This document shows, one piece after another, positions 1-35,845 of a stretch of DNA of 35,845 bases (the stretch's first letter is position 1; the number at the start of each line of letters is the position of its first letter). Source of the stretch: a virus; IMG/VR virus record IMGVR_UViG_3300047550_001945, positions 1 through 35,845 of that record, one strand, 5' to 3'. The position numbers and the translations under genes were made by a program. The notes under the pieces were generated by a model. It was not told where the DNA came from. It saw only the letters and a program-made list of their open reading frames with translations, and ran no database searches.

Positions 1-1180
1 GTGGTGTATTTGCCAATGCATTTCTAGCCTCTACTTCTTTCATAGAAGAGGGTTTTGTTCCCGGATGAACCCTATCAAAGTATTCCTGTGAAACCGTAGA
101 AGATTTTTGTTGTGGTAAATATTTTCCGTTCTTTGTTGGTACATATGAAAATCCAAACAATCCTCCCTGGCTTTCCGAACCAGTTGTAAAATCAACACCT
201 GTTCCAATTCCTCCACCAACAGCATTTTTATTTGGTGTTGGTTTTCCTGTTTGTGTTGGAACTGGGGCTGGGGTTTGTGTTGGAGCTGGGGCTGGGGTTT
301 GTGTTGGAGCTGAAGAGGCTTTTGTACCACTTGCTGGCTGTGTTGGGGCTTTACCCATTCTAGCGAGCAAACCAGAAGCCATATCACTAATTTGTTTTGA
401 GGACTGTTGGAAATTATATGAGGGCTTTTGTGCTGCTTGTGGTTGGCCAGATCCAAACAATGAAGTATTAAAAGATGTATCGGGTGCAGGTGAAGATTTA
501 GCTTTATTTAAAGCATCCTTAACCATATCAGATACTCCTGCAGCTCTTTGTTGATTTGCAAAATCTGAATTTGGACCAATTGTGGTTGGTTCAGGCTTTT
601 TCCCACCTGCTACTGGTGCTGGTTGACCCTGTGCAGGGGGAGTTGGAACATTTGGATCTCTTTGTAAGAGTGTTGGTGTCGCAGCCATCTGTCGTTGTGG
701 TTTTGTTTCTGCAGATCTTCTTGATCTAGCAGCTTCTGCTGCATCATAACTTGTGTCTGGCTTAGCTGCCTTTGCTTTTTGTTGTGCGACAACTGCTTTG
801 CTCACTGCTTGTGATGGCTCTGTTGTAAGATCTTTTGTTCTTTGTGCTTTGTTTGCAGCCATTAAATCGCCAGTTGGCTTTCCTTCAGGCTTTGCAGGAG
901 CATTCTTTGCAGCCTCTCTTCTGGCCAGTTCAGCTTGAGCATCGCGGTATTCTTGTGTTTGATCTTCATCTTTGTATGTCTTGAAGAGACTAGACTTTTT
1001 ATGTTGTCTCATTTGATCGCGCAATTGATCATCAGAAAAAGCCTGTTGTCCTTGGGCACCAGCTTTAAAAACTGAAGCGGGTGCGTTTTCTTCCAATTGT
1101 TTTAGTTGGTTTTCTAAAATTTTAATTTGTTCGGCTAAAACTTCTGATTTATTTTTATAAAAGTTTGTGAGATTATTCAT
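1..1180 (-). CDS. Unknown phage protein, coiled-coil N-terminus and Ala/Pro/Gln-rich linker (3' end outside window)
   Basis: I translated this frame from the ATG at 1180 and found no stop before the left edge, giving 393 codons of an incomplete gene. The start has a GAGGA Shine-Dalgarno site about 7 nt upstream. Residues about 10-32 (EQIKILENQLKQLEE) look like a short coiled coil. A long low-complexity part rich in Ala, Pro, Gln and Lys follows, including the repeated linker (P/A)PTQTPAP near positions 240-310. The last visible part (GGLFGFSYVPTKNGKYLP) is more ordered. There is no signal peptide or membrane segment. It lies after the terminator of the replication/RNR cluster, so it begins a new unit. 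A virion or scaffold-like protein with a flexible linker is possible, but I do not recognise the family. Confidence 0.8.
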   Translation of the reverse strand, partial: MNNLTNFYKNKSEVLAEQIKILENQLKQLEENAPASVFKAGAQGQQAFSDDQLRDQMRQHKKSSLFKTYKDEDQTQEYRDAQAELARREAAKNAPAKPEGKPTGDLMAANKAQRTKDLTTEPSQAVSKAVVAQQKAKAAKPDTSYDAAEAARSRRSAETKPQRQMAATPTLLQRDPNVPTPPAQGQPAPVAGGKKPEPTTIGPNSDFANQQRAAGVSDMVKDALNKAKSSPAPDTSFNTSLFGSGQPQAAQKPSYNFQQSSKQISDMASGLLARMGKAPTQPASGTKASSAPTQTPAPAPTQTPAPVPTQTGKPTPNKNAVGGGIGTGVDFTTGSESQGGLFGFSYVPTKNGKYLPQQKSSTVSQEYFDRVHPGTKPSSMKEVEARNALANTP

Positions 1181-1196
1181 TAAAAAGTCCTCAATT

Positions 1197-1204
1197 TATT
1201 TATG
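1197..1204 (-). promoter_or_regulatory. Weak candidate T4-type late promoter box (CATAAATA)
   Basis: On the minus strand this reads CATAAATA, one base from the T4 late consensus TATAAATA, between the terminator and the first gene. The implied start would fall close to the Shine-Dalgarno site of the gene starting at 1180, which argues against it. The region is AT-rich, so chance is likely. Confidence 0.2.
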
Positions 1205-1209
1205 AGAAT

Positions 1210-1241
1210 AAAAAATTCTCCCCTAAAAAGGGAAGAATTTT
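1210..1241 (-). terminator. Rho-independent terminator after the RNR/tRNA-Asn unit
   Basis: On the minus strand a 12-bp near-perfect stem (AAAATTCTTCCC with GGGGAGAATTTT, one G-U pair) closes a short TTTTTA loop and runs into TTTTTTATT. It lies directly 3' of the tRNA-Asn and before the next gene. It is probably the end of the long replication/nucleotide transcription unit. The A-rich side could let it act weakly in the other direction. Confidence 0.75.
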
Positions 1242-1244
1242 AGA

Positions 1245-1317
1245 CTCCTCCGACTGGATTCGAACCAGTGACCCGAGAGTTAACAGCTCTCTGCTCTACC
1301 TGCTGAGCTACAGAGGA
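1245..1317 (-). tRNA. tRNA-Asn (anticodon GUU)
   Basis: The minus strand folds into a full cloverleaf of 73 nt. The acceptor stem TCCTCTG/CGGAGGA has one U-G pair, the D stem is GCTC/GAGC, the anticodon stem GAGAG/CTCTC holds the loop CTGTTAA (anticodon GTT), and the T arm is ACTGG-TTCGAAT-CCAGT. The discriminator base is G. The 3' CCA is not encoded (TCT follows), so the host CCA-adding enzyme is needed. It begins 7 nt after the RNR stop codon and is probably processed from the same transcript. Confidence 0.97.
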
Positions 1318-1324
1318 TTGAGGA

Positions 1325-3214
1325 TCAGACTATCTGGCAACCGCCAGCGCTGCAGGCATACTCCTTTGCTGCCTCAGTATTGTCTTCTGCTTCGTATTTA
1401 GACAGGTCCTTGAAGTTAACTTTAACCTTTGGGTGTGCCGAATAAGTAGCAGAATCAATTTGCTCAAATGGAGCCTGAGCATATGTATGACTATCACCAC
1501 CAGGAAGGAACGAAATTCCTGTTGCCACATCAAAGTTTTCCCACAGCCACTGACCAACTTCAAGGAACTCGGAGTCCCTGTAGTTAACGGTGATTGATGG
1601 CTTGTGGTGGCAATAGTGTTCCTGATATGTCTTCCACAGATCCAAGTGATCCAATGCACGGAGATCTTCCGTGGTGATTGTTCCCTTGGGGGCCTTCATC
1701 GCAAAGGTGAAGACCGCTGTGTTTCCTGGGTTGATAACATCATCTTCACAAGGAACGCCTTGATCCTTCATGAGATTGTAGATTGGATCCTTCTTGTCAA
1801 TGCGAATTCTGCGATAATAATAATCCGCATATCTTGGGTGTAGTCCTGATGCAGAATCCACCAAGCAAGAAGTTGTCCCCTCTGGCTTGACGCAAGTGAT
1901 TGACTTGCTTGGGTTGATACCAAGCTTCTCTGCCCACTTGAGATTTGTTGCTGTTGCGTGATCACGAAGGGTTTCAAGTAGACGGATCAACTTTGGCTTG
2001 CCTTCAAGACCACTAGTAAGTTTGTTGTCATAGATGCCAGTCATGCTGACACCCAGCAATCTTTCGTCTTCACAGTTCTTCTTCCACTCGGGACGAAGGT
2101 ATGGGAAGTTAGTAAAGGTGGATTGAACGGTTCCTATGATTGTGGCAATCTCAATCTTCTTCTTCAAAGTTGCTGCAGTATCATCGGGACGAACAACAAC
2201 AGTTGAAAGATTGCAGAACTCAAACGGCTTGAGAATAATCTCCGAGCATGGGTTTGTTCCATACTCACAGTTTTCATCTCGGCTCCATTTGGCTGCTTGC
2301 TCTTGCAAAGCTCTTCTGTTGATCATTCCACGCTCACCGCTGTGGCTGTTGTACAGTGATGTCCACTCTTCAAGGAACTGACCCATCGGTGGGCGACCAC
2401 GGTATACAGCAGAGTTGTTTGCGTATGAACGGAAACCAGCCTGCTCCCACCATGCACCACTCTTGCAGTGAGCCATCTCACGATCAGAGAGATCGCTGAG
2501 AGAAATCATGGCAGAACGACGAACACCACCAACAATAACTGCATTGGCAATGGCACAGCAAATGTCATGGCATTCAAGAGCAGTCAACTTGCGTCCTTGT
2601 GCATTGTAAAAAACCTTGACAAGGAATTTAAACAAATTGTCAAGTGGTGCTGGACCACTGGCACGACCACCAAATGTCTTGAGTCTTGCACCAGCAGGAC
2701 GAATCTTGCTCAAGTCCCACTTGATATGGCGACCTGCATACAGATGATCCATAAGGAACTTCACTGCATTGCCCCACCCTTCCTTTGAATCTTCAACGAC
2801 ATAAGTTACGTTGAAGTGTTTCTCAATCTTGTTTGCAACTGTTGGAAGTTTATCTGTGTACTGGCGTTCGACAGAGTAACCGACTCCAGTACCATTCATA
2901 AGAACAACAAACAACTCAGCAAATGATTCAAGAGAATCAATCGGCAAATAAGAGCAGTTGTACAAACAAGTATTGTCGTGGTCCAATGCTGGTCCAGCAG
3001 TCATCAAACTACGCATAGATGGAAGAACCTCAAGATTCAGAATTGCATCCTTTACATCAGGGCGTTCTGCAAGTTGAGGAACCTTGTTCGTAAAGTAATT
3101 CCACCAACGCTCTACGCACTCCTCCCAGCTTTCTCTGCGATTGTAGTCAGGAAGCCATCTGGAGTAGCGTGAGATAAAAATAAACGATTGAAACGGTGAT
3201 AAAATTTCTGCCAT
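1325..3214 (-). CDS. Adenosylcobalamin-dependent class II ribonucleotide reductase (RTPR-like)
   Basis: This enzyme reduces ribonucleotides to deoxyribonucleotides using vitamin B12 coenzyme. The sequence follows the monomeric Lactobacillus leichmannii RTPR: N-terminal RYSRWLPDYNRRESW (15-30), the active-site pair NCS (Cys87) and FCNLS (Cys334), the radical-site motif NPCSE (Asn321, Cys323, Glu325), SDIRP-like LSKIRPAGA and GVRRSA (230-235). The C-terminal tail has two cysteines (621 and 626), as expected for re-reduction by thioredoxin. At 629 residues it is about 110 shorter than the 739-residue L. leichmannii enzyme, partly from a missing insert after the GTGVGYSV segment. The start has AAAGGA about 11 nt upstream. 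It lies just downstream of thyX. Base composition looks richer in G+C than the primase gene nearby. The family is clear. Confidence 0.95.
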   Translation of the reverse strand: MAEILSPFQSFIFISRYSRWLPDYNRRESWEECVERWWNYFTNKVPQLAERPDVKDAILNLEVLPSMRSLMTAGPALDHDNTCLYNCSYLPIDSLESFAELFVVLMNGTGVGYSVERQYTDKLPTVANKIEKHFNVTYVVEDSKEGWGNAVKFLMDHLYAGRHIKWDLSKIRPAGARLKTFGGRASGPAPLDNLFKFLVKVFYNAQGRKLTALECHDICCAIANAVIVGGVRRSAMISLSDLSDREMAHCKSGAWWEQAGFRSYANNSAVYRGRPPMGQFLEEWTSLYNSHSGERGMINRRALQEQAAKWSRDENCEYGTNPCSEIILKPFEFCNLSTVVVRPDDTAATLKKKIEIATIIGTVQSTFTNFPYLRPEWKKNCEDERLLGVSMTGIYDNKLTSGLEGKPKLIRLLETLRDHATATNLKWAEKLGINPSKSITCVKPEGTTSCLVDSASGLHPRYADYYYRRIRIDKKDPIYNLMKDQGVPCEDDVINPGNTAVFTFAMKAPKGTITTEDLRALDHLDLWKTYQEHYCHHKPSITVNYRDSEFLEVGQWLWENFDVATGISFLPGGDSHTYAQAPFEQIDSATYSAHPKVKVNFKDLSKYEAEDNTEAAKEYACSAGGCQIV

Positions 3215-3240
3215 AATTTGACAATCCTTTGTTGGTGTCT

Positions 3241-3972
3241 TTATTTAGTTGTTAGAGTATTCCACGAAACTGGGAAAAGTGGAGCAATTATTTTGTCAAT
3301 TGCTTTAGCATATTGCTGTATTTCCCATTGAGCGTGGGCATCGATTCTCAGGTTATAAACACGGGCAAATGCGTAGAGAGAACCAGTCCACATAAATTCC
3401 GTATATGTTCCTTGCGGAAGAATTGATCTTGCCTGCTCGGGAGCAACACCATCTTGAATAAGTTTGCTATAAAGGTCAAGACATTCTTTTGCAATTGAGT
3501 CATACTCTTGACGAAGACGAATACAAAGATCCATATCTTCAATTGCACCACTGCTTCCTTGCTTTGCCCCATCTGTTGGTGCATTGCGCCAAAGCGGAGT
3601 GTAGATCTCTGGTTCAAAAGTAACATAACGTCTACTGACCTCATTCATTGTCAGACCAATTTGGTGTTTGCCCAGTTGGGCACGGACAAAAATTGGACAC
3701 TTAATCCGCAAAGTAATTTGCGGATGACAGAATGGAGTAAAGTGGTTATGCTTACCAAGATATTTAATCAGCTTTGCATCTTTTTCAGGAAGCTTTGGGC
3801 TAGGAACATGACTGTCTGCGTAATCCCATGAACTTTCCTTATTGAAGGATACACGGGCTGCATTGACAACACTTAGATCTGACCCCATGTAGTCAACCAG
3901 ATCAACATGCCCATAATCTAAAACATTAATTTTAATCTGCGCCGTGCTTCTGTTCAGGGTTTCCATCGTCAT
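3241..3972 (-). CDS. thyX: Flavin-dependent thymidylate synthase ThyX
   Basis: ThyX converts dUMP to dTMP using methylene-tetrahydrofolate, FAD and NADPH. The family pattern is clear: LDYGHVDLVDYMGSDLSVVNAARVS (18-42), a histidine-rich HNHFTPFCH (75-83), NEVSRRY (110-116) and a C-terminal LPQGTYTEFMWT...LRIDAHAQWEI segment. The classical RHR-x7-S signature is altered: the sequence is GKHQIGLTMNEVSRRY, so RHR is not kept although Asn, Glu, Ser, Arg and Tyr are. GAGGA lies 5 nt before the chosen ATG (3972). A second ATG two codons later is possible. The gene overlaps the preceding small gene by 41 nt and precedes RNR, forming a DNA-precursor unit. Confidence 0.94.
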   Translation of the reverse strand: MTMETLNRSTAQIKINVLDYGHVDLVDYMGSDLSVVNAARVSFNKESSWDYADSHVPSPKLPEKDAKLIKYLGKHNHFTPFCHPQITLRIKCPIFVRAQLGKHQIGLTMNEVSRRYVTFEPEIYTPLWRNAPTDGAKQGSSGAIEDMDLCIRLRQEYDSIAKECLDLYSKLIQDGVAPEQARSILPQGTYTEFMWTGSLYAFARVYNLRIDAHAQWEIQQYAKAIDKIIAPLFPVSWNTLTTK

Positions 3973-4165
3973 TTAAATCCTCATCATTATCTACAAGTTC
4001 AACACGAACCCCAGGAATCTGGGTAAAATCTGCTGCATATTCTCTAGCTCTTGCCCAAAGATCGGGATCCATTTCCTTTACATATTCACCAAATCTTTGT
4101 ACAAAAGTTAAGTATGCTTCACTAGCCTTTAAAATGTCTTCTTCCGACATATTTTCATCTTCCAT
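3932..4165 (-). CDS. Small acidic protein of unknown function
   Basis: This 77-residue acidic protein (MEDENMSEEDILKASEAYL...) has a predicted helical first half and a tail dominated by Asp, Glu and Asn. It starts 1 nt after the primase stop, with AAGG before the ATG, and its 3' end overlaps the start of thyX by 41 nt, so translation of the three is probably coupled. The overlap and the coherent composition favour a real gene over a chance frame. No domain recognised and no membrane segment. Confidence 0.6.
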   Translation of the reverse strand: MEDENMSEEDILKASEAYLTFVQRFGEYVKEMDPDLWARAREYAADFTQIPGVRVELVDNDEDLNDDGNPEQKHGAD

Positions 4166-4166
4166 T

Positions 4167-5180
4167 TTATACCTTCTTCCAGTAAGTATATTTCATTTTT
4201 GCTTTAAGTCCAGAATAAATGTTATTGATTATAATCTTGTGTGTCATTCCTTTTCCATAAGATAAAACCATATCATTTATATCTTTCTCAATTATTTCAG
4301 ACGGCCAGATTACTACGTTTCTTCCAGCCTCTATGTATTTTCCAATCAATCCGACTATTTCTGCATTTCTAGGTTCATTATCAAAAACAAATACAACATT
4401 TGACTTGTTTATTTTGGTAGGCAATTCACTTAGCCACCCAGCACCCTGCATAGCAACTGCATTATCCAAGAACATAGAATCAATCGGACCCTCAGTTACA
4501 AATACAGTTTCTCTGGGGTCTACTTTATCTAGGTTGTACCAGAGCCTTTCCGTTTCTTCTTTTTTGAGAGTAATGTAGCGAATCCCTTTAGCTTCTTTCC
4601 CACCTTTTTTATCGAATCCCGCTTCTTCAAGTATTCGTCCTTGCACGCCAATAAGTACGCCCATCTCGTCATAGAACGGTATGACGAGTCTGGCTTCCTT
4701 AGATCCAACTCTTTCAAAAGATTCCATGATCTTACTGAAATCGTTGCTGTAATAAAAATTACAATACTTTTCTTTAGGTATTTCTCTGGACTTAACATAT
4801 TTTACTGCCTTATGATCTTCGTTGAGTAGGTCAAGCCTGGTTCCAAGATCAGTGAAAGGTTTATGTCTTTCTTTTTTTGGTTCTTCAACAATTGGCTCTG
4901 GGTTTCTGTCCTTGAAAACTTCGAAGGAATATTCCTTGCAGAGTTGTGGGCTAATACTTTCAAGAGCAGAATATAGATTACAAGAAAAACCGCAGTTGTG
5001 ACATTTGTAAACATAATGGTTTTTGTGTTGAAAGAAGTATCCCCTGGTCTTATTCCTGTTCTTTTTGGAATCACCACACTTAAAACACCTACATGTGGCC
5101 AATGAATCTTTTTTCCACTTGAACTTTGCAAGGGAACCGGAAAGAAGATTCACATACTTCTTGTCAATATATATGCTCAT
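4167..5180 (-). CDS. DNA primase, T4 gp61-like (zinc finger plus TOPRIM)
   Basis: The protein makes RNA primers for lagging-strand synthesis with the helicase encoded just upstream. A four-cysteine zinc ribbon is visible: Cys32-x2-Cys35 (RCFKCGDS) and Cys60-x2-Cys63 (KCHNCG). A TOPRIM fold follows, with VFVTEGPIDSMF (226-237, Glu230 the expected catalytic acid), VVFVFDNEP (262-270) and KDINDM (299-304). Length 337 is close to T4 gp61 (342). The ATG overlaps the helicase stop by one base (TGATG) and has GAGGA 6 nt upstream, so translation is coupled. Family assignment is firm from the combination of motifs and neighbour. Confidence 0.92.
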   Translation of the reverse strand: MSIYIDKKYVNLLSGSLAKFKWKKDSLATCRCFKCGDSKKNRNKTRGYFFQHKNHYVYKCHNCGFSCNLYSALESISPQLCKEYSFEVFKDRNPEPIVEEPKKERHKPFTDLGTRLDLLNEDHKAVKYVKSREIPKEKYCNFYYSNDFSKIMESFERVGSKEARLVIPFYDEMGVLIGVQGRILEEAGFDKKGGKEAKGIRYITLKKEETERLWYNLDKVDPRETVFVTEGPIDSMFLDNAVAMQGAGWLSELPTKINKSNVVFVFDNEPRNAEIVGLIGKYIEAGRNVVIWPSEIIEKDINDMVLSYGKGMTHKIIINNIYSGLKAKMKYTYWKKV

Positions 5181-6592
5181 CAGGCTTCCTCAAATGTCCA
5201 GTTCACAACTTTGTTCTTCTTCTTTCCAAATTTTGGATTAAATGTTTGTGAATCCGAACCCGAACCAAAGCCTTCTTCTTCTGTGTTATTTGCATTAGTA
5301 AGGTTGTTGTTGGTATTGTCAACATCATAAAATTTCATCTTAGACTTATTGACACCAACCAAAAACTTCCTGTTCTTTGTCAAATCATTTCCACGATTCT
5401 TTAGTTGCTTGACCATTAGCTGACCAGCTTCTGCAAGTTCTTCATTTTCAATCAATGCAACAAAGAAGTCTGCTGTCTGTGGAAGACCAAAGCTTTCAGA
5501 TGTATCGGTCATCTCCATGTCACTACTCTTTGCGCCTTCACGGTTGACCTGGGTTGCTGTCCATACGGGGACATTGAACTGCTTGGCAAGTCCTCGCAAT
5601 TCTTCAGCAATACCTTTAACATAAGTATAGCTATTCATTCCATTGCCCATCTTGAATCTAGCACATGAGCAAATATTCAAATAATCTACAAAAATTACAT
5701 CTGGAATAAACTTCTTCTTAATCTTTAACTCTTCCATCAGATTACGAAAGTGTGTAACATTTGCTGCTGCGGTGGGGTATTCTTTTATGATAAGCTTTCC
5801 TCTGCAGGTTTTCTTTAAATTGTCAACTTTATTTTCATATTGCTGCAACGGCATCTGCTCTAGAACATGCATGTCGGTATCAAGAAGATTTGCATCAATT
5901 CTTTTTGCAATCTCTTCCTCTGCCATCTCAAGAGTAATGTAAAGTACATTCAAGTTTTGAGACATGCATGCTGCTGCATGATGGCAAAGAAAAGCACTCT
6001 TACCGACACCAGATGCTGCCATGACAACATTGAGAGTCTTTTTACGGGTTCCGCCACGGGTAATCTTATTAAACATCTCTAGATCAAAAGGAACCTTTTC
6101 CTCTACTCTATGGTAATATTCATATCGCTCGTCAACATCTTCAAGGAAATCGTGACCTACGCGAGTATCGAAAGACACAGACAACGCCTTGGACATAATC
6201 TCGGGAATTGCATTCTGCGTCTGCTCTTTGTCTTTTCCTTCAATAATACCAATAGAAGCCATGATACCATTGTAGATTGCTTTTTCTTTACAGAATTTTT
6301 CTGTATTCTCTACAAGCCATATTGTGTCTGACTTCTCACCTTCCTTGTACATTTCCTCGCTGATGGAAACACACTTTTTGAATTCAACCTCTCCCAACGA
6401 CTTTTCATTTTCCAATGAAATGAGAATAGCATCCTTTGTCGGGATGTTATTGTACTTCAAGATAAACTTCGATACTATTCCAAATACTGCCCTTTCGGAT
6501 TTATCGTGGAAGTATTCTTCTTGAAGGAAGGGAACAACTTTTCTTGCGTACTCTTCATTGAGTACCAAGTTCTTTAAGATTACTGTTTCCAT
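5180..6592 (-). CDS. Replicative DNA helicase, DnaB/T4 gp41-like
   Basis: This is a RecA-fold hexameric 5'-3' helicase. The N-terminal helical domain (1-160) is followed by the motor: Walker A AASGVGKS (192-199), a catalytic Glu in ITLEM (Glu222), Walker B DVIFVDY (298-304) and a Q/R segment TATQVNREG. The C-terminal 55 residues are poly-Asn/Glu then lysine-rich, probably a flexible tail for contact with primase or the single-strand binding protein. The length of 470 is normal. No Shine-Dalgarno site is seen next to the ATG. Instead a TATAAT box lies exactly 6 nt before it, with a -35-like TGGACT 16 nt further up, suggesting a leaderless mRNA. The primase gene follows with a one-base overlap. 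Confidence 0.95.
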   Translation of the reverse strand: METVILKNLVLNEEYARKVVPFLQEEYFHDKSERAVFGIVSKFILKYNNIPTKDAILISLENEKSLGEVEFKKCVSISEEMYKEGEKSDTIWLVENTEKFCKEKAIYNGIMASIGIIEGKDKEQTQNAIPEIMSKALSVSFDTRVGHDFLEDVDERYEYYHRVEEKVPFDLEMFNKITRGGTRKKTLNVVMAASGVGKSAFLCHHAAACMSQNLNVLYITLEMAEEEIAKRIDANLLDTDMHVLEQMPLQQYENKVDNLKKTCRGKLIIKEYPTAAANVTHFRNLMEELKIKKKFIPDVIFVDYLNICSCARFKMGNGMNSYTYVKGIAEELRGLAKQFNVPVWTATQVNREGAKSSDMEMTDTSESFGLPQTADFFVALIENEELAEAGQLMVKQLKNRGNDLTKNRKFLVGVNKSKMKFYDVDNTNNNLTNANNTEEEGFGSGSDSQTFNPKFGKKKNKVVNWTFEEA

Positions 6593-6598
6593 GTTTTT

Positions 6599-6626
6599 AT
6601 TATATGATGGTTACCTTAAAAGTCCA
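6599..6626 (-). promoter_or_regulatory. Promoter of the helicase gene, predicted to give a leaderless mRNA
   Basis: On the minus strand: TGGACT (6621-6626), 16-nt spacer, TATAAT (6599-6604), 6 nt, ATG (6592). It occupies the short gap between the two genes. The -35 matches TTGACA at 4 of 6 positions and the -10 is perfect. A start about 7 nt after the -10 would fall on the A of ATG. Confidence 0.65.
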
Positions 6627-6629
6627 GCA

Positions 6630-6944
6630 TTAGTCCTGATGAACATCATCCTCAAGATCTACAGATTCTTTCTTTTCTTCTTCGATATTTTTCTCAACAA
6701 TATCAGTAAAGATTTGACCAACCACTTGAGTAAACTCTGCTGTTTCTTGGTTAAAGTTTTCTGGAGCTTGTAATGTAGTAACATTCATATTTACCGCAAG
6801 TTCTCCAGATTCAGTTTCATGTAATGAAATTTTACCGTATTTAAATACGATGCCAGAAAAATCACCATTTAAGATTTCAATTGGGCATGTATCTTTTTGA
6901 TCAAAAAGATCATCTCTAAATTTATAATCAGGAACCTTGTCCAT
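6630..6944 (-). CDS. Unknown small acidic protein between uvsX and the helicase
   Basis: The 104-residue protein starts inside the last codons of uvsX (17-nt overlap) with AAAGGA 8 nt before the ATG, so it is translated with uvsX. It begins MDKVPDYKFRDDLFDQKD, has a beta-like middle (IEILNGDFSGIVFKYGKISLHE) and a strongly acidic C-terminus (EKNIEEEKKESVDLEDD). No known motif is visible. Its position between recombinase and helicase suggests a replication accessory role, but that is only context. Confidence 0.75.
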   Translation of the reverse strand: MDKVPDYKFRDDLFDQKDTCPIEILNGDFSGIVFKYGKISLHETESGELAVNMNVTTLQAPENFNQETAEFTQVVGQIFTDIVEKNIEEEKKESVDLEDDVHQD

Positions 6945-7950
6945 ATTTAAAATCCTTTTGAACTTCTGCGTCGATTTTATTTAGAATATCCAAAGTAAAG
7001 TATTTCTCTGGATCATCATCAATGTTTTTCTCAAAAACTTTAGAACCATCTGGCAACTCTACGCGAGTGGAAACCTTCTTGAAGATATTATACTTTAAAG
7101 CAAGATCCGTCAAACCATAATATCTGCTCAGACCAGATGTATAGTTTAGACGAGTTTCAACTTGCATGTTTTCTTTAACAAAACGATTTTTATAGTTTGT
7201 GCATTTGATAAAATTTCCAACTACTCCGTCTTCTGTTTTATCCTTGCTCTTTGAAAGAGTAAGGATGTTACTGGCTGCATACTTGAGTCCAATGCCACCA
7301 CCAAGTTCCTTTGTTGGAACATATGCACCAATAACTTGGTAAGTATGATTGGTGAGAAGCATGGGAATCTTGGCCTTGCCAAGCTTCAAAGTAAGAACAC
7401 GGAATGTTGCTTTGGTCTGCTGAGCCTTTGTCATGTCACGAACATCTTTACCTTCAGCGGAGTCAGTCATCTCCTTGCGGGTAGACAACATCCCAAGGGA
7501 GTCAAGAACCATAAAAACTGGCTTTCGGTCTTCTTCGGGCTGCTCAAGAATGTCATTAACAATCTTCAGTGCCTGTGTCTTGAACTCTTCGATTGTTGCA
7601 ACGGGAATGACTGCTACACGCTCAGGATCAACTCCCCGTGCAGTAAACATATCAGATGTTACTGCTTGCTCGGTATCAAAATAAATCACAACACCGTCTT
7701 TGTGATCCTTTAGAAACTGGCCTGCGATGCCAATGGCATAGAAGGTCTTTCCCGTTGCTGGATCTCCTGCCAAGCAGGAGATCTTGTTGTTTGGTAATCC
7801 CCCAAAGATAGATCCAGACAATAGTGCATTCAATGCATACGAACCCGTGTCAATGAAGCCAGATACATCTGCACCATCAATGCCTTCAGAAACTAGGGTT
7901 GCGTCTGGATTATCAATTTTGCTTATTAAGTTTTTTAGATACTTTGACAT
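6928..7950 (-). CDS. uvsX: UvsX, RecA-like recombinase
   Basis: UvsX forms the presynaptic filament for strand exchange in T4-type recombination-dependent replication. The RecA core is evident: Walker A GDPATGKT (62-69), catalytic Glu in YFDTEQ (Glu94), Walker B VFMVLDS (Asp150), the NHTYQVIG segment, and ELGGGIGLKYAAS resembling the DNA-binding L2 region. Length 340 is typical (T4 UvsX is 391). The first 38 nt overlap the end of the gene upstream. A perfect sigma70-like promoter lies 24-51 nt before the ATG, and the leader is A-rich with only a weak AGAAAG. It heads a unit with the 104-residue gene. Confidence 0.95.
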   Translation of the reverse strand: MSKYLKNLISKIDNPDATLVSEGIDGADVSGFIDTGSYALNALLSGSIFGGLPNNKISCLAGDPATGKTFYAIGIAGQFLKDHKDGVVIYFDTEQAVTSDMFTARGVDPERVAVIPVATIEEFKTQALKIVNDILEQPEEDRKPVFMVLDSLGMLSTRKEMTDSAEGKDVRDMTKAQQTKATFRVLTLKLGKAKIPMLLTNHTYQVIGAYVPTKELGGGIGLKYAASNILTLSKSKDKTEDGVVGNFIKCTNYKNRFVKENMQVETRLNYTSGLSRYYGLTDLALKYNIFKKVSTRVELPDGSKVFEKNIDDDPEKYFTLDILNKIDAEVQKDFKYGQGS

Positions 7951-8215
7951 TATTTTTTTTCTTTCTGGTCGTAATTATAACAGCTGCGTAGTCACTGTCA
8001 ACTACGCTGTCGTCAATTTTAAGAGAATCGATTATTACCTCATCATCAACGTCAAGAAGTCTATCACCAACCATAAGGCATGGACCACCTTCAAAATCAA
8101 AAAGACCGTCGCCATGGCGAGTATACAAACTCCGACCTTCGATTTTGTAAGATCCGTCTTTAAGTAATGTGAGAATTCGTTCATCACCATATCTAGATTT
8201 AAACCTCTTTACCAT
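7913..8215 (-). CDS. Unknown 100-residue protein upstream of uvsX
   Basis: The protein starts MVKRFKSRYGDERILTLLKDGSYKI, has a Gly/Asp-rich beta-like middle (HGDGLFDFEGGPCLMVGD), an acidic stretch and a basic tail (TRKKKNNVKVSKKLNKQN). The ATG has AGGA about 10 nt upstream, inside the last codons of the previous gene, and the end overlaps uvsX by 38 nt. The uvsX promoter lies inside its coding sequence. I do not recognise a family. The charged tail could bind nucleic acid, which is speculation. Confidence 0.75.
   Translation of the reverse strand: MVKRFKSRYGDERILTLLKDGSYKIEGRSLYTRHGDGLFDFEGGPCLMVGDRLLDVDDEVIIDSLKIDDSVVDSDYAAVIITTRKKKNNVKVSKKLNKQN
7974..8001 (-). promoter_or_regulatory. Strong sigma70-type promoter of uvsX
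   Basis: On the minus strand: TTGACA (7996-8001), 16-nt spacer, TATAAT (7974-7979). Both hexamers match the consensus perfectly. The expected start is near 7967, giving a leader of about 17 nt before the uvsX ATG (7950). It is inside the upstream coding sequence. Confidence 0.8.
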
Positions 8216-8218
8216 TTC

Positions 8219-8836
8219 TTAACATTCCTGGTTTATACCGTTGAGCATTTTTATTTCTTCTTTGAGATCTTTTATCTCAATTTTAAGGTCTTCAATTATA
8301 TTTTGAAGAGCAGAAATTTGTTTTTCTTGATCAATTTCTCTGAGAGTTTTTTCACGAGAATTAAATTTATTCAACCATTCAACATCTTGGTCGTTCAATA
8401 TCAATGGATTTGTTTTCTGTGATTTTTTATATGGAACTTTTGTTGTATAATGATTATATGGTGTGGAGGGCGCATTTTGGTTGTAAGCTGTAGTTCCTGT
8501 TTTTGCAGCATCGGTCCAATAATTCATAGTTCCCATAACATCAATTATTTTTTTTAGAAAAACGTCTTCCTGAAAAGAATTTCCATTAAACACCACACCC
8601 AAGTCTTCCAACAATTCTTTAGTAACAGTAACCGTTGGAAGATTTATTGCACTGTTGCTCACAGTATCAATAACCTCTGCGCGTATATGGAACAGTTTAC
8701 TAACTAAATCTTGTCTGAGAATTATATGTTGAAATTCATAAGATTCAGAATCTATGTTCTGGAGCTTATTTCCAGGTGAACCCTTCACCCATTCAAAATC
8801 AATATAACCTCTGTCGTAAGCAGTTTTTACTAGCAT
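8219..8836 (-). CDS. Unknown protein with C-terminal coiled coil
   Basis: I chose the ATG at 8836 (205 residues) over a GTG at 8854 that would overlap the polymerase stop by 4 nt, because a TATAAT box lies exactly 6 nt before the ATG, as in the helicase and dUTPase genes, and because the GTG has no Shine-Dalgarno site. A GAGGT 11 nt before the ATG is a possible alternative signal. The N-terminal two thirds are of mixed composition. Residues about 160-200 (EKQISALQNIIEDLKIEIKDLKEEI) form a convincing coiled coil, suggesting an oligomer or partner-binding tail. It is placed between polymerase and uvsX. No family recognised. Confidence 0.75.
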   Translation of the reverse strand: MLVKTAYDRGYIDFEWVKGSPGNKLQNIDSESYEFQHIILRQDLVSKLFHIRAEVIDTVSNSAINLPTVTVTKELLEDLGVVFNGNSFQEDVFLKKIIDVMGTMNYWTDAAKTGTTAYNQNAPSTPYNHYTTKVPYKKSQKTNPLILNDQDVEWLNKFNSREKTLREIDQEKQISALQNIIEDLKIEIKDLKEEIKMLNGINQEC

Positions 8837-8842
8837 GTGTTT

Positions 8843-8870
8843 ATTATACCTCACACAAAAAAGGATTCAA
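8843..8870 (-). promoter_or_regulatory. Promoter predicted to give a leaderless mRNA for the 205-residue gene
   Basis: On the minus strand: TTGAAT (8865-8870), 16-nt spacer, TATAAT (8843-8848), 6 nt, ATG (8836). It spans the polymerase stop codon. The -35 has 4 of 6 consensus bases and the -10 is perfect. It sets the start of the downstream gene. Confidence 0.7.
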
Positions 8871-11352
8871 GAGTTAATTTATCAGTTATAGACCAACCGA
8901 TTGCCTGCAATACATTATCTAGAGGTTCATCAAATGTTTTCTCAAATTGTTTTTTCCTGTCTATGTATTTTTCAAGATTAAAACTTTCAGGTGGCTTACC
9001 AATAAAACCAATAACAGCATCTTTTCCACCCATTCCGTATGGATTTGGAACTTTTAAAAAGACAAATTTCATTTTGTCATTTTCTTTAATTGGTGGGATG
9101 TCTTTAGACAGATTTAGTTTTTCGATATGGGCATTATGCAACAGTGCAGCCTTTGTTGCAATCGGAGTTCCTGTTTTATAAATTTTAGCATTATCCTTGT
9201 ACTTAGCAATACCCTTGACACCCCGGGGAGATGCGATATCTTCTATAGGCAATTTCATAAATTCATCATAGAATTCATTCACATATTCTCGCAACTCCTC
9301 CGGGGTTTTGGTCAGGATAATCTTGATACAATCTTTTAGCTTGTTTCTCACAACAGTAGGTGTACTGCTTCTTGCCGTCTCAAGACCCATGATCTTGAGT
9401 TTGGGATCAGCAAACCGAACACCTTCAAGGTCTTGAACTAACAGTGCATATCTTTTCTTTGCAACAAAGATTCCAGCAGAAGCAATGGCCTCGCGCTTAA
9501 ACACGATCTTATTTTCTTTGCAATTCAACCCAGCAGAAAGCAGATCCATCTCTTTCTTGAATTCTGGTTGTATTTTTGTTTCGCATACCTGACCAATAAA
9601 TGCCGTGACATCATCGATCTTTGTTTTACTGGATATCTTTTGAACAATAGCATCTAGATTCAAGTAAACCGAGTCAGTATCAACAGCAATGACATAATCT
9701 TTAGTGTCCTTTGTAAGACTTTGAATATAGTCATTCATTGCCTTTTCTGCTTTGCGAATGATTACTTGTCCTGTGACCGTGACTGCAGTGGCCAACTCAG
9801 GAGATGAATAAACAAAAGCGGGATTGCCAAGACAACCGTAAAGACTGTTGGCAAGAATCTTTTTAACAGATTGTTTAATCTTGAGGGCCGCAATTCTGGG
9901 TAGCAACTCTTTGTTCTTTGTGCTTTCATATTCCTTTTCCAATTCAATCATCCGTGACTTTGCTTCTTTTCTTTGATTGAAAGTACGCTCAATCAAGATT
10001 GGAATGAAGCCTTGAAAACTTTGAGTAAACATAGAACCATTACATGCAAGGCAGGAATTTATAGATGCTGCCTCTTTAACCATATCGGGTATATCATTCC
10101 TTTTGCTTGAAATAAAATCATCAGCATTCAATGACGCATCTTTTTTGGTGCAAGTATCTGGGGAGATGTTCCATTGCATGATAATAGATGGATACAGACT
10201 GGTTGCATCGAAGCTTACTACATTCTTGTAGAAACCAGGTGTAACATCTTTTACATAAGCACCGACAAACTGTTCATCTTTTGCATAACTGTGTTTTAGT
10301 GGTGGAACTACTTGCTTTTGTGCAAGATAATCACAGCAGATGGTTTCCCAAATGCGGGTAGCAAAAAATACCGTATCATAAGTTATCTTTGCTTCATAGG
10401 CAATAGATACGGCCAAATCAATTAGTTTTAGTTTACCGTCAAGTCGCTCAACCAGCACAGCGTCTTGGACGTTATATTCTGCAAACTTTTGAAAGTTCTT
10501 CTTGTAAAACTCACGGAGTGAGCCATACTCGCTATAATCCAATTTTTGAGCATCTAGTTCCACCTTTGCTATGTTCTGCAGAGCATAGCTTTCCTGACTA
10601 GTACCCGAAAACTTTTTGTACAAATCCATGTAATCTAAAATAGTGTATCCGGGAAACTCATAAATTTTATGGTTTCTTCCACCAATATCTGTTTCCCGAC
10701 ACTTCATCAAATTAAAAGGCAACCAACTTTGTATTTCCTTCTCATCAAAGTAAAGCAAAGCCCTGCCAATTATATAGGGAATATCGAATAGCTTTACATT
10801 CCATCCAGTTATGATGTCTACATCTTCTTTTGCAAGTATCTCAAAGGTTTTCTTTAGAAGTTCCTTTTCGTTTCCAACCATATAAACTTTGCAGTCTGGC
10901 AAAGTAATTGGAGTAAATGTAATAACATGAGTAACACCAGAAATTCTGATGCTCATCAAGTTTACTCTTTCATTTGGTCGTTCAAGGTCCGGGAAACCGT
11001 CCTCGGACTCACACTCCAAGTCCAAATAAGCTATCTTGATTTTGGAAAGATCGTATTCCACCTCAGTCGGATAAGTCTCCATGAGGTATTGAGTAATGAA
11101 ATCAGTGTTGCCATAAATTGGGCAATCCTCTAGTTCTCTATACTGATCCAGGAATTCTCTGCAGTCATACAGAGTATCAAAAGTCATTTTTTTGACTTTA
11201 AACCCCTTGAGGGTTTTATACTTGCTATCTTTGTCTGTGCGGATAAAGAGAGAAGGTTTAAACGAAACTGACTCCGTAAACCTCTCTCCATTTTTGTATC
11301 CACGAACAAGTACTTTATTGCCCTTTAGGGCACATGCCGTATAGAATTTCAT
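8851..11352 (-). CDS. Family B DNA polymerase, T4 gp43-like, with 3'-5' exonuclease
   Basis: This is the replicative polymerase. Proofreading motifs: ExoI DLECES (Asp111, Glu113), ExoII NVKLFD (Asn185, Asp190), ExoIII YNVQD (Tyr293, Asp297). Polymerase motifs: A DATSLYPSI (382-390), B KKILANSLYG (497-506), C VDTDS (Asp558, Asp560). The thumb-region KYKDNAKIY and KTGTPIATKAALLHN follow. All catalytic acids are present, and 833 residues is slightly shorter than T4 gp43 (898). The C-terminus ends LTLESFFV, which resembles the hydrophobic sliding-clamp binding tail of gp43 (inference). The ATG overlaps the stop of the preceding gene by 4 nt (ATGA), so translation is coupled. Confidence 0.96.
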   Translation of the reverse strand: MKFYTACALKGNKVLVRGYKNGERFTESVSFKPSLFIRTDKDSKYKTLKGFKVKKMTFDTLYDCREFLDQYRELEDCPIYGNTDFITQYLMETYPTEVEYDLSKIKIAYLDLECESEDGFPDLERPNERVNLMSIRISGVTHVITFTPITLPDCKVYMVGNEKELLKKTFEILAKEDVDIITGWNVKLFDIPYIIGRALLYFDEKEIQSWLPFNLMKCRETDIGGRNHKIYEFPGYTILDYMDLYKKFSGTSQESYALQNIAKVELDAQKLDYSEYGSLREFYKKNFQKFAEYNVQDAVLVERLDGKLKLIDLAVSIAYEAKITYDTVFFATRIWETICCDYLAQKQVVPPLKHSYAKDEQFVGAYVKDVTPGFYKNVVSFDATSLYPSIIMQWNISPDTCTKKDASLNADDFISSKRNDIPDMVKEAASINSCLACNGSMFTQSFQGFIPILIERTFNQRKEAKSRMIELEKEYESTKNKELLPRIAALKIKQSVKKILANSLYGCLGNPAFVYSSPELATAVTVTGQVIIRKAEKAMNDYIQSLTKDTKDYVIAVDTDSVYLNLDAIVQKISSKTKIDDVTAFIGQVCETKIQPEFKKEMDLLSAGLNCKENKIVFKREAIASAGIFVAKKRYALLVQDLEGVRFADPKLKIMGLETARSSTPTVVRNKLKDCIKIILTKTPEELREYVNEFYDEFMKLPIEDIASPRGVKGIAKYKDNAKIYKTGTPIATKAALLHNAHIEKLNLSKDIPPIKENDKMKFVFLKVPNPYGMGGKDAVIGFIGKPPESFNLEKYIDRKKQFEKTFDEPLDNVLQAIGWSITDKLTLESFFV

Positions 11353-11675
11353 CCAATATTCTTTTGCTCTTTGTCCTTCAGCAATCCAGCAAGCAGAACG
11401 CTATAGTTAATCATATCTATGATAGCATCATAGACGCTTTCATTAGTAATAGACAGATCGCCTTTATTGAGGAAAGTAGAAATTCTAGACATTTTATCTG
11501 TCATTCGAATTAATACCCCAAGTTCAGCCGTGGCAAAGCCAAGATATTCAGCCCTGCGAAAGTTCATAAAAGGATCTGCCCCAGAAGCATAGTCGTTATT
11601 CTTCTTTTTCATAAGTTCTAAGGCTTCTTTGCAGATATCGTCGTGTAATTTAAATAGTTCTTCTCGTGTAGTCAT
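11349..11675 (-). CDS. Nmad1/DUF1599 family protein (putative nucleotide-related role)
   Basis: This 108-residue protein carries the recognisable DUF1599 (nucleotide modification associated domain 1) pattern: KKKNNDYASGADPFMNFRR (residues 22-40), then GVLIRMTDKMSRISTF, NESVYDAIIDMINYSVLL. The family is common in phages, its biochemistry is not established, and its all-helical form resembles MazG-like nucleotide hydrolases. I use the ATG at 11675, not a TTG at 11711, because a TTGACG-N16-TATATT promoter ends 8 nt before this ATG and its -35 would lie at the TTG itself. No Shine-Dalgarno site is visible. It is the first gene of the replication unit and overlaps the polymerase by 4 nt. Confidence 0.85.
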   Translation of the reverse strand: MTTREELFKLHDDICKEALELMKKKNNDYASGADPFMNFRRAEYLGFATAELGVLIRMTDKMSRISTFLNKGDLSITNESVYDAIIDMINYSVLLAGLLKDKEQKNIG

Positions 11676-11683
11676 GGTAGACC

Positions 11684-11711
11684 AATATACACCATTTATA
11701 GGACCCGTCAA
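11684..11711 (-). promoter_or_regulatory. Promoter of the nmad1-polymerase unit, almost leaderless
   Basis: On the minus strand: TTGACG (11706-11711), 16-nt spacer, TATATT (11684-11689), 8 nt, ATG (11675). The -35 matches 5 of 6 bases and the -10 matches 5 of 6. A start 7 nt below the -10 would leave about a 2-nt leader. It faces away from the plus-strand block. Confidence 0.7.
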
Positions 11712-11726
11712 GTCTAAATATTAGAC
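11712..11726. promoter_or_regulatory. Perfect inverted repeat GTCTAA-ATA-TTAGAC, candidate operator
   Basis: A 6-bp perfect inverted repeat with a 3-nt centre lies in the 69-nt divergent gap, immediately upstream of the -35 of the nmad1-polymerase promoter and 18 nt before the start of the plus-strand gene. The position between two divergent units suits a regulator site. It could also be chance or a small hairpin. Confidence 0.4.
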
Positions 11727-11744
11727 ACGGAGAATTTTTAAAAT

Positions 11745-12350
11745 ATGTTGGCAGTCATCCCAGATTTTTCTAAACTAATTGAGGTAATTTCCATAGCAGT
11801 TTTTGGAATTCTGGGAGTTGGGTGGGGATTGGTAAAATTTATTCAATCTAGATCCAAATCTGATAATTTTATTGCAATACATACAGAAATCCATGAATTA
11901 TTAACAGAACTCAGAGTTAATAGTAAGGCAATGCGTGTTAGTGTCTTGCAATTTCATAATGGTGAATATTTTATGGATGGAATTTCCATGAGAAAGTTTT
12001 CAATAACACATGAATCTTCTCATAAAGGCTACATTTCACAATCATTAAAATTTAAAAATGTTTTATGTTCTCTTTTTATTCCTTTATTGAATAAAATATT
12101 AGAAAATAAAGGAATTGTTCACCACGTCGATGCTATGTCGTCGTCCTATGCTAAACATTTCTTTGAAGATGAAAATATTTCTCACTATGCCTGTCTTCCA
12201 ATAAGAAATAAAAATATAAACATTGGATTTATTTTATTACAATGGCATTTTGATTTCCCACCGGATATGGAGAATCAACAGTCCATGGTTGATTACTTTG
12301 AAAGCATCCGTGATTCGGTAGAAATACAACTTTCATATCAAAAGAACTGA
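11745..12350 (+). CDS. Membrane-anchored GAF-like protein of unknown function, first gene of lysis-type block
   Basis: The 201-residue protein has one N-terminal membrane segment (about 11-33, LIEVISIAVFGILGVGWGLVK) followed by positive residues, so the rest is probably cytoplasmic. The soluble part begins RVSVLQFHNGEYF (64-76) and later has ACLPIRNKNINIGFILLQW, a pattern I know from conserved phage hypothetical proteins with a GAF-like fold. GGAG lies about 12 nt before the ATG. The holin gene starts 7 nt after its stop. It may sense a state of the cell and affect lysis timing, but no direct evidence shows this. Confidence 0.7.
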   Translation: MLAVIPDFSKLIEVISIAVFGILGVGWGLVKFIQSRSKSDNFIAIHTEIHELLTELRVNSKAMRVSVLQFHNGEYFMDGISMRKFSITHESSHKGYISQSLKFKNVLCSLFIPLLNKILENKGIVHHVDAMSSSYAKHFFEDENISHYACLPIRNKNINIGFILLQWHFDFPPDMENQQSMVDYFESIRDSVEIQLSYQKN

Positions 12351-12357
12351 GGTAAAC

Positions 12358-12792
12358 ATGAGCATAGAACTTTTATCTTTGATTGGTGGTGGATTTACTG
12401 GATTTCTTTTTAAATATTGGGCTCAAAGAGCACAAGACCAAAAAGAAATATTTGAACGCCTAATTAAAGCAAACCAACAAACAACAGATAATCAAGATAA
12501 AGCAGCCCAAAGAGTTCCACTTGATGTTGGCAAAAATGTAAGAAGACTAATTGTTCTTACTTGCTTGTTTGCAGTAGTTGCTGCTCCCTTTGTACTTCCG
12601 TTTTTTGGAATTCCGACATTTGCCGAGTTTGATCAAAAACAACCTGAAAGTATTTTTGGAATGATTCCAGAAACAACTAGAAGATATTTTGTAGAAATTC
12701 CAGGTTATTTCTTGGCACAAGAAAATAGACAAGTTTTGTTGGCTGTTGTTGGATTTTATTTTGGTACATCTGTATCTGGAGATAAATCATGA
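12358..12792 (+). CDS. Holin, three-transmembrane type (GTA_holin_3TM-like)
   Basis: Holins form pores in the inner membrane at the end of infection. The 144-residue protein shows the GTA-type layout: an amphipathic first membrane segment with GGGFTGFLFKYWAQ (10-23), a charged Gln-rich stretch, a second segment LIVLTCLFAVVAAPFVLPFF (64-83), and a C-terminal segment with the family-like VVGFYFGTS (130-138). GAGGT lies 5 nt before the ATG. It overlaps the next gene by 4 nt (ATGA). No endolysin gene is seen in this window, so lysis must also use a gene elsewhere. Confidence 0.8.
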   Translation: MSIELLSLIGGGFTGFLFKYWAQRAQDQKEIFERLIKANQQTTDNQDKAAQRVPLDVGKNVRRLIVLTCLFAVVAAPFVLPFFGIPTFAEFDQKQPESIFGMIPETTRRYFVEIPGYFLAQENRQVLLAVVGFYFGTSVSGDKS

Positions 12793-13031
12793 AATACTTA
12801 ATTACTTTGTTTTTATTTTTATCTTCTTGCACAAGTCCAGAATTTGTCTATATGAAAGATAAAACTGGAAATCCAATACATACAACAACACCAAATCCAT
12901 TTTTTAGCTCACCAAACCAAGCTTCTGAGTGGAGTTTTTGGTATGTAATAATACTAGCAATCGTAGCTTGGGCTGTTTGGAAAGAGTTTAAATCTGTAAA
13001 ATGGCCAAAATCTAAAAAAGAAGATAAATAA
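12789..13031 (+). CDS. Small lipoprotein with C-terminal membrane segment, candidate u-spanin
   Basis: The 80-residue protein has a signal peptide with lipobox LSSC (Cys14 would be lipidated), a Pro/Ser/Thr-rich stretch of about 34 residues, a membrane segment FWYVIILAIVAWAVW (50-64) and a basic cytoplasmic tail (KEFKSVKWPKSKKEDK). Outer-membrane lipid anchor plus inner-membrane span is the layout of a unimolecular spanin such as T1 gp11, which fuses the two membranes. It is directly after a holin gene with a 4-nt overlap and has GGAG 7 nt upstream. The periplasmic part is short for a spanin, so a simple membrane lipoprotein is the alternative. Confidence 0.6.
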   Translation: MKYLITLFLFLSSCTSPEFVYMKDKTGNPIHTTTPNPFFSSPNQASEWSFWYVIILAIVAWAVWKEFKSVKWPKSKKEDK

Positions 13032-13035
13032 AAAC

Positions 13036-13503
13036 ATGGAAAAGTTACAGCTTTCATTATCTTTATCATCCAAAGTTTCTGGATTACCAGATGAATTACC
13101 AACAAGCATAAATCCAACTTCTGGTTGGGGCAATCTTGAATCTGGACTAGTTGATACTAGTTTTACATATTGGGCATCTTCTACAGGCGCACAAACAGCA
13201 GCATCTAATGGTCAAGATGTAATTATAACTTGTTCTTCACCTATTTCTGTAACTATAACAGTATCTTCAACGTCTGGAACACCTCTATCGGGTTTAAAAT
13301 ATATAAAAACAACTGGAGGAGTTGCAAGTAATATTATAAACTATACTGGTGCAATTAGTATTTCTAGCGGAGATAGTTTAAAAATTGCAGCAACAACGCC
13401 TTCATTTGGACCAACTGATGGAACTGGAAATATTGTGGTTACAGATACAACAAGTAGCCAAATATTAGATTTAATTCCATATAGTTTTGTAATTGAAATT
13501 TAA
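13036..13503 (+). CDS. Unknown beta-rich protein, last gene of the plus-strand block
   Basis: The 155-residue protein is rich in Ser, Thr, Gly and Ile with alternating beta-like stretches (ITCSSPISVTITVSSTSGTPL, ISISSGDSLKIAATT) and no signal peptide or membrane segment, resembling a small virion, Ig-like or fibre-associated domain. It starts 4 nt after the previous stop. There is no good Shine-Dalgarno site; GATAAATAAAAAC precedes the ATG. Its TAA stop directly abuts the stop of the convergent dUTPase gene. I cannot name a function. Confidence 0.7.
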   Translation: MEKLQLSLSLSSKVSGLPDELPTSINPTSGWGNLESGLVDTSFTYWASSTGAQTAASNGQDVIITCSSPISVTITVSSTSGTPLSGLKYIKTTGGVASNIINYTGAISISSGDSLKIAATTPSFGPTDGTGNIVVTDTTSSQILDLIPYSFVIEI

Positions 13504-14022
13504 TTACTTTCCAGTGCTTCCAAATCCACCAATTCTATCTGATTTTTGATTGGGCTGTTTAAAAATTTCTTGGAAGTAGCACTGTTCGTACTCAACCACT
13601 TCAGCCTGAGCCACCCTGTCCCTGTCGTAAATTTTGATGGCATCGGTGGTATTGGTGTTAAGGATGATAATTTTGGTCTCCAAGGTATAGTCTTCATCGA
13701 CAATACCTTCGCAATTAGCCAGCGTTAAACCGTATTTAAGCGCCATTCCCGACCGAGGGTGCAGACGGAGGGAATACTGCTCGGGCACGTTAAAAGTCAA
13801 TCCAGTACGAATTAAAGCCCTTTCTCCGGGCATTAGAGCAATAAAGTTCTTTTCGTTTGCGGAATCATATTCTGGAAAAACTTCCGTAAAATTTTTGCCT
13901 TGATAAACTTTAATTTTTTCATTGCTTGGGATATATGCGCCCAAGTCAAAGCATGCTGCCATACGAGTTTGAAAATTTGGATCTACGACATCCGGTGAGT
14001 GTTTAAAGTATTGGAGGATCAT
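13504..14022 (-). CDS. dUTP diphosphatase (dUTPase)
   Basis: Trimeric dUTPase hydrolyses dUTP to dUMP, keeping uracil out of DNA and supplying ThyX. All five family motifs are visible: I AACFDLGAY (22-30), II HPRSGMALK (88-96), III ANCEGIVDEDY (102-112), IV DRVAQ (135-139), V RIGGFGSTG (163-171). An insert at about 38-60 makes it 172 residues, slightly longer than usual. The ATG has no convincing Shine-Dalgarno site, while TATAAT lies exactly 6 nt before it and TTGATT 16 nt further up, predicting a leaderless mRNA. Expression is thus separate from the structural genes upstream. Its stop abuts that of the plus-strand gene. Confidence 0.95.
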   Translation of the reverse strand: MILQYFKHSPDVVDPNFQTRMAACFDLGAYIPSNEKIKVYQGKNFTEVFPEYDSANEKNFIALMPGERALIRTGLTFNVPEQYSLRLHPRSGMALKYGLTLANCEGIVDEDYTLETKIIILNTNTTDAIKIYDRDRVAQAEVVEYEQCYFQEIFKQPNQKSDRIGGFGSTGK

Positions 14023-14028
14023 GAGTAC

Positions 14029-14056
14029 ATTATACTACAAAAAATGTTAAAATCAA
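14029..14056 (-). promoter_or_regulatory. Promoter of the dUTPase gene, predicted to give a leaderless mRNA
   Basis: On the minus strand: TTGATT (14051-14056), 16-nt spacer, TATAAT (14029-14034), 6 nt, ATG (14022). The -35 has 4 of 6 consensus bases. It fills the short gap before dUTPase and its -35 overlaps the stop codon of the upstream gene. Confidence 0.7.
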
Positions 14057-14370
14057 ATATCAACTGATCCAATAAATTCTTCAACATTTGCCTTTATCCA
14101 ATCATATCCAACTTTGACTGGATTGTTTGAATTGGTGTTTTTGCCATCGGTTCCACACAACACAGTCCATGTTGCTGGATCTTCAACTATATAAACTTTT
14201 CTTGATGCTGGTTGATAATTTTCTTCTCTTATCTGTTCATTTAGATAACCATCTAGTATCAAAGTTATTTTTACGCTTTCAGAATATGAATAATCGATTT
14301 TAACTGATCTAATTTTCCAGTATTCTGTGGTTACACCCGATGCGGATTGTATTGATTTTTTTAGTGCCAT
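14053..14370 (-). CDS. Unknown small phage protein, probably structural
   Basis: The 105-residue protein starts MALKKSIQSASGVTTEYWKI, followed by alternating strands (VKIDYSYSESVKITLILDGYLN) and a C-terminal YDWIKANVEEFIG. The start resembles small conserved phage proteins encoded among tail genes, but I cannot name the family. A GGAT about 8 nt before the ATG is a weak ribosome site. It is separated from the LRR gene by a hairpin terminator and from dUTPase by a promoter, so it may be its own unit. Confidence 0.75.
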   Translation of the reverse strand: MALKKSIQSASGVTTEYWKIRSVKIDYSYSESVKITLILDGYLNEQIREENYQPASRKVYIVEDPATWTVLCGTDGKNTNSNNPVKVGYDWIKANVEEFIGSVDI

Positions 14371-14422
14371 AATTTATCCAAAATATTTTTTATATAAATA
14401 TATATGACATTTAAAATTATTT

Positions 14423-14458
14423 GAAAAGGGCTCCCTGCAGGAGTCTTTTTCTTTTTTT
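14423..14458. terminator. Hairpin terminator between the LRR gene and the small gene
   Basis: GGCTCC-ctgca-GGAGTC forms a 6-bp GC-rich stem. On the minus strand, flanking A and T runs extend it to 10 of 12 pairs and it is followed by CTTTTC, so it can end the LRR/fibre transcript. On the plus strand it is followed by a long T run and would be the stronger terminator. Confidence 0.6.
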
Positions 14459-14459
14459 A

Positions 14460-15620
14460 TTAACATGTGGGACCAAATAAATATCCTTTAGCAGTTGCCG
14501 TGGTAATATTAGATGCTGCAAATCCAGTAATTCCTTGCGCGTCAATAGTTACTGGGCCGTATCCAGGATCAGAAGTAATATTTCTAAGATCTGTATACAT
14601 TGTATTCAGTGCAGATGTAGATAGACTGCATCCACTAATATTTAAAAAATTTCTAGCACCTATAGTTTTGTTTCCTATAATAAAACTTTCAGGAGTTCCT
14701 TTCACGCTTCCTTGCAGTCTAACTGAAGAAACTTTGTTTGTTATATAATTACCACAATAATTGTGTAGTCCTATTGTCAGTTTGGTCAAATTGGGTAAAG
14801 TGTTTCCAGAAAAAGAAGTCAATGATTGTGGGTTTACTTCTACTGGATTGTTTGTTTGTGTTGCGAGTGCTATTTGCCTTAAAGTTTGAATATTATCAAC
14901 GGTAATACCTGTCAGTAAAGAGTCTTTTATGAATAATTCATATAATTGTGATCCAGAAGGAAAAGAAATTCCAGTAAATCCACAACTTGATGCTCCCAGT
15001 CTTTTTAAGTTTGCACCTATTGTTAGGGATTTTAAAGCAAAATTATGATTACAAAAAAATTGTTCTAGATTAGACAATCCAGAAACATCAATTGATGCAA
15101 AACAATTTCCAGAACATGCTATTGTTGAAATATTTTTGCAGGCATTTATATCCCCCAGACTAGTAAGTTTATTTCTATCACACTTTAAAACTTTTAATTG
15201 TTGGCATGTGGATGTGTCAATTTCTCTTGTACACATATTAAATTGATTTTGATTGGCACCAAAATTAGTTTGTTGTTTTTTTCTTTTATCACATGCAAAA
15301 AATGTTATATTGCCTTTTAAATTTCCAGATGCATCACAAGGTTCTACTATTACTTTTTTTAAATTATTATCAGTTGGTACTTTGTAAGCATTTCCTCTGA
15401 TTGCTGTTCCATCTATTTTTTGAAGACCAAATCCAGTACAGTCTACTACTTGTGTAGACCCATCCCACCAAGTAACTTTAAACAAACTTGTTGATGTTGC
15501 AACACCAACTCCAAAAGGTAAAGTGAGACCAGTAGTATTTGGATTTAAAATATTTGAAGGTAAATCTGTATATAATACTATTCTTTCTTGGGGTTTAACT
15601 CCAACAGTTGGTCTCATCAT
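14460..15620 (-). CDS. Leucine-rich-repeat protein, probable virion adhesin
   Basis: I start at the ATG at 15620 (386 residues): it overlaps the upstream stop by 4 nt (ATGATGA) and has AGGAG about 10 nt upstream, while the TTG at 15647 has no site. After an N-terminal beta-rich part (1-125), five repeats of about 21 residues follow (142-241), e.g. LKVLKCDRNKLTSL, LEQFFCNHNFALKSLTI and LKRLGASSCGFTGISF. The L-x2-L-x-C-x2-N type with cysteines resembles bacterial surface LRRs. The tail NTMYTDLRNITSD...TIDAQG resembles an LRR cap. Its place after a fibre gene suggests receptor binding or attachment to the virion (inference). Confidence 0.8.
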   Translation of the reverse strand: MMRPTVGVKPQERIVLYTDLPSNILNPNTTGLTLPFGVGVATSTSLFKVTWWDGSTQVVDCTGFGLQKIDGTAIRGNAYKVPTDNNLKKVIVEPCDASGNLKGNITFFACDKRKKQQTNFGANQNQFNMCTREIDTSTCQQLKVLKCDRNKLTSLGDINACKNISTIACSGNCFASIDVSGLSNLEQFFCNHNFALKSLTIGANLKRLGASSCGFTGISFPSGSQLYELFIKDSLLTGITVDNIQTLRQIALATQTNNPVEVNPQSLTSFSGNTLPNLTKLTIGLHNYCGNYITNKVSSVRLQGSVKGTPESFIIGNKTIGARNFLNISGCSLSTSALNTMYTDLRNITSDPGYGPVTIDAQGITGFAASNITTATAKGYLFGPTC

Positions 15621-18616
15621 GCGGTTAGATCTCCTGATAGCAACCAAATATTTGTAGAAAGTTGTATTGCAGATGCTGTGCTGTATCGTGTTCTAAGGAA
15701 TCTTCCCGGTGTAAAATTAAGTGTTACACCAGAAGCTCCAGTGAATCCAACTTGTCCCACACCTAATTGTGCAAAGTAAAGCACCGTTCCTGTTGGGAAT
15801 GCAACCGAAGAATTTAGAGGAATGGTCATTGTTATACCGGATGCATTGTTTAGAGTTATCAGTTTGCTAACATCGCTCAATACTGCTGTATAAGCAGTTC
15901 CTGTCTGTGCATTTATTTGCTGATACCCGATCAATGCTCCAGTAGCAGTTACGTTTCCTGTAACGTTTATGCCAGAACTAAATGTTGCACCATTTACAAA
16001 TGTTTGTGTGCCAGAGAATGTTCCTCCAGCAGCAGATATTCCTGAAGTAAATCTTGTTAGAGCACTAAATGTTCCACCCGGAGCACTTATACCGCTTGTG
16101 GCATTCAACAATCCATAAATTGTTGCGGCTGTTTGTGCTGTTGCTCCGATGACTGCAGTGTTGGATCCCAACCCAACTGCCTGTGTTCCTATTACAATTT
16201 CATTTGTCTGAGCGTTTGCTGATGCTCTGGACTGATATCCTATATATATGCTACCAGTTGCGCCAAGAAGTAAAGTAGCAGCACTACCTCTATAATATCC
16301 AGCCTGACTGCCAATTGCTGTATTTTGACTTCTTCCTAAATTAATTCCACCTAAAGAACGGTAACCAATTCCAACATTATCGTTTCCAGTAGATATATTT
16401 CCTAGAGATCCAACTCCAATTGCAGAGTTATTTGAACCACTGGAATTAGCGAATAAAGTCGAACTACCGACACCTACATTATATAATCCAGAACTATTTG
16501 AATTTAATGAAGCATAACCAAGAGCAATATTATCTGTACCATCTATGTTGAGTTCTAAGGAACTGGCACCAATCGCTAAATTATAATTTCCTATAGTATT
16601 TGTTGTAAGTGTAAATGCGCCAAGAGCAACATTGTATAATTTATTTCCAGCTCCTAAGCCAACTCTCATTCCATTTACAGAAATATCGGTGGCAAATGTT
16701 GCTCCACCAGCCACCGTAATTCCAGATAGGAATCTTGCTTGAGAACTGAAAGTACCACCAGCCGCAGAGATTCCAGCATTAAATCTTACAAGTGAACTGA
16801 ATGTTGCACCAGCAGCGCTGATACCACCGGGGAAGTTTGTAAGAGTATTAAAAGTGTTTGTATTTGTAAAAGTTTGAGCCGCTGAAAGTCCTGCAAGAAC
16901 TGTTGTTGTTGGAGGTAATGTTACTGTATAGCCAAAGCCAGAAGGTGCTGAAAATTGTAAAATACCAGTAGAGGCTGAAACATCTTGAAAAGATGTTATT
17001 TGATTTGAAGCTGGTATTATTGTTATATAATTTCCAGTTACATCACTGTCAACTACTTCTAAACTTGGATTAATTGATTGATTAACAGTAAAATTATTAT
17101 TAACATTAGTCCTAGCAACATTCGTAATAGCACCAGTTCCACCATCAATGCTCAAAACACCAGTGTTGCTAAAGGACATCGTTTGACCAGAAACACTCAG
17201 ACCGATTCCGCTGCTATTCGTGATTCCTATGGCACCAGTGAGACCGCGAACACTGTTAACACCAACAATTGCTCCAGTAGATCCATTGAAACTTGTAACA
17301 ACAGGGAGATCACTAAAACTTTTATTAACCCAGTCTCCAGATGACGAATCGTAAATAAGCGCTTGATTATTCGCTACGCTTGTAATGGACACATCGCTCA
17401 AGTCATCAAGAGTTGCAATCGCAACACCACCACCACCAATATTTGCAGTGCTGCGAAACAATCCTGCTTGAACTATTTCGTAGTCCCCAGTTGAGCTAAA
17501 ATTTGCAATTCCGCTTTTTACAATTAAGTATGCGCAAAAGATTGCACTGTCCGCTGAGTCATCTGATTCAGAAAATTCTTCAAAAAATAATGCTGCCTTT
17601 GCTGTATCTATGCTATTATACGTAACTCTTCCATAATAAACTAGCAATACTGTTGGTTCAGTGGGATAATAAAAAACACGTTGTATTGTGTATCTGCCAC
17701 CTGCAACAGAATTTAAAGTTCCAGAACCATCATCATAATTTGTTGCATCTACAGTAGAATTGATTACTGTAATCCAACTACCAGCTGTGGCCCCACGATA
17801 TTGTCTGTATATTATTGGTGTTGGATTTGAATCGGTGTCATTGACAACATTTGGGCTATTTGGATTTATTGGATAATTTCTTCCCAAATCATATGCCGAA
17901 CCAGATGATCTTGATAACTGAAGTGTTCCCGGATACCCAGTAATTTCATGCCCAGACAATTTTAATGGACCAAAGGCTCTGACAAAGCCATCCATTTGAT
18001 TTCCTTGGCCATATGCAACGTGTGGATATGTCTTTGCAAAAGAAATATAACTTTTTGTTGGGTGTATTAGAGCACCAATTGGTATCTGGGAATCATATTG
18101 GTTTACAGTAAATGGAGTATGATTTTGCAATATATTTCCCGAACTATTCATTGAAATATATGTTATATCATATGTTGTCAACCCGCTTAATGTTAATCCA
18201 CTTGCTCCACTCCAAGATACATAATTAACTGTTGGTGATGGATATGAATAAGTTGAACCGCCAGGAGTGACAATAATTCCGCTTCCTGCAGTGATGTCAA
18301 ATGTGGCTGTATTTCCAGAATTTATAGAAAGCAGACCACCGTAAAGTAAACCAGTTTGCAAATTTTCTATAAATCTTTCGCCAGATACACCATCCAAAAG
18401 ATCAGCATCAAGATCACTTCCAGAACCTTCAATAACATTTACAGAAAAACTTGCACCAGACAAAGATTCTTGGTATCCAACAGAAATTTGATTTCCAGCA
18501 GATATTCCTGGATGACTGTCCAATTTGTCCCATGCAACACCATTGTATATCCAACGGTTAATTCCGTATGAATACGTTTGTCCTGTTGCTGGTCCTATTG
18601 GAAAATCAATTGGCAT
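15617..18616 (-). CDS. Tail fibre protein with YadA-type head repeats
   Basis: This 999-residue fibre begins MPIDFPIGPATGQTYSYG, a phage-fibre-like N-terminus. The mid part is Ser/Gly/Thr-rich beta sequence. Residues about 585-660 and 800-870 carry five or so copies of GISAAGGTFSSxxRF. Residues about 657-775 hold repeats of the trimeric autotransporter head type (NLAIGASSL, NIALGYASL, NVGVGSSTL, NSAIGVGSL, NVGIGYRSL), expected to form a left-handed trimeric beta-roll. The C-terminus (TAVLSDVSKLITLNN...) is a common fibre tip domain. No S74 chaperone domain is seen. The ATG lies 6 nt after the previous stop with a weak GG-containing leader. A host-binding role is likely. Confidence 0.85.
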   Translation of the reverse strand: MPIDFPIGPATGQTYSYGINRWIYNGVAWDKLDSHPGISAGNQISVGYQESLSGASFSVNVIEGSGSDLDADLLDGVSGERFIENLQTGLLYGGLLSINSGNTATFDITAGSGIIVTPGGSTYSYPSPTVNYVSWSGASGLTLSGLTTYDITYISMNSSGNILQNHTPFTVNQYDSQIPIGALIHPTKSYISFAKTYPHVAYGQGNQMDGFVRAFGPLKLSGHEITGYPGTLQLSRSSGSAYDLGRNYPINPNSPNVVNDTDSNPTPIIYRQYRGATAGSWITVINSTVDATNYDDGSGTLNSVAGGRYTIQRVFYYPTEPTVLLVYYGRVTYNSIDTAKAALFFEEFSESDDSADSAIFCAYLIVKSGIANFSSTGDYEIVQAGLFRSTANIGGGGVAIATLDDLSDVSITSVANNQALIYDSSSGDWVNKSFSDLPVVTSFNGSTGAIVGVNSVRGLTGAIGITNSSGIGLSVSGQTMSFSNTGVLSIDGGTGAITNVARTNVNNNFTVNQSINPSLEVVDSDVTGNYITIIPASNQITSFQDVSASTGILQFSAPSGFGYTVTLPPTTTVLAGLSAAQTFTNTNTFNTLTNFPGGISAAGATFSSLVRFNAGISAAGGTFSSQARFLSGITVAGGATFATDISVNGMRVGLGAGNKLYNVALGAFTLTTNTIGNYNLAIGASSLELNIDGTDNIALGYASLNSNSSGLYNVGVGSSTLFANSSGSNNSAIGVGSLGNISTGNDNVGIGYRSLGGINLGRSQNTAIGSQAGYYRGSAATLLLGATGSIYIGYQSRASANAQTNEIVIGTQAVGLGSNTAVIGATAQTAATIYGLLNATSGISAPGGTFSALTRFTSGISAAGGTFSGTQTFVNGATFSSGINVTGNVTATGALIGYQQINAQTGTAYTAVLSDVSKLITLNNASGITMTIPLNSSVAFPTGTVLYFAQLGVGQVGFTGASGVTLNFTPGRFLRTRYSTASAIQLSTNIWLLSGDLTA

Positions 18617-18622
18617 AAATTA

Positions 18623-21517
18623 TTACCAGAATTTTAGTGTTCTCCACATTTCAAATCCAGAGTGGCGCATGATGTAGATGTACGACAGGTCATCCGCAGT
18701 CTTTACTATTTCAAACTTGTTGCTCAAGGTTGCGGTTCCATGTGCGTATGGGGTGGAGCCTGCAATGTCAACCTTGAACTTCGCCAAGTCAAGCACATAG
18801 ATGCGGTTGGTGTTATCCTTTGTGAAGTAATATGAGTCCGCACCATCGTAAACATACATGGAACCCGTTGTCAGAGTTGTTGTGATGGGTGTGATAAATG
18901 GCGTGATTTCCCATGTGGATGTGGGAATGTCAAATATGTCAAACAGGTTGGAAGCACCACCACGGGGCGACAACAGCCATCGACCTTTCTTTGCAGCATC
19001 AGACAGACCAAACAACCACTTGATGTCCGTTCCCGTGCTTCTTGCAGGGATTTCATAAATTGCATAAAAAGTATCAGTTGTGTTGGATGTAAGGGTAGGA
19101 ACAGTTATTACTGTTGCGGTATTTGATGTTACTGTTACTTCAACTGTCGCTGTACCAGCAGACGAAGAAGCGGCTCCAGCAATATAACGGATTCTTTTTC
19201 CTGCCAGATAGTTTACGGGGAAATTTTTGTTTGCATCGGTAACAGTTGTAGTGCCTGCTCCAGTTGTTACTATTCCGTATGAGTCCATGATTTCATATTT
19301 GGAAGTAGCATCAGGTGTGGCAACACCCCAAGATGCAACCGTGAGTGTGGTAGCACTATTGGCGGTGATTACCGCATCATTACCCTCGCCTGTTCCTGCC
19401 ACCACACGAACACGGCAGTTTAGGTACTGGTTGTTTCTCCAGTTTTTGGTGGTGTCTACAAGAGTTGTGGCTGTTCCTGAAGTTGCCCATCCGTTGGGCG
19501 AACGCTCTGCAACTTTGTCCACGGACATCGCACCAAATGGTCGTGCTTCCTGAATCACATAACGAGACTGGCCGTTCGTCATTGCCGAAATTGCAGAGGA
19601 CAAAGTTAATGTTGTTGCAGTATTTGCAGTAATGCGTCTTGCTCCCAAGTTGGTTGGAGATATGCCCGCAGTCTGTACAAACACTACACGACCAACATGC
19701 TCGTTTGTTGTCCAATTTTGAGCCGCATCAACAATTAAGGATGTGGTCAAGGAGCTTGCTGCTGTTGGGCTTTGTGTTGCAGCAGCATTTGCAGCAATAC
19801 TGAAAGTGGTTAGAGATGATGTGCCTATAATTTGGAAAGTGGCATTAAATGTGGTTTCGGTGGCACATCCTGCAATAATTGCATACTCTCCATGACGGAA
19901 ATCGTGGTTTACTGCGGTTACCACATTTCCAACCTTTCCTACTGTTAAGGTTATGGTAAGACCAGAACCGCTGCCGCCTGTGGTGTTAGATGATCCGTTA
20001 GAGTAGCCACTGCCTGATGCTGCAAGTTGAAGTGCTGTTACTGCACCTGTTGAACTTACAGCGGTAACATAAGCCTGCCCATTTGTGCCTGTCGTAGAAC
20101 AAGTAACCAAGTCACCAACCACATAGTTTGTGCCACCTGCATTTACCGCAACAGTCAAAATACCGCTTGCAGAATAGGTAATGCTTGTGATTGCGTATCC
20201 TTCGTGGGGAGGACCATATGAACCCGTATTTCCAGCAGCGGGAGTAGCGGATATTTGACGAGCAACGCCCGAATCCACTACCGGTGCGCTTGCCCACAAG
20301 TCTTTTTCCACCGAATACTGAAGCATGGCAGCGGAACCATTTCCTGCCAACCACATCTTGTCCGTATCACCGTATATGGCGTAACCCGATGTATTGTCGG
20401 GGGTGATGTCCCACTTGTGGTCAATATAGAATGTATCTGCGGTATGTGCAGCAATGCGTCTGCGTTGACCTGTGCCTGTACCTGATACGATTCGTATCTG
20501 GTGATTGGTGTATCGGTCGTATCCGTAGGTTGCTCCACTATGCACCAAACTTTTTACGGTAGCTGAAGAAGCAGTGACACCACTTACAAACACCCCGCCT
20601 GCCTCGCCTGTGCGATCTATTGCAAAATCCGTGCCCAGTGCGGCAGCAAAATGCATTGGGCCACCAGGAGTTTTGGTAAACCATGTGTCCAGCAGAATAT
20701 CGTAGAACTGCCAAGACGCAAAAGGCGTTGCGGATGCTGCTGAAAGTATCCATATTCCACCTGTCATAATCTGATAAATGGAACTTGCATCGGGGGTGAC
20801 ATCCCAAGAGGTGTTTACAGTAAGTTCGGTAGATTCAATCACAAAATGGGTCTGTGATCCCGCAGTAGTGACAGGAGCCGCAAAAGGAGCCACCGCAGAG
20901 AAGCCCGTGTTGTTGAATGAGTCAACTGCCTGATGGTTGGTGTCGGAAAGGGTAAGCGTGGTGGTGTCGTTGTACAGAATTCTGCGAATCTGTGACTGAC
21001 CAGTGTTATAGATAAGCCTAACATTGTATCCATCCCACTGATTTACTCGCCATTTCTTTGTGGAGTCACCAATTTGGGTTGCACTTGCGGTGGTTGCCAA
21101 GCCGTTGTCGTGAATAACTCCATCCGAAACAGCCGTAATGGTTCGCTCTTGTCCTGCTCCTGTGCCTGCAACTATACGAATCTTGCTGCCAATACAAATG
21201 TTACCAAGCCTGCCAAGCCCACCAACTGTAATGGTGGTGGAGGTTGCGCTGATGGTGTGTCCTCTACTGCCCGAATACGCTGCGTATTTTGCTGCGACAG
21301 CCGTGACGGGCGCGATATTTGGGGGAGCGCATTCCTGCCACGAATCGCTGTAGGTGTCGTAACGCCACATGGCTTGGGCGTTGATGTAGTACATATACCG
21401 TGCTTTTTCATCTGAAGACACCAAAACAGAAGTGCTGGCTGTTGCAACTGGCGCAAAGCGCATCCACTCAAATACTGGAAGATCAACTTGTGGTTTTAAT
21501 AAATTTTGAAGTGCCAT
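18623..21517 (-). CDS. Large virion structural protein, Kelch-like units with GTG-x-GQ repeats, G+C-rich
   Basis: The 964-residue protein has at least four Kelch-like units in which a status line precedes an aromatic turn (MWRYDTYSDSWQECAPP, WQFYDILLDTWFTKTPGG, MLQYSVEKDLWASAPV, FDIFDIPTSTWEITPF), suggesting a beta-propeller. Between them are repeats RIVAGTGAGQERTITA, RIVSGTGTGQRRRIAAH and RVVAGTGEGNDAVITANSATTLTV, followed by W-x-PD-x-(T/S)S-x-Y. No enzyme residues are evident. It starts with AGGA 9 nt before the ATG. Base composition is markedly richer in G+C than neighbours except for the first 15 or so and the last 15 codons. A baseplate or tail-surface role is likely from context. Confidence 0.8.
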   Translation of the reverse strand: MALQNLLKPQVDLPVFEWMRFAPVATASTSVLVSSDEKARYMYYINAQAMWRYDTYSDSWQECAPPNIAPVTAVAAKYAAYSGSRGHTISATSTTITVGGLGRLGNICIGSKIRIVAGTGAGQERTITAVSDGVIHDNGLATTASATQIGDSTKKWRVNQWDGYNVRLIYNTGQSQIRRILYNDTTTLTLSDTNHQAVDSFNNTGFSAVAPFAAPVTTAGSQTHFVIESTELTVNTSWDVTPDASSIYQIMTGGIWILSAASATPFASWQFYDILLDTWFTKTPGGPMHFAAALGTDFAIDRTGEAGGVFVSGVTASSATVKSLVHSGATYGYDRYTNHQIRIVSGTGTGQRRRIAAHTADTFYIDHKWDITPDNTSGYAIYGDTDKMWLAGNGSAAMLQYSVEKDLWASAPVVDSGVARQISATPAAGNTGSYGPPHEGYAITSITYSASGILTVAVNAGGTNYVVGDLVTCSTTGTNGQAYVTAVSSTGAVTALQLAASGSGYSNGSSNTTGGSGSGLTITLTVGKVGNVVTAVNHDFRHGEYAIIAGCATETTFNATFQIIGTSSLTTFSIAANAAATQSPTAASSLTTSLIVDAAQNWTTNEHVGRVVFVQTAGISPTNLGARRITANTATTLTLSSAISAMTNGQSRYVIQEARPFGAMSVDKVAERSPNGWATSGTATTLVDTTKNWRNNQYLNCRVRVVAGTGEGNDAVITANSATTLTVASWGVATPDATSKYEIMDSYGIVTTGAGTTTVTDANKNFPVNYLAGKRIRYIAGAASSSAGTATVEVTVTSNTATVITVPTLTSNTTDTFYAIYEIPARSTGTDIKWLFGLSDAAKKGRWLLSPRGGASNLFDIFDIPTSTWEITPFITPITTTLTTGSMYVYDGADSYYFTKDNTNRIYVLDLAKFKVDIAGSTPYAHGTATLSNKFEIVKTADDLSYIYIMRHSGFEMWRTLKFW

Positions 21518-21840
21518 ATATTAATTTCCTATTATGTAAATATTAAGTTTGGACGAATTGCGGTTCCGTATGCGGTTCGTGCTTCCTCAATGATGCGCCA
21601 ACGCTCGTCTACAAGACCACTTACTACATGAAGAAGTGTGGTATTCGATTTTGTTGCGTATGGACTCACCTGAGCCGACTGCACATACTGAAGGTCGTTG
21701 GCTGAAATAGAAAGAGTCGTTGCGCCAGAGACAGAGGCAGTAACAGTTCCAGATACAGGAATGGTTGTGGTTACTTCGGTGGGGCTCTGACCAGCCGTGC
21801 TGTTGCCTATTGCGTCAATGGTGATTCTCTGGCGCAAACG
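18660..21840. other. G+C-rich island inside the structural region
   Basis: Hand counts per 60-nt line give about 42-60% G+C here (e.g. 21781: 35 of 60; 21301: about 36 of 60) against about 30-33% in lines 21841-22080 and 18601. The island covers nearly all of the 964-residue gene and the 3' half of the next gene. A short AT-rich joint (about 21482-21540) interrupts it at the gene boundary. This suggests import or recombination. Confidence 0.65.
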
Positions 21841-22179
21841 GTTGTCAACAACTGCATTGCTCTCAAGCAATTTGTTCATTCTTCTTAATAAATCATGCAA
21901 ACTTTCTTCATATGATTCTACATCAACATAAATTTGCAAAACGTCGGAGGCATTCATTGATGTTGTATTGTAATCCAAAGTCAAAACATTATTATTAAAA
22001 CTTACAGCTCCACTGGTTGGGTCTGCAAAATTGTAAATTATAGTGTTTGCCGTGGTATTGGTTATTAACAAAATATTGGCTAAAGTCAAAGATTGAGCCA
22101 AATTAGAGAATGTCACCGTTTTTGCAGTGGGATCGAAGGTATAAGAACCTACTGTATCTGTACCAAGAAGCTTTTTCAT
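21532..22179 (-). CDS. Small structural protein with a composition break inside the gene
   Basis: This 215-residue protein has an N-terminal half of beta-like sequence (SYTFDPTAKTVTFSNLAQSLTLANILLITN) ending in a helical ESYEESLHDLLRRMNKLLESNAVVDNRLRQR, then a C-terminal part (ITIDAIGNSTAGQSPTEV...VSGLVDERWRIIEEARTAYGTAI). The AT-rich first half and G+C-rich second half meet near 21840, close to the helical joint, so the gene may be a recombinant. AGGA lies 8 nt before the ATG. It sits among fibre genes and is likely a virion adaptor; exact role unknown. Confidence 0.75.
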   Translation of the reverse strand: MKKLLGTDTVGSYTFDPTAKTVTFSNLAQSLTLANILLITNTTANTIIYNFADPTSGAVSFNNNVLTLDYNTTSMNASDVLQIYVDVESYEESLHDLLRRMNKLLESNAVVDNRLRQRITIDAIGNSTAGQSPTEVTTTIPVSGTVTASVSGATTLSISANDLQYVQSAQVSPYATKSNTTLLHVVSGLVDERWRIIEEARTAYGTAIRPNLIFT

Positions 22180-22198
22180 ATATCTATCCTATTTATCC

Positions 22199-24010
22199 TC
22201 ATAATGCGACGGCCATTGCTATAATAAAGGGTTTCAAATTTACGGCTCCAGTAACTCCATCTACAGAAATTACATAGTCTGTTGGGATTGCTCCGGTAGC
22301 ACCAGTGTTCCCTTGTGGTCCCTGAGAACCAGTTGCACCCGTGTTTCCTGTATTTCCTTGTGGTCCCTGAGAACCAGTTGCACCAGTGTTTCCTTGTGGT
22401 CCCTGAGAACCAGTTGCACCAGTGTTTCCTTGTGGCCCAGTTTCACCTATTGGGCCTGTGCCACCAGTATTACCAATTGGCCCAGTTGCACCAGTATTTC
22501 CCTGTGGTCCTGTTCCACCAGCAGAACCAAATGCTGCTGTTGATTGGGTTGTCCCATCGGGGAATTCAATATAACCACAATAACCAGCTAATAATTTTAT
22601 TCCATTAGGTACAGTTAAATTTTCTGTTGCCGTGTCTAATTTAAAATTTGAATTTACCGCAAGATCACCAGCATTGTCCGCAACCTGAATCATTCCCTGT
22701 GTGCCTTTAACAGAAATATTAGAGGCACCACCAGAAATTCCTATGTCAACATTTTTTCTTCTTCTTGTTATTGTTATATTATTGCCAGTAAAATTAATTG
22801 TATTTACTGAACGAATAACCTTATCACCATTCAATGCAATATCAACCGCACCACCGCCACCTGGTGTGCTCATGTTTGAAAGTTTGTTTATTGCGTTTTG
22901 TATATCTGTGTTTTTAAATTTATCAAGAACATTTGAAACATGTTCTGAATCAAAAGAAAGAACACCATCTTCTAATATAAGCGGAAACTGAGCTTCAATT
23001 ACAGGTGCGTTTCCATCTTGTCCTGCTGGTCCAGCTGGGCCAACCTCGCCTCTTGGTCCAATAGGACCTTGAGGGCCCACAAGTCCTCTATCACCTTTAT
23101 CTCCTTTTTCTCCACGCGGACCTTGGGGACCAGCTGGCCCCGCAGGACCAACTTCACCTTGAATTCCATCTTGACCGGGTACGCCTTGTTCTCCTGGAAC
23201 ACCTTGTGGTCCCTGTGCTCCGATAGGACCAACAGGACCCTGTGGACCAATTTCTCCAACATCCCCCTTATCGCCTCTATCACCTTTCTCTCCTTTTAGT
23301 CCAGGCTCTCCTTTTTCACCTTTAGTTCCACGCTCGCCTTGTGGACCAATTTCTCCTCTATCGCCTTTATCTCCCTTTGGTCCAACTGGTCCTTGAATTC
23401 CTTGCTCGCCTCGGGGCCCAATTGGTCCAACATCACCTTGAGTTCCCTTTTCTCCTTGAATGCCCTGAGATCCTGCTTGTGGAATTATTTCTTTGACTAT
23501 TGTTTTTTCAACAATTTGGATTACTGGTTTTTCAGCAGGCTTTTCTATAATTGGTTTTGGCTTTGGTACAATCTGCTCTTCAATTAAATTTTTAATGTGT
23601 GAAGAGTTTCCAATAAATTTGACAACTTTATTGGTATTCTTTTCTATGAAGTACCGTTCAGTTACTCCATTTCCCGCATATATTTTTTCATCTGCGGTAA
23701 GTGCTGTTGTTTCTTTTAATAAAGAATTTTGAAGAAGCGAACCAATTGGTCTTTTTACTTTGAATACCGGACCTTCGATATTTTCAAACATCAAAACTGG
23801 CTGAAAATGATCTTTAATTTTTGTTGCATTTCCTTCGATAAGATATGTTTCACCATACTCATCACGCAAATAAAGCTGGCTGATACCAGAGCCAATTTTT
23901 ACAATCTTTGGATTTGAAGCAGACTCTATAATATGATAAGTAGCACCCGACAACATTTCTGGGTGTTGCTTTATCAGTTTTAGAGTTTTTTTGTTCTTTC
24001 CAAAGAACAT
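22199..24010 (-). CDS. Collagen-like fibre protein
   Basis: The 603-residue protein has a globular, charged N-terminal domain (1-170, MFFGKNKKTLKLIKQHPEMLSG...) ending in a Pro/Lys/Glu linker, probably the virion attachment part. A Gly-X-Y region of about 170 residues follows, rich in charged triplets (GEKGDRGDKGD, GPKGDKGDRG) typical of stable bacterial triple helices. Then comes a beta domain (about 340-490), a second Gly-X-Y block of GPQGNTGATGSQ repeats and a short cap (VISVDGVTGAVNL). AGGAG lies 10 nt before the ATG. Triplet chemistry differs from the G-X-Q of the giant neighbour, so the two genes are not recent copies. Confidence 0.88.
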   Translation of the reverse strand: MFFGKNKKTLKLIKQHPEMLSGATYHIIESASNPKIVKIGSGISQLYLRDEYGETYLIEGNATKIKDHFQPVLMFENIEGPVFKVKRPIGSLLQNSLLKETTALTADEKIYAGNGVTERYFIEKNTNKVVKFIGNSSHIKNLIEEQIVPKPKPIIEKPAEKPVIQIVEKTIVKEIIPQAGSQGIQGEKGTQGDVGPIGPRGEQGIQGPVGPKGDKGDRGEIGPQGERGTKGEKGEPGLKGEKGDRGDKGDVGEIGPQGPVGPIGAQGPQGVPGEQGVPGQDGIQGEVGPAGPAGPQGPRGEKGDKGDRGLVGPQGPIGPRGEVGPAGPAGQDGNAPVIEAQFPLILEDGVLSFDSEHVSNVLDKFKNTDIQNAINKLSNMSTPGGGGAVDIALNGDKVIRSVNTINFTGNNITITRRRKNVDIGISGGASNISVKGTQGMIQVADNAGDLAVNSNFKLDTATENLTVPNGIKLLAGYCGYIEFPDGTTQSTAAFGSAGGTGPQGNTGATGPIGNTGGTGPIGETGPQGNTGATGSQGPQGNTGATGSQGPQGNTGNTGATGSQGPQGNTGATGAIPTDYVISVDGVTGAVNLKPFIIAMAVAL

Positions 24011-24026
24011 TAAGTTTGTCTCCTAT

Positions 24027-27000
24027 TTAGTTCGGTTGCAATCCGCCGCCAAATGCTCCACCACCCAAACCACCGCTTGTCACTCCGCTTAATTTCATTG
24101 CCCAGCCTTGGTGTACATATTTTAATTGCGCACCAGACAAGGCATTTGAACCAACATAATTATTCCAGTTAAGGGTAACATTTGTGCCATTTTGAGCAAG
24201 AATAGTAAATGTCCCAGATGGATATGTTATTCCTACACCTTGCCTCAATGAGTATTCAAACATAGGTCCGGGACCAAACGCATAATCTATACCAAAAATT
24301 TGAGATTCCCCTGCCCCAGGATATGCTATAGAGTCATAAAGATCACGATATGAAGAATTACATACCAAGAACGTACCGTCACCTAATGTAATTGGCAAAC
24401 GGTTTCCGGCACCATTCCAATAAGTTATTCCACCGATACTCATCGGTGCACCAACTGCTACAAAATTTGGAAGTGGTGTGGATATTGTGTTGGCTTTTGC
24501 CAAAGTCCAGCCACCATTCTTCATTGCAATTATATCTGCAGTTACACCAAGAGGACGTAGATCTGGAATATACGTGGAACCTCCACCCCCACCGACACCA
24601 TCTGTTCCACGAATTCCTTGCGTACCTTGAATTCCTTGAATTCCCTGAGAAGCAACTTCGCCTGCAGGTCCCTGTATACCTTGAATTCCTTGCGAACCAG
24701 TACCACCACGAATGCCTTGAATTCCCTGTACACCTTGAAGTCCTCTTCGACCATCATAACCAATCGGACCTACGGAACCTGTATTTCCTCTATTACCAAC
24801 AATTCCTTGAATGCCCTGTAAGCCTGTATCACCTTTAATTCCTTGAATTCCCTGAGAACCTGTTCCAGAAGGACCTTGAATTCCTTGTATTCCTTGTGTT
24901 CCAGAACCAATAGAACCTTGAATTCCTTGTATTCCTTGGCTTCCATTGAATCCTTGAATACCTTGCAATCCCTGTGACCCGGTTCCAGGATTTCCTTGTT
25001 GTCCTTGAATTCCTTGAATTCCTTGGCGACCTTGAATTCCTTGGATGCCTTGAATGCCTTGGAGACCTCTGCGACCATCATAACCGATTGGCCCAACAGA
25101 TCCAGTAGTACCACGGTTTCCTTGAATACCTTGGATACCTTGACGACCTTGAATTCCCTGTATGCCCTGAATACCTTGAGTACCAGATCCAATTATTCCC
25201 TGAACACCCTGTGTTCCATTATCTCCTTTGATACCTTGAATACCTTGAGTACCATTTGTTCCTTGAATTCCTTGAATTCCTTGAGAACCTTGATTTCCTT
25301 GAATTCCTTGAATTCCCTGTTGCCCTTGCTGACCTTGAATTCCTTGAATTCCTTGACGGCCCTGAATACCCTGAATTCCTTGTATGCCTTGTAAACCTCT
25401 ACGACCATCATAACCGATTGGACCTACAGAACCTGTAGTACCACGGTTTCCTTGAATACCTTGGATTCCCTGACCACCAATAATACCTTGAATACCTTGG
25501 ATTCCTTGACTACCTTGAATTCCTTGGATTCCTTGGATTCCTTGACGGCCTTGGATACCTTGAATTCCTTGAATACCAAGTATTCCTTGTAGCCCTTGAG
25601 TTCCTTGTATTCCTTGAGAACCAGTACCAGAACCACTTCCTTGTTCTAAAGTCCAGTTAGACCAGTATATTGTTGCACCCGGTACACCTGATGTTGGATC
25701 TCTTTCAATTAATCCCTGTCTGACCCATTTTTGATCTGGAGATGCAGTAAATCCTGTAGTTACTTTATTTGATCTTATATCTTGATCTAATACAAATCCT
25801 GTCTGTCTTATAACTCTATAAGGAAGATAATTTGGATTTGTTGTTGGGAATAGTTTGGAATATGTGAACCAGTCATTTATAATTCCATAAACTGTTCCGT
25901 ATACTGTTTCGGATCCAGCTGTAGACCCTGGCCAGTTTTTAACACCAGTAAAGTCTGTTGCAAATTCAGACCACCGCCCTAAATATAACCCAATATCTGA
26001 AGAAGTAATAATTCCATCATTATCAAAATCAAAGAAACTCGCCCTATCCCAGTCTGGATTGCCAGAAGTAAATCCGTACACCCCTAAAAGTTGACCAAAT
26101 AAAGCAGCAGCGCCTTCATCGTTTGGTGCAACTGTATATATTCCCGGAGTTATTAAATCATTTATATCATATACAAAGTCTGGCGTTGTTGGTGGATCAC
26201 CAAAACCAAGGAAATCATAATTTCCTTCTTCAAAGGAAGAGTTTGTAAACTCTCGTATTGTGCCTATATTATATACAAATGTATTTGATAATAAAAGTTG
26301 TACATTGGAGCTTGTTGTTAATGGTGGGTTCGGTGCTAGACCTCCCAAAGTCCAAGGCAAGAAAAGCGATGCTGTTGGACCAGCAGTAGCCATCCATAGT
26401 GGTGGATTTACTTTATTTCCTGAAAGATCTCTTGTTGTAAAAGACACACCATAAACAAATGTTTCGCCTCCAGGAATATTACTGTATGTTATACCAGTTA
26501 ATTCTGCAGTAAATCCACTTGAGTAACTATTTGTATATTCATATACATCTGTTATGAATATAGATCTATAAGTATTTCCATTTTGCGTTCTTTCTCTCTG
26601 CAATTTTCCATCAATACTAGTGAGCGTACCAACAAAATATTTTTCTATATCGTTGGCTCCTGTCAGTATAACTTTTGAATTTAATGTAAATCCAGAATTT
26701 ATAACAAAATCAGTAGTTTTATTAGTCAAAATTTCATACACATGTGTAGAAACTTGTGTTATTACTGGAGTTCTTCTAAAGCCATTATTACCAACCAATG
26801 TTCTTTCATCTAAGTAAACATGGTTTGAAACGTGACCAGATGGAGTATCTGAATAATATTTTGTTCCAACTTCAAAGTCATTATCAAAATATTGTGGGTC
26901 AAACTTAGAAATCCAATATGTAATACCTTTTCTATTTGATGCGGTTTCTGTTCTTATTAAATCTATGTCTGAAGTTGTTCCAGTAAGTTCTTTTGTAATT

Positions 27001-30000
27001 GGATTATATTCAAATCCTGTTGCACCACGAACTGTACCAGAGTCGTTATACAATATTTGATACTGACCAGCACCAATTACAGCTCCTGATCCATCGTTTC
27101 CTTTTGGTCCTTGAATACCCTGTAAACCCTGTCTACCTTGAATTCCTTGGACTCCTTGAATTCCTTGACGACCTTGAATTCCCTGAATTCCTTGAAGACC
27201 TCTGCGACCATCATAACCAATAGGACCAACAGATCCTGTGGTACCTCTATTTCCCTGAATTCCTTGAACACCTTGAGAACCAAATGTTCCTTGTATTCCT
27301 TGAATTCCTTGTGATCCGCTACCAGCAATACCTTGTATTCCCTGTGTTCCACTATCGCCTTTAATACCTTGAATACCCTGAGCACCATTTGTTCCCTGGA
27401 TACCTTGTATTCCTTGGATTCCCGTTGTTCCTTGGATTCCTTGGATTCCCTGCTGCCCCTGTTGACCTTGAATTCCCTGAATTCCTTGGCGACCTTGAAT
27501 TCCTTGAATTCCCTGAATACCTTGGAGACCTCTACGACCGTCATATCCTACAGGACCAACTGAACCTGTTGTACCACGATTTCCTTGAATTCCTTGAATT
27601 CCTTGTGAACCAATAGTTCCTTGAATTCCTTGCGAACCTTGGAATCCTTGGATGCCCTGCGTTCCTTGCGGGCTTTGAATCCCTTGAATTCCCTGTATTC
27701 CCTGAGAACCAACACTACCTTGGATACCTTGTATTCCTTGAGAACCAGAAGTTCCTTGAATACCTTGTATTCCTTGAGAACCAACACTACCTTGAATGCC
27801 TTGTATTCCTTGAGAGCCAACAATACCTTGGACACCTTGTGATCCTGTGTTTCCACGAATACCTTGGATTCCTTGAGAACCAATAGTGCCTTGAATGCCT
27901 TGTATTCCTTGTGGACTTTGAATTCCTTGTATTCCTTGAATTCCTTGAGAACCAACAGTACCTTGAATACCTTGAATGCCCTGTGAACCTTGGAATCCTT
28001 GTATGCCCTGTATTCCTTGAGAACCAACAGTACCTTGAATACCTTGAATACCCTGTGAACCTTGGAATCCTTGGATGCCCTGTATTCCTTGGAAACCGCG
28101 AATTCCCTGTATACCTTGAATTCCTTGTGATCCAACAATTCCTTGAATTCCCTGCGAACCAATAATTCCTTGAATACCTTGGAGACCTCTACGGCCATCA
28201 TAGCCAACTGGTCCTACAGATCCAGTAATCCCACGATTTCCCTGTATTCCCTGAACACCTTGAGAACCAATAATTCCTTGGGTTCCCTGAATACCCTGAG
28301 TTCCAATTCCAACTAGACCTTGTATTCCTTGGATGCCCTGAGTTCCGTCAGTGCCTCTAATTCCCTGGATACCTTGAATACCTTGAGCACCACTATTTCC
28401 TTGGATTCCCTGTAGACCCTGTGTTCCGGTTGTCCCTTGAATTCCTTGAATACCTTGAGCACCATTATTTCCTTGGATACCCTGAATACCTTGACGGCCT
28501 TGGATACCTTGAATTCCCTGCAAACCACGACGACCATCATATCCTACAGGACCAACTGAACCTGTTGTACCTCTTGCGCCAAGTATTCCTTGGATACCTT
28601 GTATTCCCTGAGAACCAATAATCCCTTGAATTCCCTGCGTTCCTTGAGAACCAATAATTCCTTGTAGACCTTGAGTTCCCTGCGAACCAATAATTCCTTG
28701 AATTCCCTGTGTTCCTTGAGAACCAATAATTCCTTGTAGACCTTGGGTTCCTTGGGGACTCTGAATACCTTGAATTCCCTGTGTTCCCTGAGAACCAATA
28801 ATACCTTGGATACCTTGTGTTCCCTGAGAACCAATAATTCCTTGAAGACCTTGGGTTCCTTGACGACCCTGAATACCTTGGATGCCCTGTATCCCTTGGG
28901 GACTCTGAATTCCTTGGATTCCTTGGATGCCTTGGGATCCCTGGGCCCCAGCAATACCTTGAATACCTTGGGTTCCTTGAGGACTTTGAATTCCCTGTAA
29001 ACCTTGAGTTCCCTGAGAACCAATAATTCCTTGGAGACCTTGAGTTCCCTGAGAGCCAGCTACACCCTGGATACCTTGTGTTCCTTGGGGACTTTGTATA
29101 CCTTGGAGACCCTGCGTACCCTGACGACCCTGGATACCCTGAATGCCTTGTATTCCCTGGCTTCCAATAATTCCTTGTATACCTTGTAAACCTCTACGAC
29201 CATCATAACCAACAGGACCCACAGAACCAGTTGTTCCTCTATTTCCTTGGATTCCCTGTATACCCTGCGTGCCCTGAATTCCCTGAGAGCCAATGATGCC
29301 TTGAACACCTTGAGTTCCCTGAGAGCCAATAATTCCTTGGAGACCTTGAGTTCCTTGAGAGCCAATAATTCCTTGGAGACCTTGAGTTCCCTGAGAACCA
29401 GCGATACCTTGTATACCTTGAGTTCCTTGAGGGCTTTGAATTCCCTGTAAACCCTGAGTTCCCTGAGAACCAATAATTCCTTGAATTCCTTGTCTACCCT
29501 GTGCCCCCTGCAACCCCTGAAGACCTTGGAGACCTCTTCTTCCATCGTATCCTACAGGACCAACAGAACCTGTTGTTCCACGACTTCCTACAATACCTTG
29601 AATTCCTTGTGAACCAATAGTTCCTTGAATTCCTTGGATGCCCTGTGCACCTTGGAAACCTTGAATTCCTTGGATGCCCTGAGAACCAATAGTTCCTTGT
29701 ATTCCTTGAATTCCCTGAGAACCATCATTTCCACGAATTCCCTGTATACCTTGTACACCCTGAGTTCCGTCACTTCCACGAATTCCTTGAATTCCTTGTG
29801 ACCCTTGGAAACCCTGTATACCTTGAATACCCTGTGGGCTTTGGATTCCTTGAATTCCTTGGCGACCTTGAATTCCTTGTAAACCCTGAGAACCATCATT
29901 ACCACGGATACCCTGCAAACCTTGAGAGCCATCATTACCACGAATTCCCTGAAGACCTTGGGCTCCAGTTCCAGCTAAACCTTGGACTCCTTGAATACCC

Positions 30001-33000
30001 TGAGTCCCATTATCACCTTTAATTCCTTGGATTCCTTGAACGCCTTGTGATCCTTGGTTTCCTTGAATTCCCTGAATACCCTGCGAACCTTGGTTTCCTT
30101 GAATTCCTTGTAAACCTTGTGAGCCCAGAATACCTTGAATACCTTGTGAGCCCTGGTTTCCTTGAATTCCTTGAATTCCTTGTAAACCTTGTGTTCCTTG
30201 CAATCCTCTACGACCATCATAACCAACAGGACCAACAGACCCAGTTGTTCCTCTATTTCCTAGAATACCTTGGGTTCCTTGAATACCTTGGATTCCCTGA
30301 CTACCTTGATTTCCCTGTATTCCTTGAATACCTAGAATTCCTTGTATACCTTGAATTCCTTGACGACCTTGGATTCCTTGAATTCCTTGTATACCTTGTA
30401 TTCCAAGAATACCTTGAATGCCTTGACGACCTTGGATTCCTTGAGTGCCTTGTATTCCCTGTGCACCATCAAATCCTTGAATTCCTTGAATTCCCTGTAT
30501 ACCACCAGATGTTGCACCACTAAATCCAGTAGGATAAAAATTTAGTGTATATGTTATACCAGCTGTAGGTAATGCTGTTCCCGCTACAAAACGGATTGGG
30601 AATGCAAAATAATCATCTGTAGAATTATATTCATAATAAACTCCACTTGATGGGTCTGCATCATAAAATTCATATGCAAGAATGTAATTATCTGTATCAA
30701 ATTTTCTTTCTCTTATGTAAAGATAACCCTTAACATCGTCTGGCGATCCCCACCAAGTCTTCAAATAACCAGACAATCCAATTGCATCTGCATCTCTGCT
30801 ATGAATGAATATTAAAGATGGATCATCTGGATTTACAGAACCACCGAGTGGGCACAATCCAGTTGCTGGTCCAGGTAATTGATATCCGCAGTTGTTAAAC
30901 TGGAATTTTCCAGGGTTTATTATTAATGCTGGATCTTCATATTGAAATAGAAGACCAGTATTATAACCAGAGGAACCTGAGCTAGAATCTCCCTTTGGAC
31001 CTTGAAGACCTTGTGTTCCTTGAATTCCTTGTAATCCCTGCAAGCCTTGGGAACCACGCAATCCTTCAATTCCTTGTATACCCTGTGTTCCTTGGTTTCC
31101 TTGCAAACCTTGGATTCCTTGCGAACCAGCAATACCTTGGAGACCTTGGGTACCAGTTGTTCCCTGAATACCTTGAATACCCTGTGAACCTTGATTTCCT
31201 TGAATACCCTGAATTCCTTGACGGCCCTGTATGCCCTGTAAACCCTGTATACCCTGAGCACCACGGCGACCATCGTAACCCACAGGACCTACGGAACCAG
31301 TATTTCCTCTTGTACCAAGTATACCTTGTATACCTTGAATGCCCTGAGAACCAACTAAACCTTGAATTCCTTGGAAACCTTGTATACCAAAAATACCTTG
31401 AATTCCTTGAGAACCAGTAATTCCTTGAGAACCTTGAATTCCCTGTAATCCCTGTAGACCATCATTGCCACGAATTCCCTGTATTCCCTGTGAACCAATA
31501 ATTCCTTGAATTCCCTGAATTCCTTGAATTCCCTGAATTCCTTGTGTTCCTGTTCCAGAAGTTCCTTGTAACCCCTGAACTCCTTGTGCCCCCTGTAGAC
31601 CTCTACGACCATCATAGCCTACAGGACCAACTGAACCTGTTGTGCCACGGTTACCCTCTATTCCTTGAACACCCTGTGTTCCTTGAGGACCAAACAAACC
31701 TTGAATACCTTGAGTACCAAGAATTCCTTGGATGCCCTGTGCACCCTGATTTCCTTGAATTCCTTGGATTCCCTGGGATCCCTGGTTTCCTTGAATTCCT
31801 TGGATTCCTTGTCTTCCTTGTGTTCCCTGTATTCCTTGAATACCTTGAATGCCTTGAACACCAAGCAATCCTTGAATTCCCTGAAGTCCTTGAATTCCTT
31901 GCGCCGCAGCTTGTCCTGGAGTTCCTTGTGGACCTTGGATACCTTGGATACCCTGAACACCAAACATTCCCTGAATACCTTGTACACCTTGAGCACCACG
32001 ACGACCATCATATCCTACAGGACCAACTGAACCTGTAGTTCCCTTGTATCCTTGTATTCCTTGGACTCCCTGTATTCCCTGTATACCCTGTGTACCCTGT
32101 GTACCAAGTAAACCTTGAGAACCTTGAACACCCTGCGTACCCTGTGGTCCAATTATACCTTGAATACCTTGGATTCCTTGGATTCCAAGAAGACCCTGAG
32201 TTCCCTGTATTCCCTGTATTCCTTGAATTCCTTGAAGACCTTGAATTCCTTGGATACCCTGCAAACCTTGAATACCAAGAATGCCCTGAATACCTTGTAT
32301 TCCTTGTGCTGCAGCTTGTCCCGGGGTTCCCTGTACACCCTGAATGCCTTGAATACCCTGAACACCAAACATTCCCTGAATACCTTGTACACCTTGAGCA
32401 CCACGGCGACCATCGTAACCCACAGGACCTACGGATCCAGTATTTCCTCTTGTTCCAAATATTCCTTGAATACCTTGAACCCCTTGTCTTCCTTGGAGTC
32501 CTTGTATTCCTTGATTTCCTTGTAATCCTTGTGTTCCTTGTAAACCCTGTGTCCCCGATCCACCACCACCAGTAAAACCACTAAATCCTGTTGGATAAAA
32601 ATTTATAGAATAAAGATTTCCATCTGTGGGGAATGCTGAACCACCAACATAACGAATTGGAATTGCAAAATAATCATTTGCACTATTATACTCGTAGTAT
32701 GTTCCAGTTCCCTGATCATACACCTCAAAAACAAGATTATAATCTGGTGTGGTAAAAGTTCTATCTTTAATGTAGATGTAACCTTTTACATCTTTTGGTG
32801 ATCCCCACCAAGTTTCTATATAACCAGAAATTCCAATTGTTTGATAATCTTTACTATGAATAAAAAGTAAAGTTACTTGTGTGTAATCATTATATGCACA
32901 AGGAGTGGGTGATGTTGGGAATCCTGGAAGTTGGCCTCCGCATATGTTAAATTGAAATTCACCGGGCTGCGGATAATCTAGACTTCCAATTGCTTCGTCA

Positions 33001-34115
33001 TATTGATATACTAAACCTGTGTGGTATCCAGCAGAACTACCTGATCCCGGATCACCTTTTGCTCCCTGAATTCCCTGAACACCTTGAGACCCTTGAAGCC
33101 CTTGTCTTCCTTGTACTCCTTGAGTTCCTTGGATACCTTGCGCACCACGGCGACCATCATAACCCACAGGTCCAACAGAACCTGTTGTGCCTCTGTTTCC
33201 TTGAAGACCTTGAGTTCCCTGAGATCCAGCAAGTCCTTGTAAACCTTGCAATCCTTGTGGGGACTGTATTCCCTGTATACCCTGCGCTCCACCAATACCC
33301 TGAATTCCCTGCGATCCTTGAATGCCCTGAATACCCTGAATACCCTGAGAGCCCAAAATTCCTTGGATACCCTGGATTCCCTGTGAACCAACTAAACCCT
33401 GAATTCCTTGGAAACCTTGTATGCCAAAAAGACCTTGAATTCCTTGTACACCCTGAGTTCCCTGTGCACCTCTACGACCATCATAACCCACGGGACCAAC
33501 AGAACCAGTATGGCCTCTATATCCCTGAACACCCTGAACTCCTTGTGCACCTGTTGGTCCCGGAGGCAAAACACCAGCAGAAGCAGTATATACTGTTCCA
33601 TTTGCTCTTGTTATTTCATAAAATAATTCATTACCAACTATTGAAACCGATGTTAAAGAGTCTCCCGTATTTCCTACAGGTCCCGTTGCACCCGTAGCCC
33701 CGGTAGCACCCGTAGTTCCACTTCCAACCCCAACAACTTTCCATTGCTGGCTCCCGGTTGTTCCATCATAATAATAGAGCTGGCCTTCCGGTTTATTATA
33801 AACAATTTGGCCACCACGAGTTAAAGAATTACTTACATCAACAAAAAGCTCAAATCCCGGTGTAATTGAATTATAAAATACGATATCATTATTTTGGAGC
33901 CCAGTTATAGTTCCAAATGATGCATGCAAATTTGATGCATTTTTAATAAGATATTTTTTATTTTTAACTAGTTCTGGAACTAAAGTATTGTCTGTCTGTA
34001 TACCATCAATTTTAAAATCAATATCAACAGAATCTAGCAGATAAAAGAAGTCTGCTCCGCTTATGTTTGCAGCGCGATTTGCCTGTTTGATTATGTCAAT
34101 AAGTTCTATTGGCAT
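24027..34115 (-). CDS. Giant modular collagen-like fibre protein (3362 residues)
   Basis: N-terminal domain (1-187, MPIELIDIIKQANRAANIS...), then about 2170 residues of Gly-X-Y, mainly G-I-Q, G-L-Q, G-S-Q and G-T-Q, interrupted by globular parts: two related domains near 32560-33050 and 30505-30995 and a 490-residue domain near 25615-27095 with an EF-hand-like loop. A C-terminal domain of about 188 residues (24027-24590) ends in GGLGGGAFGGG. Sixteen copies of GSVGP(V/I)GYDGRRG mark modules. With 0.286 nm rise per residue the helix would be about 0.6 micrometres long if continuous (inference). No Shine-Dalgarno site is visible; the start follows the previous stop by 17 nt. It is probably a long tail or whisker fibre. 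Confidence 0.9.
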   Translation of the reverse strand: MPIELIDIIKQANRAANISGADFFYLLDSVDIDFKIDGIQTDNTLVPELVKNKKYLIKNASNLHASFGTITGLQNNDIVFYNSITPGFELFVDVSNSLTRGGQIVYNKPEGQLYYYDGTTGSQQWKVVGVGSGTTGATGATGATGPVGNTGDSLTSVSIVGNELFYEITRANGTVYTASAGVLPPGPTGAQGVQGVQGYRGHTGSVGPVGYDGRRGAQGTQGVQGIQGLFGIQGFQGIQGLVGSQGIQGIQGILGSQGIQGIQGIQGSQGIQGIGGAQGIQGIQSPQGLQGLQGLAGSQGTQGLQGNRGTTGSVGPVGYDGRRGAQGIQGTQGVQGRQGLQGSQGVQGIQGAKGDPGSGSSAGYHTGLVYQYDEAIGSLDYPQPGEFQFNICGGQLPGFPTSPTPCAYNDYTQVTLLFIHSKDYQTIGISGYIETWWGSPKDVKGYIYIKDRTFTTPDYNLVFEVYDQGTGTYYEYNSANDYFAIPIRYVGGSAFPTDGNLYSINFYPTGFSGFTGGGGSGTQGLQGTQGLQGNQGIQGLQGRQGVQGIQGIFGTRGNTGSVGPVGYDGRRGAQGVQGIQGMFGVQGIQGIQGVQGTPGQAAAQGIQGIQGILGIQGLQGIQGIQGLQGIQGIQGIQGTQGLLGIQGIQGIQGIIGPQGTQGVQGSQGLLGTQGTQGIQGIQGVQGIQGYKGTTGSVGPVGYDGRRGAQGVQGIQGMFGVQGIQGIQGPQGTPGQAAAQGIQGLQGIQGLLGVQGIQGIQGIQGTQGRQGIQGIQGNQGSQGIQGIQGNQGAQGIQGILGTQGIQGLFGPQGTQGVQGIEGNRGTTGSVGPVGYDGRRGLQGAQGVQGLQGTSGTGTQGIQGIQGIQGIQGIIGSQGIQGIRGNDGLQGLQGIQGSQGITGSQGIQGIFGIQGFQGIQGLVGSQGIQGIQGILGTRGNTGSVGPVGYDGRRGAQGIQGLQGIQGRQGIQGIQGNQGSQGIQGIQGTTGTQGLQGIAGSQGIQGLQGNQGTQGIQGIEGLRGSQGLQGLQGIQGTQGLQGPKGDSSSGSSGYNTGLLFQYEDPALIINPGKFQFNNCGYQLPGPATGLCPLGGSVNPDDPSLIFIHSRDADAIGLSGYLKTWWGSPDDVKGYLYIRERKFDTDNYILAYEFYDADPSSGVYYEYNSTDDYFAFPIRFVAGTALPTAGITYTLNFYPTGFSGATSGGIQGIQGIQGFDGAQGIQGTQGIQGRQGIQGILGIQGIQGIQGIQGRQGIQGIQGILGIQGIQGNQGSQGIQGIQGTQGILGNRGTTGSVGPVGYDGRRGLQGTQGLQGIQGIQGNQGSQGIQGILGSQGLQGIQGNQGSQGIQGIQGNQGSQGVQGIQGIKGDNGTQGIQGVQGLAGTGAQGLQGIRGNDGSQGLQGIRGNDGSQGLQGIQGRQGIQGIQSPQGIQGIQGFQGSQGIQGIRGSDGTQGVQGIQGIRGNDGSQGIQGIQGTIGSQGIQGIQGFQGAQGIQGIQGTIGSQGIQGIVGSRGTTGSVGPVGYDGRRGLQGLQGLQGAQGRQGIQGIIGSQGTQGLQGIQSPQGTQGIQGIAGSQGTQGLQGIIGSQGTQGLQGIIGSQGTQGVQGIIGSQGIQGTQGIQGIQGNRGTTGSVGPVGYDGRRGLQGIQGIIGSQGIQGIQGIQGRQGTQGLQGIQSPQGTQGIQGVAGSQGTQGLQGIIGSQGTQGLQGIQSPQGTQGIQGIAGAQGSQGIQGIQGIQSPQGIQGIQGIQGRQGTQGLQGIIGSQGTQGIQGIIGSQGTQGIQGIQSPQGTQGLQGIIGSQGTQGIQGIIGSQGTQGLQGIIGSQGTQGIQGIIGSQGIQGIQGILGARGTTGSVGPVGYDGRRGLQGIQGIQGRQGIQGIQGNNGAQGIQGIQGTTGTQGLQGIQGNSGAQGIQGIQGIRGTDGTQGIQGIQGLVGIGTQGIQGTQGIIGSQGVQGIQGNRGITGSVGPVGYDGRRGLQGIQGIIGSQGIQGIVGSQGIQGIQGIRGFQGIQGIQGFQGSQGIQGIQGTVGSQGIQGIQGFQGSQGIQGIQGTVGSQGIQGIQGIQSPQGIQGIQGTIGSQGIQGIRGNTGSQGVQGIVGSQGIQGIQGSVGSQGIQGIQGTSGSQGIQGIQGSVGSQGIQGIQGIQSPQGTQGIQGFQGSQGIQGTIGSQGIQGIQGNRGTTGSVGPVGYDGRRGLQGIQGIQGIQGRQGIQGIQGQQGQQGIQGIQGTTGIQGIQGIQGTNGAQGIQGIKGDSGTQGIQGIAGSGSQGIQGIQGTFGSQGVQGIQGNRGTTGSVGPIGYDGRRGLQGIQGIQGRQGIQGVQGIQGRQGLQGIQGPKGNDGSGAVIGAGQYQILYNDSGTVRGATGFEYNPITKELTGTTSDIDLIRTETASNRKGITYWISKFDPQYFDNDFEVGTKYYSDTPSGHVSNHVYLDERTLVGNNGFRRTPVITQVSTHVYEILTNKTTDFVINSGFTLNSKVILTGANDIEKYFVGTLTSIDGKLQRERTQNGNTYRSIFITDVYEYTNSYSSGFTAELTGITYSNIPGGETFVYGVSFTTRDLSGNKVNPPLWMATAGPTASLFLPWTLGGLAPNPPLTTSSNVQLLLSNTFVYNIGTIREFTNSSFEEGNYDFLGFGDPPTTPDFVYDINDLITPGIYTVAPNDEGAAALFGQLLGVYGFTSGNPDWDRASFFDFDNDGIITSSDIGLYLGRWSEFATDFTGVKNWPGSTAGSETVYGTVYGIINDWFTYSKLFPTTNPNYLPYRVIRQTGFVLDQDIRSNKVTTGFTASPDQKWVRQGLIERDPTSGVPGATIYWSNWTLEQGSGSGTGSQGIQGTQGLQGILGIQGIQGIQGRQGIQGIQGIQGSQGIQGIQGIIGGQGIQGIQGNRGTTGSVGPIGYDGRRGLQGIQGIQGIQGRQGIQGIQGQQGQQGIQGIQGNQGSQGIQGIQGTNGTQGIQGIKGDNGTQGVQGIIGSGTQGIQGIQGIQGRQGIQGIQGNRGTTGSVGPIGYDGRRGLQGIQGIQGIQGRQGIQGIQGQQGNPGTGSQGLQGIQGFNGSQGIQGIQGSIGSGTQGIQGIQGPSGTGSQGIQGIKGDTGLQGIQGIVGNRGNTGSVGPIGYDGRRGLQGVQGIQGIRGGTGSQGIQGIQGPAGEVASQGIQGIQGTQGIRGTDGVGGGGGSTYIPDLRPLGVTADIIAMKNGGWTLAKANTISTPLPNFVAVGAPMSIGGITYWNGAGNRLPITLGDGTFLVCNSSYRDLYDSIAYPGAGESQIFGIDYAFGPGPMFEYSLRQGVGITYPSGTFTILAQNGTNVTLNWNNYVGSNALSGAQLKYVHQGWAMKLSGVTSGGLGGGAFGGGLQPN
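25995..26030 (-). other. EF-hand/dockerin-like calcium loop in the giant fibre
   Basis: Residues 2696-2707 read DFDNDGIITSSD, matching D-x-D-x-D-G-x-I-x3-D of EF-hand and dockerin loops, followed by IGLYLGRW, like the dockerin helix. It lies in the 490-residue domain. Calcium binding is an inference from the pattern. Confidence 0.65.
27210..30215 (-). repeat. Three tandem modules of about 1 kb in the giant fibre gene
   Basis: Marker gaps alternate 672, 343, 665, 339, 656, 330 nt, that is, three units of about 1015, 1004 and 986 nt. Each unit carries two markers, at one third and at the end. This suggests repeated duplication of a three-part block of about 335 residues, followed by loss or omission of one marker per unit. 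Confidence 0.65.
30505..30995 (-). repeat. Second copy of the duplicated globular domain
   Basis: It has the same layout as the first copy: GYNTGLLFQYED at the start, KTWWGSPDDVKGYLYIRERKF in the middle and FYPTGFSGA at the end, with many conservative changes. The two copies are about 2.05 kb apart. Divergence in both residues and codons shows an old duplication. Confidence 0.8.
32560..33050 (-). repeat. First copy of the duplicated globular domain
   Basis: About 163 residues between collagen blocks, starting near GYHTGLVYQYDE and containing ETWWGSPKDVKGYIYIKDRTF and FYPTGFSGF. It is clearly related to the copy at 30505-30995 across its whole length, including order of motifs. The function is unknown; a beta-sandwich, binding-type fold is plausible. 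Confidence 0.8.
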
Positions 34116-34132
34116 TTTTAAGAAAAATTAAA

Positions 34133-35584
34133 TTATGTTACAACCACGTTTCTTGTTCCCAAGTTAGCGTTTGTACTCCTATATATGTAGTAGTTTTCTG
34201 CATAACCATTTGAATTTGTTACACTTAAAGTTACAGGTGGCTCAAAACCACCTGCAAAACCCCCAACAGTAAACGTTGCTGTCCCCAGCCTTGAGGGATA
34301 GGCATAGTAAACATACTGGCCAACCCCAGAAGTAATAGTAAAAGTATAAGATTTAGAATTTTGTAGAACTGAGGTTAAAGCTATTACGTCAGGAGAAGTT
34401 AAAGACGTTAAACTTGAGACACCATAGTAAATATTGTTTATAAAACTAAATGTTGTTGTAGCAACTGAACTAGATCCAGATCCGTTTCTAGCTGTTGCTG
34501 TTAATGTTATTGTTTGTGGTGGACTTGTATATGTGACTCCAGCAGCACTGGAAAATGCATAAGAAGTGTAAGGTGAATTAACGGTAATCGGGAAACCAAA
34601 TCCCGACGATATAGATAAAGTTAATCCAGTAGGAACGCTAACAGCTGTATATGCAATTGTTGCGGTTCTTGTATTTAAACTAAAGTTTCCAGAACCAATC
34701 AAGTTATTAGAAGGAATTGTTGTAGTAAAACTTGAAATTGCAAATGTTAAATCTGCTGGATTAAATACATCATAGTTTCTTATATAATCAAAAGTTAAAC
34801 TTCCATCTTGAGCTAAGAATACCAATTTTCTTGCTAGACCACTCGTTCCATTAACAAAATTTGAAGATTTTGTTATTCCTGTATTTGCATCAAATAGCGG
34901 TTCATTTATAACAAATGTTCCTGTTGCTCCAGTATTTCCCTGTTGTCCTGTATTTCCAGTATTACCTGTATTTCCTACAGCACCCGTAGCACCAGTGTTT
35001 CCTTCTGGTCCCTGTATACCAGTTAAATTAATAACCCAAGCTGTGTGTGTTCCACTTCCAACTTGACTTATAACTGATAAAATTAAAGTATAAGCATTAT
35101 AATATGTTACAATTGCATTAAAATAAACACCAGTATTGCTTTCACTTACAACTATAACTTCTTGTTTGGGGCTATATGCAAGATCACCATCAGAAACAGT
35201 CATAGTTACTGATGTCAGACTTCCTACAGTAAGGGATGTTCCAGATTTTGTTTTATATTTATCTCCTGCAGCACCCTGAAATCCTCTGGGTCCTTGTATT
35301 CCTTGAAGACCTTGAGTTCCCTGAGTTCCCTGAGTTCCCTGAGCACCATCTCTACCAGCCGCACCACCACCCCCACCGCCACCCAAAATAATTTCTCTGG
35401 GTGGAAGAATTGTTAAACTTGGATACTGAGTTCCAGTATTTAAATTTAAAGAGGGATAGTCGCCTGTATTTTCTACAGTTAGTTGGTTAACAGTTGTGTT
35501 GGCTGTAAATGATGGTTTTTCTGGAACAATCTGAACATTAATTTGTGGGTATGGACCATCATTACTCACAGTAACGTCTGGCAT
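34133..35584 (-). CDS. Fibre protein with two short collagen-like segments
   Basis: This 483-residue protein has an N-terminal beta domain with three YPSLN/YPQINV-type short repeats (1-68), a Gly run, a collagen block (RDGAQGTQGTQGTQGLQGIQ), a beta domain (about 108-190), a second block of GNTGNTGNTGQQ triplets and a large beta-rich C-terminal half (ISSFTTTIPSNN...ITLTATARNGSGSSSVATT) with Ig-like appearance. It overlaps the upstream stop by one base (TAATG), so translation is coupled, and directly precedes the giant fibre gene. It is likely a fibre or connector subunit of the same appendage. Confidence 0.85.
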   Translation of the reverse strand: MPDVTVSNDGPYPQINVQIVPEKPSFTANTTVNQLTVENTGDYPSLNLNTGTQYPSLTILPPREIILGGGGGGGAAGRDGAQGTQGTQGTQGLQGIQGPRGFQGAAGDKYKTKSGTSLTVGSLTSVTMTVSDGDLAYSPKQEVIVVSESNTGVYFNAIVTYYNAYTLILSVISQVGSGTHTAWVINLTGIQGPEGNTGATGAVGNTGNTGNTGQQGNTGATGTFVINEPLFDANTGITKSSNFVNGTSGLARKLVFLAQDGSLTFDYIRNYDVFNPADLTFAISSFTTTIPSNNLIGSGNFSLNTRTATIAYTAVSVPTGLTLSISSGFGFPITVNSPYTSYAFSSAAGVTYTSPPQTITLTATARNGSGSSSVATTTFSFINNIYYGVSSLTSLTSPDVIALTSVLQNSKSYTFTITSGVGQYVYYAYPSRLGTATFTVGGFAGGFEPPVTLSVTNSNGYAENYYIYRSTNANLGTRNVVVT

Positions 35585-35845
35585 TATAGTCTTGTAACCT
35601 CATCTAGAACTTCTATAGTTCCTCTCAAAATTGTGGTAACTGTATTTCCTATTGGTTCGATTAACTGTATATCATACTTTGGTGTAGAATTTGGTGTTAA
35701 CTGGCCCGTATAAGTAGCTCCAATTGATACATAAATTGTTCCACCTGTTGCTGATGCACATAAACCACCGTATATGCCTTCTGGCATAGTTGCACCAGTA
35801 AATCCACTTGGAACATTTATAACATATGATGCAACTAAAGACGAC
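35584..35845 (-). CDS. Unknown virion protein (5' part outside window)
   Basis: The frame stays open from the stop at 35584 to the right edge. An internal ATG at 35787 is not the start, since the codons upstream (VASYVINVPSGFTGAT) continue coding sequence in the same style. The visible 87 residues are beta-rich and end in IEPIGNTVTTILRGTIEVLDEVTRL. The TAA stop overlaps the ATG of the next fibre gene. It is probably a virion or fibre-associated protein. Confidence 0.7.
   Translation of the reverse strand, partial: SSLVASYVINVPSGFTGATMPEGIYGGLCASATGGTIYVSIGATYTGQLTPNSTPKYDIQLIEPIGNTVTTILRGTIEVLDEVTRL

Follow-up and report, generated by a model that had tools for sequence, protein, structure and literature searches.

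The stretch of DNA analyzed here, called the window, comprises the 35,845 nucleotides of IMG/VR virus record IMGVR_UViG_3300047550_001945 and raises the question of how genes are expressed whose putative promoters end only 6 to 8 nt ahead of the start codon. A preliminary description had reported this layout for four genes, and every box, spacer and gap it gave was found in the window sequence. All four genes lie on the minus strand, with the order -35 box, N16, -10 box, N6 (N8 in nmad1), ATG, and with the ATGs at 6592 (helicase), 8836 (205-residue gene), 11675 (nmad1) and 14022 (dUTPase). The elements are as follows.

5180..6592, minus strand: DnaB-like replicative helicase gene, predicted leaderless (phrog_19, E 6e-117; Pfam DnaB_C)
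6599..6604, minus strand: helicase promoter -10 box TATAAT, 6 nt ahead of ATG
6621..6626, minus strand: helicase promoter -35 box TGGACT
7974..8001, minus strand: consensus promoter TTGACA-N16-TATAAT, 23 nt ahead of the uvsX ATG at 7950
8219..8836, minus strand: 205-residue gene of unknown function, predicted leaderless
8843..8848, minus strand: 205-residue gene -10 box TATAAT, directly past the polymerase stop codon, 6 nt to ATG
8865..8870, minus strand: 205-residue gene -35 box TTGAAT, within the last codons of DNA polymerase
11349..11675, minus strand: nmad1 gene (nucleotide-modification-associated domain 1), predicted short-leader or leaderless (phrog_1485)
11684..11689, minus strand: nmad1 promoter -10 box TATATT, 8 nt ahead of ATG
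11706..11711, minus strand: nmad1 promoter -35 box TTGACG
13504..14022, minus strand: dUTPase gene, predicted leaderless (phrog_135, E 1e-37; Pfam dUTPase)
14029..14034, minus strand: dUTPase promoter -10 box TATAAT, 6 nt to ATG
14051..14056, minus strand: dUTPase promoter -35 box TTGATT

The Pfam DUF1599 match of nmad1 (E 6e-5) falls slightly short of the curated cut-off, and the 205-residue gene is without a Pfam or PHROG match. Conservation of the -35 box of the latter is confounded by polymerase coding. The base at -1 is C in all four genes, as compared to 139 out of 739 other genes. The fifth promoter of the preliminary description, that of uvsX, is likewise present with consensus boxes, a 16-nt spacer and a leader of about 17 nt. 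Its membership in the same class was ruled out, as it occurs in 1 of 27 distinct upstream regions, namely only in L002, the twin of the window.

We consider it highly probable, from sequence evidence and with transcript ends inferred, that sigma70-type promoters docked on start codons give rise to leaderless mRNAs in this uncultured T4-like phage group, with a short leader in the case of nmad1. The docked arrangement would consist of a TTGACA-like box, 16-17 nt, a TATAAT-like box, 6 nt and ATG. Host RNA polymerase would begin at the A of ATG, the seventh base past the -10 box, leaving no leader, and the nmad1 mRNA would carry one of about 0-3 nt. Translation would then be initiated by ribosomes, presumably intact 70S particles, on the 5'-terminal AUG with no Shine-Dalgarno (SD) helix. 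Where the transcripts start, when they are expressed and whether the 70S route is taken are matters of inference.

The class is most clearly seen in the distances of sigma70-like sites to ORF-ATGs, determined for gaps 0-39 in the window and ten relatives. At gap 6, 122 ATG-ORFs were counted versus 0-17 at every other gap, and these represent 56 protein families, chance background included, versus 0-13 elsewhere. No gap-6 peak was found with scrambled boxes or with other starts (GTG, TTG and CTG: 3, 12 and 0), and the class is restricted to ATG. A pyrimidine precedes the ATG in 113 out of 122 gap-6 cases, versus 408 out of 739 other genes. ATG-only starts and the pyrimidine at -1 support the leaderless reading, since leaderless initiation predicts both. 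In the window itself, 3 loose sites are located 6 nt from an ORF-ATG, where the other gaps average 0.18 (Poisson P ~0.0008). On the opposing side, gap 6 holds the first ORF-ATG for 88 out of 336 strict promoter-like sites, and 78 out of 336 lack one up to 300 nt away (named phages, 5 out of 328). None of the 4 strict sites of the window is at gap 6, because the -35 boxes of its class members have 2 mismatches.

Of 80 loci, 70 lie outside the ten long contigs, and in these 101 early sites were at gap 6, followed by 35 at gap 39 (exact duplicates removed). Only 6 families were at gap 6 in these 70 loci, which is not above some other gaps, because the loci surround the replication region. The more distant relative G011 (helicase 55%), chosen via its N17 gap-6 pattern, had 25 at gap 6; G012, chosen via a gap-9 control pattern, appears leadered. 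Genes with N17 spacers have a C+A fraction of 0.75 in codons 2-10 versus 0.52 in codons 21-29; for the N16 class, only a weak enrichment is seen (0.59 versus 0.52). CA repeats close to the start are said to boost leaderless translation in the accessible part of PMC9031893. Leaderless transcripts are also said to be left unaffected by kasugamycin (PMC5230787).

The layout is conserved. In de-duplicated upstream regions of relatives, a -35/-10 pair was found exactly 6 nt ahead of ATG for the helicase in 32 out of 35, for dUTPase in 26 out of 27, and for the 205-residue gene in 5 out of 5 distinct cases, with the twin of the window counted among the relatives. At polymerase ends, an ATG is at gap 6 in 40 out of 69. 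Relatives carry forms with differing N-terminal parts at the position of the 205-residue gene; that the genes behind the polymerase-end promoter are unrelated was ruled out, since a common C-terminal stretch links them. The preliminary description had proposed searching relatives for the box 6-8 nt ahead of ATG, and this search met with success. It had also named the replacement of the box by an SD site in close relatives as refuting; instead, both box and gap are kept. Its view of one expression class of replication genes holds with respect to the class, supported by the gap-6 peak and conservation, but not the limitation to replication, as small genes forming a block and a second, late-like promoter class are included.

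This second class would represent the same docking at a T4-late-like box. TAAATA-N5-ATG was found with 74 cases at gap 5 versus 0-26 at other gaps, covering 35 families in the window and ten relatives. Starts are ATG only, the base at -1 is a pyrimidine in 67 out of 74, and C+A enrichment is weak (0.58 versus 0.55). TAAATA may contain the stop codon of the upstream gene. In the 70 loci outside the ten long contigs, late sites were more numerous at gap 10 (37) than at gap 5 (22), although gap 5 had the most families (10). Upstream of other genes, TATAAATA was found 44 times versus 2.7 expected from genome-wide density. On sequence grounds, one site in the window is a possible member:

13025..13030, plus strand: T4-late-like TAAATA, 5 nt ahead of ATG 13036 of a 155-residue gene, overlapping the upstream stop codon

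A gp55 homologue, which could read these boxes, was found in G001-G003, i.e. in 3 of the 5 relatives searched, whose contigs are possibly incomplete. According to the accessible part of PMC2988020, the T4 late box starts at -13 ('positions -13/-12 in place of TA'). The early gap of 6 and the late gap of 5 both place the expected transcript start, by inference, on the A of ATG.

An improbable alternative is that transcription starts 1-5 nt ahead of ATG, giving short-leader mRNAs on which ribosomes initiate at an AUG close to the 5' end. It draws on the lesser peaks of the late class, which shows shoulders at gaps 3, 6-8 and 10, and on nmad1, whose gap among 28 distinct relatives is 8 nt in 19, 7 in 4, 6 in 2 and 9 in 1, with 25 out of 28 at gaps 6-8. 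A gap constant at 8 nt was ruled out for nmad1, since 13 out of 13 holds only for loci with a match from residue 1. As this gap varies from 6 to 9 nt, a short leader is more likely for nmad1. For the class as a whole, however, the gap peaks sharply at the single value of 6 and a pyrimidine stands at -1, ahead of the A, both of which agree with transcription beginning on the ATG.

The evidence on SD sites is mixed. An SD-like run of at least 4 was found in 15 out of 25 window genes examined. The 205-residue gene is one of these, with GAGGT 11 nt upstream, and helicase, nmad1 and dUTPase have none above 3. The earlier statement that the four genes lack a good SD site, a distant GAGGT excepted, holds less clearly than given, the four not being alike in pairing energy: helicase is at -1.2 and dUTPase at +0.6, but nmad1 (-5.4) and the 205-residue gene (-7.0) fall in the range of SD genes. 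Runs of at least 4 (-17 to -5 or so) were seen in 26% of other genes, as against 5% each for the class and for random sites. For positions -20 to -4, the mean anti-SD pairing energy is -3.71 for the class, -3.68 for other genes and -2.75 for random sites, and values of -5 or below are reached by 30%, 37% and 20%, respectively. Between -12 and -4, 0 out of 122 class members are at -5 or below, but the -10 box itself precludes pairing there.

These energies, in which the class does not fall short of other genes, leave room for the very unlikely case that longer read-through transcripts are mainly translated, with SD-like stretches upstream of the -10 box serving the longer message and the docked promoter being minor or regulatory. 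Several genes closely follow co-oriented genes, and the 205-residue gene retains its GAGGT. On the other hand, SD-like runs are at random level, and the exact 6-nt gap in 56 families would be left unexplained. That TATAAT-like boxes near ATG arose by chance in AT-rich intergenic DNA is hardly tenable, since, although promoter-like sites in positions 1-20000 show no excess (58 versus 58.3 in shuffles), the exact-gap peak disappears with scrambled boxes, is conserved in relatives and has no early counterpart in six named T4-like phages.

Docked promoters would belong to a T4-like virus. PHROG matches identified T4-type helicase, uvsX, polymerase and primase in the window, in keeping with T4-like phages (Kyanoviridae relatives), and the helicase is 51-55% identical to its best 25 named matches. 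No helicase relative was found in genome contigs. Among the 8 matches listed for RNR, the nearest were Rhizobium, Lentibacter, Sinorhizobium and Streptomyces phages (53-54%). No match to WhiB, psbA-family, CpeT or Chloroa_b-bind was found in the contigs G001-G005, each of which may be incomplete; RegB had no match in these five contigs nor in any control genome, so its absence is not shown. A permuted tmRNA was predicted by ARAGORN in 4 of these 5 contigs and confirmed by Rfam in 3 out of 3 searched. Since the accessible part of PMC9004378 gives Alpha- and Betaproteobacteria and Cyanobacteria as two-piece tmRNA lineages, this hints at a host in one of these groups, which we leave open.

Tentatively, and with less than even confidence, we suggest that leaderless expression is the default of this T4-like lineage, both at its early sigma70 promoters and at its late gp55-type ones, and that in one early block first codons rich in C+A act as a partner signal. 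It may provide a separate 70S route without competition with SD-led host mRNAs and may persist when SD-led initiation is shut down. If true, a virus can shift the expression of a large part of its genes to a different initiation route, and start-site calling in such genomes would change.

Leaderless genes are already known; their use by a T4-like phage at two promoter classes looks new. Leaderless phage mRNAs are best known from single cases. In phage lambda, the cI mRNA begins at AUG and represents a single gene. It is called leaderless in the accessible part of PMC9031893, and phage transcripts are said to be often leaderless in that of PMC5312081; unlike this one gene, 56 families, chance background included, are at gap 6 here. 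In the openly accessible literature searched, as far as it could be consulted, no description of leaderless promoter classes in T4-like phages was found. The bacterial TA-led genes share a TA-like box, located some 10 bp ahead of the start, from which leaderless mRNA is inferred, and specific spacing requirements to the ORF are reported for Deinococcus (accessible parts of PMC3160421 and PMC12340547). They are described there for bacterial genomes, mostly Actinobacteria and Deinococcus-Thermus, in contrast to the phage origin, -35 boxes and exact 6-nt gap found here. With T4 late promoters, read with gp55 according to the accessible part of PMC2988020, the late class shares a TATAAATA-like box, and a gp55 homologue is present in 3 of the 5 relatives searched. 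In T4 and the three cyanophages examined, however, the number of ATGs behind the late box rises near 20-28 nt instead of peaking at 5. Pelagibacter phage HTVC008M has no early peak (3 at gap 6 versus a mean of 1.35). It alone among the six named T4-like phages shows the late gap-5 peak, with 11 ATG-ORFs behind TAAATA versus 0-3 elsewhere (140,000 of 147,284 bases), and this cultured phage is a place to study the late class.

The preliminary description had suggested leaderless expression for the helicase, the 205-residue gene, nmad1 and the dUTPase, and the four promoters, spacers and gaps (nucleotides between -10 box and ATG) on which it relied were all borne out by inspection of the sequence. 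Since promoter-like sites in the window are no more frequent than in shuffles (58 versus 58.3), the case was built on position and conservation. Loose sites were found 6 nt from the ATG of an open reading frame (ORF) three times in the window, against 0.18 per other gap.

Conservation was assessed in the best 80 of 594 helicase-bearing relatives (89-100% identity). One locus, L002, was treated as a twin and counted once, because its helicase is 100% identical to that of the window and the upstream sequences are common to both. For loci whose match did not begin at residue 1, the start was moved back on the alignment so that they could be counted. With these, 79 of 80 loci were usable for the helicase, 33 of 33 for the dUTPase, 48 of 53 for nmad1 and, for the 205-residue gene, 7 of 9. 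Once near-identical upstream regions had been removed, and requiring at least 5/6 matches in the -10 and at least 4/6 in the -35 box, the proposed gap-6 site proved to be kept in 32 of 35 distinct regions for the helicase, 26 of 27 for the dUTPase and 5 of 5 for the 205-residue gene. Three of the failing regions (L058, L074 and L075, helicase) still look box-like by eye; L028 (dUTPase) does not. The dUTPase is the most telling case, because spacers and neighbours vary among the relatives. For nmad1 (28 distinct regions) the gap was 8 in 19, 7 in 4, 6 in 2 and 9 in 1, and in two further regions 0 or 2 nt separated the box from the chosen ATG. No such site at gap 6 or 8 was found for uvsX (27 regions), polymerase (19), rnr (16), primase (18) or the 104-residue gene (17).

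A -10-like box lies at or directly after the polymerase stop codon in 65 of the 69 loci holding the polymerase end; conservation of the -35 part is confounded here, because it lies inside polymerase codons. The next ORF starts at gap 6 in 40 loci, 11 in 10, 8 in 5, 19-20 in 5, 5 in 2, 0 in 1 and 9 in 1, and one has no ORF. At 50% coverage the genes behind the polymerase form five groups, of which three are large and lie mostly at gap 6. Those at gap 6 differ in their N-terminal parts; that they are unrelated is ruled out by a common C-terminal stretch. The 205-residue gene (window 8219-8836) occupies this slot, its N-terminal part varying among relatives and its C-terminal stretch being common. 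A 100-residue gene directly behind the polymerase has a gap of 8-9 or else of 19-20, in which case AGGA-like sites are present.

The search was extended to the window plus ten long relative contigs (G001-G010), giving 1290 sigma70-like sites (-10 with at most one mismatch, -35 with at most two, spacer 16 or 17). ORFs of at least 40 residues began with ATG at gap 6 in 122 cases, compared with 0-17 at any other gap from 0 to 39. GTG, TTG and CTG ORFs at gap 6 (3, 12 and 0) formed no peak, and the gap-6 peak was absent with the two scrambled motifs tried. Collapsed by blastp, gap 6 comprised 56 families and other gaps (0-49) 0-13. Gap 6 had the top count in each of the 11 sequences, by a margin of only one in G003, G010 and the window. 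The recurrence of helicase and dUTPase follows from choosing contigs that carry the helicase; most of the remaining families are independent of this choice.

In four contigs, runs of small genes, each with a TTGACA-N17-TACAAT-like-N6-ATG arrangement, lie in stretches of about 0.45-0.59 GC, the contigs themselves having 0.38-0.45.

GC-rich islands with runs of small genes of the inferred leaderless type
G001, about 80-96 kb
G002, 24-40 kb
G004, 44-60 kb
G005, 0-16 kb

We infer from the promoter type that this block is early. Its C+A content is 0.75 in codons 2-10 versus 0.52 in codons 21-29; the corresponding values are 0.59 and 0.52 for class members with a 16-nt spacer, 0.58 and 0.55 for the late class described below, and 0.56 and 0.51 for other genes. 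Two block members matched peptidase and porphyrin biosynthesis PHROGs, which we take to resemble phage CobT and CobS.

A second class is formed by T4-late-like TAAATA boxes, 74 of which had an ORF-ATG at gap 5 (35 families); no other gap exceeded 26, and there were shoulders at gaps 3, 6-8 and 10. The peaks of two control motifs were lower (29 for gap 5, 33 for gap 3) and in our view reflect overlap with the true classes. In a review of T4 late genes, the late box begins with bases -13/-12 (PMC2988020); by our reading the 8-base box therefore ends at -6, leaving 5 nt before +1.

Base counts at position -1 were C 89, T 24, A 8 and G 1 in the gap-6 class (n=122), versus C 139, T 269, A 244 and G 87 in other genes (n=739); the late class had T 49, C 18 and G 7. 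The usual bacterial start context is a pyrimidine before A. AGGAGG runs of at least four letters were as frequent before class members as before random places (5% each) and commoner before other genes (26%); for at least three letters the respective values were 29%, 22% and 49%. Unlike these Shine-Dalgarno runs, mean pairing energy over -20 to -4 did not set the class (-3.71) apart from other genes (-3.68; random -2.75). A possible cause is G at -14 (79/122) and -13 (61/122); these bases directly precede the -10 box and would fall outside a leaderless mRNA. Energies of -5 or below over -12 to -4 occurred in 0 of 122 class members, 7.8% of random places and 20.2% of other genes, the -10 box itself precluding pairing there. 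No Shine-Dalgarno-like run longer than 3 nt precedes the ATG of the window's 3362-residue ORF (24027-34115).

Despite their differing geometry, both promoter types predict the A of the ATG as the first transcribed base. Because of this agreement, the restriction to ATG starts and the base at -1, leaderless mRNAs are the best explanation, although no 5'-ends have been mapped.

The 35,845-base virus record holds T4-type replication genes. Its polymerase is about 42% identical to those of the nearest named phages (Synechococcus, Pelagibacter and Methylophilales myophages), and its helicase 51-55% identical to named phages among the best 25 matches listed. The window also has a single tRNA-Asn gene (1245-1317, minus strand) and a B12-dependent class II ribonucleotide reductase (1325-3214), the latter nearest among the matches listed to Rhizobium, Lentibacter, Sinorhizobium and Streptomyces phage enzymes (53-54%). 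Relatives carry permuted tmRNA genes with a tRNA-Tyr gene nearby and the tag ANIKAAPMRMAA or ANQLAMAA.

Permuted tmRNA genes in relatives
L137, 1335-1613
L141, 11942-12195
L118, 7660-7938
L146, 7343-7742 (ARAGORN only)

Of two more distant contigs, G011 (146 kb, helicase 55%) had 25 ATGs at gap 6 and, for the late class, 8 at gap 5, the former count being biased because the contig was picked via the N17 gap-6 pattern. G012 (helicase 53%, picked via a gap-9 control pattern) had counts of 8, 7 and 7 at gaps 6, 9 and 24; since AAAGG-like letters and then another ATG come after several of these start codons, it looks leadered, judged from its sequence. At gap 6, six named phages (140,000-180,000 bases each) gave counts of 2, 3, 3, 3, 1 and 0, compared with means of 0.63-1.69, and a pattern search of their whole records gave no excess over a reversed control. 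At late gap 5, T4, S-PM2, S-WAM2, DSL-LC02 and Melnitz had 0-3, and in T4 and the three cyanophages tested ATG counts behind the box climb near 20-28. In contrast, the Pelagibacter phage HTVC008M had 11 at late gap 5.
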